64,000 bases of DNA from Prostheceraeus crozeri. Its lineage: Eukaryota; Platyhelminthes; Polycladida; Euryleptidae. Below are positions 1-64,000 of this stretch, piece after piece. The stretch covers positions 45,718 to 109,717 of the forward strand of contig CAJQUW010004457.1 of NCBI GenBank assembly GCA_907163375.1, read 5' to 3'. Under the pieces are notes generated by a model. It ran no database searches. It was not told the DNA's origin and saw only the letters and a program-made list of their open reading frames with translations. Within the stretch, counting starts at the first letter, position 1. Each line of letters begins with the position of its first letter. The position numbers were made by a program, and so were the translations under genes.

Positions 1-1830
1 ACAACAACAGGCTGGATAGATCTGAGTAGAGAGAGTATGTTGACAGACAGATGAGAGTCAAGTTGCGCGCTTTGTTATCAGTTTCATTTCGATTACGAGA
101 TGGTCTCTACACTCTGTTGAAGTACTCATTATCAAGAACTCTGCACATCACACCTATACACATGAGTTGCGGGTTCGAGTGCGGGTGATAGATGAGATGC
201 GATGTTTAGTTTTAGGGATGTAGTGAGTTGGTGGTGGACTAGTGATTGCGTGTAGTGAGTAGCATATATATGAGGATATACTAGTTTAAAGTTGAGTCAT
301 ATCTATATGGGATGTTTTGTTGATGCTTGTGTTGTTCTAATATGAAGGTGAGGGTGGGGTGATGGGATATTTTGTTTATTGTTGTATTGTCTATGGAATC
401 TTAGTTTGTTAGTTGGGAGTTATGTGTTGGTTGTTTGGGTTTAAGCAGAGTAGTGTACACACAAGAGTGTGTGTGTGGGTTTTAACATATGATGACAGAA
501 TGAATGTGTGTGTTGTGGGGTTATATATATATATATATATGGTTTTTTATATAGTTTGGAAAGGGGACACTCATATAGTAGATTATAGTTTTGAGGAAAA
601 TGTTGTGTATAGATGTGTGAGAGAGAGAGAGAGAGTGAGTAGTGGTGTAGGGTGTAGGAAGGGGGATGTGTGATATATATATGTGGTTGGAGGTGGGGGT
701 TGGGTTTTGTGGGGGTTGTATGGGGGTGTGTGGTGTGTTTTGGGGTGTGGGTGGGGGTGGGGTGGATGGGTTGATGATTTTTTTTTGTGGGGTTTTGGGG
801 GGTTGGGTGTTGTGGGTGTGGGGAATGATTGAGAGGGTTGGTGATGGAGTGTGGGTTGGGATGGGGTGTGTTTGTTGGGGAGATGGATTGGTGTGTGGTT
901 TTTTGGTGTGTGTTTGAGGGTGTGTGTGATTTGGGTGATGTGTTGTGGTGTGTGATGAATTTGTGTGGGGTGGTGTGTGATGTTTGAAGTGGTTGTGTCT
1001 TGATGGTTGGGTTGATTGTGTGTGTGATGGTTGGGGATTGGTGTGATATATTGTTTGTTTGTGTGATGGGTGGGCTGGGTGTGTTTGTGGTGGTGGTTGG
1101 GGTTGTTTTTTGGTTGTGTGGGTTTGTATTGGTTGTGGTGGTTTTGTGAGAATGATTTGATGTGATGTTGGTGTTGGGTTTGGTGTGTGTTGTTGAGAAT
1201 TTGTGGGAGTGTGGGGTGGGATTTGGATGTGGGGGGGGTGTGGTGTGGGGGGGGGGGATGAGGTGTGGGTGTGGTGGGTTGAGGGTGGTGGTGGTTGGGA
1301 GTGGGAGATGTGGGGTGAGTGGGGGGTGTGTGGGGGGGGGGGAGGTTTTGGTTGTGGGGGTGGGTGGGGGGGGTGGTGTTGGGTGGGATTTGGGGATGGG
1401 GTTGGTTGTGGGGGGGTGGGTGGTGGGGGGGGGTGGTTAGTTTGTGAATTTGTGATGTGGTTTGGGGGGTCGCGGTTGAGGGGTGGGGGTGGGGGGGGGT
1501 GGGGGGGAATGAGGGTGGGGTGGTGGGGTTTGGGGGGATGGGGTTGGGATTGGGTTAGGTTTTGTGAGAGTGGGTGGGGAATTTGATTGGGGTGGTTTTG
1601 GGGGTTGTGGTGGTTGGTGTTGGGGGGGGGTTGTGGTTGTGTTGGGATGGTGTGGGTTGGTTGTGAGGGGTGTGTTGTTGTTGTATTGGTGGTTGTGTTT
1701 TTGTTTTTGGTGGGGGGGGTTTTTTTGTTGGTGTGTTTTTTGGTGGGGTGTTTTTTTTTTTGTTTTTTTTTAGTATTATTGTTTTTTGGTTGGGTTTTTT
1801 ATTGTTAAATTTTTTTATATAGATTATAAT
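1..1830. other. C-poor G/T-rich flank of doubtful quality
   Basis: The first ~230 bases are roughly balanced. The + strand then becomes increasingly G/T-rich, and at about 660-1760 it is nearly devoid of C and poor in A, with long G and T homopolymers. It contains a TA run (522-540) and a GA run (618-635). Open frames here encode only G/V/W/C-rich peptides caused by composition and are not genes. Composition returns to normal AT-rich DNA near 1830. It looks like unreliable consensus at a contig end rather than biological sequence, though that cannot be proven from the sequence alone. Confidence 0.6.
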
Positions 1831-2011
1831 GTTTTGAGGAGAAGGGGTATGGATTTATGAGATGAAATAATGTGGTGTTGTTGTTTTTTATGGAGGATAT
1901 AGTAAAAGGGATTATTGTATAATTTATGTGTATATTAATAGTTATTATTATATAGTTTGTATTGAAATATAAATTAAATCTAAATTTACATGAATTTATA
2001 TAAATACTATC

Positions 2012-2116
2012 TATTCGCTACTTTGGTGAGACTCACACCTGATCAGTCGTGTTGACCTCATTTCTATCGATAAAGGCAGACCGCAAGATTCTGAAGTCAA
2101 GAAGCATAGCTGAACC
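2012..2116. repeat. dispersed 105-bp repeat, copy 1
   Basis: This stretch, from GCTACTTTGGTGAGACTCAC to the tract ending AGCTGAACC, recurs at 10664-10771 with scattered substitutions and one small indel. No terminal inverted repeat or coding content is visible. The family is not recognised. Confidence 0.75.
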
Positions 2117-2171
2117 CAGATTGATAAAAATGCATGAAACTAAAAATTTCTCTTAATGGAACTTTAGCGTC

Positions 2172-2355
2172 ACTCTTTCCCGACAGGGGCCAGGGTGATG
2201 CTGACGATGCTGGATTGATGATTCCTTATAAGATAGTACCACTGTTCCGGATTCCCCTCCTGTCAACTTCCAACGATACTCTTGGGGCTCGACATTAAGG
2301 TCAAAGGATCGCCATGTCAAGCATTTAATCACTGTGCCACGTAGACCACTGTGGT
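2172..2355 (-). repeat. tRNA-derived SINE, copy 1
   Basis: Read on the minus strand from about 2350, the sequence starts GTGGTCTACGTGGCACAGTG. It has an A-box-like TGGCACAGTG near 2322-2340 and a B-box-like GTCGAGCC near 2283-2293, which is normal spacing for a RNA polymerase III promoter from a tRNA head. A second diverged copy lies at 18600-18773 in the same orientation. The body after the B box is shared by both copies. No protein is encoded. Such elements are transcribed by Pol III and retrotransposed by a partner LINE; which LINE is unknown here. Confidence 0.65.
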
Positions 2356-2577
2356 CTTTTAACTAATGCAATGTGCATAGGTTAGCAGTTTCGATGCAAT
2401 GTATTTTGCGTGCATGTGCATGTAAACTTTCAATTTTTCGAATGACAATGAATTTTCATCATTTGCAAATGTGTATGATCATATGCGAACCTTGAATATG
2501 ACGCATTAAGGTCCCTTCAAATAGGTTATAAGTCGGTTTGAAACACCCCCAAGAGGCACTGTTGATGCACCTTTCCA

Positions 2578-2973
2578 TTGTATACAATGTCTAGCAACAA
2601 TGTTTCATATTGCAATGTTCGCCAGGAACATCTGACACTGCAGAACCGCTTACTAAATTCAACGCCAACTGACGGAACATATCGTGTGATGTTTATACGT
2701 AAGTATACTTTTGAATACGAAATTCCATTGTTTCTTTTATTTGATGAATTCGACATTTTGATGCTTCCTGTCTTCCAGGTTAGAGTATTCGCTACTGAAG
2801 ATATTCGACGATCAAGGGGGTGGACATTTAAATCCGGTGTCGATGATGCTGATTCTGAATGTGCTCTTGATGGTTGGAACGAGTGGGACATTTGCTTGCA
2901 TAACAATGATGCGACTGATGATTATGAATCACAGCTGAATGCTGTATATGCTGAAATCGAAAATAAATTTTGA
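2578..2973 (+). CDS. unidentified open frame, possible 3' exon
   Basis: A 131-codon open frame. Its distal half (about residues 69-131: acidic, rich in D, E, N and W) has the composition of a real protein, while the proximal half is less convincing. A GTAAGT at 2699 and a TTCCAG at 2773-2778 could mark a small intron, but joining them puts the downstream part out of frame. It may instead be a continuous frame, or a terminal exon whose acceptor is the TTCCAG. An AATAAA lies about 170 bases after the stop near 3143. No family is recognised and no neighbour gives context. The minus-strand frame over the same bases is taken to be a shadow. Confidence 0.3.
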   Translation: MYTMSSNNVSYCNVRQEHLTLQNRLLNSTPTDGTYRVMFIRKYTFEYEIPLFLLFDEFDILMLPVFQVRVFATEDIRRSRGWTFKSGVDDADSECALDGWNEWDICLHNNDATDDYESQLNAVYAEIENKF

Positions 2974-3538
2974 GTTGATATTCGGATCTCATCGATGTAC
3001 GCCGGGATAGTATTACAGTGTACATGACATTCATGGCGCCAATTCGCTAACATGTTACCTGCAAATGTGCTTCTAACTTCGGGTTGCATTTTTTCACTTA
3101 TCACTTTGTATATTCCTCCTACTTTTGTACAAATTCAAATCAATAAATTTATGGAATCAAAGCTGTGTTTATTGTGTACCTATATATTCATCTATCGTAA
3201 ATCGACACACGGTTTTGTTAACCGATGAATACAGTACAAAAAACTACAGCATTTCTACAAAAATCATGTACAGTATTAATATTATTCCTGATATCGCGCT
3301 GCATGTGTCGTAGTGGCAGATCTGCTGTTCCATCAGACGATAAAATAGTTGGCAGTACATTTACACTACCACGGAATATGAGTTGCTACCTCTTTGAGTG
3401 CTATTAAAAACTCGGCATTGGATATTTTTACCTCTCTGCAGCTATTAATCGAATTTTTGGTAACTAAATCAAGTCAGCAGCATCATTCATTACTCCGTTG
3501 TCAACTGTAAGTGTGGTATATAGACCTGCATTATAAAG
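2974..3538. other. AT-rich spacer
   Basis: Contains a possible poly(A) signal near 3143 and short uninformative open frames. No repeat family, RNA gene or conserved motif was seen. Confidence 0.4.
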
Positions 3539-4042
3539 CTCCAGACCCAGTAGACGCAGGCTGAGAGGTCAGGCGATCGTGCTGGCTAGTCTATCCTACC
3601 TCTTCGTCCGATACATCTGCCAGTCAATTCGGCGTTAATAATTTCTCTGGCTCTCCTGTAGTAATGGGGTGGTGCCACATCTGCGGCCTCCTTTTGAAAC
3701 AAGGTAGGTCCTACAGCCTTATTTTGTAAAATATCACAGTAAACTTCGCCAGACATTGTGTTTGGACTGATATCATAATCGATAGGCCCACGGTAAGCGA
3801 TGCAGACACAAACTCACGGTACCGGTGCAGACAAGTTTGACGAAATTATCTCTTCAAGGTCTTGCATTACCCCAATAGTGGATATTATGTTTATTGACGG
3901 TTCCATCAAGATGGAATACACGCTCATATGAAAATGTTGACTTCCTCAGCATAGCTGGATCTTCAGTGAACATGTTCTGCCTTATCTCACAAAATTGGAT
4001 TCTCCTATCATCGTCTCCATCGTACAATTTAAGCTGTCCATA
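3539..4042 (-). pseudogene. Tc1/mariner-like transposase, C-terminal half (dead)
   Basis: Read on the minus strand from 4042 downward, this carries hallmarks of the IS630/Tc1/mariner transposase family: a DDDRR-x-QFCE stretch, then FSYERVFHLDGTVNKHN (the usual FSDE-x-x-F...G-x-VN-x-HN motif, with the first catalytic Asp position altered), and near the end IGRRG followed by ARSPDLS, the region of the third acidic residue. Frameshifts and stops break it throughout. Its N-terminal half continues at 7885-8183; the two halves were separated by a MITE that inserted at a TA. With one TA removed the frame runs straight across the junction. The product, if intact, would cut and paste its own element; this copy cannot. 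Confidence 0.7.
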
Positions 4043-4254
4043 GAATGTAAACTCTAGGGCACGAAATTTCGCTTGAATTAGGCACGAAATTTAGGCATCA
4101 ATTCTAAACAACACAAGGCACGAAGTTCGTAGTGCCTTTGATTTTTCTTTCGATTTCATTGGATAAACAAATATTTAGTTTGGTGCCTATTACTGCCTAG
4201 TGGCGCCTCCTACTGGTGCCTCGAGGCACCAGAAAGGCACTAACCAGGGTGGGA

Positions 4255-4315
4255 AAAAACATGTTTTAAACGTTTTTTTTAAAAAAACATGTTTTAAACA
4301 TGTATTTTTCAAATT
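4255..4315. repeat. hAT left subterminal palindromes
   Basis: Repeats of ACATGTTTTAAAC separated by A/T runs. The core GTTTTAAAC/GTTTAAAC is palindromic and is shared with the right end (7740-7822), as expected for multiple transposase binding sites in hAT elements. Confidence 0.6.
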
Positions 4316-4841
4316 CTTCTTGTAGGCTTATTCCATTGATACAAAATGCAGGCTCATCAATTTTATAGACTGAAAAGAGATAAAATCAGCATTTTCTATG
4401 AAAAATGAATTCACATTGTCAAAATGCAACGAAAATGTTACCGAAACCATGATCAAATTGTTAGGCGTAGGCTTAGCGTATGCATGATGATATTCTGCTC
4501 CGTTGGTAGCATGAATAGATGAACACGAAATTACTAGGCAATGGCTAACATTAACGAATATGTGATGAGCTTTTTGATGAAAAAGTTATGGCATAATGAA
4601 ATTAAATGGCACTTTTTAATGCAGGTATAAGTCTACACATTTAGATAATATGACATGTCAGCCTACCATCACCCCATGGACGTGATATTTTTAAGAAATG
4701 ATAGCGATTGACCCCAAAGCAAATTAAATACTACTTTGAGTTTATGGTAATTTAAGTGATGATGATGTAATTGAAAACAATATGTTCAAAATGCAATAAA
4801 TGCGTCTATAATTGTTGAAGAAGAATTTCTTGTACCGTAGT

Positions 4842-6470
4842 TCATTTGTTATAGTGTTTGTATAGGAAGCACATTTTCCCAGCCTTCTCTACTCCTAGAT
4901 TATTCCGCAGTTTTCCATAAGTCAATCCCATTGTGCTGAACTGTCTTTCTAGAGCCGCGGTGTTGCATGGAGTGCAGCTCAATGCCTTCCTAATGCGCGA
5001 GAGCTTCTCATCGAAACCCATTCTCCTCCCGGCTTCCCACCAATTTGCAGAATGAACCCCTTCCTCAAAAAGCTCGTCTGTATACGGGGATGCCTTCGCA
5101 AGATATAGGGTTAATGCTGCAGAGACTCCTGGCTGAGCACACACTATGAAGTTTCGAGCAATTCTCGTCTGCTCTGCTGTTCAATTTTTCTCCATTGGAT
5201 CTGGGGTCCAACAGGTTTGCAGCAAGCACTGCTGGCTGTAATGCCATCTCCATTCTCTTTTGGATCACGTGCTGGCAGTCTTCGGGAACCCTTTCGACCA
5301 AATCCTTCCACAAATCCAGCACTTCTCCCATTGTCCCGTCGTCCATTTGACACTTATCTAGGAACGTGGAAATAGGATCCAACACCTGCAAAACTTGTGA
5401 AGATAATCTTTTGAATGAGATATTGTCCATGGTTTTATAAATGGCATCTCCATCTTTCAAAAGGTTGAACGATATCTAGGCTATCACATTGAAATGATCA
5501 CAGAAATATTGAAGCAAATCTCGAGAGGAACTCCAGCGTGTTTCACATAAAGATGGAGGTCTTTTTAATCCTGCCTTTTTCAATCCATTGCTTGCAGTGT
5601 GGTTATTGCGCGGCCATTTCATCACCTGATTTGCTTTCAAAATAACATTATTGAATTTTTGCATGCTGGAAATGTCTTTCGCAACCAAATTGGCTATATG
5701 TGCCTGGCACCCAAAACAAGCAACGATATCGGAATTCACATCAGCTAGCTTGTTACGCATAGCATTCATATTACTAGCATTATCAGTATTAACTGTTGTA
5801 ATTTCAATTTCCCACTCACGTTTCGCAATAACTATGTATTTGGTCACTAATTCAACAAGATATTCTGTTGTGTGCGGATTCCCACTAGTGTCAACCTATC
5901 AGAAATGTTTCACCATTGACAATAACAGCAATGCCAATCGCAGAATCATTAACAAGATTTGTTCAACCATTAATCGATAAAGTACCGATCTTATTTCTCA
6001 CTCGCTGACTTAATTGACTTTTTTCAGCATCGAATAATTCATCCAAAAGCTCACCTGCCAAAACATGACGATCTGGAACATTCACTCCAGGGCGTAGCAT
6101 CTGAATCAACTTTGTAAACTCTCGATGGTTTGCTGCTCGAAAAGAACTGTTAGTTGCGACGATATATTTTGTAATCTGCAAATTTATACGGTGAGACAAA
6201 TCCTTGGAAGTGGCAGTAATAGAATCAGTCATTAATCTCTGTTTTTTGCATGGAACCTCTGGCCCGTCTTGCAGCGATGATACTTCTTCTTCGGAAGCGG
6301 TTTGATTGTTCGATGATTTTGATCTCCGAGCTTCACACCTTCGAAGTGACTCTTCATTCTTGCACTATTGTAACTATATCGAAGTTGCAATATCGGCATT
6401 TAGCTCGCTCCGATCCGTTAATTTTCACTTTGATGAAATTATTCCACACTGGGTCTAACGATCTTGGCAT
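4842..6470 (-). pseudogene. hAT transposase (BED zinc finger to dimerisation domain), broken
   Basis: Reading down from an ATG at 6468-6470: a BED-type zinc finger (W-x2-F, then AKCRYCN giving C-x2-C, followed after a frame change by a MKSHF histidine), a middle region that includes TDNASNMNAM near 5780 and CQAHIANLVAKD near 5690, an ETRWSS motif near 5530 (the usual TRW segment of the RNase-H-like fold), and the C-terminal dimerisation segment ALERQFSTMGLTYGKLRN ending at 4842. This is the usual domain order of a ~550-residue transposase that excises and reinserts the element. At least three frame changes or stops make it non-functional. It is the autonomous gene of the surrounding element. 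Confidence 0.85.
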
Positions 6471-7051
6471 TTTCACGACGCGATTGACAGTCTGATGGTG
6501 TTACGTGATGCAATTCACTTGATGTTCTGACCTGGTTTCCTATATGTCTATGGTTTTGACGAGAGCGTAAGTTAGAGGTGTTCCCATCATTCAAAATCGC
6601 ATGAAGCAAGCCCCTATGAGTCATCCGACTCATCAGTCAATATCACTCAGCTGCGGCCATTTGATATGAACCGTCAGCGTACTATTTATATCCAGCATAA
6701 TGCTAGCAACACAATTAATAATATAATATAATCCAAGCAGTCCAGATATCAATGTCTGTACGTCAACGTCAATGTCAGCGCGTACGGGAATCAAGCGACT
6801 GAGTTTGTATGGCGTGTGTGATCATTGATCAGCGTGATTGTATCATATATAGTAGGTAAGGAAGACAGCAGAAACCACAGTGCCTCGCTGTTACATGGAA
6901 CAAAACAGATTTTATGTGAAGGCATTAACCACACTAGCCGCTCTTATAGTCTATCAGCTGACTCATAATCTATAGGCCTAATGGTGGTAGGTAGATTCTG
7001 CTTTGACAGTCTGACCAGATGATTCTAGAAATCATCGAATTATTTGATTTT

Positions 7052-7623
7052 AATTTGTTCTATAAGTCACGTGGTTACAATCTGCAACGAAGAAAAGGTT
7101 ATTTAAATACTACGTATAAACAATTAAACAATAGGTATTGTTAGTTAAATATCTTTAAGAAATAAGAGCTACCATTATAACCTAATGTTCGGTTAAGCAA
7201 TGGATTGCTACTAAAAATTTTTATAGATTCAACAATGCTAATCTCAAAGTCCGAGTTTCCACGGTAAATGATTTTAAAGCAATCATTATAGTTACGAAAA
7301 CAATGGTTACATTGTTCTATGTGTTTTGCAATGGCACTATTGCAACTTAAGTGTTCAAGTTTACGTTGATGCAGACTTCTTTTGGTTTTGCCAATATATT
7401 GGCAATCAGGATCAACCTGATATTGAAAGCAATAGACAAGACGCGATTGCATGTCTGGACCTAACTTACTTTTAAGGGAGAAATATCTTCCAGTCTTGAA
7501 CGAGGTCATAACAACCTTGCATTCCAAGTTAAGTTTACGAAATATTTTTACTAACTTATTACTAAATTTCTGTGATCTGCTCGTGATTTGCAGATTGTAA
7601 CCACGTGACTTATAGAACAAATT
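7052..7623 (-). repeat. 36-bp perfect inverted repeat around the GIY-YIG fragment
   Basis: Bases 7052-7087 are the exact reverse complement of 7588-7623 (both include TCACGTGGTTACAATCTGC or its complement). The right arm is part of the GIY-YIG reading frame (its N-terminal YKSRGYNLQ), so the left arm is an inverted duplicate of coding sequence. Penelope-like insertions are known for terminal inversions and duplications. Confidence 0.75.
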
Positions 7624-7641
7624 GACTGAGTAGATCTCCAC
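7141..7641 (-). pseudogene. Penelope-like element GIY-YIG endonuclease fragment
   Basis: A 166-codon frame whose middle contains DCQYIGKTKRSLHQRKLEH, the GIY-YIG nuclease signature (Y-I-G, downstream R and H), followed by a HIEQC-x-H segment and a final E at the expected distance. In Penelope-like retroelements this domain lies C-terminal to the reverse transcriptase and nicks target DNA. No reverse transcriptase is present, so this is a truncated copy that carries only the C-terminal end. It is intact as a frame but isolated inside the hAT element. A stand-alone GIY-YIG gene is less likely given the perfect inverted duplicate of its N-terminal coding bases at 7052-7087. Confidence 0.7.
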
Positions 7642-7739
7642 CGTCTAAACATTCGTTATTTGATTTTAAGCCTTCGTTGACCGATAAGAACTCCGATTTC
7701 GTGCAGTTGCAAATGGAATCCTGAGAGTTAAATATTTTT

Positions 7740-7822
7740 CAAATATATGTTTTAAACATGTTTTTTCAGCGTGTTTTAAACAGTGTTTTAAACACTGTTT
7801 TAAACAATGTGTTTAAAACATT
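7740..7822. repeat. hAT right subterminal palindromes
   Basis: Five or so occurrences of GTTTTAAAC or GTTTAAAAC in 80 bases next to the right terminal repeat, matching the array at the left end. Confidence 0.6.
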
Positions 7823-7884
7823 ACCCACCCTGGCACTAACTAGGCCCTAACTGGCACGAAATTAGTGCCCTACAGTTTACAGTG

Positions 7885-8183
7885 TAGTTTGGCTTCAATG
7901 GCTTCATTCCTTTATTGTGTAACATGCGAAGAACGATCCTTTAATTGTGAAATATCCATCACCATAGAAAGCTGTGTCTAGAAATGGACCTGATGTGACC
8001 GCTGCAGCAACTTTGTCTTTGTTTTATTCAGTTTGATTTGTTATCTTATCGACCGTCCACATTTTTGTCGGCTTCCAATATTTAATTATCGTAGATCTGC
8101 TCGGAGCATCCTTATTATTGAAGTGATCAAAAAAGATTCTGCTATTCTTCAATATTGTCTATGGCAAATGCTGTATCCGTCAT
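7885..8183 (-). pseudogene. Tc1/mariner-like transposase, N-terminal half (dead)
   Basis: Minus strand from an ATG at 8181-8183. After a short lead with stops, one frame gives HFNNKDAPSRSTI, the helix-turn-helix region typical of these transposases, and another gives a segment ending HNKGMKPLKPN that normally precedes the DDDRR-x-QFCE block found at 4010-4042. Several frameshifts are present. Continues at 3539-4042 after the nested MITE. Confidence 0.6.
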
Positions 8184-8460
8184 TTTTTTCTTTGGGTGTA
8201 TAGCGACTCGCAGCCAGCCATGATAACAAACTGGACCAGCAACTATTCTACTTTCCGCTTTAAGTGTCCAATTTGTAGCCTAATAGCTATCTATGCGAAG
8301 CAGCGAATCGATCACAATAGAACGTTGAAATTTCAAATATAAGTAAATTATCTTCTCAATTGTCATTTCAAGTATAGACTGAGTCGTAAAAAGCCGCGTT
8401 TTTTTCATTGAAAACGACTATAATAAATGACTTAAATTGTTGTCAATATGAAGAAACATT

Positions 8461-8564
8461 GCATTCAAATTGAGCAGATATCTGCATAGTCGTATTGAAA
8501 AATTGACGTCAATAAGAAGACGTAAAATGGCATTCAAATTGAGCAGATATCTACATAGTCGTAT
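8461..8564. repeat. mariner left subterminal direct repeats
   Basis: Two 35-bp copies (8461-8495 and 8530-8564), both starting GCATTCAAATTGAGCAGATA, differ at one base and are 69 bases apart. They could be a second transposase binding site, as in IR/DR-type Tc1/mariner elements, but no matching pair was found near the right end. Confidence 0.6.
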
Positions 8565-8713
8565 CGATTATTGTAGTAAATTATTCAATTATTAATATTA
8601 TTTCAATTATCAATTATTAATTATGATAAATTATTTAAATTCTACATTGCAAGATTTCTAGCCACTTGGACAACATCATCTCAATTGGCAATAATATTGG
8701 CATTCAGCATGGA

Positions 8714-9805
8714 ATGTACAAAAGAAAAAATGTATTTCTAAAATTGAATCTCTCAAAAGGTGCAACTATACAGCGACAAAAATCCATACGATCCTACTGC
8801 AGTCCTGGCCAGATCAATCATCAAGTGTCAGAAGGATACAAGAATTATGCAAAGAATTCAAAGAAGGAAACAGATGCACTTGCAGCCGAATCGATGGTAG
8901 TGGCAGAAATTACTCCGACGAAAGATATAAAAAAGTAGCCTAGAAGAAATCAAACGTTTGATTGATGATAACAACAGCTTGTCAACAAGAGCTGAAGACA
9001 GAGTCAACAAGCACGAACTGTTGACATCACTCAATCAATGCCACAGAGAATCCTAAGCGAAAATCTGGAGAAGATGTGGATTCATACTCGTTGGGTTCCT
9101 CATCAATTGACTCCATATAACAAGGCCGTCAGGTATGAAGGGTGCTAAGATATGCTCGAACAACTGAAGTCGCGTTTAACAAGAAAGAATTTGATTCCAA
9201 TAGACGAGAAATGGATTTACCTGCGAAATATGAATCCACGCAATACTATCGGAAGCTGGGTTACTCCAGGTGGCGATTCTCCTCCTACCAAAACTGCCAA
9301 AAGAACACACATGGAAGCAAAAGTCATGTTTATCTTGGCTCTATCACAGAGGCACATTGGCAGAGGCACTATCACATTGGCCACCATTACTTTGAGATCT
9401 TGCGTCAATGCGAGACTGTCAACTCCGAAAGATACGCGCAATTCCTAAGAAATCTGGAAAATCATGTGAAGACATTGCCTCAGCCCATATTGTTTCAAAA
9501 CGTTCGACTGATTCAAGACAATTCTCACGACCACACGTATCTGCAATCACCACAAACTTCCTCATTGAAATAAATGTACGGTTATTAAAGCAACCACCCT
9601 ACAGCCCTGACTGTAATTTATGCGATTGCTACGCTTTCCCAAGACTGGAATCCGTAAAAAAAGTGATTTCGTTGTTGTGCATGAAATCCATGACTTTTTG
9701 AATGAAGAACTTCCAAAATTTACAGCACTTCGAATGGAAAAGGCATTGAAAGAACTGGAAGAGCACTTGGAAAGAGTTATTGCAGCCAGAGGTGACTATG
9801 TTTAG
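8714..9805 (+). pseudogene. mariner transposase, frameshifted
   Basis: Pieces in different frames give the expected order: a basic N-terminus from the ATG near 8714; HTRWVPHQLT (9083-9115), the mariner WVPH-x-L linker; IPIDEKW (9192-9215), with the first catalytic Asp; LIQDNSHDHT (9508-9540), with the second Asp; and QPPYSPDCNLCD (9590-9625), with the third, at about mariner D,D34D spacing. A C-terminal ELPKFTAL...LEEHLERV helix ends at 9805. At least three frame changes (about 9370-9400, 9550-9570, 9650) inactivate it. It is the transposase of the element in which it lies. Confidence 0.8.
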
Positions 9806-9947
9806 GGAATTCGTGAATATTTTGAAATGACTTTGTGATTGATAATAAAGATTTAAGGAAAAAACGCGGTTTTTTACGACTCAGCCTATATATTTTTTTC
9901 ATCGACAGAGACATGAGCATCACTTGCGCTAAATTTCATGAAGAAAA

Positions 9948-10073
9948 CTTTATCATGACCGAAAAGAGGATCTCCTAAGGATCACGATGAAAAAATCGGT
10001 TCAGAACTAAGGATTTTGCGGGTGAAAGACACGTTTTTCGATAATTGTGTTGTTATATAAAATGAATTTACCC
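9948..10073. repeat. right-end fragment of the 860-bp TIR element
   Basis: About 125 bases from TTTATCATGACCGAAAAGAG to the terminus TTTACCC match the right end of the element at 21119-21978 with ~85% identity by eye. No left end is present here, so this is a solo end or truncated copy. Confidence 0.65.
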
Positions 10074-10144
10074 TATTGAGCATTGCTGATTACTACACAC
10101 ATTGCAGGTGGATCAAATTTACACTGAATCCAGGGTAGGATGTT

Positions 10145-10350
10145 TTCCCTCACTAGGTGACATTGCCACGCGTAATTAAGGTTAAGGGCTGTCCGTGGTT
10201 AAGGGCAGTTTATACTTCTACGCACTGCACTAAGAGTCAACAATCACGTGATCTGATGTTGTCAAAACATGGGGAATGTTTATGAATACGAGCGTTTATA
10301 GTTTGCATGTAGTCTACGGTTGTCCGCGTTTACGCTATTACAAATTACGC
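10145..10350. repeat. partial arm of the foldback element
   Basis: The stretch with GGTTAAGGGCAGTTTATACT through ACGGTTGTCCGCGTTTACGC repeats the left arm of the foldback element at 10782-11534, in the same orientation. It appears as a truncated copy next to the MITE. Confidence 0.65.
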
Positions 10351-10378
10351 ACATAGAAATCTATATGAATGAATTATA

Positions 10379-10650
10379 CACTGTAAACTCTAGGGCACGA
10401 AATTTCGCTTGAATTAGACACGAAATTTAGGTATCAATTCTAACCAACAAAAGGCACGAGTAGGCACGAAGTTGATAGTGACGAGTTCGTGCCCATTGAT
10501 TTTTCCTTCGATTCATTGGATAAACAAATATTTAGTTTGGTGCCTATTAGTGCCTAGTGGCCCCTACTGGTGCCTCGAGACACTAGAAAGGCGCTAACTG
10601 GCACGAAATTTCGACTTCGTGCCTAAATTAGTGCCCTATAGTTTACAGTG
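10379..10650. mobile_element. TA-inserting MITE, intact copy 2 (272 bp)
   Basis: TA target duplications at 10377-10378 and 10651-10652. The ends CACTGTAAACTCTAGGGCAC and its near-complement (GTGCCCTATAGTTTACAGTG) are inverted. Internal sequence matches copy 1 (4043-4244 plus 7833-7884), including GGTGCCTATTAGTGCCTAGT. It has no coding capacity and was probably mobilised by a Tc1/mariner transposase. Confidence 0.85.
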
Positions 10651-10663
10651 TATAAATCCCATC

Positions 10664-10771
10664 TAGTTGCTACTTTGGTGAGACTCACACATGATCAGTC
10701 GTGTTGATGAGTCCATTTCTATAGATAAAGGCAGACTGCAAGATTTCAAAGTTACGAAGCAAAGCTGAACC
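10664..10771. repeat. dispersed 105-bp repeat, copy 2
   Basis: Second copy of the repeat at 2012-2116, in the same orientation, directly after the MITE. Confidence 0.75.
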
Positions 10772-10781
10772 GCGTAATTAC

Positions 10782-11534
10782 GGTGCACCCCAAACATTCG
10801 TGGTTAAGGGCAGTTTATACTTCTACGCGCTGCATTAAGAGTCAGCAATCTGATGTTGTCAAAACATGGGGAATGTTTATGCACACGAGCTGGCGAGCGT
10901 TTATATTTTGCACGTCGTCTACGGTTGTCCGGGTTTACGCTATTTACGTTGCCGCTTGAACCTCGGATGAACCGCTAAGCATGTTCTGCCCTGAGCATGA
11001 AATTTAGGTCCTATCGCATTGCTTAGCCTCTGAAACATTCAGACACACGAGACGCAAAGAACAGGACTGCCAAAAGATGTCGCAGTAATGTCACACGTAA
11101 CCAAGGATGTTTGGGGGCATGTGTGCACTTGGTGACATGCCACGCTCAATTACGCGTAATTCACGCGTAAACTGCGCGTAATTACACATGACCCAAAACA
11201 TCCGTAGCTACGCGTGACATTGCTGCAACATCTGTCGGCGGTCCTTTATCTGTTATATGGACTTTGCGTCTCATGTGTCTGCATGTATCAGAGGCTAAAC
11301 AATGCGATAGGACATCAATTTCATGCTGAGGGAAGACAGAACATGTTTAGCGGTTCAAGAGGCAACACAGACAACCGCAGACGACGCACAAACTATAGAC
11401 GCTCGCCCGCGCGTGTTCATAAACATTCCGCATGTTTTAGCAGCACCAGATCAAGTGATTTGACTCTTAGTGCAGCGTTATGCACGCGCGTAGAAGAATA
11501 GAATGTCTATAACCACGGATGTTTGGGGTGCTCC
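10782..11534. mobile_element. large foldback element, ~750 bp
   Basis: The left arm (10782-11118) is, in inverse orientation, a diverged copy of the right arm (about 11199-11534). Matched landmarks include the ends GGTGCACCCCAAACATTCG and GGATGTTTGGGGTGCTCC, and the internal AACCGCTAAGCATGTTCT against AGAACATGTTTAGCGGTT. The ~80-bp spacer contains repeats of ACGCGTAATT. No transposase frame is present. The RNA or single strand would form a very long hairpin. Confidence 0.75.
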
Positions 11535-14405
11535 ATAATTGCATGTCACCTAGTGCAATAACACGTAGTTTACACGCAATTGAGCGTAGCATGTCACCTA
11601 GTGTAATTTGATTCTCACTCCCCGCCCTTACGGAAAAGCGAGTAAAAATTTTACATTGGTGAAAAAGTCGGTGCAAAGTGCGATGTGATGAATCGTTCCA
11701 TTTAATGTGAATGACTTCAAATCCAACTGCATTTCGAAGAAAGACCGAAACAATTGTCTCAATGCACAACATTGCCTGTACGTAGCTTTGCTGCAGGCTA
11801 CGTGAGGACCTTCCAAGAGCATGTTTTGTATTTTAAATGTGTAGTTTTTCTAACCCATCGAACACCTTTTAATTATCAATGTTAGGCTTAGTACCTTTCA
11901 ATTACAAAGTAACAAAAAAAGCCATCCTTTTTAAAGTGTTAAAAAGATGCTTGCTATATCTGTGTGCTTAACTTCATAGACAAATGTACATGAACACAAT
12001 ATTAATTAAATGACTCTGGATTTATAGTGCTCCGCACTTAATCAGAGAGTGATAACAATTTCACCGAAAACTTATATCTTCTTCCTGCTGGCTTCGTGTT
12101 TTTAAAAACTGTCTGACAGTAGGAACTCGATAGACACGCTGATTCACTTTAGACGCAGGGTGCATGCACATTCTGCAAATGTTTCATTTTAGTCTCGCTC
12201 TGGCGGCCGCGTCAATTAATTGCTGTGACAAATGCAAATGTCGGGCGCATTGAGAGAAAATTAGATATATGACAAAGCGGGATCGTATTATGGTTTCCAT
12301 CGCTTTAATTTACTCTCTAAAGTTTAGCATTTTTCGAGAAGAGGCTTAAAGCTTTCTGAAAATTATCGATAATTTTAGCATTCATTTTCGTTTGCCTTGA
12401 AAAGTCATGTTTCAGGAGAATCTTTGGAAGGTGATATACAGCCTATTGTCATGTAGCTGAAGGATCACGCTAACAAGTCACAACACCGACCTGATAATTA
12501 AACATAAGCTTTTTAGATAAAATATACACAGGCCTATAAACGCGCATTACTACAAAAAAGCATCTGATCAGATTGATAGATAAGATAGGTTAATATATAA
12601 GTATAGACCAAAGTAGACCAGGAAGAGCTGAAAATCAGCCGTTTCTTATATCCTAGTTTTTACATTGAAACTCCACTAAGTGGTTCTTGCAACAATACAG
12701 TAATTATGCATCATTGTAAAAATAGAAAACACAGTAACAGCAGAGAACACAATATATCGTTTTGATTTTATTGATATGAAAAAGACAATTGTTGACAGGA
12801 TAAATGCGATTACTGGGAAATCACTTACATAGCTTCGTTTATAAAACGCATGTTACAATGACAAAAGACAATTAAAGAGGATAAAAAAATATTCCTTCAA
12901 TATTTGGAAAATGTGTTTATAAACAGACCTGCCACATCTTATGAATTTATTGGACTTCATAAAACAACAATTTTGAACAAATTTGCGAAATTAGAATGTC
13001 TTGATTGCATTACATGCACGGTCAACAATTCAAGTGTAAGTATGAAGACCATAATAATGTTCAGCAAAAATAGCAGAAATGTTCTCTCATAGCTGCTGAC
13101 CATTATGCATTGTGCCTAAGGCTGCGACAAAAGCTGTGCTGATGAAACAGACGTAGTGGATTATGTATTTGAAGCTATTTTTGTTATCATGTATTCTTAT
13201 TACGCATATTAAAGGTACGTTTTTCTGAAAATGCTTTATCGATATCCTTGGTCAGATGATGCATCTAACATCCATTTCAATAGCTTTCATGTTGTAAATT
13301 GTGATGGCCTGTAATCTCAATCGTTGTTGATACACCGATAAATTAGCATTGTTCAGCATCTTTCAACATTTTTGGAATTGCTCAAGAACTTATGGATGCG
13401 ATAATGGTGGCTAGAGGTCTGCGTTCCTGACACGAGCACGATCGTGTTGAGCCTTGTCATTCGTGTTCGTGTTTTGACAGTTGGAGTCGTGATTTATTCT
13501 ACTGTTGACAAGGAATTTTAATTCGATATAATAACTTTGTGTGTTCTAACTTGTGAAGAATTGGCAAATAAATGGCCAACCACGCGTACCTGTGCGAAAT
13601 CTCGTCTACGGCATAGCTGCCAACCCAGCCATTTCCGCTACAACCGAGGTGCACTCTCAACAGTGCGCGATAACTTGATAAGCGGTTTTTTATTACTTCT
13701 AGATCGGCCACTAGTCAACAGCCATTGACAAAAATCACTGGACTTTTGATCTAATTCAAATTACCCTGCAATTCCTTCAAGTGTAGTCCCTCGTGTGAAC
13801 TATTGTTCTGCATTGAAAAATATATTTTAATTGAATTACTCGCAAGATAAATTTCGTGTTAGTTACAGGCAGCTTAGATTTCGCGTCGTGTCGTATTAAG
13901 ACTGAAAAATTTCGTGTCATTTGAGGACAAATTTCCTACGATTGCAGACTTCCAATGGTGATCCTCTTCTTAGCATAAACAGCAAATATATGCAATATAT
14001 ATCAAATAAACAGCAATGTATATATGAAATCCTCAAAGATATTCTCAATTGGAGCTTCAAATTTGAAATCATTAGTAGTGAGAAAAGTCAATGGGTACAC
14101 ATTGATCTGATGCTTTGTACTTGGATAAGAGGGCAAATTACATCAGACTTTAGAAATCTTGAACTCATTCTTGCGGTCATTAGGCTGCGCTTGTGTTCAA
14201 TTCAAGTTGACGTCAAGTAATTTTCACAACTTCAAGAACATTGAAATGGAAAATTTGTTCTAATCGTAAAATTGTATCGATTGATATTCAATGTAAATTT
14301 GCAGTTTCATAAATTCACATTCCTGGATTTCTAGAAAAATTTCATTAAATAGTTCGTTCGTGTTCATAGCCTCGAATTTCGGAAATTAGAAATATCCTCC
14401 AAAAT
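11535..14405. other. AT-rich non-coding sequence downstream of the minus-strand gene
   Basis: No convincing exon, RNA gene or element boundary was found. CATGTCACCTAGTG motifs at 11540-11605 echo the foldback spacer. Open frames here are short and have no recognisable composition. Confidence 0.5.
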
Positions 14406-14549
14406 CTAGTTCCATCTCACACCACACAGAATTGATCTTGCATAACCATGACCTGACTCAATTGACTCCCAATAAAATTCTCCTTCTTTTTCATAATCCT
14501 TCTTAAAAATAATCCTCTTGTCTGCCCAGTCGCAACTGCCACCTTCAAT
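14406..14549 (-). CDS. 3'-terminal coding exon of unidentified secreted/membrane protein
   Basis: On the minus strand, a TTTGATTTTCAG acceptor precedes 144 bases that read, from codon position 1, as 47 residues starting IEGGSCDWADKRIIF and ending SILCGVRWN followed by TAG. The composition (paired cysteines, aromatic and charged residues) is that of a folded extracellular domain. The phase-0 start matches a phase-0 donor at the end of the exon at 18101-18280. The family is not recognised. It may be the last exon of the gene that begins at 41931. A GT just before the stop (in GGTGTGAGA) could instead be a donor, in which case the gene continues. Confidence 0.5.
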   Translation of the reverse strand: MEGGSCDWADKRIIFKKDYEKEGEFYWESIESGHGYARSILCGVRWN

Positions 14550-17500
14550 CTGAAAATCAAACCGATTAAAATCGATAAAGAAATATTATTATAAGGGTAG
14601 TGGGGGGAGGGGCATGACCAGAGGTGGAACCGGGCCGCTTTCTTCGTCCCGGGCATAAAGTAAGCATATTTAGGTAGAGTGGTAACTCCGCATTTATTAA
14701 ATCCCTAATGTGTATACACTATCGATTTTATTAAATGAACTCGAGGGAGATAGACCTGCCGCCCAACACTTTTCCTGCAGGGAACGTGGCCAAAATTGTT
14801 AACTAAATGAATTTGTAGTGTGTAATAGAAAGTTTTCATAACCTTGCGTCTGTCTCGCTAATAGTGGTTACTAAGGGCCACATGGCCACATGCCCTATGA
14901 CCGAAAAAACTAAATCTGCAGGATTGTCGGCCATATATTTTAATGTGCTCTAACAAAAGTTCTTGGATAATGGAATATCAAGCATGTGATGACAGACATA
15001 TTTCGTGGTTATAGCTCCATTGACAGACGCATTTGAATGTCTCATAATTAATGATTTTTGCAGGATAACTGGCAAAAGCTAAATGTACATCCAAATGAAA
15101 GTCCTCGATTCCCTGATTTCATAAAAGCATTTGACAGACATTTTCAATGGTTAAAACTTGCAAGACAGACGATGTTATTGAACATCGTAGTTTAAGTCAT
15201 TGGCGATGAAAAAAACAGCTGTTTTATTTTTAAATGCATACATGACAACGACCTTGACATTCTGCATAGAAAAACAATTAATTGATCGAGAGCGCATCAA
15301 ACCATTTATTCTATGCATCAATCTGTGTTAAACAGTCTGCTGATATTGATTACTCTCAGGACTGGGATCGCTCATATAGCCTCATTAATGAAACGGAATC
15401 ACCAGCACAACTAAAATATGAACAATTTATCATTAATTGATAATAATATAACATACATCTCGCATTGAATATGTACTAATTTTGAAATAGCAATGGCAAT
15501 AAGCTGGATTGGAGGTGGAAATCATGAAATTCGATTGTTTTTGTTGAAATAGCTGTAAAGCCTGGTTCACCACTGAATGCAGTTTATTAGCTCTTACACA
15601 CGAGCGCAGTGGGTGTGACACAAATAATTATGACAATTTCTATCATTCATTTGACAAGAGAATAGATAATGTTGTCTATATTAGACGTTTAACCTATTAT
15701 TATTCTTTATCTTCTCCATATTCGATCTACGGATTTTTCCTGTTTTTATTCTATTCCTACTCGTTTGTTTAATGTCTTAATTTTTAAGATACAATAATGT
15801 CTTAAGATACAGTCGGAATTGTTTCAAAATGTTGGATATGCACATTTATGCAGTTTTGAAGAAATTACAACTGAATTGACTGATCATGACAGTAATACAG
15901 AAGGAAATGATATTATTTTACAGATCGTCCGTGTCATGAAAGCCTTGGATAGGTAATATTTGTTAAATTGGCAGTTCGATGACCTGCTATTGCTTTCATG
16001 CTGAACCTCACGAGAATCTTCTTAAGCGTGATCATTTAATAAGCAACCTGCCACTGGCATGGCAAAATCACATAATCAAAGACAATGATTTCAATTAACT
16101 TTGAAGGATGCAAATGGGTCCACATCACTATTCAGATTCAAGAAATGAAGCATGAATTAAGTGAGTCATAAAATCATACCGGTGAAAATTGAATTGAAAA
16201 CTTGAAATTTCAGCCAAGAAGCGGAATAAGGTCTCGTTTTTTTCATGAAGACTTTCATTATAATACAATTCATGAAATTCCCTAGATAATCATCTTGATT
16301 TCCGCTTTGTTAGGATGCTTATTAGCAAATACTCATTACTTTTGATATCCAACTTGTTTCATACTACTTATTTAGGAGAGTCATCTCGGTAGTATATAAA
16401 GTGGAAAATTTTGACTTTTTTCAAAAGTGTTCAAATAATTTTTTGGACAACGGGAATTATTGTTCCGCGCACTTTACCAGCCTTGATGAAGATATCAATT
16501 ACGTTAGTTGAGTGCAATCGCCTAAAGAATCATTCTAAAAATCTAATTGTTGATTACATGATCGAATGCTTTAGGGCTTATGCACTATCTGTAAGTAAAT
16601 TGATAACTGTTGAGCAGCAAGGTGAATCTTTAAATATTTGATGCATAGAAAACTATCATTTGTTTTTATGCGCTTGTCTATCACAAACAATTTGGTTCTT
16701 ATTTCATGTGCCGATAGCTGCCATTGTTGTAAGATATATTTAGATTTAAGGAAAACGAATTACAATGAAGACATGAAGCCTAGGCCGATTTGAAAAGTGA
16801 GGTAATTAAGTCAAAAGTTGAACTAAATATTCAATCGACTCTTTTGACCAAAATTCCAGCGAACTGCTACTTGCTACTCGTCCTGTATCGACTCATGTTC
16901 ATTAAATGAAATGGAAACTGTATGCACACTGTGGATTCAATAAATTCTGATTTATCACTCTATCTAATATATAATTACTATGTGTTTAAGACTATTCCGT
17001 CGTATGCCGCTATTTATTTCATATTATTGCTAAAGAGCCAAGTTGATAAGCCACTATGATAATGATTAAGAGCATTTAAATGATCAAATGAGGAAGATAT
17101 TTTTAATTTCAGACATAACAAAGGCCCGGGCCCGCTTCCAGCTCTGGGCATGACATGAGTGTCGATGTGTGATTCCGCTGAAGTGTCATAAAAAGATAAA
17201 GTTATTTGAAGATACAACAATACTCCGTTATTGGAGTTGTTCGACAAAACCTTGCGTAAAGCGAAACTATGCGTATCGTGGTAAAGAACCACCGGGAAGT
17301 TAGCAGACTTACCGTGGGAAGAGATTTCTTCGTCCCATTCCCACGGGATTCTACTGGGAATTCCAGTGGAAAATCCCATTCCTTCATGATTTTTCAAAAT
17401 GTACGATTATTTCCCATAAGCCAAATATTTCTTTAATTAAGCCTAGCCGACAGGAAACGCTTAGGTAAGGGGACATACTATTCCACTGCAGGCGTACCAT

Positions 17501-17762
17501 ATACATAAGAGGCTTGCATCCCAAACAGAAACGATGAACATGCGTTAGAATACTCCTTTTCTGCTTGCGGATTTCTAATTTTGCAAGCCTAACATGTACA
17601 CTACAGGCCTACCATGTGTATGTTAAGACTCTCAATGAATCGTACTATGTGATTTGAACACGAATACGACGGCTTTTTGTTTCTTCAGATAAAGTCTAAA
17701 TAGTTCCTGACGGCAACATAAACAGATCTCCACTCTTCGGGTCTTCCTTCGCCATGTTGGGT
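14550..17762. other. intron-like AT-rich DNA
   Basis: Lies between two phase-compatible minus-strand exons. Mostly AT-rich unique sequence. At 17285-17395 there is a cluster of GGGAATTCC/TCCCA-type short inverted words resembling decayed hAT termini, too degenerate to delimit. No coding signal. Confidence 0.45.
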
Positions 17763-17816
17763 ATCCGAGTGTTAATCGTATTACATCATTTGATGTTGTA
17801 CGATTAACACTCGGAT
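17763..17816. repeat. long perfect hairpin (18-bp arms)
   Basis: Bases 17763-17780 (ATCCGAGTGTTAATCGTA) are the exact complement of 17799-17816. The 18-base loop itself contains ACATCA-TT-TGATGT, a further 6-bp stem, so almost all of the 54 bases can pair. Flanking TTGGG and TCCAA extend the symmetry. It could be an ultra-short foldback insertion or a precursor-type RNA hairpin. Confidence 0.7.
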
Positions 17817-18100
17817 GTCCAACTGTGCGAAAGAAGACTCGACCAGTGGAAATCGGTTGAATTTCTCATTATCTAGTCGACATCAGTTGATAATGCCTGG
17901 ATGGAATCTTCATCTTGATATCCTATTCTATCTATACATGCACATCTTCCCCACCATTTCCGTCGTCCAACTGCCGGCCATTGTCATCTTCGAAATCAGC
18001 CGCTTCAGAATAGAGAATTCGCCACCCGATATTGTCTCAATTCGACCACATAAGTGACGTTCACGTGAGGACAAGTTCGTTAGAAGAAACGTCAGTATAC

Positions 18101-18280
18101 TATGACTTCATCTATCAGACCAACAGCTATTCCACGGTAGCGGGGATTGCAGAAAGAACTTGACAGATTCTGAACAGGCTCCAAAAGACCCAGGTGGCAC
18201 TTCGAAGTCGTATCATTAAAGCAGATGAACTTCAAATAACTTGCTATGTCAATTCTTTCAGATGCATTCATTATTTGCAG
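18101..18280 (-). CDS. internal exon of unidentified secreted/membrane protein
   Basis: Exactly 180 bases (60 codons), starting after the acceptor TATTCAATCAG with LQIMNASERIDIASYLK and ending GIAVGLIDEVI before a GTATAC donor. Sequons NAS, NDT and NLS and three cysteines suggest an extracellular or luminal position. Both ends are phase 0, and the upstream exon (18918-19083) ends in phase 0 while the downstream exon (14406-14549) begins in phase 0, so the three join without a break. If the donor were not used, the frame would stop two codons later. No family is recognised. Confidence 0.5.
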
Positions 18281-18599
18281 CTGATTGAATATTGAGAAAA
18301 CTTGATAAACCCTGTAAAGCAGGGCAACCGTTAAAAGACACGAGAGCGCTTTTTCGAGCAAGCACTATGGGACGTAAAAGATCACGAATAGTTATAACTT
18401 TTACGAGTCATTGTCTTCTTTTTAATTCAAAGTTTGATGCAACGATTCTTTAAAGAAGAAAAGGCAGTTGACATGCAAAATCATTAAGTCAGGAACGCAC
18501 CCCCTAATTTGCCATTGGTTCTTTGCCTAATATTTATAACGTGCGATTTTCCAGGAAAACATCCTTTGAGTATAGCGGAGTATTGCTGTATGAAAAATT

Positions 18600-18773
18600 C
18601 CCCTTGCTGGGGGCTTGGACGGTGCTGACACCGTCAGACTTTAATATAGAGTGCTGTGATCTTCTAGTCCGGATGCCGTTCCTGAAGACTTCCAATGACA
18701 CTTTCGAGGCTCGACCTCTGGACCGAAAGACCACTAGGACAAGCACTTAAACACTGTGCCAAGGAGACCACTC
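18600..18773 (-). repeat. tRNA-derived SINE, copy 2
   Basis: Minus strand from about 18772: GTGGTCTCCTTGGCACAGTG with the A-box-like TGGCACAGTG, then the B-box-like GGTCGAGCCTC near 18706-18717. Body shared with the copy at 2172-2355. Located in the intron between exons 18918-19083 and 18101-18280, same strand as the gene. Confidence 0.65.
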
Positions 18774-18917
18774 CAAAACGATATCAAAGTCTCATCACGA
18801 TCAATTTAATCAATGAATCAAATTTTCTTGTTGTTCATAATTTCCATTATTAATGAATCCACGGAATAATTTTAGTTTTCAAATATCCGTCGATAAGCGA
18901 TCACACCAAACATTTAC

Positions 18918-19083
18918 CTTGTATGAATGTACTTCAGGATCAGTGAACCCAATAGTTTTCAGCATATAGCGGCATAACTTGAGTTGTGCATGATATGGCT
19001 CGTATTCACCACATTCTACGTTGTCAATAATCAGCTCTGGGGAGTCAGAACTGTAGTAGAATGGCAAATGATGCCCATCGACT
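18918..19083 (-). CDS. internal exon of unidentified secreted/membrane protein
   Basis: On the minus strand, the acceptor CATGTTTTTCAG precedes 166 bases that complete one codon and then read VDGHHLPFYYSSDSPELI...GFTDPEVHSYK, ending at a clean AAG|GTAAAT donor. The residue mix is that of a structured domain (two Cys, many aromatics). It enters in phase 2 and leaves in phase 0, and it joins in frame to 18101-18280 across a 637-base intron that holds a SINE. I do not recognise the domain. The exon supplying the two upstream codon bases has not been located with confidence. Confidence 0.55.
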
Positions 19084-21118
19084 CTGAAAAACATGATGAA
19101 AACATTCTGAAAATCGAAAAGCGACTAACATCGTTATCCAGCCATTTCTCCAAAACTGTCACATCAAGTAAAAGGCGACCCACTGGGGAAAGTTCTAGTT
19201 AGCCGCTAGCGGCCTGCTACTACACTTTCGGAAAGGATTTTGTCTTATACTGGCGGTGATACGCTGCAGGCCCGATATAGATGTTGCATATTGTGTAATA
19301 AAGCGAGCGCGGTAGGTAGAAGATCGGAAGAATAAAAACAGTCCGCTACTATAAAATCTTAGCAAAAGTCAGCTTCTTTTTTCACACTTAGTGTATCTTG
19401 TGTTCTCACAGGACATCCCGCTAAATAGTCTTAGCCAGCCGCTAGCGAACATCTAGGACATTCCCAGCGGGGAGGGTCTACACTACAAACCCCTCCCGCC
19501 TACTTCATCCCCTAGTTTGCTTTGAAAATTAATATGGACCTACGTACGACTGCCTCCTTGTGTGCACTGTCGCACCCCCTTCTGGTAGTGAGATTTGAAC
19601 AGCATTTGAAACTTAGCAGATAGAGAGTTGTTAAACAGCTTCAATTGTCATAAAACTCAAATGTATTGTTGCTCTACAATGCAATTCAGGAACTTCTTTG
19701 ATGTATTTCCGTTAGGGTTCTGAGCAGTCTAAGTCAGGGAGGAACTTCTCACCCACCCTGTGCATCTAGCTTTGCCAAGGGGAAATGCATCGCACCAAAT
19801 TTGGATCAAGAAGAAATACTTAAGAAATTTTTGAAATTTGATTGTGAAAATCCAATATATTTTAATTTCACTAATTATAAAAATCGTTAAAGATACTTTG
19901 GTAAAGATATTTAGAGAAATGTGTTTTCAAAGTTTTCAAATAATTGGCCCCTCCAAATTTACAAATAAAATTTTTGAAGTGATTTGAGTGCGCAGTATTG
20001 TGGGTGCACAGTGTGTTGAAATGCATCATCAGATAGTTCCTGTAATAAGAAAATATAAATTTTATTTTCCTTTAATACTCACTCGTGTTTGTGCCAAGAA
20101 TTACTGTCATTTAATCACTATCAAATGTGCGAACTGTCTCTTCATGTACTAGGTCGAGGCTGTTAGGTAGGTCAGTACCAAAGATAATTAATATTATAAG
20201 GGGCTAGATAGGAACTAGACGTGTTTTTTACCTTGTGTGCAACGAAGCTAGTGAAAATCAGCTGATTTTCCATGAATTTGAAAATATTTGCAAGCGAGCA
20301 ACAAATATTCTATTTTTAGCAATTACAGAACTAAAACGCATTTTAATAACAAATCAAGAAATTTTTATATATCTAAACGCAACGTCCAAATTGCAACAAA
20401 TAGGGCCTAATAGTCTAACATTATACATTTTCAGATGTTTTGCAAAGTTGTAGGAGCACTGCTGATGCAATTCTTTCAATTAGACTTTATTGCATTATTT
20501 TATGTCAGCTCATTATTAGATCTAAAGAGCGCATGTCATTTGCAAATAATGCAAATGAAAACCATTTGTTTCATTTTTAGATAAATGCAGAGTAAAGTTC
20601 ACCTACAATTCAACAAATACATGACTAAATGACTTTTCTGAACAGAAAAATGAACCACGTCTTTACTTGTGATCATGCAGTTAGATTGTTTCTTTGTAAT
20701 AAGTCCGGGGCGTGGCTATGGTTGTACACGTATGTCGTGCTGTGCCCACCGGTGTCCGCCCACGCCAGACGCGATTGCAAGTTGGCAGCTGTCTCGTAGC
20801 GTGTTCGACTATATCTAACCTAGTGCGCCTTTTAACGTTATCTACTTGGTTGTTTGTTAAAATTAAGGTACGCATGATAAACAGAGCTGAATTCTTCCAC
20901 TTTAGCTTGTTTGATATCACGACGAAATCTTCGACGGAATTTTCTTAACATGTCCTCGTAAACTCTTTCAATGTCTCGAATTTTTCTTCGTTAATGTTGA
21001 TACTTTGACATTACAGGTGATGTGGAAAGGAGTAAAAAAGGCTAATGTGATGGAATGAAAGAAAATCTGCCATTCACTATTTCTTTGGAAAAAGTCAATT
21101 GAAAGAAAATTATGTACA
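19084..21118. other. intron-like AT-rich DNA
   Basis: Nothing identifiable except a GC-richer patch at 20705-20830 with no assignable frame. No element ends, RNA gene or exon supported. Confidence 0.4.
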
Positions 21119-21978
21119 GGGTAAATCTATTTTATATGACAACATTTTGGGCAATTTTTGTCTTTTCAACTTCGTTTTCTTTGAAAATTTGCATTTAAGG
21201 TCAATTTTTCACGCTGAATCCGAAAATCATAGTGGCGACCACACGAAATGAGTATTTTTACAAGTTTTGTATTTGTACTATATATTACCAGGTGTCTTCT
21301 GACCGATAATTTTGTGGTGTCGGTCAGATGGACATTTTCGGCAGTTTTGCGAGATTTTGAAAATGAAAATCATTTTCTTTTCAAACAAAATTTCGCATGC
21401 ATGATTACATTATGGTTCCTGATAATTCTGTGGGTTTTGATGAGATCCGGATAAAAATGTGGCTTTAGCAACAATTTGAAATTTTGAGAAAATCAAAAAA
21501 GTCTGGTCGAAAGAGCACAGGTCATTTTTTAAATTCACAATTTCTCAATTGTGATGATCCATAGTTGATTTCTTCCTTTCTATTAGACAACCAGACTCAC
21601 AAATGGTGCATTTTGCCGTATAAAGAACGTTAAAACATCATTTCTAAGTTGTGAAATGTGGACCGGTCAGAAGACAATTTTTGGAGGACAAAGGCTAATT
21701 GAAAAAATATCCCAAATCAATGTAAGTGCAATCATGAATTATAGTCGTGTCAAAACTACGGTTCATGCGCTTTCACATGATATAAAGCTTTATATGAATA
21801 ATTTATGTAGATTACAACGAAATTTCTTCGCGAAGATTAATTTGAGTTTATCATGACCGAAAAGAGGTGATCCTAAGGATCAAGATGAAAAAATTATGAA
21901 AATCAGTCCAGAATTAAAGATTTTACAGACAAAAGACACGTTTTTTGACAAATGTTGTTATATAAAATGGATTTACCC
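21119..21978. mobile_element. 860-bp non-autonomous TIR element
   Basis: The left end GGGTAAATCTATTTTATATG (21119-) and right end TATATAAAATGGATTTACCC (-21978) are inverted repeats of ~29 bp that continue as ACAACATTT. A matching right end lies at 9948-10073. The flanks share only ACA, so the target duplication is short (3 bp) or ambiguous and the superfamily is undecided. No transposase frame is present. Confidence 0.65.
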
Positions 21979-22025
21979 ACAACTTATTTCTTCCCACCTA
22001 TTTGTGACCACGGGACCTCCCTACA

Positions 22026-22236
22026 GTGGGTACTCATGCGAGAGCGGATAGCATATCGCTGGTGCCACAGCTATCTGTCCTATCTTCAGCATGTGTCTGT
22101 CAACCCTTCCAGCTGCTATCTCCGATCTGCCTACAACGACCAGCTCATCATACCGACTTCCCGACTGAAGACAGTTGGTGCTCCAGCTTTTACTATAGCT
22201 ACAGATCGTACCTGGAATAACCTTCAACAAGCTTGA
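22026..22236 (+). pseudogene. non-LTR retrotransposon (LINE) C-terminal remnant
   Basis: The frame reads ...YLQHVSVNPSSCYLRSAYND, then LIIPTSRLKTVGAPAF and TWNNLQQA. This matches the characteristic tail of CR1/L2/Jockey-type reverse transcriptase proteins (LRS, then L-x-x-P-x-x-R-x-K-T-x-G-x-x-x-F, then WN-x-L). Only the last ~65 residues survive, as expected for a 5'-truncated LINE insertion, and a frameshift follows. Orientation is opposite to the host gene, inside an intron. Confidence 0.65.
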
Positions 22237-24373
22237 AGGCGACCACGTCAATGGTCACTTTTACGGCCTATCTTGACCATTCTTGACAGGTTCTCTGATC
22301 CATACAGTGTCTAACTTGCTGCAATTGGGCTCATCGAAAATGCAGTGTTGTGAAGGGAAGTCACTCCAAAGTAACTCCGAATTTCAAGTGACGAGAACAC
22401 TTGTTAGTACATCAAGAATTTGGAGGAACATAAACAGACACCGTGACCATTTAGATTCAAACTACAATTCACTTACGTAGCGTTGTAACATAACCAAGTA
22501 GGTTGGGCGTATATTTCATTGGGCATTTGACGATTTTCTTGGGTTGGAGTATGGCACTTGATTGTTCGGCTGAATATTTTCATTTCATTTGGAAAGAATG
22601 ACACTGAAATGTAAAAAGATTGTCGTGAGTAAGTTTGGTTGATCTTATCTGAGTTTAGTTTCAATACTGCGATATGTTCATAGAGTATCAAGGCAAATTA
22701 ATTGACAGCGAACAGATGAACAGAGTAGCATGTATCATATACAGGCAGTTAAAGTCATGAAATTCGTTTATCAGCATGGAAAATTGCACAAATTAATCTT
22801 GAAGTCTTGCAGGAATGTCAATGTACAGCTTTACTACACACGTGCAGTCTTAAACTGTGTACAGGAAACGGACAAAATATAGCAGAGCAATATCTCGCAA
22901 CTACGGGGCTAAAAACCCGTTTAAAATATCCCTTTAGACAGGCGGTTGATTCTCAATTAGAGCAGATAGCCCAAGCCCTCTGTCTCTATGGTACTGAAAA
23001 CAAAACGACCGGAGCGGCAAATGAGGACCTTGTTTCAGGTTTTCCAAGCCTCTAAGTATGAATTTTAAAAATAAAATTTGAATCAATTCACAGCTCTGAT
23101 ACCTTGCCTTGGAATTTCCTGGCTCCGATTCCCAAAAGAGGTGGGTCGTCAAGGGCAGAAAGATATACAAATGGGGCTTCAATCTTGGTTCAAATTTCAA
23201 ATAATGATCATCTTCGGAAATTTCTCTAACAAGCCGAACGAAAGTATAAAAGGAAAAAGGCGTGGAAACTTTAGAAAAAGAAAAGAAAAAATATGCAATC
23301 GTCGTATTCCTTATTTAACCAACGAGGTGGATAAAAAGGTTGAGGTGTTAAGACTTCTCAAAACACATGTCTCACCGATGGGGTGGAAGCCTTCGGAAGA
23401 ATGGCTTCCATCAAGGGAACGACCATCTTGTGCATCAAACTGGGTGAGTTATAAAACCTCCAAGCATACCAAAGATATTGGTTCAAAGAATTGTGTTTGA
23501 TATGTCATTTATAAAATGTACGTAGAGCTTGTTTTTCTCCGAAGCATAATAGTGGTGACAACAAAGTAAGTATATAAAGGAAGCATCGTCATTGTCGCGG
23601 CAATACCGCATATGGGCATTTTAGGGACGTCGGCAATATCACACATGTGCAATTTTAGCACATGTTCGATTTTTCCGATAAAAGTTATATTAATGCTTAC
23701 CCGGATCCTGTATCAAAATTTCAGCGATTATTACAACCACAGAATTAAATAATCTAATTCTATGATTATAACCTAAATCTTAAGAAAAGTCACTTAAAAG
23801 TTTGGCCCTGGAATGTTAGCAAGTAATATCTCACATGTGCATTCTTGGTTAATACCGCACATCTGCGAAAACAAAGTGTACTAACTTAATTGACTTTACT
23901 TCTTAACTTTCGCTCTTTTATTATCCCAGTATACTGTATCAATGTATCAGGCGAGTCATATGCACGTCACGTGTAGTGAATATATACGTGTAATAAATGA
24001 AAATGAATGTGCATTTATAAAATGAATGACACCCAATTGCAACCCCTTCTTGGGCTCAATTTGCATTTAAAATATCTTTTCGATAGTAGACGGATGATAA
24101 AAACCACATGCTAAGATGGTTTCCATTTTCAATAAGAATTGCAATCTACAGACAGTTTTTTGCTTCTCCTGAAAAGTTTGCAATTTGACACACACCAATG
24201 ACCTTGAATCACATATGAGATATTGTCGCGACAACAACGAGCAATCAAACACGATGAATCAAAGCATGATTTCTGGGGACATCTGTGATATTACTTTTTC
24301 GCCAGATCTATTAAGCAGTTTTATTTGATATCTCAATTGATAGAAGACGTGGACATGGGTTCTTTCTGTCAAT
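22237..24373. other. intron-like DNA with unassigned open frames
   Basis: Two modest open frames (22807-23055 and 23078-23500, both +) lie in slightly less AT-rich sequence but match no family I know and have no splice or start context. The overlapping minus frame at 22934-23200 is equally uninformative. Otherwise nothing. Confidence 0.35.
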
Positions 24374-24567
24374 TGATATTCACTTGCTCAGGAGGAATAG
24401 GAGATGAAGCTCAAAAATTTCCCAAAAGGTTAGCGATGAAGATCAATGAAAAGAAAGGAGAAAGATATAGCCAAATGATATGGTTCATTCGTTCGAGACT
24501 GAACTTCGATATTTTCAGAACCTGTATCATCTCACTAAAGGGAGGATGTGGGCGAACAACTAAGTAG
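24374..24567 (+). pseudogene. retroelement C-terminal tail
   Basis: About 64 residues: CSGGIGDEAQKFPKRLA, then INEKKGERYSQMIWFIRSRL and IFRTCIISLKGGCG. The pattern (GG-x-G...F-x-KRLA...I-x-x-K...Y-x-x-V/M...IR-x-RL-x-F-x-x-x-R...LRG-x-x) is the C-terminal end of a common animal retroelement protein family and parallels the tail of the LINE at 25182-25616. The rest of the element is missing on this strand. Confidence 0.5.
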
Positions 24568-25181
24568 GAGCTTTTATGGAGTTGGAGTACGAATACTGTG
24601 CTCTGACCTCTGAATAGGCATAATCACCATTTTTCTAGAAATGTTTGCCATATTTTTAACTGCTTTTTTACTTGATTGAATTTACACATCAACTGGTTAC
24701 TTGTACATGTATATATTTTATGTAATGTTATATTAATATAATCTTTAATGTCATTATTAGAAAAAAATTGATAACAGAGGAGTATTGAAATATTAAATGG
24801 AAGGAGCTGAATAGCTATGTCAAAACTTTGAAGCAGCGAAAAATTGCATAGTTATCCGTAGACATTTGGAAGACAAAACACAGATGAAGATCCATTTCTA
24901 TAGTTAGAATATTAGAGTTGATTTGAAGAGAAATTAGTTGATTCAATTAATCTATCTAAAATTTGTTTATCAATTATTTAGCTATTAATTATATTATTAT
25001 ATATTATTATATTATCTATTGTATTATAGATTTATTATATATTAATCAAATCAATTAAGCTTTTGAGGTTTATACATCACTTATATTTTTACGAACAAGT
25101 ACATTTAGATTACAAAAATCACAACAGCATAAGGTAAGAGTAGTCACGAAAGTCAGCGAAAGAAAAGTAAGAGGCAAGTTG
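24568..25181. other. very AT-rich spacer
   Basis: TATTA/ATATTAT-rich between 24960 and 25050. No gene or element boundary seen. Confidence 0.4.
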
Positions 25182-28100
25182 TCAATAAAATTCACTCGGG
25201 ATTCCAGCCGCATCATCGAAGCCTAGTCCGGTTCTCCATTTCCTGCGTGAACCTCTCATGCAGTGTCTTGTTGCCCTTATTAGTGCAAACATGATGCTTG
25301 TATGCACAAAGGAAGTTGTTGGTCGATTGCCCATGAAATGCTCCCATTTGGCATGAAGTTTATGGGACAGAGCCTTGAAGAAAGACTTGGCCTGAGTTCC
25401 ATGTAATCCTTCACAGGAGAGAATCACCGGGGTAAAATCACTTCTGCGGTGAGTACATGGATCTTTATATTTTACCTCCTTTCGTTTTTCAGCATTAGTT
25501 TGAGTGAATTGTTGTAGCATTGTTGTAGTGCGACCATCGTACGATTCGGCGGCAAGGTTGACAACCTGTATATCGAACAGCGCCGGAGTCTGTAGTGCCC
25601 ACACTCCTCCCACCATGATGTTTGCCCGTAATCCTTCCTCTTCACTGTCGAGTTCCGCAGTCTCGGATCATTGGTTTTTTTTGGTGACATTTCGTTCTCC
25701 ATATGCCATTCCAGCTAAGTCTCTGATCAGACCTCTCATCTCATTATGCCGCTGAATTATCAGTCCTCCTTTTTTTTACAATTTAGCCCATGCTTTACGG
25801 AAAACATTTCACCGCATCCGTCACAAACGGCAGGGAGCTCACTTATTGAACGTCCATAACGAAACGCCAGAGCATCACGGAATTCAGTTCTTGAAAGGTC
25901 GAAATTGTGAATGCTCAAGTGTAGCATGTTCAGCCAATCGCTGTTCTTACTATTAATGCATCGACGGATAGAATTCGCTTGTTATCGTGGAGGAATTGTG
26001 CGAAGTTCTTCTACACTAGATTTTTTGTAAGCAAAGCGTGATATTCTCCTGTTTTGTCTGCATTCTTGAATCGTTTTATAATGACTAGATGCATCGAAAA
26101 GTTCATCAGGTTGTTTGATAGCATCAGACAGTACTTTCGTTGAGGCTCTCGAAGTTTCATAATTCAATTGGGGTTGCGCTACTGGATTCCAAAGGTTAAG
26201 ATCCGAGAAGCGCGTTGAGTTAGAAGTTAATTTTCTCTCAGCAGGAGAGATCGAAGTGCCGAATACTGCGGCTAAGGCTTTATTATGCAGTGCAGTTTCA
26301 AGGCTGTTGAATAAGGAAGATATCCCAGGAATAACATTTTGCGTGTATGTCCACTCATTCTGCATGGATTTCACCACCGCAGAAAGGGCTGCTTGGGGCT
26401 GTGAAATGGCAAGGTTAGTCATTACCTCAATGTTTTTCAGCCAAACGTTGATTTTTCTGTAATGTATTTTTTCTCTTTCTTCTGCACCCAATAAATCCTC
26501 CAAGGAATCTATTTCCAGTTGAAACACGTATTCCATATCTGTTGAATATTGTTCTTGCAACATCCATATATGCGGGAGAAACTATTATCACATTCTTTGA
26601 TGGTTCGGGATGATAACTATATTTAGGTCCAATATCCAATAGCTTATTGAGCCATTTGATTATATCATAAATTTGCCTGCAACCGATGAATCATCTGCAT
26701 TCCAGGTTTGTATGGTATTTTCGGTTCGTGAAGCTTGTATTAGTGGATAAATTGATATTGCGCAGAAAAGCATGGAGAGCGGATCACCGTGTATCACTCC
26801 TTCTTCACTAAAGATTAGATCATTCGTTCCTCTTATGACGAGAGGTGCAAAACCACGTTAAGTGTTGAATAGAAAGAGTTCCAGCGATTCCTGCTATTCT
26901 GTTCACCGAATTGAAGGCGTTTCTCGCGTCTATCAATAGAATTCCCCATCCGACAGAATCTGAACAATTCTCTTCGAAAAAATCCATCATGGCGTGCAGC
27001 CGTGCACAGAAGATTCGATGCCACCCTTTGCACCTGCACATAATTGTTCTTGGTTGCAAACAGTTAGAGCGTCATTCTTCGTTATGAAAGCCATTGCTCT
27101 GCATATGATTCTTCTTATTGTTTCCGGGCACTTATCCAAAGCGATAAGGTGGTTTGACATTAGTGCTCTTATCTGATCCCAAGACACCACGGAATTCGCA
27201 AGACGAGGTATAAGAGTTGAAACAGAATCACGAGGCCTTTCACTGTGTCTCCCAAACTTTAGTAGATTGTCCTTCCAACGAGTGTTGAATCACACCCTGA
27301 TGGTCCAGCAGAATCATGTAGACCTACTCGTGGCCTTTTCGACATGAGTTGCCGTGACATCTATGTCCTCGCGTAGCGGTAGTTCATCACATTGAATGAA
27401 AGATTCGCTAACAGGATTAGCTGCTCTCGGATGTTTCTCTCGCAGAGCTTCAATTACGTTCATAGTGGAATCTTTCAAAATGATATTGTCAGTGGGGTGC
27501 AATACCCTCCTTTCCCTCTGTTCAGCACAAAACGGACTGCACTTTTGACATTGCCCTCGAGCATTAATTGTGTGAATACTTTTGTAGTATGTTCCTGCTT
27601 TTTCTTCAATTCATTGCCACTGAGGCTATTTTTATTTCTACTTTTTCCTTTCCGATGATATTATCGTATCTTTCTGCTTCTTGAACCAATAATTCAAGAC
27701 GACGAGTAATCAAACATCTTATGTCATGACCTTTTGTCACATTGAAATCTTTATGTAATATGACTGAATTATGACAGAATCAAATGACATTCGTTCACTC
27801 CTATTTTTAAACGGATGAAGAAGAATTACCCAACAGAACAATTTCTCTGGTGAGATGGTCAACATAGAGCCTTCCCACACTACCAGGAAGTCGGTATTTC
27901 GGTCCGTTTAACATAGTTGCACAATGTCACAGTGTCATGAGCTCATCGGGTTCGGACCCTTTTTCGTCAAGGGCACCACCAAATTCTCTAAGCATAAGGT
28001 ACATCACGTCAATTGATTGAGGGACCTCAGTAGCTAGATATGCTCGATTTTGATTAGAGTCATTTTTCACGACATCTGTCGATTCACTGTGTTGGAAAGT

Positions 28101-28315
28101 TTTAGGCTATATCTTCACCTTGTTTATTCTTTGTCTATTTTAATGTCATTTTGATCTTCTCGGAATTTATCTATGATTTTTTCTTTTCGTCTTTTGCAGT
28201 AGTTTGTGTGTCGTTTCAAATCTCCCGTACTCTTTGTCTTCTTTTGACAGTCATCACAGATGAGATTGATAATCTGCCTCGCGGTTTGCTCTGTGTCTGT
28301 CAGTTCAGTATTCAT
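25182..28315 (-). pseudogene. LINE with reverse transcriptase and C-terminal restriction-like endonuclease region
   Basis: Minus strand, in order: a C2H2-type finger C-x2-C...H-x4-C (28310-28220); an N-terminal block with EALREKHPRAANPV (27450-27410); reverse transcriptase motifs IALDKCPETIRRI, EQLCAGAKGGIESSVH, GILLIDARNAFNSVNRIAG (26960-26890), a GDPLSM motif (~26780), NADDSSVAG (the x-x-DD active site, ~26690) and PEPSKNVIIV; a thumb-like region with NKALAAVFGTSIS; a CCHC-type knuckle CDGCGEMF...KHGLNC (~25830); and a nuclease-like block GGVWALQTPALFDIQVVN (25620-25550) ending GSRRKWRTGLGFDD. The order fits site-specific-type LINEs with an R2-like endonuclease. The Asp expected before GGVW is Asn here. 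Frameshifts and stops make it inactive. Confidence 0.75.
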
Positions 28316-28924
28316 TGTTGTTATTGAACATGCTTTTCAATAATTCATTCTTGAAATTTTCTCCTTTCAAAATCACAAAGTGCAACAGCTATACGAATTG
28401 TTCAACCTATACGATATTTATACCGTGCCGTAGGCGAGGTTTATAACTACCATAGCTAGTCAATAAATGCAGGATTTACCTCAAAAGCTAGCTATAACGA
28501 TATTATCAACCGACACTTGACAACAAAGTAGCTGATATTGCATAATTTGATATAACTATCTGGATCAGTTGATATAAAGCAACATCAACCGTTTGATTTA
28601 GTGATAAAGATTATCTTTAATTCTTTTACAAAAATAGATTAACATCACGAACCAAGTAATAATAAAATGACACAAAAGTTATCACGAGGTAAAAAGAGGA
28701 GTAAAACAACTTGGTAAATTAGCAAGAAAAATTTTCAAAAAATACAGAGGTACGCTTTACGGAAGTTGTAATGGCCGTTGTGTTACATCGAACAATGGCG
28801 AGAGATATTCTTTGCCACAACGGCAACATGGAGGTTCGCACACTTTCCCCAATGCGAAGAGTAACACCGATGCGGAAGGCAACGTCGTCTAAGCTAGTTC
28901 CTAAAGCCGGAACTGGAACAGCAT
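28316..28924. other. spacer 5' of the LINE
   Basis: AT-rich. A less AT-rich patch at 28755-28920 has an open + frame with no recognisable family. Could include LINE 5' untranslated sequence. Confidence 0.3.
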
Positions 28925-28989
28925 TCAACCAGAGCCGGAGAAAGGTGCACAGGCTCCTAATATGCGAGCTGGTGATGTTTGATCAGCAT

Positions 28990-29350
28990 CTCTCAATGGC
29001 AGTACACTATGTTTTTGTATGACTATTGTCCAATGATTTTGGGATAATAGATCGTCTTCGGGTTGAATTTCACCATAATTATCACACCAGTCTTTCCTCA
29101 CACTGTTGACGAATGCAATATCGTTTTGCTCATCAGGAAGATTAGAAATAAGCACTTTTATTTTTAAAAGTTCTTTAAATACATTTTGACTGTATACTGC
29201 AAAGGTATCATCCGAGACAACTTGTTCATCTTCAATACTTGGAGCACGATTTCTGTTCTGATTGATTTGATTATCAAAAGTATTTGAATGCAGGCCATCT
29301 TTTTGGAAACGCTCTTTTTGTCTTTTAATAACTGTTGTTGTATTTTGTTT
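28990..29350 (-). CDS. candidate exon or LINE 5' frame, unidentified
   Basis: A continuous minus-strand frame runs from about 29430 to 28925. Its core (residues like APSIEDEQVVSDDTF, VFKELLKIKVLISNL and SVRKDWCDNYGE) looks like true protein. It lies 5' of the LINE on the same strand, so it could be an additional LINE frame. Alternatively, it is a host exon between 32125 and 19083: an AG in CAACAACAG (~29330) would give the phase 1 entry that exon 32125-32439 requires. Acceptor pyrimidine content is poor and no donor gives the phase needed by 19083, so neither option is settled. Confidence 0.3.
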
Positions 29351-30130
29351 CTCATGGTTTCTGTCAGGAGCATTTAAAAACAATGAGAGGGAAACAAAAC
29401 AGTTTCCTCCAATCGCTGGGATTATTGTTGTCCAAAGCATTCTTCAATAGAGTTTCTAAAGCAAGACAGGCGCTAGTTCGAGCAGCTTTAGGCAAAGTTG
29501 GCTTTAGGAATGCGAAATATTATAGTTGGAATGACATTCGATCAAAAGCCCAAGCAGACTTTTGAGGCTTTGACTCGAATCAGACGGTAGATCACTCTGA
29601 ACACAATTGTTGTATGTACAGAAGGAACAATTCCAATTGTGCAGAGACTAAGAAACAGCGCGTGTCAAGCCAACACAAGTCAAATGAAAATAATTCGTGC
29701 ATTTAGAACATTTTCTGCCCATTTTACGGTTAACGAGGTTGCATTCATAACATGGACTATCTTCAGTTGAATGTTGTGTTATCCTATCGACAGACCTTAT
29801 TTTTAGAATCAGAAAGTTCAGCTAACTGATGAACAACATGGTCAATAGTTTCATCTGGTTTAAAAGTCATATCTTGATGCATCAATTTTATCTGTTGTAA
29901 CAGTCATTTGGCTTTTCGATCGTGTATGATTTACTCGCAATTTTGTTTGTTCTTTTGCTCTGATACTCGTAGCATGACTAACGGCCTTATTCGGGCATGT
30001 TGAACAACAGATTCTGTTTGATCTCAATTGATTGATGAAGATAAATTACATGTATGCTCTCTGTCTGAAATCATCCTATATATATTTCGATAATTCAATA
30101 ATCTTCAGTTTTTAAAATTTTTGTCTACTG

Positions 30131-30243
30131 GAGCGCGATATCACACAACCAGTGACATCAATTTTGATAATCGATATCACTAGCAATAATATATAATATG
30201 TAATAATGGCAGGTTGAATGAGAGGTTGTGTGATATCGCGCTC
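30131..30243. mobile_element. 113-bp miniature inverted-repeat element
   Basis: GAGCGCGATATCACACAACC (30131-30150) and its exact complement (30224-30243) bound a short AT-rich interior. No clear target duplication was found. Confidence 0.65.
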
Positions 30244-30259
30244 AACTCTCTTTTGCCCT

Positions 30260-30470
30260 TCAAAAACACTTCCGCAAACTTCGACTCAGTCATCATAAAA
30301 TAAGATGAATTCAAAGCCGAATAGAAACTTTCTTTACAACTTATCTGGGTCAGCCAACACTTTGATTTGGATGTGTATAGCAGACGTCTTGACAACATAG
30401 ATATTGCAAGCTTAAAAATGACCTCGTTAGCGCCAAAAGATGTAAACAACTTTTCAATAACATTCAGAAA
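30260..30470 (-). CDS. candidate coding segment, unidentified
   Basis: A minus-strand frame with plausible protein composition (LFTSFGANEVIFKLAI, SKSKCWLTQISCKESF, SKFAEVFLKGKRE) ends abruptly at the 113-bp miniature element. It could be an exon of the minus-strand gene or remnant of an older insertion. Splice signals are not convincing (only a GGGCAAAA near the 3' end). Low confidence. Confidence 0.2.
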
Positions 30471-31239
30471 CAGTAAATTATGCAATAATTTTGGAACATT
30501 ATGATTTCTCTAAAAGTCATCTCTAATCTCATCACTTCTAAAAGTGCACCGATTTCGACGTGCAGTACATCAAAAGAATGCTCAGAGAAAGCCCTTTCAC
30601 CTCGTGTTTGATTCATTGTCATGCTGACATGTTTTCACATCGAAAATTTGAAATTTCTAAAAGTGGCGATTTTCACATTTTGACCTCTGTCCACTCTAAA
30701 TAATGACGGATGCAGATGTATAGTGGCTCACTGAATAGCTGAGAACATAAGCTCTTGACTGGTGTATGGCTTGTCAATGTAAAATGAGACTGAATTGCAG
30801 GAGAATCGATAGAAGTTTGGCTCATTTTAGGTGGTCCGTTTTTATGATCAACTCAGTATTTGACCAATTTCCGTACTGATATTGCTAATTGTCAGATTAG
30901 AGATTCACATAGAACACTTCCCCAGGAGGCTGATAATCAATCTCTTTCAAAATATTATTACTATTTGCAACAACTTGTATTGCAATTTATTCATTACACC
31001 ACCTTTGAGCTGCAAATACTATTGCAATAGTATTGTCTAGGAGATAAAATGACATTACTGGGAAATAATAGTTCCATACTAGCGCTTAGCGACCAAATTA
31101 GTACGAGATCACAATTAATGTCGAGCCGCCTGCCATACAAATTGAATGTAACATGTTAATGATATCATGAGACGCTCATATTTCGGCATTCAACTATTTA
31201 GTCATCATAACACCACTCCTTTGTCTATATGCATGACAC

Positions 31240-31979
31240 TAAGGTTTCCAATTTCGGGATCTCGGGATCGATGAGGATTTACGGGATTCTGAATCCCGGG
31301 ATTCGCCACCATTTCATAAGGTGACCGTACTTTTGTAAATTTTTATCTTATTCCTATTGAGCTTGGAGTTATTTTTGTGTGGATATGTGAATGCCAAATG
31401 CATTAATTTCTCATTTTCATTGATATTGCAAAAAAGCATACGACTATAGGTAATCTACAGTATAGGGTATTCAGTCAACTGGTCTGGAGATTAAGAAAGT
31501 GGTCAAACCATATATGAATAAGCGTGGTTTACCATAACATGTACCGGTATTATTAGTATAACATGTACCGGCTGGACAGATCATTTGGACAGATGGACAT
31601 GAAAATGAGAAAGCCACTTAGCTTCATCAATATTATGATTGTTATCATTAATGAGATCATTCCGCATGATCCAATAGGCCTACAAGTACATACTTTAGTA
31701 TACCCCGCATATAAAAACTGAAACATAAACTCATTGCCAAGTCATAGAAGTTCAGGCACGTGTCTGTCTCACAATAAAGTTATAAGCTGATTAAACAGTT
31801 CAAACATTTCAGAACTCCTCTGAGAGCACTCCATGACTCAGCCTGCACAAGCCTATAGGTACACCCGGTATATGACCCTGTGCTTTACAACAAATTCACT
31901 GAGCTTGTCAATCCCGGGATCGCAAAAGAAATCGGGATCAATTCCGGGATTAGAAAAAGTCGGGATTTTGAAAACCCTA
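31240..31979. mobile_element. non-autonomous hAT element, 740 bp
   Basis: Flanked by the perfect 8-bp duplication CATGACAC (31232-31239 and 31980-31987). The ends TAAGGTTTCCAATTTCGGGA and, at the right, TCGGGATTTTGAAAACCCTA are imperfect inverted repeats. CGGGAT/ATCCCG words cluster at both ends, as subterminal sites do in hAT elements. No transposase is encoded. A similar GGGA/TCCGG word cluster at 35815-35885 may be a decayed relative. Confidence 0.8.
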
Positions 31980-32124
31980 CATGACACCCACTATGTCAGT
32001 TTTTGTTTAGTTAGGAGACGATGCAGCTGTGAACACGGCAGTGGATTGATTGAAATTGACATGTGATGACGCATTCCCCTTCGGAATCTTCTTTGTACAT
32101 TCTCATATACATATGGGAACTCAC

Positions 32125-32439
32125 CACTCATATCTCTGGAAGATTTTTCAGTAGTGCTGGCTTCTCTTGTTCTGATCGTCGTCAAGGAACTCTGCCTGTT
32201 AATTTGGAATGTCTGTTGTTCTTGAATTTCAATCGAAATTTCTGGGATATTCATACATTGTAAAATCTGTTGACATGGAAACTTATGTGTATATGTTCTA
32301 TAAAAAAGATCAGATTGTTCATGAGTGATAGCTGGCTTTATGCGAATATACTGTGTTAAGCAGTGTTCATCGGGGAGCCCGGGCGGAGTTGGCACTTGAA
32401 AAGAAGGCAAAGGTTTGAAGTATTGAAGTTGTGTGTACT
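32125..32439 (-). CDS. exon 2 of the type II membrane protein gene
   Basis: Minus strand, 315 bases, from an AAG acceptor in TTGCACAAG to a strong AGTG|GTGAGT donor. It reads EYTQLQYFKPLPSFQVPTPP...PDEHCLTQYIRIKPAIT...QQILQCMNIPEISIEI...SSRDMS and ends with one base of the next codon. It starts with two bases that complete a codon left by exon 1 (phase 1), giving a smooth join RFR-EYTQ. Rich in Q, T, S and P with few charged clusters, as in the stem region of Golgi enzymes or an ectodomain linker. The next exon must begin in phase 1 and is not located with certainty. Confidence 0.5.
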
Positions 32440-35400
32440 CTTGTGCAAGTCACGAAAATGAGTTGCTGCCGGGGTCGGGTTAGAGCTTTAAGGCACAAGG
32501 GCATACTTTCGTGCCCGAAAATATGGTCCAAAACATTTGAGAAGCAGGCAGGCCAATGCTAAAAGGTGGCCTTGATAGTGCTGATATCGGATTGATATGT
32601 GACAGCAACTTTGAGTGGGCCCTAAGGCCCGACAGCAACGTCTAAAGTAAGCCTGTCAGTACGCTATTCAGATAAATATGCCTCTAAGACAAAACATGTA
32701 TAGGCCTAGCTACTATGAAATGTGGGTCCCCTATACCTATAACAAATAACTATTTATATTATTATTTATGTATTAAACAGCTTATTGTTTTATTACATAC
32801 GGTAGTAAGGCCTAACTAGTAATTCGCTCATGGTTACTATTTTTATGCCTACAAAATATATTAATTATGACCATACGTCGACTAGTAACAAATCCTCACA
32901 ATATGGACATTATATACATCCTTCAGTCGTAAACTTTATCCATGATATACGGATATCATCAACATAAAGTAGTAGTAGTCCAAATAATCATTTTACATGC
33001 ACTGATGTCTGACCGGTAAAACTTTATTATTTTTTTAGTATGGCTTATAAGTATAGACAGAAATACTCATAATAAAGACCACGCAAACATGCGGATATCG
33101 AATGCTGAGTTGTGTACATATGACCCTTGAACTGGTGCATTAGTAACGAAATGCATTAACTTTCAAAATAACGCTAACTGACATATTACAATATATTGAA
33201 ATATATTGCAATACATTTATTGCAAACAAAAAGTATTGTAAATGTATTGCTATTATATCTTGTCATCAACAATATTGCAATAATATTTTGAAAGGATCTG
33301 TTGATAATTAACGTACTAAATAGACAACTGTAAACCACTCATTTATCTTCACGATTGATGTGGGCGGTATATGATAGTTTCCTATATTAATGCATGTGCC
33401 AACTTTTGCCCACTGAACATATTGTAATCCTTGTCTCGAATCTACAAATACTTCATTTTCTTGTTGATAACCAGTTGTGCATACATTCATTGATCAGTTT
33501 TAGATTTCGATTCATGAATGGATGTTAGAAATATGATGGGCACTACCTACGTAACATATAATTTCTGTCCTAATTTCTCTTCTCTAATTATGAAAGCACT
33601 CCATGTGCAATTACAAGATTTTTTTATTGACATCCTAACATCTCATTTTATCTTGTACCAGACTATCGCCTTGTGTTTTTGCTCTAATATCGATAATACT
33701 GGTTGATGATCCGTGTTGAGATAAAAATTTCTGAAGAAATTGTCAAATTCTGAATTGCGATTACTAAAATATCGATACGTCACTTAAATGGTTGATTTTT
33801 ATTTAGTGATCGGTCTGATGCAAATAAAAATAATGATGAATGATGCTCCTGCCTTCAGCTGCAAATACTTTGTATTATTTGCATTTGAATATATTGAGCA
33901 ATCAATACAACAACATAAACGTCGAGTTATTTGTGTGGGAACATCTCGTTTAATTCTCATGATGACGGTGGAATTTCCAACAGCTGGTGTATGCTGTGTG
34001 AATTTACACATCACCAAAATAAAAGCATACTGGGTTGGTTAAGGACACACACAAAAGTCACGTGCTTCAACCACGCAGAGCTGATCTTCACAGTGAGATG
34101 AAACGCAACAAATCCATCATGAGCAAAAAATGTTACTAAAATAGCAAACAAGGATTCTTTTCTTCTCATTCCAGGAAATATTTGTAGTGGATGCACCTTC
34201 AATATATAGATAATTAATATCTAAGCAGGAAATGCTGCAATTTCTCCACTGTTTCATTTATATAACCATACCATTCAAAAATGACACGTTTATCAGCAAA
34301 ATTGTCATGAAATATGAAAAGTGTGATAAATTTCATGTATGAATCAATAAGAAAATTGAGTTGTCACCAAAACGTTTAGCCACAGCAACTTTTTTAAATT
34401 GGTAAATCTGAATTTCTGAAAATCATCTTGGCGAAAAAAAGATGGCGGACATGTTGCCAAAAAATTACATTAAAGTAGTGAGTTGATTGTACACTTAACA
34501 TATTTAAGCACTTTGGGTGAAACTGGAAGAATGATTGACATCAGAATACGAGAATATTTAATTTCAAACAAAGCCCTGTCCATCAAAGATCATCCGATTA
34601 ACAATATCAACGATGAATGAGAGATTCTTCATCTGCCCCTTTTCTATAGAGAGAGGCGGAAATTCGATTCCCCAAATTCCCAAATAATTTCAAGCACCGA
34701 ACTCCCGGCAAGTTGCTTTATCATACTATGTGTATTTCAACTGAAGACCGGACTTCGAACTCGAATGTTCAGTAATCATGTCTTTTAGTTTAAGGGACTA
34801 CACAGAGAAATTAATCCTAAAATTCTTCCTTTGAAAATTCTTACTAGTTGCTTACTACTTATGTTTGTTTCATTCTTAAGACTTTTAACAACAGACTTCG
34901 GTAGCGATGACGTCAGCAAGGGAATAGGTGAAGTGCTTGCAATGTGGAGATGTTTTTTTCATGTTTTTGTCCTATGATGTTTTGAATTTATCATTACTAT
35001 AGATTCCGCTTATTATAATCCCGACTTATAAAATCAACTTTGTATTGGAATCAATCGGAAAGGGACGGATTTATCTTTATCCACATAGTAAATTCATTTA
35101 AAAATCATTTCACTTTGGTGAGAGATGGTTTTAATGAGCGGAACATACTATATGATCATGCCGTCAAAATAAAATGTACCAAGTTGAACAAATGATATGA
35201 TAACTTGCGCCTGAGTAGGTGAAAGTTAAAATAAGTAAAAGTATACCAATATTCTATATGCTGATTGTCGCACAATATGTTTGTGGGTTTCAACATTCAA
35301 TAAGCAAGCATAGTGCCACAAGATTTTGTCAATTATTTCGAATATTTTGTAAAAAGCGCCCGCCGCTGATGCAAAGTTTTGAGATATGACAAAATCACCC

Positions 35401-36253
35401 CGCTTCGTTAAAAGCTCTGCAGACTGCACTGAAAGTGTGATGGACTTATCTGACTTCGATATCTATGCATCGTCCGGAGTCTAGACCGCGGAGTCATATG
35501 AAATTCAAATTTTCAAATCAGTCCCGAGTCACAAGTCATTCAATTTCTCAGTTCATTTCAACTTAAATGCAGTCATGAATTTTTTGGAATTGTCTTCGCT
35601 TGTTCATATGTGGCACATGAGATTTCGTGGACGTTAAGTCTGCTTGATAGGATACAATTAGGAGAACAATTAGGAATTGATAGGAGACATTGCTGAATTC
35701 TACCCTCCTGTATGAATTTCTAGATGTGGATTCTTATTGGAAAAGTGCTAATTTTTCATTTTTAGCAGTGGTGGGGATGTTTTCCTCATGCAAGGGAATT
35801 TTGAATACTTCTTGGGATCCTGGGAAATTCCGGGTACAGCGAACCAATATTTTCCGATTTCCGGGACCAACATTTCCGGAAATATGTTCAGGAAACTCGC
35901 GAAAATATTCTAAATAATGGAAAAGTTTTCAAATGCGTTGAATTTGACTTTGTATCACTTCCTAATTTGGATTTTTTTAACATCTTGTCGTTTGAATTAC
36001 AAGTACCATCGACCGGGCTATTTTAACGCTTTAGATAGGCTAAATTGCATGTTGAATTGTGCTCCATATAATGACACGGCAATGCTGTTTAAGTCCGCGT
36101 GAAGCGCGCACAGAGGTGCAAAGTACGCCACAAGGATATTTTCTCTATAAAATCGTGGAATTTAACTAATTCCGGATTTGTAGAGAATCTGACCCGATTG
36201 TCAATATTCAATAAAAATTTAACATTTCGTGAATAATGCAACCTGTTAAGTTT
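32440..36253. other. intron 1 of the minus-strand gene, repeats only
   Basis: AT-rich, with a possible SINE remnant at 32540-32640 (GTGCTGATATCGGATTGATA resembles the SINE body), ATTGCAATA-type runs at 33180-33300 and a GGGAAATTCC word cluster at 35815-35885. A frame at 33308-33490 (minus) looks protein-like but lacks an acceptor. No supported gene. Confidence 0.4.
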
Positions 36254-36652
36254 AAACCTATTAAGTAAAGTTAAGTGGTACCTGTGGGTTATCTCCCCCC
36301 CCACGTTGTCAAATTTGTCTAAAATCCGTAAAAATGAATCAACCGTCGAAAACTTCAGATGTACGTATTTTAGTATATTTTCTACCCACATACAATAAAT
36401 TATGCATGACTTTGTTGACCTAGTGCTATCTGCTCAGACGATGAGGTCAGGCGAAGTCAGATCAAGCAGCTACACTTCACGTCATCGTCTCTAATTCAAA
36501 AGGTACTTGTCCGATTTGCATAAGGTCTGCATGTGTGTAGAAGATATACTGAAATACGTGTCTCTGAAGTTTTGTGATTATTGATCCTTTTCTACGGATT
36601 GCAGACGAATTTGAAAACGTGGGGGAGATAACCCGTAAGTACCGGTAGGTTT
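36254..36652. mobile_element. ~400-bp inverted-repeat element
   Basis: AAACCTA...GGTACCTGTGGGTTATCTCC on the left is mirrored on the right as GGAGATAACCCGTAAGTACC...TAGGTTT. Inverted similarity extends ~65 bases inward (to AAATCCGTAAAAA against TTTCTACGGATT). No coding content. Superfamily unknown. Confidence 0.6.
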
Positions 36653-37646
36653 ATATATGTACAAAATTGTGCATCAAATATCTCAACATAAGAGTACAAC
36701 CAAAAAAATGTTGAAGCTTGATTTGAATATTTCCAAGTAACTTTAGCGAATTCAAAGGTACTTTAAGACACGTAGGTATACAGTTTGTAAATTTGGGTGC
36801 ATATCACAAATATTCATACTGACTGTGTCATCTAGATATCTTGGATGATTGTATAATTTATTGTGAATAAATCATCCATGAAATGCGATGATCGTCATAT
36901 CAGAGCCAATGTACACTTCGTAAATATTGCTACCTCATTTATTTAATTTAAATCAGACAACAACCTCTCTAACATGAAAATGCTGTTTTTCCGTTCATTA
37001 CAGACAGCAAATATCATACGCTTGATAGTATCCATTAATTAACGAGGAAAATCACAGCGGCATAGTCGCTGACATATCAAAGGCTTTTGAGCAAAGAGCT
37101 CACTCAACTGTCGGCAAGTTTAAACTATTTTATGTATTCATTGTGATTTTTTTGCCTTCGGGTGACACAGATGACATTAGATTAGAAAGAACTGCTACAA
37201 AACTTTACTGCTTTACTACTAATTTGACAAATCCTTGTCCTATAAGTGTTGTCATTTTCATCATGTATAGCCGTGTTTCATGACACCACTTTGATCAAAG
37301 AGGACCGTACAAATGTAATATCTCCACTATACACACATTCAGTAGATAACCGAGACCGATTGCGTTGGATTGCACAATACAGCACCAAATTTTCAAGGAG
37401 TGACATTGACCCGGCTTTGTGGGTCAGTGCTCAGTCACCACTTGATGAAAATAAAAACACAATGCCAGTTGATAGTTTGAACCAAAGTGTTTAAATACTT
37501 ACTTTGGTTTGAACGTTTTATTGGACATCATATATATGAAGGACATTTCAGTTCTTCATTTTATCAAAGTGGAAAGGAATGCTTTTTAGCTTGAATAAAC
37601 TTGCAGTACTAGGATAATTCTCACAAATGGTGAGTCATCGTGCCAG
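36653..37646. other. AT-rich intronic DNA
   Basis: No element boundary or exon recognised. One open + frame at 37246-37494 without family resemblance. Confidence 0.35.
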
Positions 37647-38146
37647 GCACACGAAAAACGTTCACAAACTTCTCTGTAGAACTTGACATCGTCTGTGTCT
37701 CTTTGCTGTGTGATTCGGTTGATAACAGTCACAGAAACACGCACAATTTGGCGTGTTTAATGTTGAACTGGCTGCTCATTGCTCGATTGCTATGGTATTA
37801 TGTCAGTAGGTTGTGCCATTTCATTAACGTTACATGTTCTAACGCTTCCTTTTTACTCAAGCAGAAGAAGAGCCGACCGGTCTAATTCTGTGGCTCCAAT
37901 GCTTCCTTTCTAGTCAAACAGAAGAAGATACGAACTGTCTAATTCAGTGATTGGAATATTTAACGTTAATGAAATGGCACAACCTGCTGACATAATACCA
38001 TAGCAATCGAGCAATGAGCAGCCAGTTCAACATTAAACACGCCAAATTGTGCGTGTTTCTGTGACTGTTATCAACCGAATCACACAGCAAAGAGACACAG
38101 ACGATGTCAAGTTCTACAGAGAAGTTTGTGAACGTTTTTCGTGTGC
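37647..38146. repeat. near-perfect 186-bp inverted repeat
   Basis: 37647-37832 is the reverse complement of 37961-38146 with, by eye, a single mismatch (near 37809/37984). The 128-bp spacer contains two tandem ~57-bp copies (both with AGAAGA and TCTAATTC). Both arms therefore encode the same peptide shadow in opposite directions. A transcript would form a 186-bp duplex. This is either a very recent inverted duplication, a foldback insertion or an assembly palindrome. Confidence 0.85.
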
Positions 38147-39062
38147 TTCCTAACTTTTTTAAATAATGATGGGAAGGACCAACATTATCAAGGAGAAATT
38201 TTTTCGTAATTATCTGAATTCTTCGAATCTGAAGGAATCGTGGCGATCGGAGCATTTTGAAGGAATTCACGGCAATCCGCAAGCGGCGCGCCACTATTTT
38301 TCGAATCTCTGCAAGGTATTAAAAATTTCTTTTTGTCCACTTAGTAAGTTCCTGCATGTGCCATTGTTTTGAATCTGTTTGTACTTCCAGCTAAGTGATG
38401 CGGTTAAACGATCTAATTCTGTGTTACAACTTTTGCATGCTTAAGTAATTTCATTCTTGTTAAGATCTAGCAAAGCTGACCAGCTACTTTGGTGCCTATA
38501 TGATCAGCTGAAATGATCATCAGGAAATCGCTGTTGTTCATTCTAGTCTCACTAACTTAAAGCAGAAAGTCAGATTTCTGTGGTCGTATACTCACATTAG
38601 ATCACCTTTGACTTTAAACTATCAGGTTTAATTAATGTCAGTGATAGTAACTTGAATTATGGAAACCACTTACAAATGAATAGAAAAAATGGGTGTTGAA
38701 GGACTCTACGAAGCTTCACCGGCGATCATTCTACGAGTACTGTAAATCACCGCACTGCACAGGCGTGTGTATGTCGCAACACAAACGTTGAAATCATGCT
38801 CGAAAAGTTAGGAATATCTCTCTACTGAACGGAACCTAAAGTAGCGTTGAGACTATTTCATTAGCCTGAGCTCCCTCAGACTTATATATCTCTTGGGAGA
38901 AGCACGCCTCAACTACTCTCAGGACCTGCTCGGCTGGTCTCCAGAGACGACAAGGTGAAACTGACACGAGATGATACTAGACCGGCAGTGTTGCCGCAAG
39001 CAGCGGTCCTTGCCAAGTGGAGGAACTCAGCTGCAACAAACTCCATGACTGCAGCGGGTCAG
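38147..39062. other. intronic DNA with GC-richer patch
   Basis: A frame at 38166-38340 (+) ends at a possible AAG|GTATTA donor but has no acceptor or family. 38870-39060 is less AT-rich, with a TATATATC motif at 38884 and an open + frame of no known family. Confidence 0.3.
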
Positions 39063-39082
39063 ATTGGTGCTCCGGCACCAAT
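39063..39082. repeat. perfect 8-bp hairpin
   Basis: ATTGGTGC-TCCG-GCACCAAT within the GC-richer patch. Confidence 0.5.
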
Positions 39083-39311
39083 ACGTTCACCTATGTACCA
39101 CCTTTTACCACAATCGTTACCTAAAAACAGGGAATCGCACACCTGAGCCCGTGAGGAACTGGTCTTGAACTTGTCAGATTAAACTTTACATTTGCCGTGT
39201 TCAGTCATTTTGATGTACTAACACACGACGGAAATCTCTGAATACAGCAAACTTGTGGCTTTCACGCTCCAAAATGGCCAATTGTAATTACTTATCAATA
39301 TTATACTTTAA

Positions 39312-41446
39312 CCCTCTAACTACCATGGGGTCAATTTTTGACCCCACTAATGATCTTTTTCATAGCAAATTTCTCACAAGCTCTCCAACATGTAATGGTT
39401 CTGTGACTTTGTCTGCATGAATATTGCGCTTATATTTAAGTATTTGGATATGTAATAATGTTATTTATAAAGGCGCATCACTGGAAAATCAAAATTCCAT
39501 CACTAATTACCATGGGGGTCATGTTTTGACCCCAAGTTTCAATCCATCAGAAAAATGATGCGTTAACAAATTTATCTTGTTTACTGGTGCCAATTTTACA
39601 ATGCTGTCAGATTCCAACTTAATTGATTTATCTTTTTGTCTGAAATAATAGGTTGCTGTAGTAGATCGAATTACTCCATTATTCGATCCATCTTGTGTAG
39701 GCCTATATAGCCTTGATGATATCCATTCACAAACAGAATATGCCTTTGAATATCGCATGATCAATATCAAGTATATTGACGATGAGCTTTCGTCACACGT
39801 GTGTTCCTGGCAAGCAAGCGGTCTGAGCGACTTCTAACGCCATACATACAAAGCGGAGAGCGCACGGTTCATACCAAGATCTATCTGTTTTGATGAATTG
39901 CACGTGCACTGAGATCATCCGAACTTCGATCGATTGACTCACGACTAGGTAGTCGAAAGACGCGGTATCAGTGACATTTATTTATTCTGTGGCTGGCAGA
40001 CGCTTGTGAACAGTGACATTACATTTGAGGTGTTTATGGCCGAAGGCTTTTCGTCTCGAAGGAAACAGCGAGCTGCTGCTCTTCTGGCGACTAATACGTT
40101 GTTTGGAACTAATATAGAAGAAGAGTCCACTGATGATGATGTCTCAGAAGCAGAAAACTTCAGTGAATCAGCTAATCAATTATCTGAAGTGAGCGACGAT
40201 GATGACGTCTTGAAGGATGAAAGTTCGGAAAGTAGTGAAAACCAAGAAACTCAAACAACACCTGAGTCTTATCATGCACGAGATGGAAGTATCTGGATTC
40301 CTCATCCATCGTCACAGGGTCGTCGAAGGTAACATAACATTGTACGTGAGCAACCAGGTCCCACAAAATCAACCACAGAACGATCGGGTGACCCATTGGG
40401 AGCTTTTTATTGCTTCATAACACCAAGTATGATAAGAATGATAATTACACATACCAATGAAGGTCATCGAGTTCTTGGAGATAGATGGAAAAACGCTGAC
40501 GAAAAAGAGCTGCAAACTTATATTGGACTTCTTATACTGGCTGGTGTGTATCGTGCAAGATTGGAACCTATTGAACATCTGTGGAACCGAGATCATGGAC
40601 GCCCTGTTTTCGCTAAAGCAATGTCGAGGAATCGATTCAGTGAACTCACAAGATGTCTGAGATTCGATGATGAAAACACGAGAACTGACCGACGTTCTAG
40701 AGACAAGCTAGCTCCAATTAGATCATGATCTATTTGCTGCCAAGTGTCGATCAAATTTTAAACCGGGGACGAATGTTACAGTGGACGAGCAGCTGGTGTT
40801 ATTTCGGGGACGGTGTGGTTTCAAGATGTATATACCCAACAAACCGGGGAAATATGGAATCAAGCTTTGGCTCATGTGTGACGTGAGACAAGCTACTGCT
40901 CAAATTTAGAAGTGTACTGTGGAAAAACTGGGCACTCAGCTGAAATCGGCCAAGGAGCCAGAGTGGTCATGCAAATGACAGAACACTTGAAGAATTCCGG
41001 ACGCAATGTCACAGGAGATAACTTTCTCTCTAGCATTTTTCTCAGCAATGCTCTGTTATCAAATAACCTGACCTACGTTGATACAGTCCGACAAAATAAA
41101 CGGTTTTTACCTCCATTGATAACATCGAAGTGTGGTCGAGAAGAATTATCATCGAAATTTGCATTTCAATCGAATACAACTCTTGCTTCATACACTCCAA
41201 GAAAAAGGAAGACAAACTAGCAATAACCACTCCTCTTTCTTGTGTAGGCCTACTTGTTCTGTCTGAAATTATACAATTTACTGTCATGTATAACTCGTAT
41301 TGGTTTTAATATTCACTTTTGTATTCCATACACAAATCGGTATACCAAAATTTACAAAAACGATGATTGTCTTATGAAAATAATATTGGGGTCAAAAAAT
41401 GACCCCATGGTAGTTAATGATGGTTTTATCCCTGGTAGTTAGAGGG
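39312..41446 (+). mobile_element. piggyBac-type DNA transposon, 2.1 kb
   Basis: TTAA duplications at 39308-39311 and 41447-41450. Terminal repeats CCCTCTAACTACC and GGTAGTTAGAGGG are perfect inverse copies. Internal palindromes CATGGGGTCA...TGACCCC near both ends are probable transposase sites. TTAA targets and the enclosed transposase identify the superfamily. It lies in intron 1, close to exon 1 of the minus-strand gene, and in the opposite orientation to it. Confidence 0.92.
40006..41220 (+). pseudogene. piggyBac transposase, frameshifted and truncated
   Basis: An acidic N-terminus (D/E/S-rich, 40090-40250), then after a frame change at ~40330 REQPGPT and the block ITHTNEGHRVLG...WKNADEKELQTYIGLLILAG. 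A second frame change at ~40727 gives NVTVDEQLVLFRGRCGF (first catalytic Asp) and PNKPGKYGIKLW. A third at ~40905 gives VYCGKTG, GRNVTGDNFLSS (second Asp) and VDTVRQNKRFLPP, ending TPRKRKTN-stop. The third catalytic Asp and the C-terminal cysteine-rich domain are absent; intact family members are ~550-600 residues. Inactive. Confidence 0.85.
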
Positions 41447-41699
41447 TTAATAATAGACATCAATTAAGTTTTTCAATCCAGCACAAGTCCTCAAGCACTG
41501 TACTCTGGTCAATGATTCTACACAATCTATGAACTCTATTTTTACGCTTATAGACAGTGCATGGTATATCTAATTAAAAATCATATGTAAAAACCTGCAG
41601 TTCGGAAAATATTGTCAACAAAATTATGTATGCTTGCCGAAAAAGTACGAAGTCAAACATGTGTGTTCAATAATGAAATTTATAAATGCATCAACTTAC
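41447..41699. other. start of intron 1
   Basis: AT-rich sequence between the piggyBac and the exon 1 donor. Nothing else seen. Confidence 0.5.
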
Positions 41700-41931
41700 C
41701 ACGAAAGCGGACATAATTTTCATTTTGAATTTGCTGACTTTTCACTTCTGTTGTAAAATTGAGTGTACTATTGAATAAATTCCTGAGTTCTAATGGATCA
41801 ATGAACGACGAATATATTTCTGATAGGGCGACGATTGCCAATGAAGTAAGTAGCAAGACATTTCTGGAAAATACATGAGTAGCTTTAGGCATCCGTAAAA
41901 AAGGTATCGAGCGCATGTTCTTCAATGTCAT
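41700..41931 (-). CDS. exon 1: N-terminus of a type II membrane or secreted protein
   Basis: Minus strand, ATG at 41929-41931. Residues 1-23 are basic (K4, R7, R13, K16, R23), residues ~25-37 are a hydrophobic segment (VLLLTSLAIVAL), and these are followed by SEIYSSFI and the sequons NST and NFT. This is a signal-anchor or signal-peptide layout with the rest luminal or extracellular. The exon ends with one base of a codon at a CGTG|GTAAGT donor and joins in frame to 32125-32439. A TATA box lies 92-99 bases upstream, supporting this ATG as the start. Golgi enzymes often have this architecture, but no catalytic motif is seen, so no function is assigned. Confidence 0.6.
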
Positions 41932-42022
41932 GATCGCTCAGCACACGGTAGAAGATAACACAATCAGTTCACTGCAATCATCAAGTAATCGCGTTCTGCT
42001 CTTACGCGAGACATCACATGAG

Positions 42023-42030
42023 TATATATA
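42023..42030 (-). promoter_or_regulatory. TATA box of the minus-strand gene
   Basis: TATATATA on the minus strand, ~92 bases upstream of the ATG at 41931. Transcription would start near 41995, leaving a ~60-base leader without an upstream ATG. Confidence 0.5.
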
Positions 42031-43521
42031 CGCGTGCGCAACGTAATAAAACTCGATCATATCAATGGATAGCACTATGTTATGTAATAAAATGCTCTCT
42101 TTCACAGTTCATCTCATCTCACATGTAACGAGAATGTAGTTGTTACCGAGTTGGGAGGATATTAAGGGAAATCTCAATCCAACTCCAATCATAGTCTTCA
42201 TAGCACGTTCGTTCAATTATTGTCATATTATACGCTCTTTCAATTGTCTGGTTGAGGTTGAACCGCTCTCGTGGATTGGCTTGATCAGGTTTTTGATAGA
42301 GATTAGTTTCAAGGCTTTACGTTCGTTAGGATGTTGTGCTATAACCTATTCATTCAATTCATACATGCATCCAGCATGCAATTTCTAACGATATATGTGA
42401 AAATAACATCAAAAGACATGATATGACAATTCTTTAATTAAATAAATATCTATGCATATTCTGAATTAATTAGGTTATTAAGGTATTTACAAATCCATTC
42501 GGCCTAATCTTTATACGTGAAACCTCTTTTGAAAACATTTGTCGATAAAAGCAAAAAATTGAATCACTTATCAGTGCTGGGCACTCAACTATAAAACATT
42601 TCGCCGCAATTGCAATGACCACCACAACGCTTTTTATAAACTTCAGTGTGCGTTGTTCAGTTCAGCAACCACATCCCTATTATAAAGCGGAGATGCGCGA
42701 CACATGCCCATTGCCCATGTAATATAGCCACACCATCCGTACGGTACATCTTCGTGTGTGAGCCGTACTTGCAATCCGAATACTACATACTATCGCAGCT
42801 AATGTGAAGAGTTGTTCTATCACGGGCCTAACAACAGTGGCAATATACGATGAACAGTTGCTACAAAGCTAACCACCGGCCTATCGAAATTAGGATGTGA
42901 AACTATAAGATGAAATAGAAAACGTGTTCTTAAAATGGCCTGGATTATGTCTTAAATTGGTATTTATTGCTGTCTGACATGTTCTTGGAGCATGAATTCT
43001 TTCAGCAACAATAAATCGTCCACAAAGCACGTCAATGAGCATTTGTAGGCCGTAGCAATAGTCAAAAACCCATGCTTTTTGTTGTAATATTTTAAAACAA
43101 TAACTTGTTATCATTTTTTATTGATCCCAGCATCTTGCATCTTTTGCAATTGAAAACATTAAATGAATTGGAAACAGAAATCAGCGGCATTCATCAGCTT
43201 TCTCGGATAGAGGCTATCGTTACTTTTGTAAGAAATGTTAACATTGAGAATTTTGGCACATTTCGTTGACTACTATCCTATTGCGTTGCTACTATCCTAT
43301 AGCCTACACCAATCCCTTCATTTCTATTGCATTTGCACGAATCCCGAGAGTCGACTAAGATTTCGTCTGACGGTCGGCATTCCGAGAAGTCTCACATCAT
43401 TTACACCACAGTGCATTTTTCATTTGTGTATTAACTGTGCATGAGTGGTGTTTCCAAAAGATCATTTTCATCCAAACAAAAATTATTGACGTTTTCAAAA
43501 GATTGCAACGTTACTTACGGT
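42031..43521. other. upstream region of the minus-strand gene
   Basis: AT-rich; no gene or element boundary recognised. Short frames without family resemblance. Confidence 0.4.
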
Positions 43522-43539
43522 GGGGTCGCTGGCGACCCC
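43522..43539. repeat. GGGGTCGC-TG-GCGACCCC hairpin
   Basis: Perfect 8-bp palindrome with flanking TTACGG/CGTAA symmetry. It resembles the GGGGTCA/TGACCCC palindromes of the piggyBac ends, but no TTAA or element follows. Confidence 0.5.
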
Positions 43540-43764
43540 GTAAACCATTTTGAATATTTCATGCTACATCAGAAACTCGATTTTTCATAAATAATGGCAG
43601 GCAGAACTACGGTGTATATCAGATCAACCAATATGCGAATGTTGGTGTTGTTGTGCTTTAATTGAATTTTTACAAAAATTTGTTTGTGCTCTACATATAC
43701 CCACAGTATTTACTGCATGATTGTATGACGGGAGTAGTAACAAAAGGTCCAGAATAAACACAGC

Positions 43765-43910
43765 GCGCCCCCCCTCCCCCCCCTCTGGAACGACAGAGTC
43801 TGTCGTGGTGTGCCGGCCAGGTTGGTTCACAACATGTTCGCTGACTCCCCCCCCCTCTGCAACGACAGAGTGTGAGACTCGAGTGAGTTGGTCCGACCGC
43901 CTGGTGGACT
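43765..43910. repeat. C-rich lead-in to the satellite
   Basis: Two diverged copies of CCCCCCCCTCTG(G/C)AACGACAGAGT ~90 bases apart. The same C-run plus CTCTGG block recurs in every 486-bp satellite unit. Confidence 0.6.
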
Positions 43911-43998
43911 TGGGCGACCGTCTAGGTTGACGTGGGCGACCGTCTAGGTTGACGTGGGCGACCGTCTAGGTTGACATGGGCGACCGCCTAGGTTGTCT
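43911..43998. repeat. 22-bp tandem repeat, four copies
   Basis: Unit TGGGCGACCGTCTAGGTTGA plus CG, starting at 43911, 43933, 43955 and 43977. The last copy is diverged. Confidence 0.85.
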
Positions 43999-45710
43999 TG
44001 GATGGTGAAACGGTGGCCAGATTCGGATTCAGCGTCAAATTCTGCATCTGTGATGTGATTTCCAGCTCAATCGGCGAGAAAAACTGTTTCTTCAAAATTT
44101 TGGCAGAGTTAAAATGTGGGACGTTTTGGTGTGTAGGGCCCAAACGAAGCCTCGGATGAGAAAACGGAGGCCAGATTCGGATTCAGCGTGAAATTCTGCA
44201 TCTGTATGGTGAATTTGAAAGCAATCGGAGAGAAAAAATTTTTCGCTGACGTCCCCCCCCCTCTGGACAGCTTGCTTCGATTTTGGCTTCCAGTGGACGA
44301 ATTTTGTCGTGCAATAGCTCGTTTGAAAGCTAAGAGTGAGACAAATTCAGTGAAAGAATCGGCTTGTTCCTATCTGTCTTCGTTTAGATGTGAGACGCCA
44401 TTTAAGATTTTGGGACATTGGTGAAAAACGACAGAGTTAGAATTTGGGACGTTTTGGGCTGTAGCTTCAAAACGAAGCATCGGATTGGAAAACGGATTTC
44501 AGATTTGGAATCAGCGTGAAATTCTTTATCTGTATGGTGAGTTTCAAGTCAATCGGAGAGAAAAAATTTTCAACATTTTTCGAAAAACGACAGAGTTAGA
44601 ATTTGGGACGTTTTGGTGTGTAGCGCCCAAACGAAGCATCGGATGAGAAAACGGAGGCCAGATTCGGAATCTACGTGAAATTTTGGGTTAGGAAGGATGT
44701 TTCCAGCGAAATCGGAGAGAAAAAATTTTCACTGACCTCCCCCCCCCTCTGGACAGCTTGCTTCGATTTTGGCTTCCAGTGGACGAATTTTGTCGTGCAA
44801 TAGCTCGTTTGAAAGCTAAGAGTGAGACAAATTCAGTGAAAGAATCGTCTTGTTCCTATCTGTCTTCGTTTAGATGTGAGACGCCATTTAAGATTTTGGG
44901 ACATTGGTGAAAAACGACAGAGTTAGAATTTGGGACGTTTTGGGCTGTAGCTTCAAAACGAAGCATCGGATTGGAAAACGGATTTCAGATTTGGAATCAG
45001 CGTGAAATTCTTTATCTGTATGGTGAGTTTCAAGTCAATCGGAGAGAAAAAATTTTCAACATTTTTCGAAAAAACGACAGAGTTAGAATTTGGGACGTTT
45101 TGGTGTGTAGCGCCCAAACGAAGCATCGGATGAGAAAACGGAGGCCAGATTCGGAATCTACGTGAAATTTTGGGTTAGGAAGGATGTTTCCAGCGAAATC
45201 GGAGAGAAAAAATTTTCACTGACCTCCCCCCCCTCTGGACAGCTTGCTTCGATTTTGGCTTCCAGTGGACGAATTTTGTCGTGCAATAGCTCGTTTGAAA
45301 GCTAAGAGTGAGACAAATTCAGTGAAAGAATCGTCTTGTTCCTATCTGTCTTCGTTTAGATGTGAGACGCCATTTAAGATTTTGGGACATTGGTGAAAAA
45401 CGACAGAGTTAGAATTTGGGACGTTTTGGGCTGTAGCTTCAAAACGAAGCATCGGATTGGAAAACGGATTTCAGATTTGGAATCAGCGTGAAATTCTTTA
45501 TCTGTATGGTGAGTTTCAAGTCAATCGGAGAGAAAAAATTTTCAACATTTTTCGAAAAAACGAGTTAGAATTTTTGCGATGGCTGCCTACTGTAGAGCCA
45601 AAACGAAGCATCGGATGGGAAAACGGAGGCCAGATTCGGATTCAGCGTCAAATTCTACATGGAAATGGTGTATTTCCAGCTCAATCGGAGCACTAGAACC
45701 GGAGAAAGAC
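43999..45710. repeat. 486-bp satellite with higher-order structure
   Basis: Units begin at GACAGCTTGCTTCGATTTTG (44266, 44752, 45238), two complete and a third partial to ~45570. Each unit contains two or three diverged ~165-bp subunits with CGACAGAGTTAGAATTTGGG, AACGAAGCATCGGAT and GAGAAAAAATTTT. Degenerate subunits flank the array (43999-44265 and 45571-45710). Adjacent units are almost identical, so homogenisation is recent. Small frames inside are repeats of the unit, not genes. Confidence 0.9.
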
Positions 45711-45765
45711 GGGATTTTTAGTGTTTGGATGATGGGTATTACGTCATCAGCTGATCGCCACACAC

Positions 45766-45772
45766 TATATAA
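45766..45772 (+). promoter_or_regulatory. TATA-type promoter downstream of the satellite
   Basis: TATATAA with a CRE-like TTACGTCA 20 bases upstream (45739-45746) and a GAC...TTTTCATTT initiator-like stretch ~25-30 bases downstream. It faces the structured-RNA region. Confidence 0.35.
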
Positions 45773-46258
45773 GCTGGGAACCGACGGAGACTTTTCATTT
45801 AGAGGAGAACGATTGTCAGAGGTAGGTCGTCTCTCTGAGCTCCGATGATAGCTTCGGACATTCCAAATTCCAAGTTTCTGTAAGAAACCGACTTAGAAAA
45901 TTTCATTGCTGATATCAGCTAAGCCGTCAGACTTAGAGGTTCGCCAGGAGATGGCCTTCGTCTCCAGGCCATAAAAGACTCCAAAACTTTAAAGGCTCGT
46001 AACTTTGCTTCTACAAGTCCGTTTGACTTGATTCAAAAAAGGTTCGGTCGCTATTGACCTGTCCTAAGTGATGGACTACTTATAAAATTTCATAAGTAGT
46101 GCTAAAAAGTTGAAAATTTTAAATTCACTAGTTTTGGAGGTTTTCTGGGGTTTTCGACCCTGCTGAAGTCAATGAAAGCATTTTTAATGATGTCTGAGCC
46201 AGTCTTCTCATGGTATAAGCGGCTTTTCACTGAAAGCGAGCAAGACACGGAGAGTTTT
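45773..46258. other. leader region with hairpins
   Basis: No convincing coding frame. Contains GGAGA-TGGCCTTCG-TCTCC (45947-45965) and a perfect 9-bp hairpin ACTACTTAT/ATAAGTAGT (46075-46100). Confidence 0.4.
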
Positions 46259-46432
46259 GCTGTAATATTCCACTGACAGGGTGTTCCTTCGGGACGGCGG
46301 ACGATGCCGTAGTGATAAGTGTGGCAAGGGAATGTGTCATATTTAAGACCGTAACCGCTGGGACAACTCATGTCTCATGTTGGGCATTTGACACAGCTCT
46401 CAACGTAGCACTTTGAATGCCAATCGGTTGAG
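46259..46432 (+). repeat. structured ~190-bp element, copy A
   Basis: Starts GCTGTAATATTCC, then TTCCTTCGGGACGGCGG. ACGGC-GGACGAT-GCCGT forms a perfect 5-bp stem, followed downstream by CTCATGTTGGGC and CTCAACGTAGCA. Copies B (46938) and C (47874) keep the same landmarks at similar spacing although the intervening sequence is largely diverged. This suggests conservation of a folded RNA or of bound protein sites. Not recognised as a known RNA family. Confidence 0.55.
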
Positions 46433-46504
46433 TCTTAGCTATCTTGTCATGGGTGGCCTCTAAACATCTCCATTGCAAAACGCTGGTGAATCAAGCTCTC
46501 TACG

Positions 46505-46518
46505 GCTTGCTATCAAGC
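46505..46518 (+). repeat. TGCTATCA-loop hairpin 1
   Basis: GCT-TGCTATCA-AGC. First of seven hairpins in 1.35 kb with this 8-base loop and different complementary stems. Confidence 0.6.
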
Positions 46519-46573
46519 AGATCAAAGCAATAACTTGGGATGTTTCCTCAAGGTTTTCAAGTATGCTGAGTTC

Positions 46574-46591
46574 AAATCTGCTATCAGATTT
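46574..46591 (+). repeat. TGCTATCA-loop hairpin 2
   Basis: AAATC-TGCTATCA-GATTT, five perfect pairs. Confidence 0.7.
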
Positions 46592-46849
46592 CAAATTTAA
46601 CTAAGACTAAGGCAGCTTTGAGGGGTTAGATCCCAGCTACTGTTCACTACCTTTGACTCGGCGTTGCTGTTACCACTTCGGGGCAGTGACAATGATGTCT
46701 TCAGCTGTAAAGAGCGGGTATCGGGGAAGATCTCTCACTTCCCTAGTGATCAGTACAAGGCCTTCGGGCTGTCGACGGGATCGAGTGCCACTCACTACAC
46801 TCAAATCTATCATTCCTCACTAAGTGTAAATTACTGACTATACATTTGT
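46592..46849. other. unassigned segment between hairpin groups
   Basis: Contains GGGGAAG-ATCTCTCA-CTTCCCT (46722-46744) and GGCC-TTCG-GGCT hairpins. They superficially recall P1 and P4 of the nearby ribozymes, but no P2 or P3 can be built. Confidence 0.35.
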
Positions 46850-46861
46850 CCTGCTATCAGG
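46850..46861 (+). repeat. TGCTATCA-loop hairpin 3
   Basis: CC-TGCTATCA-GG; only two pairs, but it keeps the loop and immediate complementarity. Confidence 0.45.
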
Positions 46862-46870
46862 TTATTTTTG

Positions 46871-46884
46871 ACTTGCTATCTAGT
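46871..46884 (+). repeat. TGCTATCT-loop hairpin 4
   Basis: ACT-TGCTATCT-AGT, extendable by two wobble pairs. The last loop base differs from the other members. Confidence 0.5.
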
Positions 46885-46891
46885 TGAATAG

Positions 46892-46909
46892 TCTCTTGCT
46901 ATCAAGAGA
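46892..46909 (+). repeat. TGCTATCA-loop hairpin 5
   Basis: TCTCT-TGCTATCA-AGAGA, five perfect pairs. Hairpins 3-5 lie ~30-80 bases before copy B of the 190-bp element. Confidence 0.7.
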
Positions 46910-46937
46910 TTCACTTCTACTCATAAAGCACATCATC

Positions 46938-47130
46938 GCTGTAATACCTCCTTTGCTCGAGCGTTCCTTCGGGACGGCGGGTACTGCCGTAGAGGGATTG
47001 TGTTGCACGGGTTGTTCGTCGTTTGTTAGACCGAAACCTCTGAGCCGTTGCTCATGTTGGGCGTTCGGCTTCATACTCAACGTGACGCTTTCTCTCGCCA
47101 GGTCAGAGTACTTCAGCCATTCGACAAAGG
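46938..47130 (+). repeat. structured ~190-bp element, copy B
   Basis: GCTGTAATACCTCCTTT, then GTTCCTTCGGGACGGCGG and the stem ACGGC-GGGTACT-GCCGT (same stem as copy A with a different loop), CTCATGTTGGGC, ACTCAACGTGACGC, CTCGCCAGG and TTCGACAAAGG. It shares its 3' part (CGCCAGG, CGA-AAGG) more with copy C than with A. Confidence 0.55.
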
Positions 47131-47290
47131 TTAGTCTTTATGATATGGAGTAGAGTGAAATGTAATTCATTAGATGTCCCTTCAATGATTGCTCCCATGA
47201 TAAACGTTGATGAGACAAATGAAATGATTCTCATCTTCCCTTTTCAATGATTGAAATCTACTAACACACTACCGTATAATCGGCCACTAT

Positions 47291-47360
47291 GGGGCAAGAC
47301 ATGATAGAGCCTTCAATGCGCTTTGCCCTGGGCAGTCTTTAGACTGGCGAATACTATCAT
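47291..47360 (+). ncRNA. HDV-like self-cleaving ribozyme, copy 1 (variant L3)
   Basis: A nested double pseudoknot can be drawn. P1 is GGGGCAA (47291-47297) with TTGCCCT (47323-47329), seven pairs beginning with the typical G-U wobble. P2 is ATGATAG (47301-47307) with CTATCAT (47354-47360). P3 is AGC (47308-47310) with GCT (47320-47322). P4 is CAGTC-TTTA-GACTG (47333-47346). The junction GGCGAAT places the putative catalytic cytosine at 47348. Self-cleavage would occur between T47290 and G47291. L3 is CTTCAATGC, longer than the canonical seven bases and unable to form a good P1.1, so activity may be reduced. A TGCTATCA hairpin follows immediately. Confidence 0.8.
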
Positions 47361-47361
47361 T

Positions 47362-47387
47362 AAGTTGAATCTGCTATCAGTCAACTT
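47362..47387 (+). repeat. TGCTATCA-loop hairpin 6, abutting ribozyme 1
   Basis: AAGTTGA (47362-47368) pairs with TCAACTT (47381-47387); inside are ATC-TGCTATCA-G, with the C-G pair closing the loop. Identical in sequence to hairpin 7. Confidence 0.75.
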
Positions 47388-47411
47388 GAACGTTGCGTCG
47401 CATTAGAGGGG

Positions 47412-47419
47412 TATATAAA
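47412..47419 (+). promoter_or_regulatory. TATA-like box between the ribozymes
   Basis: TATATAAA followed ~20-30 bases later by repeated CATTT and an ATG at 47451. The spacing would suit a Pol II start near 47440. Confidence 0.35.
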
Positions 47420-47707
47420 CCACTGCCTCTCATTTCATTTCATTTCAATCATGCAGACGCCGAACAGTCAAGTCAGCTCTCCTCGCGGACCGCACGAAAT
47501 TTATTTGAGGAGTTTGTCAGGCTAGAGGAGCAAGACAGAGTTTTTAATAATCTTGCTCGGATTGGCAATCCGATGACAGCAACTGCTGTCAATCCAACGG
47601 AATGGCGCTACATTCCACTTTTTAGCCATGCGCCAGCTAGTGTGGAAGTCGACAGTGCTACCAAAGAGAGAGTCAAAGACTCTCTCAGCAGAATTGGTAG
47701 GGTGTAA
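47420..47707 (+). CDS. small open frame between the two ribozymes
   Basis: An open frame ending at a TAA (47705-47707) reads plausible protein: TARNLFEEFVRLEEQDRVF, then WRYIPLFSHAPASVEVDSA and ERVKDSLSRIGRV. It has an amphipathic acidic helix, then a W/Y/P segment and a basic C-terminus. There is no in-frame ATG upstream of the middle of the frame. The nearby ATG at 47451 is in a different frame and stops after 24 codons, so either a frameshift has occurred, a non-AUG start is used, or it is an exon. Not recognised; no neighbour suggests a function beyond lying inside the putative self-excised RNA. Confidence 0.3.
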   Translation, partial: PLPLISFHFNHADAEQSSQLSSRTARNLFEEFVRLEEQDRVFNNLARIGNPMTATAVNPTEWRYIPLFSHAPASVEVDSATKERVKDSLSRIGRV

Positions 47708-47757
47708 GATGACGTTACTCCCGAGAACGAACCATCGGCTCTCTTAAGGGCCACCAT

Positions 47758-47826
47758 GGGGCAAGACATGATAGAACCTCCTCGCGGTTTGCCCTGGGCA
47801 GTCTTCGGACTGGCGAATACTATCAT
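47758..47826 (+). ncRNA. HDV-like self-cleaving ribozyme, copy 2 (canonical core)
   Basis: P1 is GGGGCAA (47758-47764) with TTGCCCT (47789-47795), first pair G-U. P2 is ATGATAG (47768-47774) with CTATCAT (47820-47826). P3 is ACC (47776-47778) with GGT (47786-47788), closing the loop TCCTCGC (47779-47785), identical to the L3 loop of hepatitis delta ribozymes. G47796 and G47797 can pair with C80/C81 of L3 as P1.1. P4 is CAGTC-TTCG-GACTG (47799-47812). J4/2 is GGCGAAT with the putative general-acid cytosine at 47814. Cleavage is predicted between T47757 and G47758. P3 shows a compensatory change relative to copy 1 (ACC/GGT against AGC/GCT). Every element of the family consensus is present. Confidence 0.92.
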
Positions 47827-47827
47827 T

Positions 47828-47853
47828 AAGTTGAATCTGCTATCAGTCAACTT
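47828..47853 (+). repeat. TGCTATCA-loop hairpin 7, abutting ribozyme 2
   Basis: AAGTTGA/TCAACTT stem with loop region ATC-TGCTATCA-G. One base separates it from P2 of the ribozyme. Conserved with hairpin 6, after which the two repeat copies diverge. Confidence 0.75.
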
Positions 47854-47873
47854 GAACGTTGCAAATGAAGTTC

Positions 47874-48068
47874 GGTGTAATACTTCCTTTCGACGGGGGT
47901 TCCTGTAAAGGGCGGCGGTGAAACCCGTAGCTATGTATACCGCAGGGGACATTCGGCAATGGTCAATCTTGTTAAACCTCTCTGCGTCATGTTTGCAAGT
48001 GATTGCCTCTGTCTCAACGTAGTATGCATTCGCGCCAGGGCGACATTTAGCCAACTGTCGAAGGTTGC
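47874..48068 (+). repeat. structured ~190-bp element, copy C
   Basis: GGTGTAATACTTCC, GGGTTCCTGTAAAGGGCGGCGG, an outer stem ACGGG...CCCGT in place of the ACGGC/GCCGT stem of A and B, then TCTCAACGTAGTATGC, CGCGCCAGGGCGA and CTGTCGAAGGTT. Most diverged 5' half, best preserved 3' half. Follows a TGCTATCA hairpin by ~20 bases, as copy B follows hairpins 3-5. Confidence 0.5.
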
Positions 48069-48299
48069 CTAAAACTTTCCATTGCATACGTTATGAGAAC
48101 CATGAGTTCTACCTGTCTCTATCAATGAGACGAATTGATGAATGGAATGAAATGGGAGGACACTCACGCGCCACACGTAACATAACACACTTCTCTCTTC
48201 CGTAGTCTAACAAGCTCTTTACACATGGATCGCAGTCGATTGCTATCCCTGTATCAGAAGTGTAAGCTATCTTAATTTATTTGACACTATTTCATCTAT

Positions 48300-50900
48300 T
48301 ATCATCATCGTCCATATGAAATGTTTTAAGATTTACAAGTTAGACTAAGCGTTCTACTATTTGTAAATGAAAGATATAGTTTCAACAGTTTACAGATTGA
48401 AAATAAAGTTTCAATAGTGTGTGTATGTGTGTATGTTAAGAATAAAGTTTTATCTGTTTGTATGTTAGAAATAGAATGAAGTTTCACCAGTTTACAAGCT
48501 AAGAATAAAGTTCTATCTGTTTATATGTTAGAAATAAAACAAAGTTTCAACCGTTTACAAGTTAAAAATAAAGTTTCAATAGTTTACAAGTTTTAAAATA
48601 AAGTTTAAATAGTGTGCAAGATAAAAAATAAAGTTTGAACAGTTTACAAGCTGAAATAAAGTTTTAATAGTGTACACGTTGGAAATAAAGTTTTAATAGT
48701 TTATGTGCTTCAAAATAGAGTTATAACAGTTTATATGTTAGAAATAAAATGAAGTTTCATCAGTTTACAAGTTAAGAATAAAGTTCTATCTGTTTGTCTG
48801 ATAGAAATAAAACAAAGTTTCAACCGTTTGCAAGTTAAAAATAAAGTTTCAACAGTTTACAAGTTAAAATTAAAGCTTCAACAATTACAAGTTAAAAATA
48901 AAACTTCAAAAGTTTACCAGTTAGAAATAAAGTTTCATCAGTTTACAAGTCAAAATAAAGTTTCAACAGATTATAAGTTAAAAGAAAAGTTCCAATAGTA
49001 TGTGCATTAGAAATAACGTTTCAGCTGTTTGTATGTTAGAAATAAGATAAAGTTTCAATTGTGTGTACGTTAGAAATAAAGTTCTATCTGTTTCTATGAT
49101 AGAAATAAAACAAAGTTTCAACCGTTAACAAGTTAAAAATAAAGTTTCAAGACTTTACAAGTTAAAACTAATGTTTCAATAGTGTGTGTATGTTAAGAGT
49201 AAAGTTTTATCTGTTTGTATGTTAGAAATAGAATGAAGTTTCACCAGTTTACAAGTTAAGAATAAAGTTCTATCTGTTTATATGTTAGAAATAAAATAAA
49301 GTTTCAATAGTTTGCAAGTTAAAAATAAAGTTTCAATAGTTTACAAGTTTTAAAATAAAGTTTAAATAGTGTGCAAGATAAAAAATAAAGTTTGAACAGT
49401 TTACAAGCTGAAATAAAGTTTTAATAGTGTACACGTTGGAAATAAAGTTTTAATAGTTTATGTGCTTCAAAATAGAGTTATAACAGTTTGTATGTTAGAA
49501 ATAGAATGAAGTTTCACCAGTTTACAAGCTAAGAATAAAGTTCTATCTGTTTCTATGATAGAAATAAAACAAAGTTTCAATAGTTTGCAAGTTAAAAATA
49601 AAGTTTCAATAGTTTACAAGTTAAAACTAATGTTTCAATAGTGTATGTATGTTAAGAATAAAGTTAGAACAGTTTACAAGCTGAAATAAAGTTTTAATAG
49701 TGTACACGTTGGAAATAAAGTTTTAATAGTTTATGTGCTTCAAAACAGAGTTATAACAGTTTATATGTTAGAAATAAAGTTTCAACAGTCTACAAGTTAA
49801 AAATAAAATTATAACTGTTTCAAGAGTTTACAAGTTAGAAATTAAGTTTCAATGGTGTATGCGTTAGAAATAAAGTTTTAGCTGTTTGTATATCAAAATA
49901 AAGTTTCAAGAGTTTACAAGTTAGAACTAAAATGAAGGTTCACCAGTTTACAAGTTAAGAATGAAGTTCTATCTGTTTCTATGATAGAAATAAAACAAAG
50001 TTTCAACCGTTAACAAGTTAAAAATAAAGTTTCAATAGTTTGCGAGTTAAGAATGAAGTTTCAATAGTGTGTGTATATTAAGAATAAACTTTTATCTGTT
50101 TGTATGTTATAAATAAAATGAAGCTTCACCAGTTTACAAGTTAACAATAAAGTTTTATCAGCTTGTATGTTAGAAATAAAATGAAGTTTCATCAGTTTAC
50201 AAGTTAAGAATAAAGTTTTATCTGTTTACATGTTAGAAATAGAATAAAGTTTCAACCGTTAACAAGTTAAAAATAAAGTTTCAAGAGTTTACAAGTTAGA
50301 AATAAAGTTTCAATAGTGTATATGTTAGAAATAGAGTTTTATCTGTTTGTTAAAATAAGATCGCAAGATTTACTAGTTTGCAAGTTAGACTTAGCGTTCT
50401 ACTATTTGTAAGTGAAAGATATAGTTTCAACAGTTTACAGATTAAAAATAAAGTTTCAACAGTGTGTATGTTGGAAATAAAGTTTAAGCTATTTATGTGT
50501 TAGAAATAAAACAAAGTTTCAACCGTTAACAAGTTAAAAATAAAGTTTCAATAGTTTACAAGTTAAGAATAAAGTTTCAATAGTGCGTATGTTACGAATA
50601 AAGTTCTATCTGTTTATATGTTAGAAATAGAATGAAATTTCACCAGTTTACAAGTTAAGAATAAAGTTCTATCTGTTTAAGTTTACAAGTTAAGAATAAA
50701 GTTCTATCTGTTTGTATGTTAGAAATGAAGTTTTATCTGTTTGTATGCTAGAAATAAAGTTTCATCAGTTTCCATATTAAAAAATAAAGTTTTTAGCAGT
50801 TTACAAGTTAAAAATAAAGTTTTAATAGTGTATGCGTTAGAAATAGAGTTTTAGCCTTTGTATGCTAGAAATAAAGGTATAGCTATTGTAAAATAATAAA
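48300..50900 (+). repeat. AATAAA-bearing minisatellite, ~2.6 kb
   Basis: Tandem ~28-30-bp units of the form AATAAAGTTTCAATAGTTTA plus CAAGTTAAA, variable in sequence. Most units carry AATAAAG on the + strand, so dozens of poly(A)-signal hexamers are present in one orientation. Higher-order copies are visible: the block with GTGTACACGTTGGAAATAAA recurs at ~48670, 49430 and 49695, and the block TTAGACT(A/T)AGCGTTCTACTA occurs at ~48340 and ~50390. No coding potential. Confidence 0.92.
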
Positions 50901-51385
50901 AATTGTAAGTGATTAGCATATTTCGTTTGCTGAAAAGAAGGTGTTCTGCCTGTTAGTGTTGGTGTATTAATATTGAAGAATTTGGTAGTATCTGTTCAAT
51001 TGAAGACTATAATGGTTCTAGCAAATATTAAAAACAGCAGCCATTATATAATTTATGAAACTGAACCCTTTCCTGCTGCTCTCATTCGAGTGGTACCCTA
51101 TACATATTACCATCCTTCATAACGGGCATTGTATCATAACAGGCTTATGTGATTTCAATAAAGTATCACGGATTGTTAAATTCCTAATGGTGTTATCTGT
51201 TTAATGTATAGCTAATGGAGGCATGTTAAACGTTGAGTTTTTTCCTTCATTCACTGACGACTCATCATATGAATGAGTTAAGGTGAAAACGGTCTGCATC
51301 ATCAATTTGACTGACACAGGCATGCACACGCACTGAATGGGGAAAAGATCAGGCTGTCAATAAGGATGAATAGAATCTTATCTCA
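50901..51385. other. unique sequence before the right flank
   Basis: Ordinary AT-rich DNA with no recognised feature. Composition changes abruptly near 51385. Confidence 0.5.
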
Positions 51386-54300
51386 TGACATCCCACACCC
51401 TACCCCTTATCTTATTCACCCCAAAATACTACCTTTTTTCACTCAAATAATCACATCCCCCTAACCCCCTCACTCACAACTCATATCCACACCAAACCAC
51501 AATCACAAAAACTATCCACACAAACCCCTCCTCCATCCCTATCATACCTCCCCATAACCACCTATCCACTCTATAAATATAACAAACAACTCCATACTAA
51601 ACTCCCCACTTCTCACCCCCTCATAATCCCCATAACTCCCCCAACTCCCCTCTCTAACATATCCTATAACCAATCATCATCCCCTCACCACCCAAACCAA
51701 AAATCAATCCCCACCCTATAACACACACCACCATTCCCTCTTCCCCCTGATCAACATTAAAAATTCAGTGATCGACGTGTTCACTGTTCAGAGATCTCCT
51801 ACTGAAAGGTAGTCTCTTACCACACTCCTGGACTTGTATGATCATTCTGCTATGAACAATACTCCCATACAATCCACTACCCACCAACTGACGAGACCCC
51901 TCAAACCAGTGACACTTCACCGCCCCATCGATCGACCACAATCAACAGTTGTCCAACCACAAAACCCCCCCAATGATTTGTCTCCTATAGACCCCACCCA
52001 ATCCTGCATGCAAATCACCCCACACTGTTACACTGTGTCCATCTCAGAGTGATACCCCCCTATGATATCAACATAACCACATCCTCGCCTCTGCACCTCA
52101 TCAAGTTGATTCATCCTAATGACAAGTCCAGTAGTGTGATGATGTACAAACCTCTCTCTCTCTATCTGTTCTCTATAATCTGCCCCCTCTCCGTAATAGA
52201 CACAGTGTATCGCTCGTCTTGTGTTGCTGTAAGCTTACCCATCTACTCTTCTATCCGCACGCCTGTTCTGTCAATGTCTCTGATTCTATATTGTATCCAA
52301 TCCCCCCTCTCTATAACAGTCAGACCTTAAACAACCATGTCCCAAATCCAACCAATGTGTACTACCCCTCCACAACAATGTCTAACCCTCCTCTCAACCA
52401 CCCTCCACCCATACACCTCCCTCCTCGAGATGAGAGTTCATTTATACAAGATGCAAACTCCCCATTCCCTGTGACCTATGCGGCCACAGCCTCTCGCACT
52501 CTAACAATTTTGAAAAACTCAAGTATATCTGATCTTCTCTTGCGCTACCATGTGCATACCTCCCCTCATCAAACATCGTCACTGTGTGTGTGCCACATAC
52601 CTTCACCACCAGTGTCTACTCAACCTCCAAGAATATCAGATGTAACCTCTGCAAGTGTGCTATCCTCACAGTACACTGCAGACTTTGTTACATATAGACA
52701 TTAAATTATATTCTCCCTCCATCTCTAACTAACTCATCAGAACCACCAACACCAACTCTACAACCACTCTCAAAATACTCTCCACCCAAATCACCAACAC
52801 CTAGTAAAAACACAGCTGTTCCTCAAGTACCACACATTCTCGAAAACGTGTGCCTGCCCGATAGACCACCCTAATATATCTTCACGCACTCTCTGATCTC
52901 CGACATACATGTGTCTCATATCGCGTGTTCCTCACTATCCTATGTACTCAGTATCGTCCAGCCTCTCCCCCTACTCCTAATTCCCTATTCAACATATCCT
53001 GTGTCCTATGTGCACACACCCACGCCTAACCGATAACACCCTACCTCATACCTTCTCTATTATCAAGTCTCAGACATTGTTTATAAAACCATTTTTTTAC
53101 ACTCCATCCTATGCACCTTGTCTATCCCCTAGTTACCATTCAAAATAACACCCCAGACATACACCACTGTGACCCATCTCAGACCCGCAGTCAATATACG
53201 GTGTCATATTGACTCATCTCAACAACACGTGATGCCTCTGATATCATGATCAACTACAGTTGTCAACCAGTTCAATCACACTATATTCTTCCCCTACCAC
53301 CCCATTTTTCAGGTTCCTACCTGTACACCCAAGATGTGTATCCCTCCACTCATAAGTTGACCACTACTAGTGTCTCTCATCACACATTCATAGAGAGTAA
53401 AGAAGACCCAGCGGCTACAACCTGTCCTCCTCTATCATAAGTCACTCACGTGTCCCACACTCATGTGTCCCAGAACACTCTCTCTCTGATCAAGACTCTC
53501 ATGTTTATTACTAATACACCACTCTCTCCACCAACATCCAAGACTTAGACTTGTGATCTGATATGAATAATCCTAAGGTCATTCATTATTCCTAAGTACA
53601 GTATGTACAAATATTATGCCGTGCTATGTCTTTGTACCTCAATCTTATAGATCCCTCCCCCCTTCCTTTATCAAATCATACCCCACTATGCGATGCAGTA
53701 CCAGTGTACATCAGATTGACTTTGACACTTCACCAAGCGCGTATCCATGTATGAACTCCCCTGTATTTGTGTGTCCATTTGAATATACCATGATCGTTAG
53801 ATCATCCCACGCATGACTTGTATCCGATGTTCAGCTTTATTATCATACATAACACCCTACTCAACACTCGAGATCCATGATAATACTGTCAGAGTGTGAA
53901 TCCCGTGACCTTCTACGTGTGTCTCCTAGTGTGATCACAATCGTGACTACCTGCTCCTCAGAAACATCCTAATCCGCACCGAGAGATATGCATTGTACTG
54001 TCTCAAGACACATCACAAGAGCTGTGTTGCAATCGACCTTAGAAACTGTCTCTCAATTGCTACTACCACGCGATCACTATATATGTTCTCCCATCGAGAG
54101 AAACTAGTGAGAGAGAGATAGTATCCGTATGTGACTAAATCTTCACTAGCACTCACCCTAATTAATTCAGTAGGACCTCATATGGACTTCCCCAAACTCA
54201 TCCCTTAACACCTAATGTTCTCTACAATGGTGTACTTGTGTGAGTCCATCAACACAGTTGTGTCTCTGTGTCCCCGTTTGTGACAATCAACATCACTACT

Positions 54301-57300
54301 AATCCATCAACCTTATCCCCATTAATATCGCCTCCCAACTTTCCTGATCCCCAAATAAAAATACCTCTACCTAACTACAACAACATAACTCTCTGTGTCG
54401 AATGTAACCTTCTTGCACCCATATCTCATTGCTTGTAATCAGAATCCATCAGTGTTACTACTTCACAACATAATCTTCAACCACCCCTACAAAACATTTT
54501 CATTATCTGTCCACACTAAGAAATGTCTAAAAACTTCTCCCATCAAATCCCTTAATACCCACATATGTACGTGCCTTGTATATGTCAATTCCTCTCATGT
54601 CATGACTAGTCCCACTCCTAGACATCCAGAACTAACCTCTATAGCATTCCTACCCCACCAGAGTAAGTCTCCTCATATCACCAATCCTCATACATGCCTT
54701 CCCTACCGTGCGAGTTGCGAACCAACCACGTCAATGTTACTCCTCTCTCCAACTTCACGATCTTTCACCCCATCTAAAGTCATTACAATCCTGAGTGATA
54801 AGCGTGCCATCATGTCTATGATGTTTCGCATACTGATCTTGCCGATTAGTCCACCGTAGCATTCATCTCAATCCCTTATCACACAAGCAGATCTATGTCC
54901 CTATCTTCCCACTCTACTCCTAGACATGAACAAATACCATAACCCTAATACCACTACCTCTATCCACAACATTGAACCCATATCCTCCTTGTGATCACTC
55001 CCCAAAAACTCTCCCACACGATATCTCTTCTCATTTCTAGAAACACCCAAAAATTAAACCCTGTCTCATTGTCTCTGAGTCACACTGCTTGTATCTGTGT
55101 GACTAGACCATTACAAGCAGAAACCCCACCACTGAAACCCTCCTCTCTACGCTAACACCTCAAGTCAATCATGTGACCCCCATATCAACATCCTATTTTC
55201 TCCTCACTCTCTATCACAATCTGACTCTATACCTAGAGAGACCACAATCTTACCCTGAGATCCCCTCACTTCCTTAAGCAGTCTATAGTTTCCTGTAGCA
55301 GTCGCTACTACTTCCAACACCTCTTTTCACAACACCCCCAGTCACCCCCCTTTCATTCCCCCTCTCCCACCACTACCGACACGTCTCCCTTTCACACTAG
55401 TCCTTCTCTACTGCTGTTGTTATTACACACCCCCATATGCGTGTGTAGTGGTGTTGTTCACCGCCATGTAATCCAGTGATCCATTTCGATCCCTATTATT
55501 CTAGACAACTAACTCTCTCACAGTGACCTCTTTGTGAGAGAGAGTGCACACACGATACACGCTCTCTCCTCCCATACACCTTACTATTAGAGAGATAGAT
55601 AGTTCTTTGACATCACTCGAGACAATCACTCCTTAAGAGTACTCTCCCACACTAACACGTGTGTATTACATCATCACTATTCATCACTTACATGCTCTCT
55701 CGCTCTAGAAACCAAAACCCCCTCTCCATCGTTTGATATTATGTCGTCAGCTCCTCCCAAAAAGCTGAGTCTGATCCACCTAGAGATAATGTGACATCTA
55801 ATATAGATATACGACTCACACTTATGAGAGTAGTGTGAATGAGAAGCGCCCTGTCAGTTTAACCCACCACCGCCCTCTATAAAAATACATACCCGTCTAC
55901 CACCTTGACCTCATTACTATTATCGTTGCACAGCGCAATTAGTCCCCTAAACGCTTAGTACAGAAATATCAAAGACTAAATTAAGATACATCGACCCAAC
56001 GGCTTGATGTTGCACTTAGTGTGCCAATCAATTCTCCCCATGCAGTGCCGAGTGTACTGCACGATTGACAGTATGACAAGCATGTCTCAACTCTGTAACC
56101 CGATACATCGAGAATGTCTCTGTTGTTATAAAACTTATCGCTCTATATGTGATACATCCTGTCCCTCTCCACCCTCCTCCTCCATGTTCCTTTTTCTACT
56201 GACCGAGCCTTCTAGACTCACAATACATGTGTCTATACCTCATCTCACTGCTACCATGCCTGTGAGTTACCCACTGAAACACTACCATCGAGAGACATGT
56301 TGCACTATCTATCTTGTGTGACATTGTGTGTAACGTTAGAAGACCTCTGTCAAAAACACACTAAAGAAGCTCCATTACCAGTGTGTGTTGTTAATCATCT
56401 ATCTGTACCTCTCCACACCCTATTAACAGATCACTACTCGCACTCTGTGCCACTAGATATATCGTGAACCAGTAGTGTTAGATCGCTCCCCATGTATAGA
56501 AAGTGCGCTAAGTCCTGTCTTAGTAGTATTGTGTGTTCTCATCTAGTATCAAGACACCATACCTCGGCCAAGCTGTCCGCTTATTGTGTCTCAGAATCTC
56601 TCTATATATAAGATTTTATAAAGCTCTAGTGTAGAGTGTGACAATACATGCGAATGAAAATTTTAAATGCGCATCATCCTCCGATGTCACTACTCCTAGG
56701 TGCCTCCCAACCCTGTTCTATTCCCACACTCCCCCCCTGTAACCAGAAAAATGATGCTTCTCCACCATTATAGTGTCTCTATTAGTGTAGTAAGAACATC
56801 ATTCCAAACCCAAAACGCACAGTATGTCCTGTGACATGTGACCTAATCCTGCCACCAAGTGTTAGGCACATACAATTCCTCCTAATAAAGCCCCAATTGT
56901 CTCTCCTATGGTCACAGGTGTGCTCCTTCAATCTCTATCCATTCCTATCCTTCAACTCGCCACGCTCTCTCGTCGCGCCACTAACTGTGTGCTATAACTC
57001 AATACAGATACCTAATATATCTGAGAACTCCCATGAGTCACTCTCCCTCACCTCCTCATCTGTCAAAGAGACCCTCAACTCTGTCTCAGTGATCCCTGTC
57101 AGTTCCGCCTGTCATATAGTCTGCGATCACAATGTACTATAAATACCCCCACTAATGCAACTACACTATAAATCATAGACGATCTGTAGCCTATAATCCT
57201 CTCTCAAAGACACCTGCGTATGCCAAGGTCCACTTCCATATGAAACACGCCAATCATAGATAACTGCTCTCATAATATCTCTCGTTTCCTCTCCTCTATC

Positions 57301-60300
57301 TGATGTGATGTATATCGTGTGTGTCCCATAGAGCGCAGCACACACAACTCTCTTCATGTGACACAAATCTCAGAGACCGTGCCTGAGTGTGTACTCCTCA
57401 CTCCCCCCTCTAACGCCACATAAAACACCCCAAACTCTATTATCACTCATAATTGAATCACCCTCTCATGTGATATAGATGACAGTACATGTGATGAAAA
57501 CCCACCAATCTTCTTAAAATTCAACCCCCCCCCCCCTCCCTCAGTCATCTCCACCCGTGAAAAATACGCACACGCCCCTCTGTCTAACCACACCACAGTA
57601 CTTGACATACTGTATGCCTCTTCAATGTGTGTCACTCCGTCCCGCACTACTTCCAAGCTTTATCCCGAACCCTGACCGGTGACTTATCACGCCCTCCATC
57701 TGTCTCTACAGACACCTTCTCGCACTGTCCGTCGTGCGCTGTATAGATATACTCATTATTCTTGAGTGTCATCGCAAGCTCTCCACAACATCTCATACGC
57801 TGTAATGACCCTCTAGTAAACTCACAGAATAACACACTCAATACACCAAAATTACCATCTCCAATCACCATTCCTCCTATCTCGTAGTGTGTGATCACAT
57901 GTAACAAGTCCCCAACATAGATTTCTCGCTGACCCCAGATATAACCAATCTCAAGACTCAATTTCACAATTTAACCTCACTACAAACTTTACAACCCCAA
58001 ACATCCCTTACCTCACAAAATAACAACTTATTACACACATTTCTTCATATCTCACTAATCATCACTCTTAAGATCTTCCTAATGTTCCACCCGCACTCCG
58101 CACATCTACATTTCCTTACGACCACCAAAACCGATAAAATATATCTACACATTGAACTACATAACGATTCATCCAAATAATATAACTCCAATATTACTGA
58201 TTCGCCGTCTCTCATACTCAAAAATCTCTCTATTCACTCTTATCAATTCCTACACCTAAATTAGAACTTGCTACCTACATACTCACCCCCAAACTACACA
58301 CCCCCCACTCCCTTGAAAAATAATCTCATAACTAGAAAACATCCCCTTCCCTTCCCCTATATATCCGCCTGTGGACTATACATTCAATCAGATGGCTACT
58401 ATCCTCAATTACACTTAACCACTTGTGAGATTATCTAGACGAACCTATCATCTAATCGTACTCCCCTCACTAAAATCCAATATCATTTACGTCCAACTAC
58501 TCATCACTATCATCCTCCTAATCTGTCACTCACCTCCCTCACAAGTGCAGTTCTTCTGTCCCTACTCCATCAAGAGACACAACACCCACATTGTCCCGAT
58601 CCTGACCGTCCTGTCGCTGTACATACCTATCAAAGAGACACGTACACAGTACCCCTTACTAATACTAATGATCTGCTATGTCTCTGCTCTTCTCCTCAAT
58701 CTCTCGAAGAGACAGAGACTCTCACACCCTCGCTCCTTAAGATACCGTTATCTTACACCTATTACTCTAAAGATACCCCCTCTATCTAGTCGTGTCACGC
58801 CACTGAACCCTGTGTGTCGCTCATGACGTGTCTCCTCTAGATCTCCACTCTATCACCTCTGCCTAAGATAACCAGTACATATACATCTGATCATCGAAAG
58901 CATCACTCTCCTATCTATACCGTGCCCTGAGTCTCTATCGCTCCCCATGCCCTACACTAGTTGTCCTCAAAGTCTATCACACACTATATCCGTAGATCAC
59001 CAACACTTATCTGTCCATTGCCAACCCAGTCGCCTTGAGAAACAAGACCACCTGTCTATAAGTCTATATATCATAACCACCCTCTCAATCCCAATTACCA
59101 TCCTTATTTGAGAAGAAGTGTCCACCTACCAAGACATACAGAACCTCACGACACACTCTAAGTCTCGCCCCCGTGTGTCTCTAGCCCTAATCTATCTAGA
59201 ACAGATGTTGCACATCAGTATATATACGATCCATCTCACGAACGTCCTACTCCCACCCCCTGAGTCATATCCTAACTCTGTACCTCACCCTGTACTTCCT
59301 CCTCTGTGTAATAGAGATGGATAGAAAGATAAGATCACCAGACATATCAGAATGTGTGTTGTCTAGTACCATCACACTTCTCATTATATAATTGTGTGTG
59401 TGCCCATTCATTGATGTGTAATCACAATTTTGACAGGATCCACACGCCCTCATGTCCCTACTCTACTAAATCTTCTCTGTATCATGTACCCAACTCTCGA
59501 GTCCAGGTGTCTCATCTATCACAGCCTCTGTCTGTGTTCCACACCATCCTCTAACCCTCTACATATATCCTTCCTGTCCAGATAGACAATATTGTGTGCA
59601 CCTTTGCACACCCAACTCTTCAGACTAAACATCTCGGGTGTCCCAAATCGCTGACATCTACTCTTGTCCCACATTGATCATCATCTACATCTCAATGTAA
59701 CTGTAGTAACATTTCACTACACCACTGTGTCCATAAATACAGTTGTGCCCTCACATGAATATATCACGAATATCTGTCTCACTTACCGTATAATATTACC
59801 ACAAAAAATAACCACCTCACTGACTTCAAAAGCTGTCATCTTGTATCACCTATTACCTACTGCTAAATAGGCAATACCTGCAACTCCTCTTACCCAATTG
59901 CTGTATCTCCATAGATCATCTCCGTAGCACTCACTATGTGAACTACAAATCGTCATCTATCTCTAATCATGTAAAGAGTTATCACAGTTAGCAGCATACA
60001 ATGAGTCTGATGTGTCTAGTAAACTCTTGTCTCTCTAAGAGAATCCAATCACTCCTAAAGAAATCGCCCCCACCTTTGAATGCTAGCTCACAACTAACAA
60101 AGAGCTACACATCTCTACTCTGGAGAATTCCCACTTCAAATTATGAGAATGTGTCTATAATACGTTCTGTGTGTACTAATATTTTATATAGAAAACATGT
60201 CGAAGACTGACGCTGTGTATAGAACACAAGTCTATCAAGAATATCCATCATCACTGAATAACACCCTAACTATCACATTACCGTATGTACTCCCCCATCC

Positions 60301-63300
60301 CCTCACCACTCTGCATGCCCCAGTCTACTCACTAGTCTCTCCCCCTATCTAAGAGAGATCAGACAATATCACTTTCCTACGTGTCCCATCCCAGTCTAGA
60401 ACCCTCACTCCTGTGTGTGTCCTCCTCCACATATAATCTCCACACTCCGCTCACTCTCTAACCCAAATGACAAACACTCATCGCACATGCTGTCTCACCT
60501 CGAACCACAACACCTAATGTGACCACACACACCCAAATCAAGTACTCCCATTCTAAAACACACACCACATATACCTGTGCTCCATCTACCATTAACACGT
60601 TACATAGAAACCACATTTGTCGTCACCCGTCTGTAGTAGTGACAATAAATTATATATAAGGTAACTTCAGTGTCCAAGTTGTGACGCATTGTGTCTTCCA
60701 TCAATACCTTGCAGATCAACTACTCACAAACTACAGAGAACCCCCCTATCTCTATTCCCGTGACTAGAGTCTCTCCTCATGTGTAACCTCCCTCCAAAAC
60801 CCCCTCTATACACACCGACACTCTCCTCCAGAGTGTCCCCTGCCGTCCTCGTGTCTCAACATTCTATTCACTTGTTTAGAGACCGAGTGAGTGAGCCCCA
60901 TCCATCATACATCCTAAATCTATCTGAACTCTAAGAACAATGACTGTTGAAAACAAGTGTAGAAGACTTTTCACTCTTGATCACATTCTACACATCAGAA
61001 ACAACACAGACCTGAATCTTCGCTCTCGTGACAGAGTGTGCCAAGTAGACCTAACCCCAGACATGTTCTAGTGATGTCCTCACACAACCACCACTATGCC
61101 TCGCTAATCTTTTGCGTTCCTCGTACGTAGTAACAGTCGCCTTTACAGAATGTCCAAAGCTGCAAGGAATCATTCTTCTGACTTCCACTAAAACTACCAA
61201 TCACCTGATGTACACGAAACCAACCTTATTTATACACAACATCACAATCAAACCTCATCACAAACATACCCCCTCTCCCCCTCCCCGACCTTCTCACATC
61301 TAACTATCTAGTGCATCACCCCATGTATCAATGACCTCTCAGTCCTCTTTCCAAAGTACTACCGCTTCTCCTCCCTTGTTTGTCTTCTTTGTTATGAATA
61401 TCCTCTCCACCTTCTGTGTGTGTACCCGCTAACTGATAAAAAATGTTCGTGTTCTGAGCATATAGTTGTTCCATTGCCACCAGATCTTACATCCACCCGT
61501 ATTGAGAGAACTCCTACATACCAATCAAATCACAAATAGAGATGAATTGTGTTCAAGACCTGTACGGCTGCTCACTAGATATGAGAAACTTCCACATCCA
61601 AACCCCCTCCTCTCAAAACAAATCAGTCTACTATTAGTGTCGTCACCTATGAATACTTGCTCTATAGAATCTATACTTCTCCGCTGTGTGTGTACCCAAG
61701 ATCCAACCCAACTACGCTTCTCCTGCCTAAAAGTGCCTAGATGATCCTTACACCTGACTCCCACTGTGACCCTCAAGTCCAGTGTACCCTCTTCAAAAGT
61801 AAGTCATGTCTGACTTGTACTTAGACTCTTCCCCAATGATATAAGTGATTTCGTCAGCACAACTCTAAATTCCACAGGACAAATGTGAGAACACAGTTTC
61901 TCTCATACTCACGTGCCGTGTCAGTTTCGTATACACACTTGTAGTGTGTCTATAAAAACCAAAATCAACCCCTTCCACCCATTCTACCTCCCCTCAATAA
62001 TCCCATTTAAATCCTAGCACATGCAACGTGTTCTAGTCAGAGACATTGTGATGAGTGTTCTTGCATAAACCCTTATGCTACACTACACTCCGTGTGCCAG
62101 AATGTGTCTCCCAAAATAGCACCTGTTCCTACACTAGAGTCTACGCGAGCCACATCTATGCCACTCATAATATTGAAGAAAAACCAATTCCCCGCACTCA
62201 CAAACAACTGATAAGCACACCATGACGTCAAACACCCCCTCGCTCATCCGACTATACCTAGAGTCTACTTCGCTTTCTCTAGAAGTAATCACATAGATGT
62301 GACCTAAATGTTCTACCCACTAAGATCTATTCCTCTCGTAGTGTCAGCCTCTAAATGTATCCCGCGCCGCTCAAGACTTGCGTCTAAGAGCCTATCCACA
62401 TGCCTCCCGCAGTGTAGCATCTGATCTACTGTCTTTAGCTAGTACCGCGTCTAGTGTGCCTCACGTGACACAGATTACTTGAGAATGACTCACCTGCTAA
62501 ATGCCACTGTGCGTATTTGTGTGACCCTATCACGTCACATGATTCACTTTCTACTCCAGAGATCGTGATTCATCCAAAACAAATGTTACTCCGCTCAATC
62601 TTGCAAGGTAGACCAACCTGTGTTGCTCATCATAAGATCCACACCTGTAGCTGTGTGCACGCAACCCATCTAGAGATAGAAACTCTACTCCTCCACTCAT
62701 AGTACATAGAAAACAGATACTTATAGAACTCGTAAGACAAACGAGTGTGAACCCTGAATCCTATCTCCATTGTGTGACTAGTAGACATCTATCCTGTCTT
62801 ACCCTGAAGTCGTCACATTGTACAGAGTACAGCAAAATGAGACTCGTGATGTCCGAATCTAGAGCGCATATAGTTCACCTCAGTAGCATGTCTGTACGGA
62901 TCCTGCTTGAGTGATCTAAATCCCTGAATGCCTCACTCCATCGACTGTGTAACGTCCAGTTGAGTAATTCAGACGCCATGTATGTGGGTATCTAGCTTGA
63001 CTTTAAACCTCTGCACCGTAGCAACTCATCACCCTAACTCTAGCTCTTCGATTCTTTCGCATCCTTGCGAATGGTATAGAGCGAGTCTCCTAGCCGTGAT
63101 ATCTCTCTTGCTGTATTCCTCTATTATGTATCTAGTGCCCAGATACTGTCGGCTTGAGAGCGTCATCGGTCTGGCCGAAAAGTGATGTCTGTTGATTGTA
63201 TCCGGGCGTGCGTAGCGTTGAGAGGTGTGCGGATATCCACATCGGGCTGACACTAAGCTAATACACTGAATGTTAGGTACATTCATGACCAACGTGCCAA

Positions 63301-64000
63301 TGCCTCTTCTTTCCTGTCCAGTCTATTATTAGAGTCTATACCTGCATAGGAATTTAACCATGATGTTAAGCGCAAGTATCTTATGGACCCTTTTCGAATA
63401 GCGCGCGCCGAGCTCTTAGCCCGATCCTCTCGGACTTTGTATGCCCAGGAGACTACCGTTGCGAGAGGAGTTGTGTGAGTGTGAGATTAAGTGAAGGTGT
63501 CTTGCTATGAGCCACTCGCCTGATTCTAAGAGTAGTATAGAAGATCTGGAGTGTACTTACTGTGAGGGTCTGCTGCAGCGCTGTGTACTTGTGACGTCAA
63601 CGCTATCCGCGTTCACTACACATTCTGCTGCATGCGGATCACTCATGTAGCTCATCTGGAGACTCATCTAAGCGCTCCACTTGTATCAATCGCAGTATAT
63701 CTGTTCAGAACCAAGCTCCTCGACCCCACGAGTGTACTCGGCGCAGATTTCTCAGTGGTCACGATGATTTTTTCTTGGATTTATTGATCTGGAGCCTCAG
63801 TGCAGATAATTGTGATGGATGGGATATAGACGAGGTGTGTGGATATGACGATGTTGCTGTCTCAAGATCTCTGGATCGTCGTCGTCGCATCGATTGACGA
63901 CGTGATGGTCGCCCTGGCTGCTCACGGGGCTCGGGCGTGTTGATGGCAGAGATAGGTGTGTCAGTGTGTCGGGACATTTACCCTCCCCAACTCCAGAAAG
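51386..64000. other. G-poor, word-biased flank of doubtful quality
   Basis: From 51386 to ~51750 the + strand has almost no G. After that G occurs mostly inside words such as GTGTG, GAGAG and TAG, and balance is approached only towards 63400-64000. Open frames are short and rich in S, T, P, L and H because of composition; none resembles a family. No tandem repeats, RNA genes or element ends were found in 12.6 kb, very unlike the dense repeat content of the interior. Read outward, it has the same A/C/T bias as the complement of the left flank. Probably unpolished or spurious read tail. Confidence 0.6.

Follow-up and report, generated by a model that had tools for sequence, protein, structure and literature searches.

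A probable HDV-like ribozyme beside a histone-type stem-loop and repeated structured RNA modules in a flatworm locus

The stretch of Prostheceraeus crozeri DNA analysed here (64,000 nucleotides, hereafter the window) holds a short plus-strand locus built of repeated modules (Table 1): an HDV-like ribozyme, rz2, with an altered copy, rz1, upstream of it; a stem-loop of histone-3'-end type that runs up to the predicted cut of rz2; three copies (Da, Db and Dc) of a structured domain, D; and a family of hairpins carrying UGCUAUCA. Only rz2 figured in the original prediction, which overlooked rz1, the stem-loop, the threefold domain and the hairpins. This module stretch is bordered on the left by a tandem array with a 486-bp unit (44104-45654) and on the right by an unrelated, AT-rich tandem array whose 29-bp unit carries AATAAA (48475-50851). 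Further afield there are strand-lopsided tracts, with C at 0.4% in 700-1750 and G at 0.5% in 51380-51760, and the GC skew runs from -0.37 to -0.49 throughout 52001-62000. Transposase remnants are seen at 4845-5895 (minus strand; a hAT dimerisation region with E 6.8e-6 and DUF659 with E 1.3e-8), 9139-9570 (plus strand; a sub-threshold Transposase_1 row, E 0.0029) and 40333-40725 (plus strand; DDE_Tnp_1_7, E 1.4e-21). The minus-strand frame at 7144-7644 contains a GIY-YIG-like stretch which, by motif, we take to be as in Penelope-like elements; in Pfam it returned one unrelated, sub-threshold row. Transposons of these kinds are in keeping with an animal locus.

Table 1. Elements of the module stretch, with positions counted from the first base of the window
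Feature	Positions	Strand	Remarks
TTACGTCA and TATATAAG (45766)	45734-45800	+	left edge of module stretch; promoter-like by eye
Structured domain Da	46258-46462	+	about 205 nt
UGCUAUCA hairpin	46505-46518	+	stem GCTTG/CAAGC
UGCUAUCA hairpin	46574-46591	+	stem AAATCTG/CAGATTT
UGCUAUCA hairpin	46850-46861	+	stem CCTG/CAGG
UGCUAUCA hairpin	46890-46911	+	stem AGTCTCTTG/CAAGAGATT
Structured domain Db	46935-47140	+	about 205 nt
Second ribozyme copy rz1	47291-47360	+	P1, P2, P4 stem and J4/2 as in rz2; P3/L3 altered
UGCUAUCA hairpin after rz1	47360-47389	+	bulged stem
Open frame between ribozymes	47390-47707	+	105 codons, TAA 47705-47707; not supported as coding
TATATAAA	47412-47419	+	promoter-like by eye; one of 17 TATAWAAR sites
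Histone-3'-end-type stem-loop and ACCAT up to the cut	47737-47757	+	GGCTCT-CTTA-AGGGCC at 47737-47752
HDV-like ribozyme rz2	47758-47826	+	predicted cut 47757/47758; catalytic C47814
UGCUAUCA hairpin after rz2	47826-47855	+	bulged stem
Structured domain Dc	47871-48078	+	about 205 nt; downstream of rz2

The ribozyme and its altered second copy

Every helix and core base that the original prediction had claimed for an HDV-like ribozyme is present in rz2. P1 (7 bp, first pair G-U) joins GGGGCAA at 47758-47764 to TTGCCCT at 47789-47795; after a J1/2 of GAC, P2 (7 bp) joins ATGATAG at 47768-47774 to CTATCAT at 47820-47826; P3 (3 bp) pairs ACC at 47776-47778 with GGT at 47786-47788 around the L3 loop TCCTCGC (47779-47785); P1.1 is provided by GG at 47796-47797; and P4 pairs CAGTC (47799-47803) with GACTG (47808-47812) under a TTCG loop, ahead of a J4/2, GCGAATA (47813-47819), that includes C47814. 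P1, P2, P3, P4 and P1.1 thus stand in the order of the nested double pseudoknot, with the active-site bases in place: the +1 G paired with U, the U/G and C bases of L3 (roles after the relevant passages of PMC3774820) and the catalytic C of J4/2.

A strict descriptor of this fold, its terms having been set after the sequence had been seen, is matched at just two places in the window, rz2 and, 467 bp upstream, rz1; both are on the plus strand, the minus strand has no match, and 200 windows randomised with their local dinucleotide content preserved have none either. A loose descriptor, comprising the helices and a minimal J4/2, is found at least once in 68 of 200 randomised windows, and hence it is the core bases, not the helices alone, that carry weight. 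In the Rfam search of the window nothing reached a gathering score, that score being a curator's cut-off and not a biochemical definition. Two HDV models nevertheless align to rz2 over their full length below that score: RF00094 with 27.5 bits (gathering 50; E 0.043 in a 401-base search and 0.29 in a 2701-base one) and RF02682 with 26.5 bits (gathering 44; E 0.0053 and 0.036, respectively). A covariance-model search had been proposed as a check on the original prediction, with the lack of any hit to count against it; since full-length, sub-threshold matches exist, the outcome lies between a hit and the lack of one, and these scores neither exclude nor prove rz2 as a diverged member of the HDV family.

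One reading of the low Rfam scores is that rz2 is a relic or a chance likeness whose cutting has been lost; the altered state of its sister copy and the several transposon remnants of the window, with their frames in pieces, would agree with this, but the strict descriptor is absent from all 200 randomised windows and the helices and core bases of rz2 are intact, and we consider such a reading improbable. As judged from fold and core bases, 47758-47826 is very probably a genuine HDV-like self-cleaving ribozyme, activity being predicted, and the identity originally proposed for it is thereby supported.

The second copy, rz1, belongs to a duplicated module, with 92% identity over 115 bp between 47282-47396 and 47749-47862, in which GGCCAC-Y-AT leads into the ribozyme and a hairpin some 30 bases long closes the unit. 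In rz1 the P4 loop is TTTA, and P3/L3 is replaced by AGC CTTCAATGC GCT; this changes L3 bases needed to build the active site, and rz1 has therefore probably lost some or all of its activity. The two copies are alike in eight of the nine bases just upstream of the cut, which points to duplication of DNA over two insertions that each started at the cut. Beyond the 115-bp module the flanks of rz1 and rz2 show no clear likeness, and the upstream flank of rz1 retains only the last bases of the stem-loop. Covariation of P3 between the copies was considered and dropped, as the pairing register shifts. Retrozymes (PMC7229834) are similar in that a small ribozyme recurs within a repeat-rich locus of animal type, but theirs are hammerheads set in repeated monomers, whereas the sequences that follow rz1 and rz2 are different; a circular-RNA dimer of the retrozyme kind was rejected for this reason. 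The 8-mer GCAAGACA is found four times in the module stretch (46240, 47294, 47530 and 47761), two of these inside the ribozyme copies, with three further plus-strand copies elsewhere in the window; this repetition may be due to chance, since some 8-mer reaches four copies in nine of 300 randomised stretches.

Between the ribozymes, the frame 47390-47704 has its first Met at residue 62, and 28 stop-to-stop frames at least as long are present in 2001-51000. Its periodicity ranks at the 91.5 percentile over 47441-47704 and at 84.8 over the whole frame, its best rows are E 0.26 in Pfam (no histone) and E 0.14 in PDB, and the predicted structure is a poor model (mean pLDDT 57.9); a small protein at this place is therefore unsupported by Pfam, PDB, periodicity and structure model alike. 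The original prediction had also held that no reverse transcriptase is adjacent, and this agrees with Pfam, where neither of the two adjacent frames scanned (47390-47704, plus; 47611-48090, minus) matched a reverse transcriptase family; on the plus strand of 47705-48752 the open-frame list has no frame of at least 70 codons. The nearest LINE relic, about 20 kb from rz2 at 25185-27610 on the minus strand, has its frames in pieces and is presumably, by its motifs, a LINE with an R2-type endonuclease; six of its pieces in Pfam and two in PDB gave no reverse transcriptase match. No relatives of the translated 47390-47704 frame were found in viral_contigs or genome_contigs; exact patterns of the ribozyme, D and the stem-loop found no match in viral_contigs, nor did that of D in genome_contigs, and the whole stretch has no relatives among phages and plasmids. 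As exact matches were required and these collections are viral, bacterial and archaeal, such negatives say little on animals.

The histone-type stem-loop before the predicted cut

Animal histone mRNAs have a 3' stem-loop with the consensus GGCUCUUUUMAGAGCCACC, and their mature forms end about five bases past the stem. The bases at 47737-47755, GGCTCTCTTAAGGGCCACC, agree with this consensus in 17 of 19 positions (two mismatches). With up to three mismatches allowed, this is the only match on either strand of the window (0.01 expected; seen in one of 100 shuffles), with the proviso that the pattern is post hoc, since an Rfam row for RF00032 had drawn attention to the place; its location with respect to the cut, by contrast, was not selected for. 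That row scores 18.1 bits (gathering 34), with an E-value of 0.026 for 401 bases and of 0.17 for 2701. Hairpins of the form GG, 6-bp stem, four-base loop, CC number six on both strands together, and only the stem-loop at 47737 has an ACC flank. In the predicted fold its stem forms both alone and beside P1; five bases separate the end of the stem from the predicted cut, and 29 lie between the end of the stop codon and the stem-loop. Thus, the upstream product of a cut here would end in stem-loop-ACCAU, much like a mature histone mRNA. The likeness to RF00032 extends to the 6-bp stem, the four-base loop, the ACC flank and the predicted cut five bases past the stem, whereas the loop CUUA, which is not the usual one in histone stem-loops, the score under gathering, the ribozyme that comes next and the failure to see a histone gene set the present element apart.

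These observations raise the possibility, which we regard as an unlikely one, that rz2 is a maker of 3' ends: a short transcript, perhaps from the TATA-like site at 47412, would be cut five bases past the stem-loop, giving a stem-loop-ended product with a 2',3'-cyclic phosphate, made without poly(A) and without the U7 snRNP. The solitary match, the ACC flank confined to this one hairpin of six, the stem predicted beside P1 and the two spacings speak for this; but the RF00032 score and its E-value in 2701 bases are weak, the CUUA loop is unusual, rz1 keeps only the last stem-loop bases, the consensus was applied post hoc, the frame ahead of the stem-loop is not supported as coding and ten histone words sought in six frames were not found. 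A second account takes the stem-loop for the fossil of a template jump, in which a reverse transcriptase copying ribozyme-trimmed element RNA would have reached G47758 and carried on along a histone mRNA from its 3' end, joining stem-loop-ACCA to the ribozyme. It would explain why the stem-loop abuts the ribozyme at the predicted cut, but no histone coding sequence lies upstream, as far as the few words tested and Pfam on the frame can tell, and we hold it to be very improbable. The end at 47757 may be in use, be such a fossil or be there by chance.

The same bases can also be read as 28S rDNA: just upstream of rz2, 47739-47749 (CTCTCTTAAGG) agrees with 11 bases of the R2 target, and at 47714 there is an inverted piece of 10 bases. 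More of the sequence is explained by the histone stem-loop, and the R2/28S reading is therefore the less likely one. As the main reading, an R2 insertion in 28S rDNA was rejected: the target has no match within three mismatches at the 5' junction of rz2, 28S 9-mers occur at the chance rate in the window (106 against 107 expected) and four other 11-mers match elsewhere too.

The threefold domain D and the hairpin family

The three copies of D were aligned with MAFFT (alignment A1), on which RNAalifold places 41 pairs, 15 with compensatory change. A separate count on A1 gives 91.1% of cells as pairing and 16 of the 41 pairs as changed on both sides, a figure that none of 500 shuffles reaches and that falls to 1-4 when the partner is slid by 1-3 columns, although the derivation of the structure from the same three sequences favours this result. 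On a trimmed alignment (A3), the energy is -31.2 against -19.8 +/- 3.6 for refolded column shuffles, of which one in 300 goes that low, and the covariation term falls beyond the range of the 300 shuffles (the sign convention in the routine being unverified); for A1 the tool prints a favourable covariation term of -3.55. As a plain count, however, 16 compensatory pairs are attained by 17 of 300 column shuffles, and the fold of each copy on its own is not exceptional (z -0.37, -1.16 and -0.64). A covariance model of D finds Da, Db and Dc alone in the window up to E 10, these matching by construction. In an Rfam search of 45650-48350 up to E 5, none of the seven rows (two HDV models, Histone3 and four weak ones) overlaps D. 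Present three times with compensatory changes, and nameless in Rfam at the thresholds used, D can by itself be put forward as a candidate structured RNA. A weak likeness of Da and Dc continues past its border (62.9% over 62 bp), so that D is at most a putative 3' end.

The motif UGCUAUCA is the commonest 8-mer of 45700-48350, with six copies where no 8-mer exceeds four in 300 randomised stretches; TGCTATCA has six plus-strand copies in the window, all in 46508-47838, and one minus-strand copy at 26116. As two of the six hairpins belong to the duplicated ribozyme module, five count as independent. The motif tops stems of differing sequence, and five of the six hairpins, folded alone, have z from -1.18 to -3.66, a range that leaves aside the copy after rz1; a variant, TGCTATCT at 46875 (z -1.35), lies outside the set from which that range was taken. 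Among tetraloops closed by G-C on at least 4 bp, CTAT is the most frequent on the plus strand, with seven cases, and is absent from the minus strand; four of the seven are within the hairpin stretch, and a fifth is at 48267.

Such repetition would also suit a single long noncoding RNA gene at 45.8-48.4 kb, composed of repeated protein-binding modules and with the ribozymes as internal processing sites. The modules all lie on one strand, the commonest 8-mer exceeds anything in the randomised stretches, and two of three pieces fold somewhat more stably than shuffles (z -1.84, -1.97 and -0.62). The TATA-like site at 45766 on the left edge and the AATAAA signals from 48402 onward would, by eye, allow one RNA polymerase II transcript of the stretch, but such a promoter is weak evidence, since there are 17 TATAWAAR sites on the plus strand of the window, and we think this gene model decidedly unlikely.

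Proposed origin and significance

We favour a reading in which rz2 is a self-cleaving ribozyme at the 5' end of a structured RNA descended from a non-autonomous retroelement of LINE type, a statement to which, taken whole, we give an even chance. Passages in PMC7761336 and PMC8256844 place HDV-like ribozymes at the 5' ends of R2 and other LINEs, and describe those in genomes largely as trimmers of the 5' ends of retrotransposon RNAs. That known ribozymes of this kind sit at LINE 5' ends, that the module is duplicated, that D shows compensatory changes and that the hairpins form a family all support this reading. Against it, no target site duplication, element ends or autonomous element were found around rz2-Dc within the window, the adjacent frames scanned gave no reverse transcriptase match, and the bases that rz1 and rz2 have in common upstream of the cut point to DNA duplication. 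With the ribozymes of R2 and other non-LTR elements, rz2 shares the nested double-pseudoknot helices, the same order of active-site bases and a predicted cut 5' of P1, but differs in that neither adjacent frame scanned matches a reverse transcriptase family, no 28S target occurs within three mismatches, a histone-type stem-loop precedes the cut and a second copy lies 467 bp upstream. Another comparison is offered by the SIDEs of Drosophila, short internally deleted R2 and R2/R1 elements for which, by the account in PMC3414825, a 5' ribozyme and a 3' RNA that the retrotransposition protein binds are enough; R2 proteins are described in PMC12222951 as recognising a folded element of the 3' UTR. 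The present unit is likewise short, ribozyme-headed and followed by structured RNA; unlike the SIDEs, it is not in rDNA as far as the window shows, and D would be the putative 3' RNA.

Mechanistically, rz2 would adopt the nested double pseudoknot co-transcriptionally, within a longer plus-strand RNA, and would cleave that RNA just 5' of G47758; the fold suggests C47814 as its catalytic base. The downstream product would have a 5'-OH and begin with rz2, followed by the UGCUAUCA hairpin and the folded Dc, while the upstream product would end in the histone-like stem-loop; D or the hairpins may be bound by protein. The rz2-hairpin-Dc unit would then most likely descend from a non-autonomous LINE-type element comparable to a SIDE. 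The original interpretation stands in part: its ribozyme is upheld by fold and core bases, whereas the idea that the host transcript is "something else" holds only to the extent that repeated structured RNA modules are present, the unit looking derived from a retroelement, or like a long noncoding RNA, more than like an ordinary host gene.

In the open-access literature, a scope that leaves out most subscription papers, we found neither a histone stem-loop with a retrotransposon, with or without a ribozyme, nor a self-cleaving ribozyme with the stem-loop binding protein, although HDV-like ribozymes and histone mRNA co-occur in some papers; the novelty of pairing a stem-loop with a ribozyme is unproven. 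If rz2 cuts, cleavage at one site would yield two unusual ends together, the upstream RNA having a histone-like 3' end and the downstream one being structured and headed by the ribozyme; if the upstream end is used, this would be a protein-free route to a stem-loop-ended RNA. It is tentatively conceivable, and no more likely than the 3'-end role itself, that one cut by rz2 both does the job of the U7 snRNP upstream and frees the ribozyme-headed D/UGCUAUCA-hairpin RNA downstream. The locus would supply a single short transcript in which all these possibilities may be tested at the bench.
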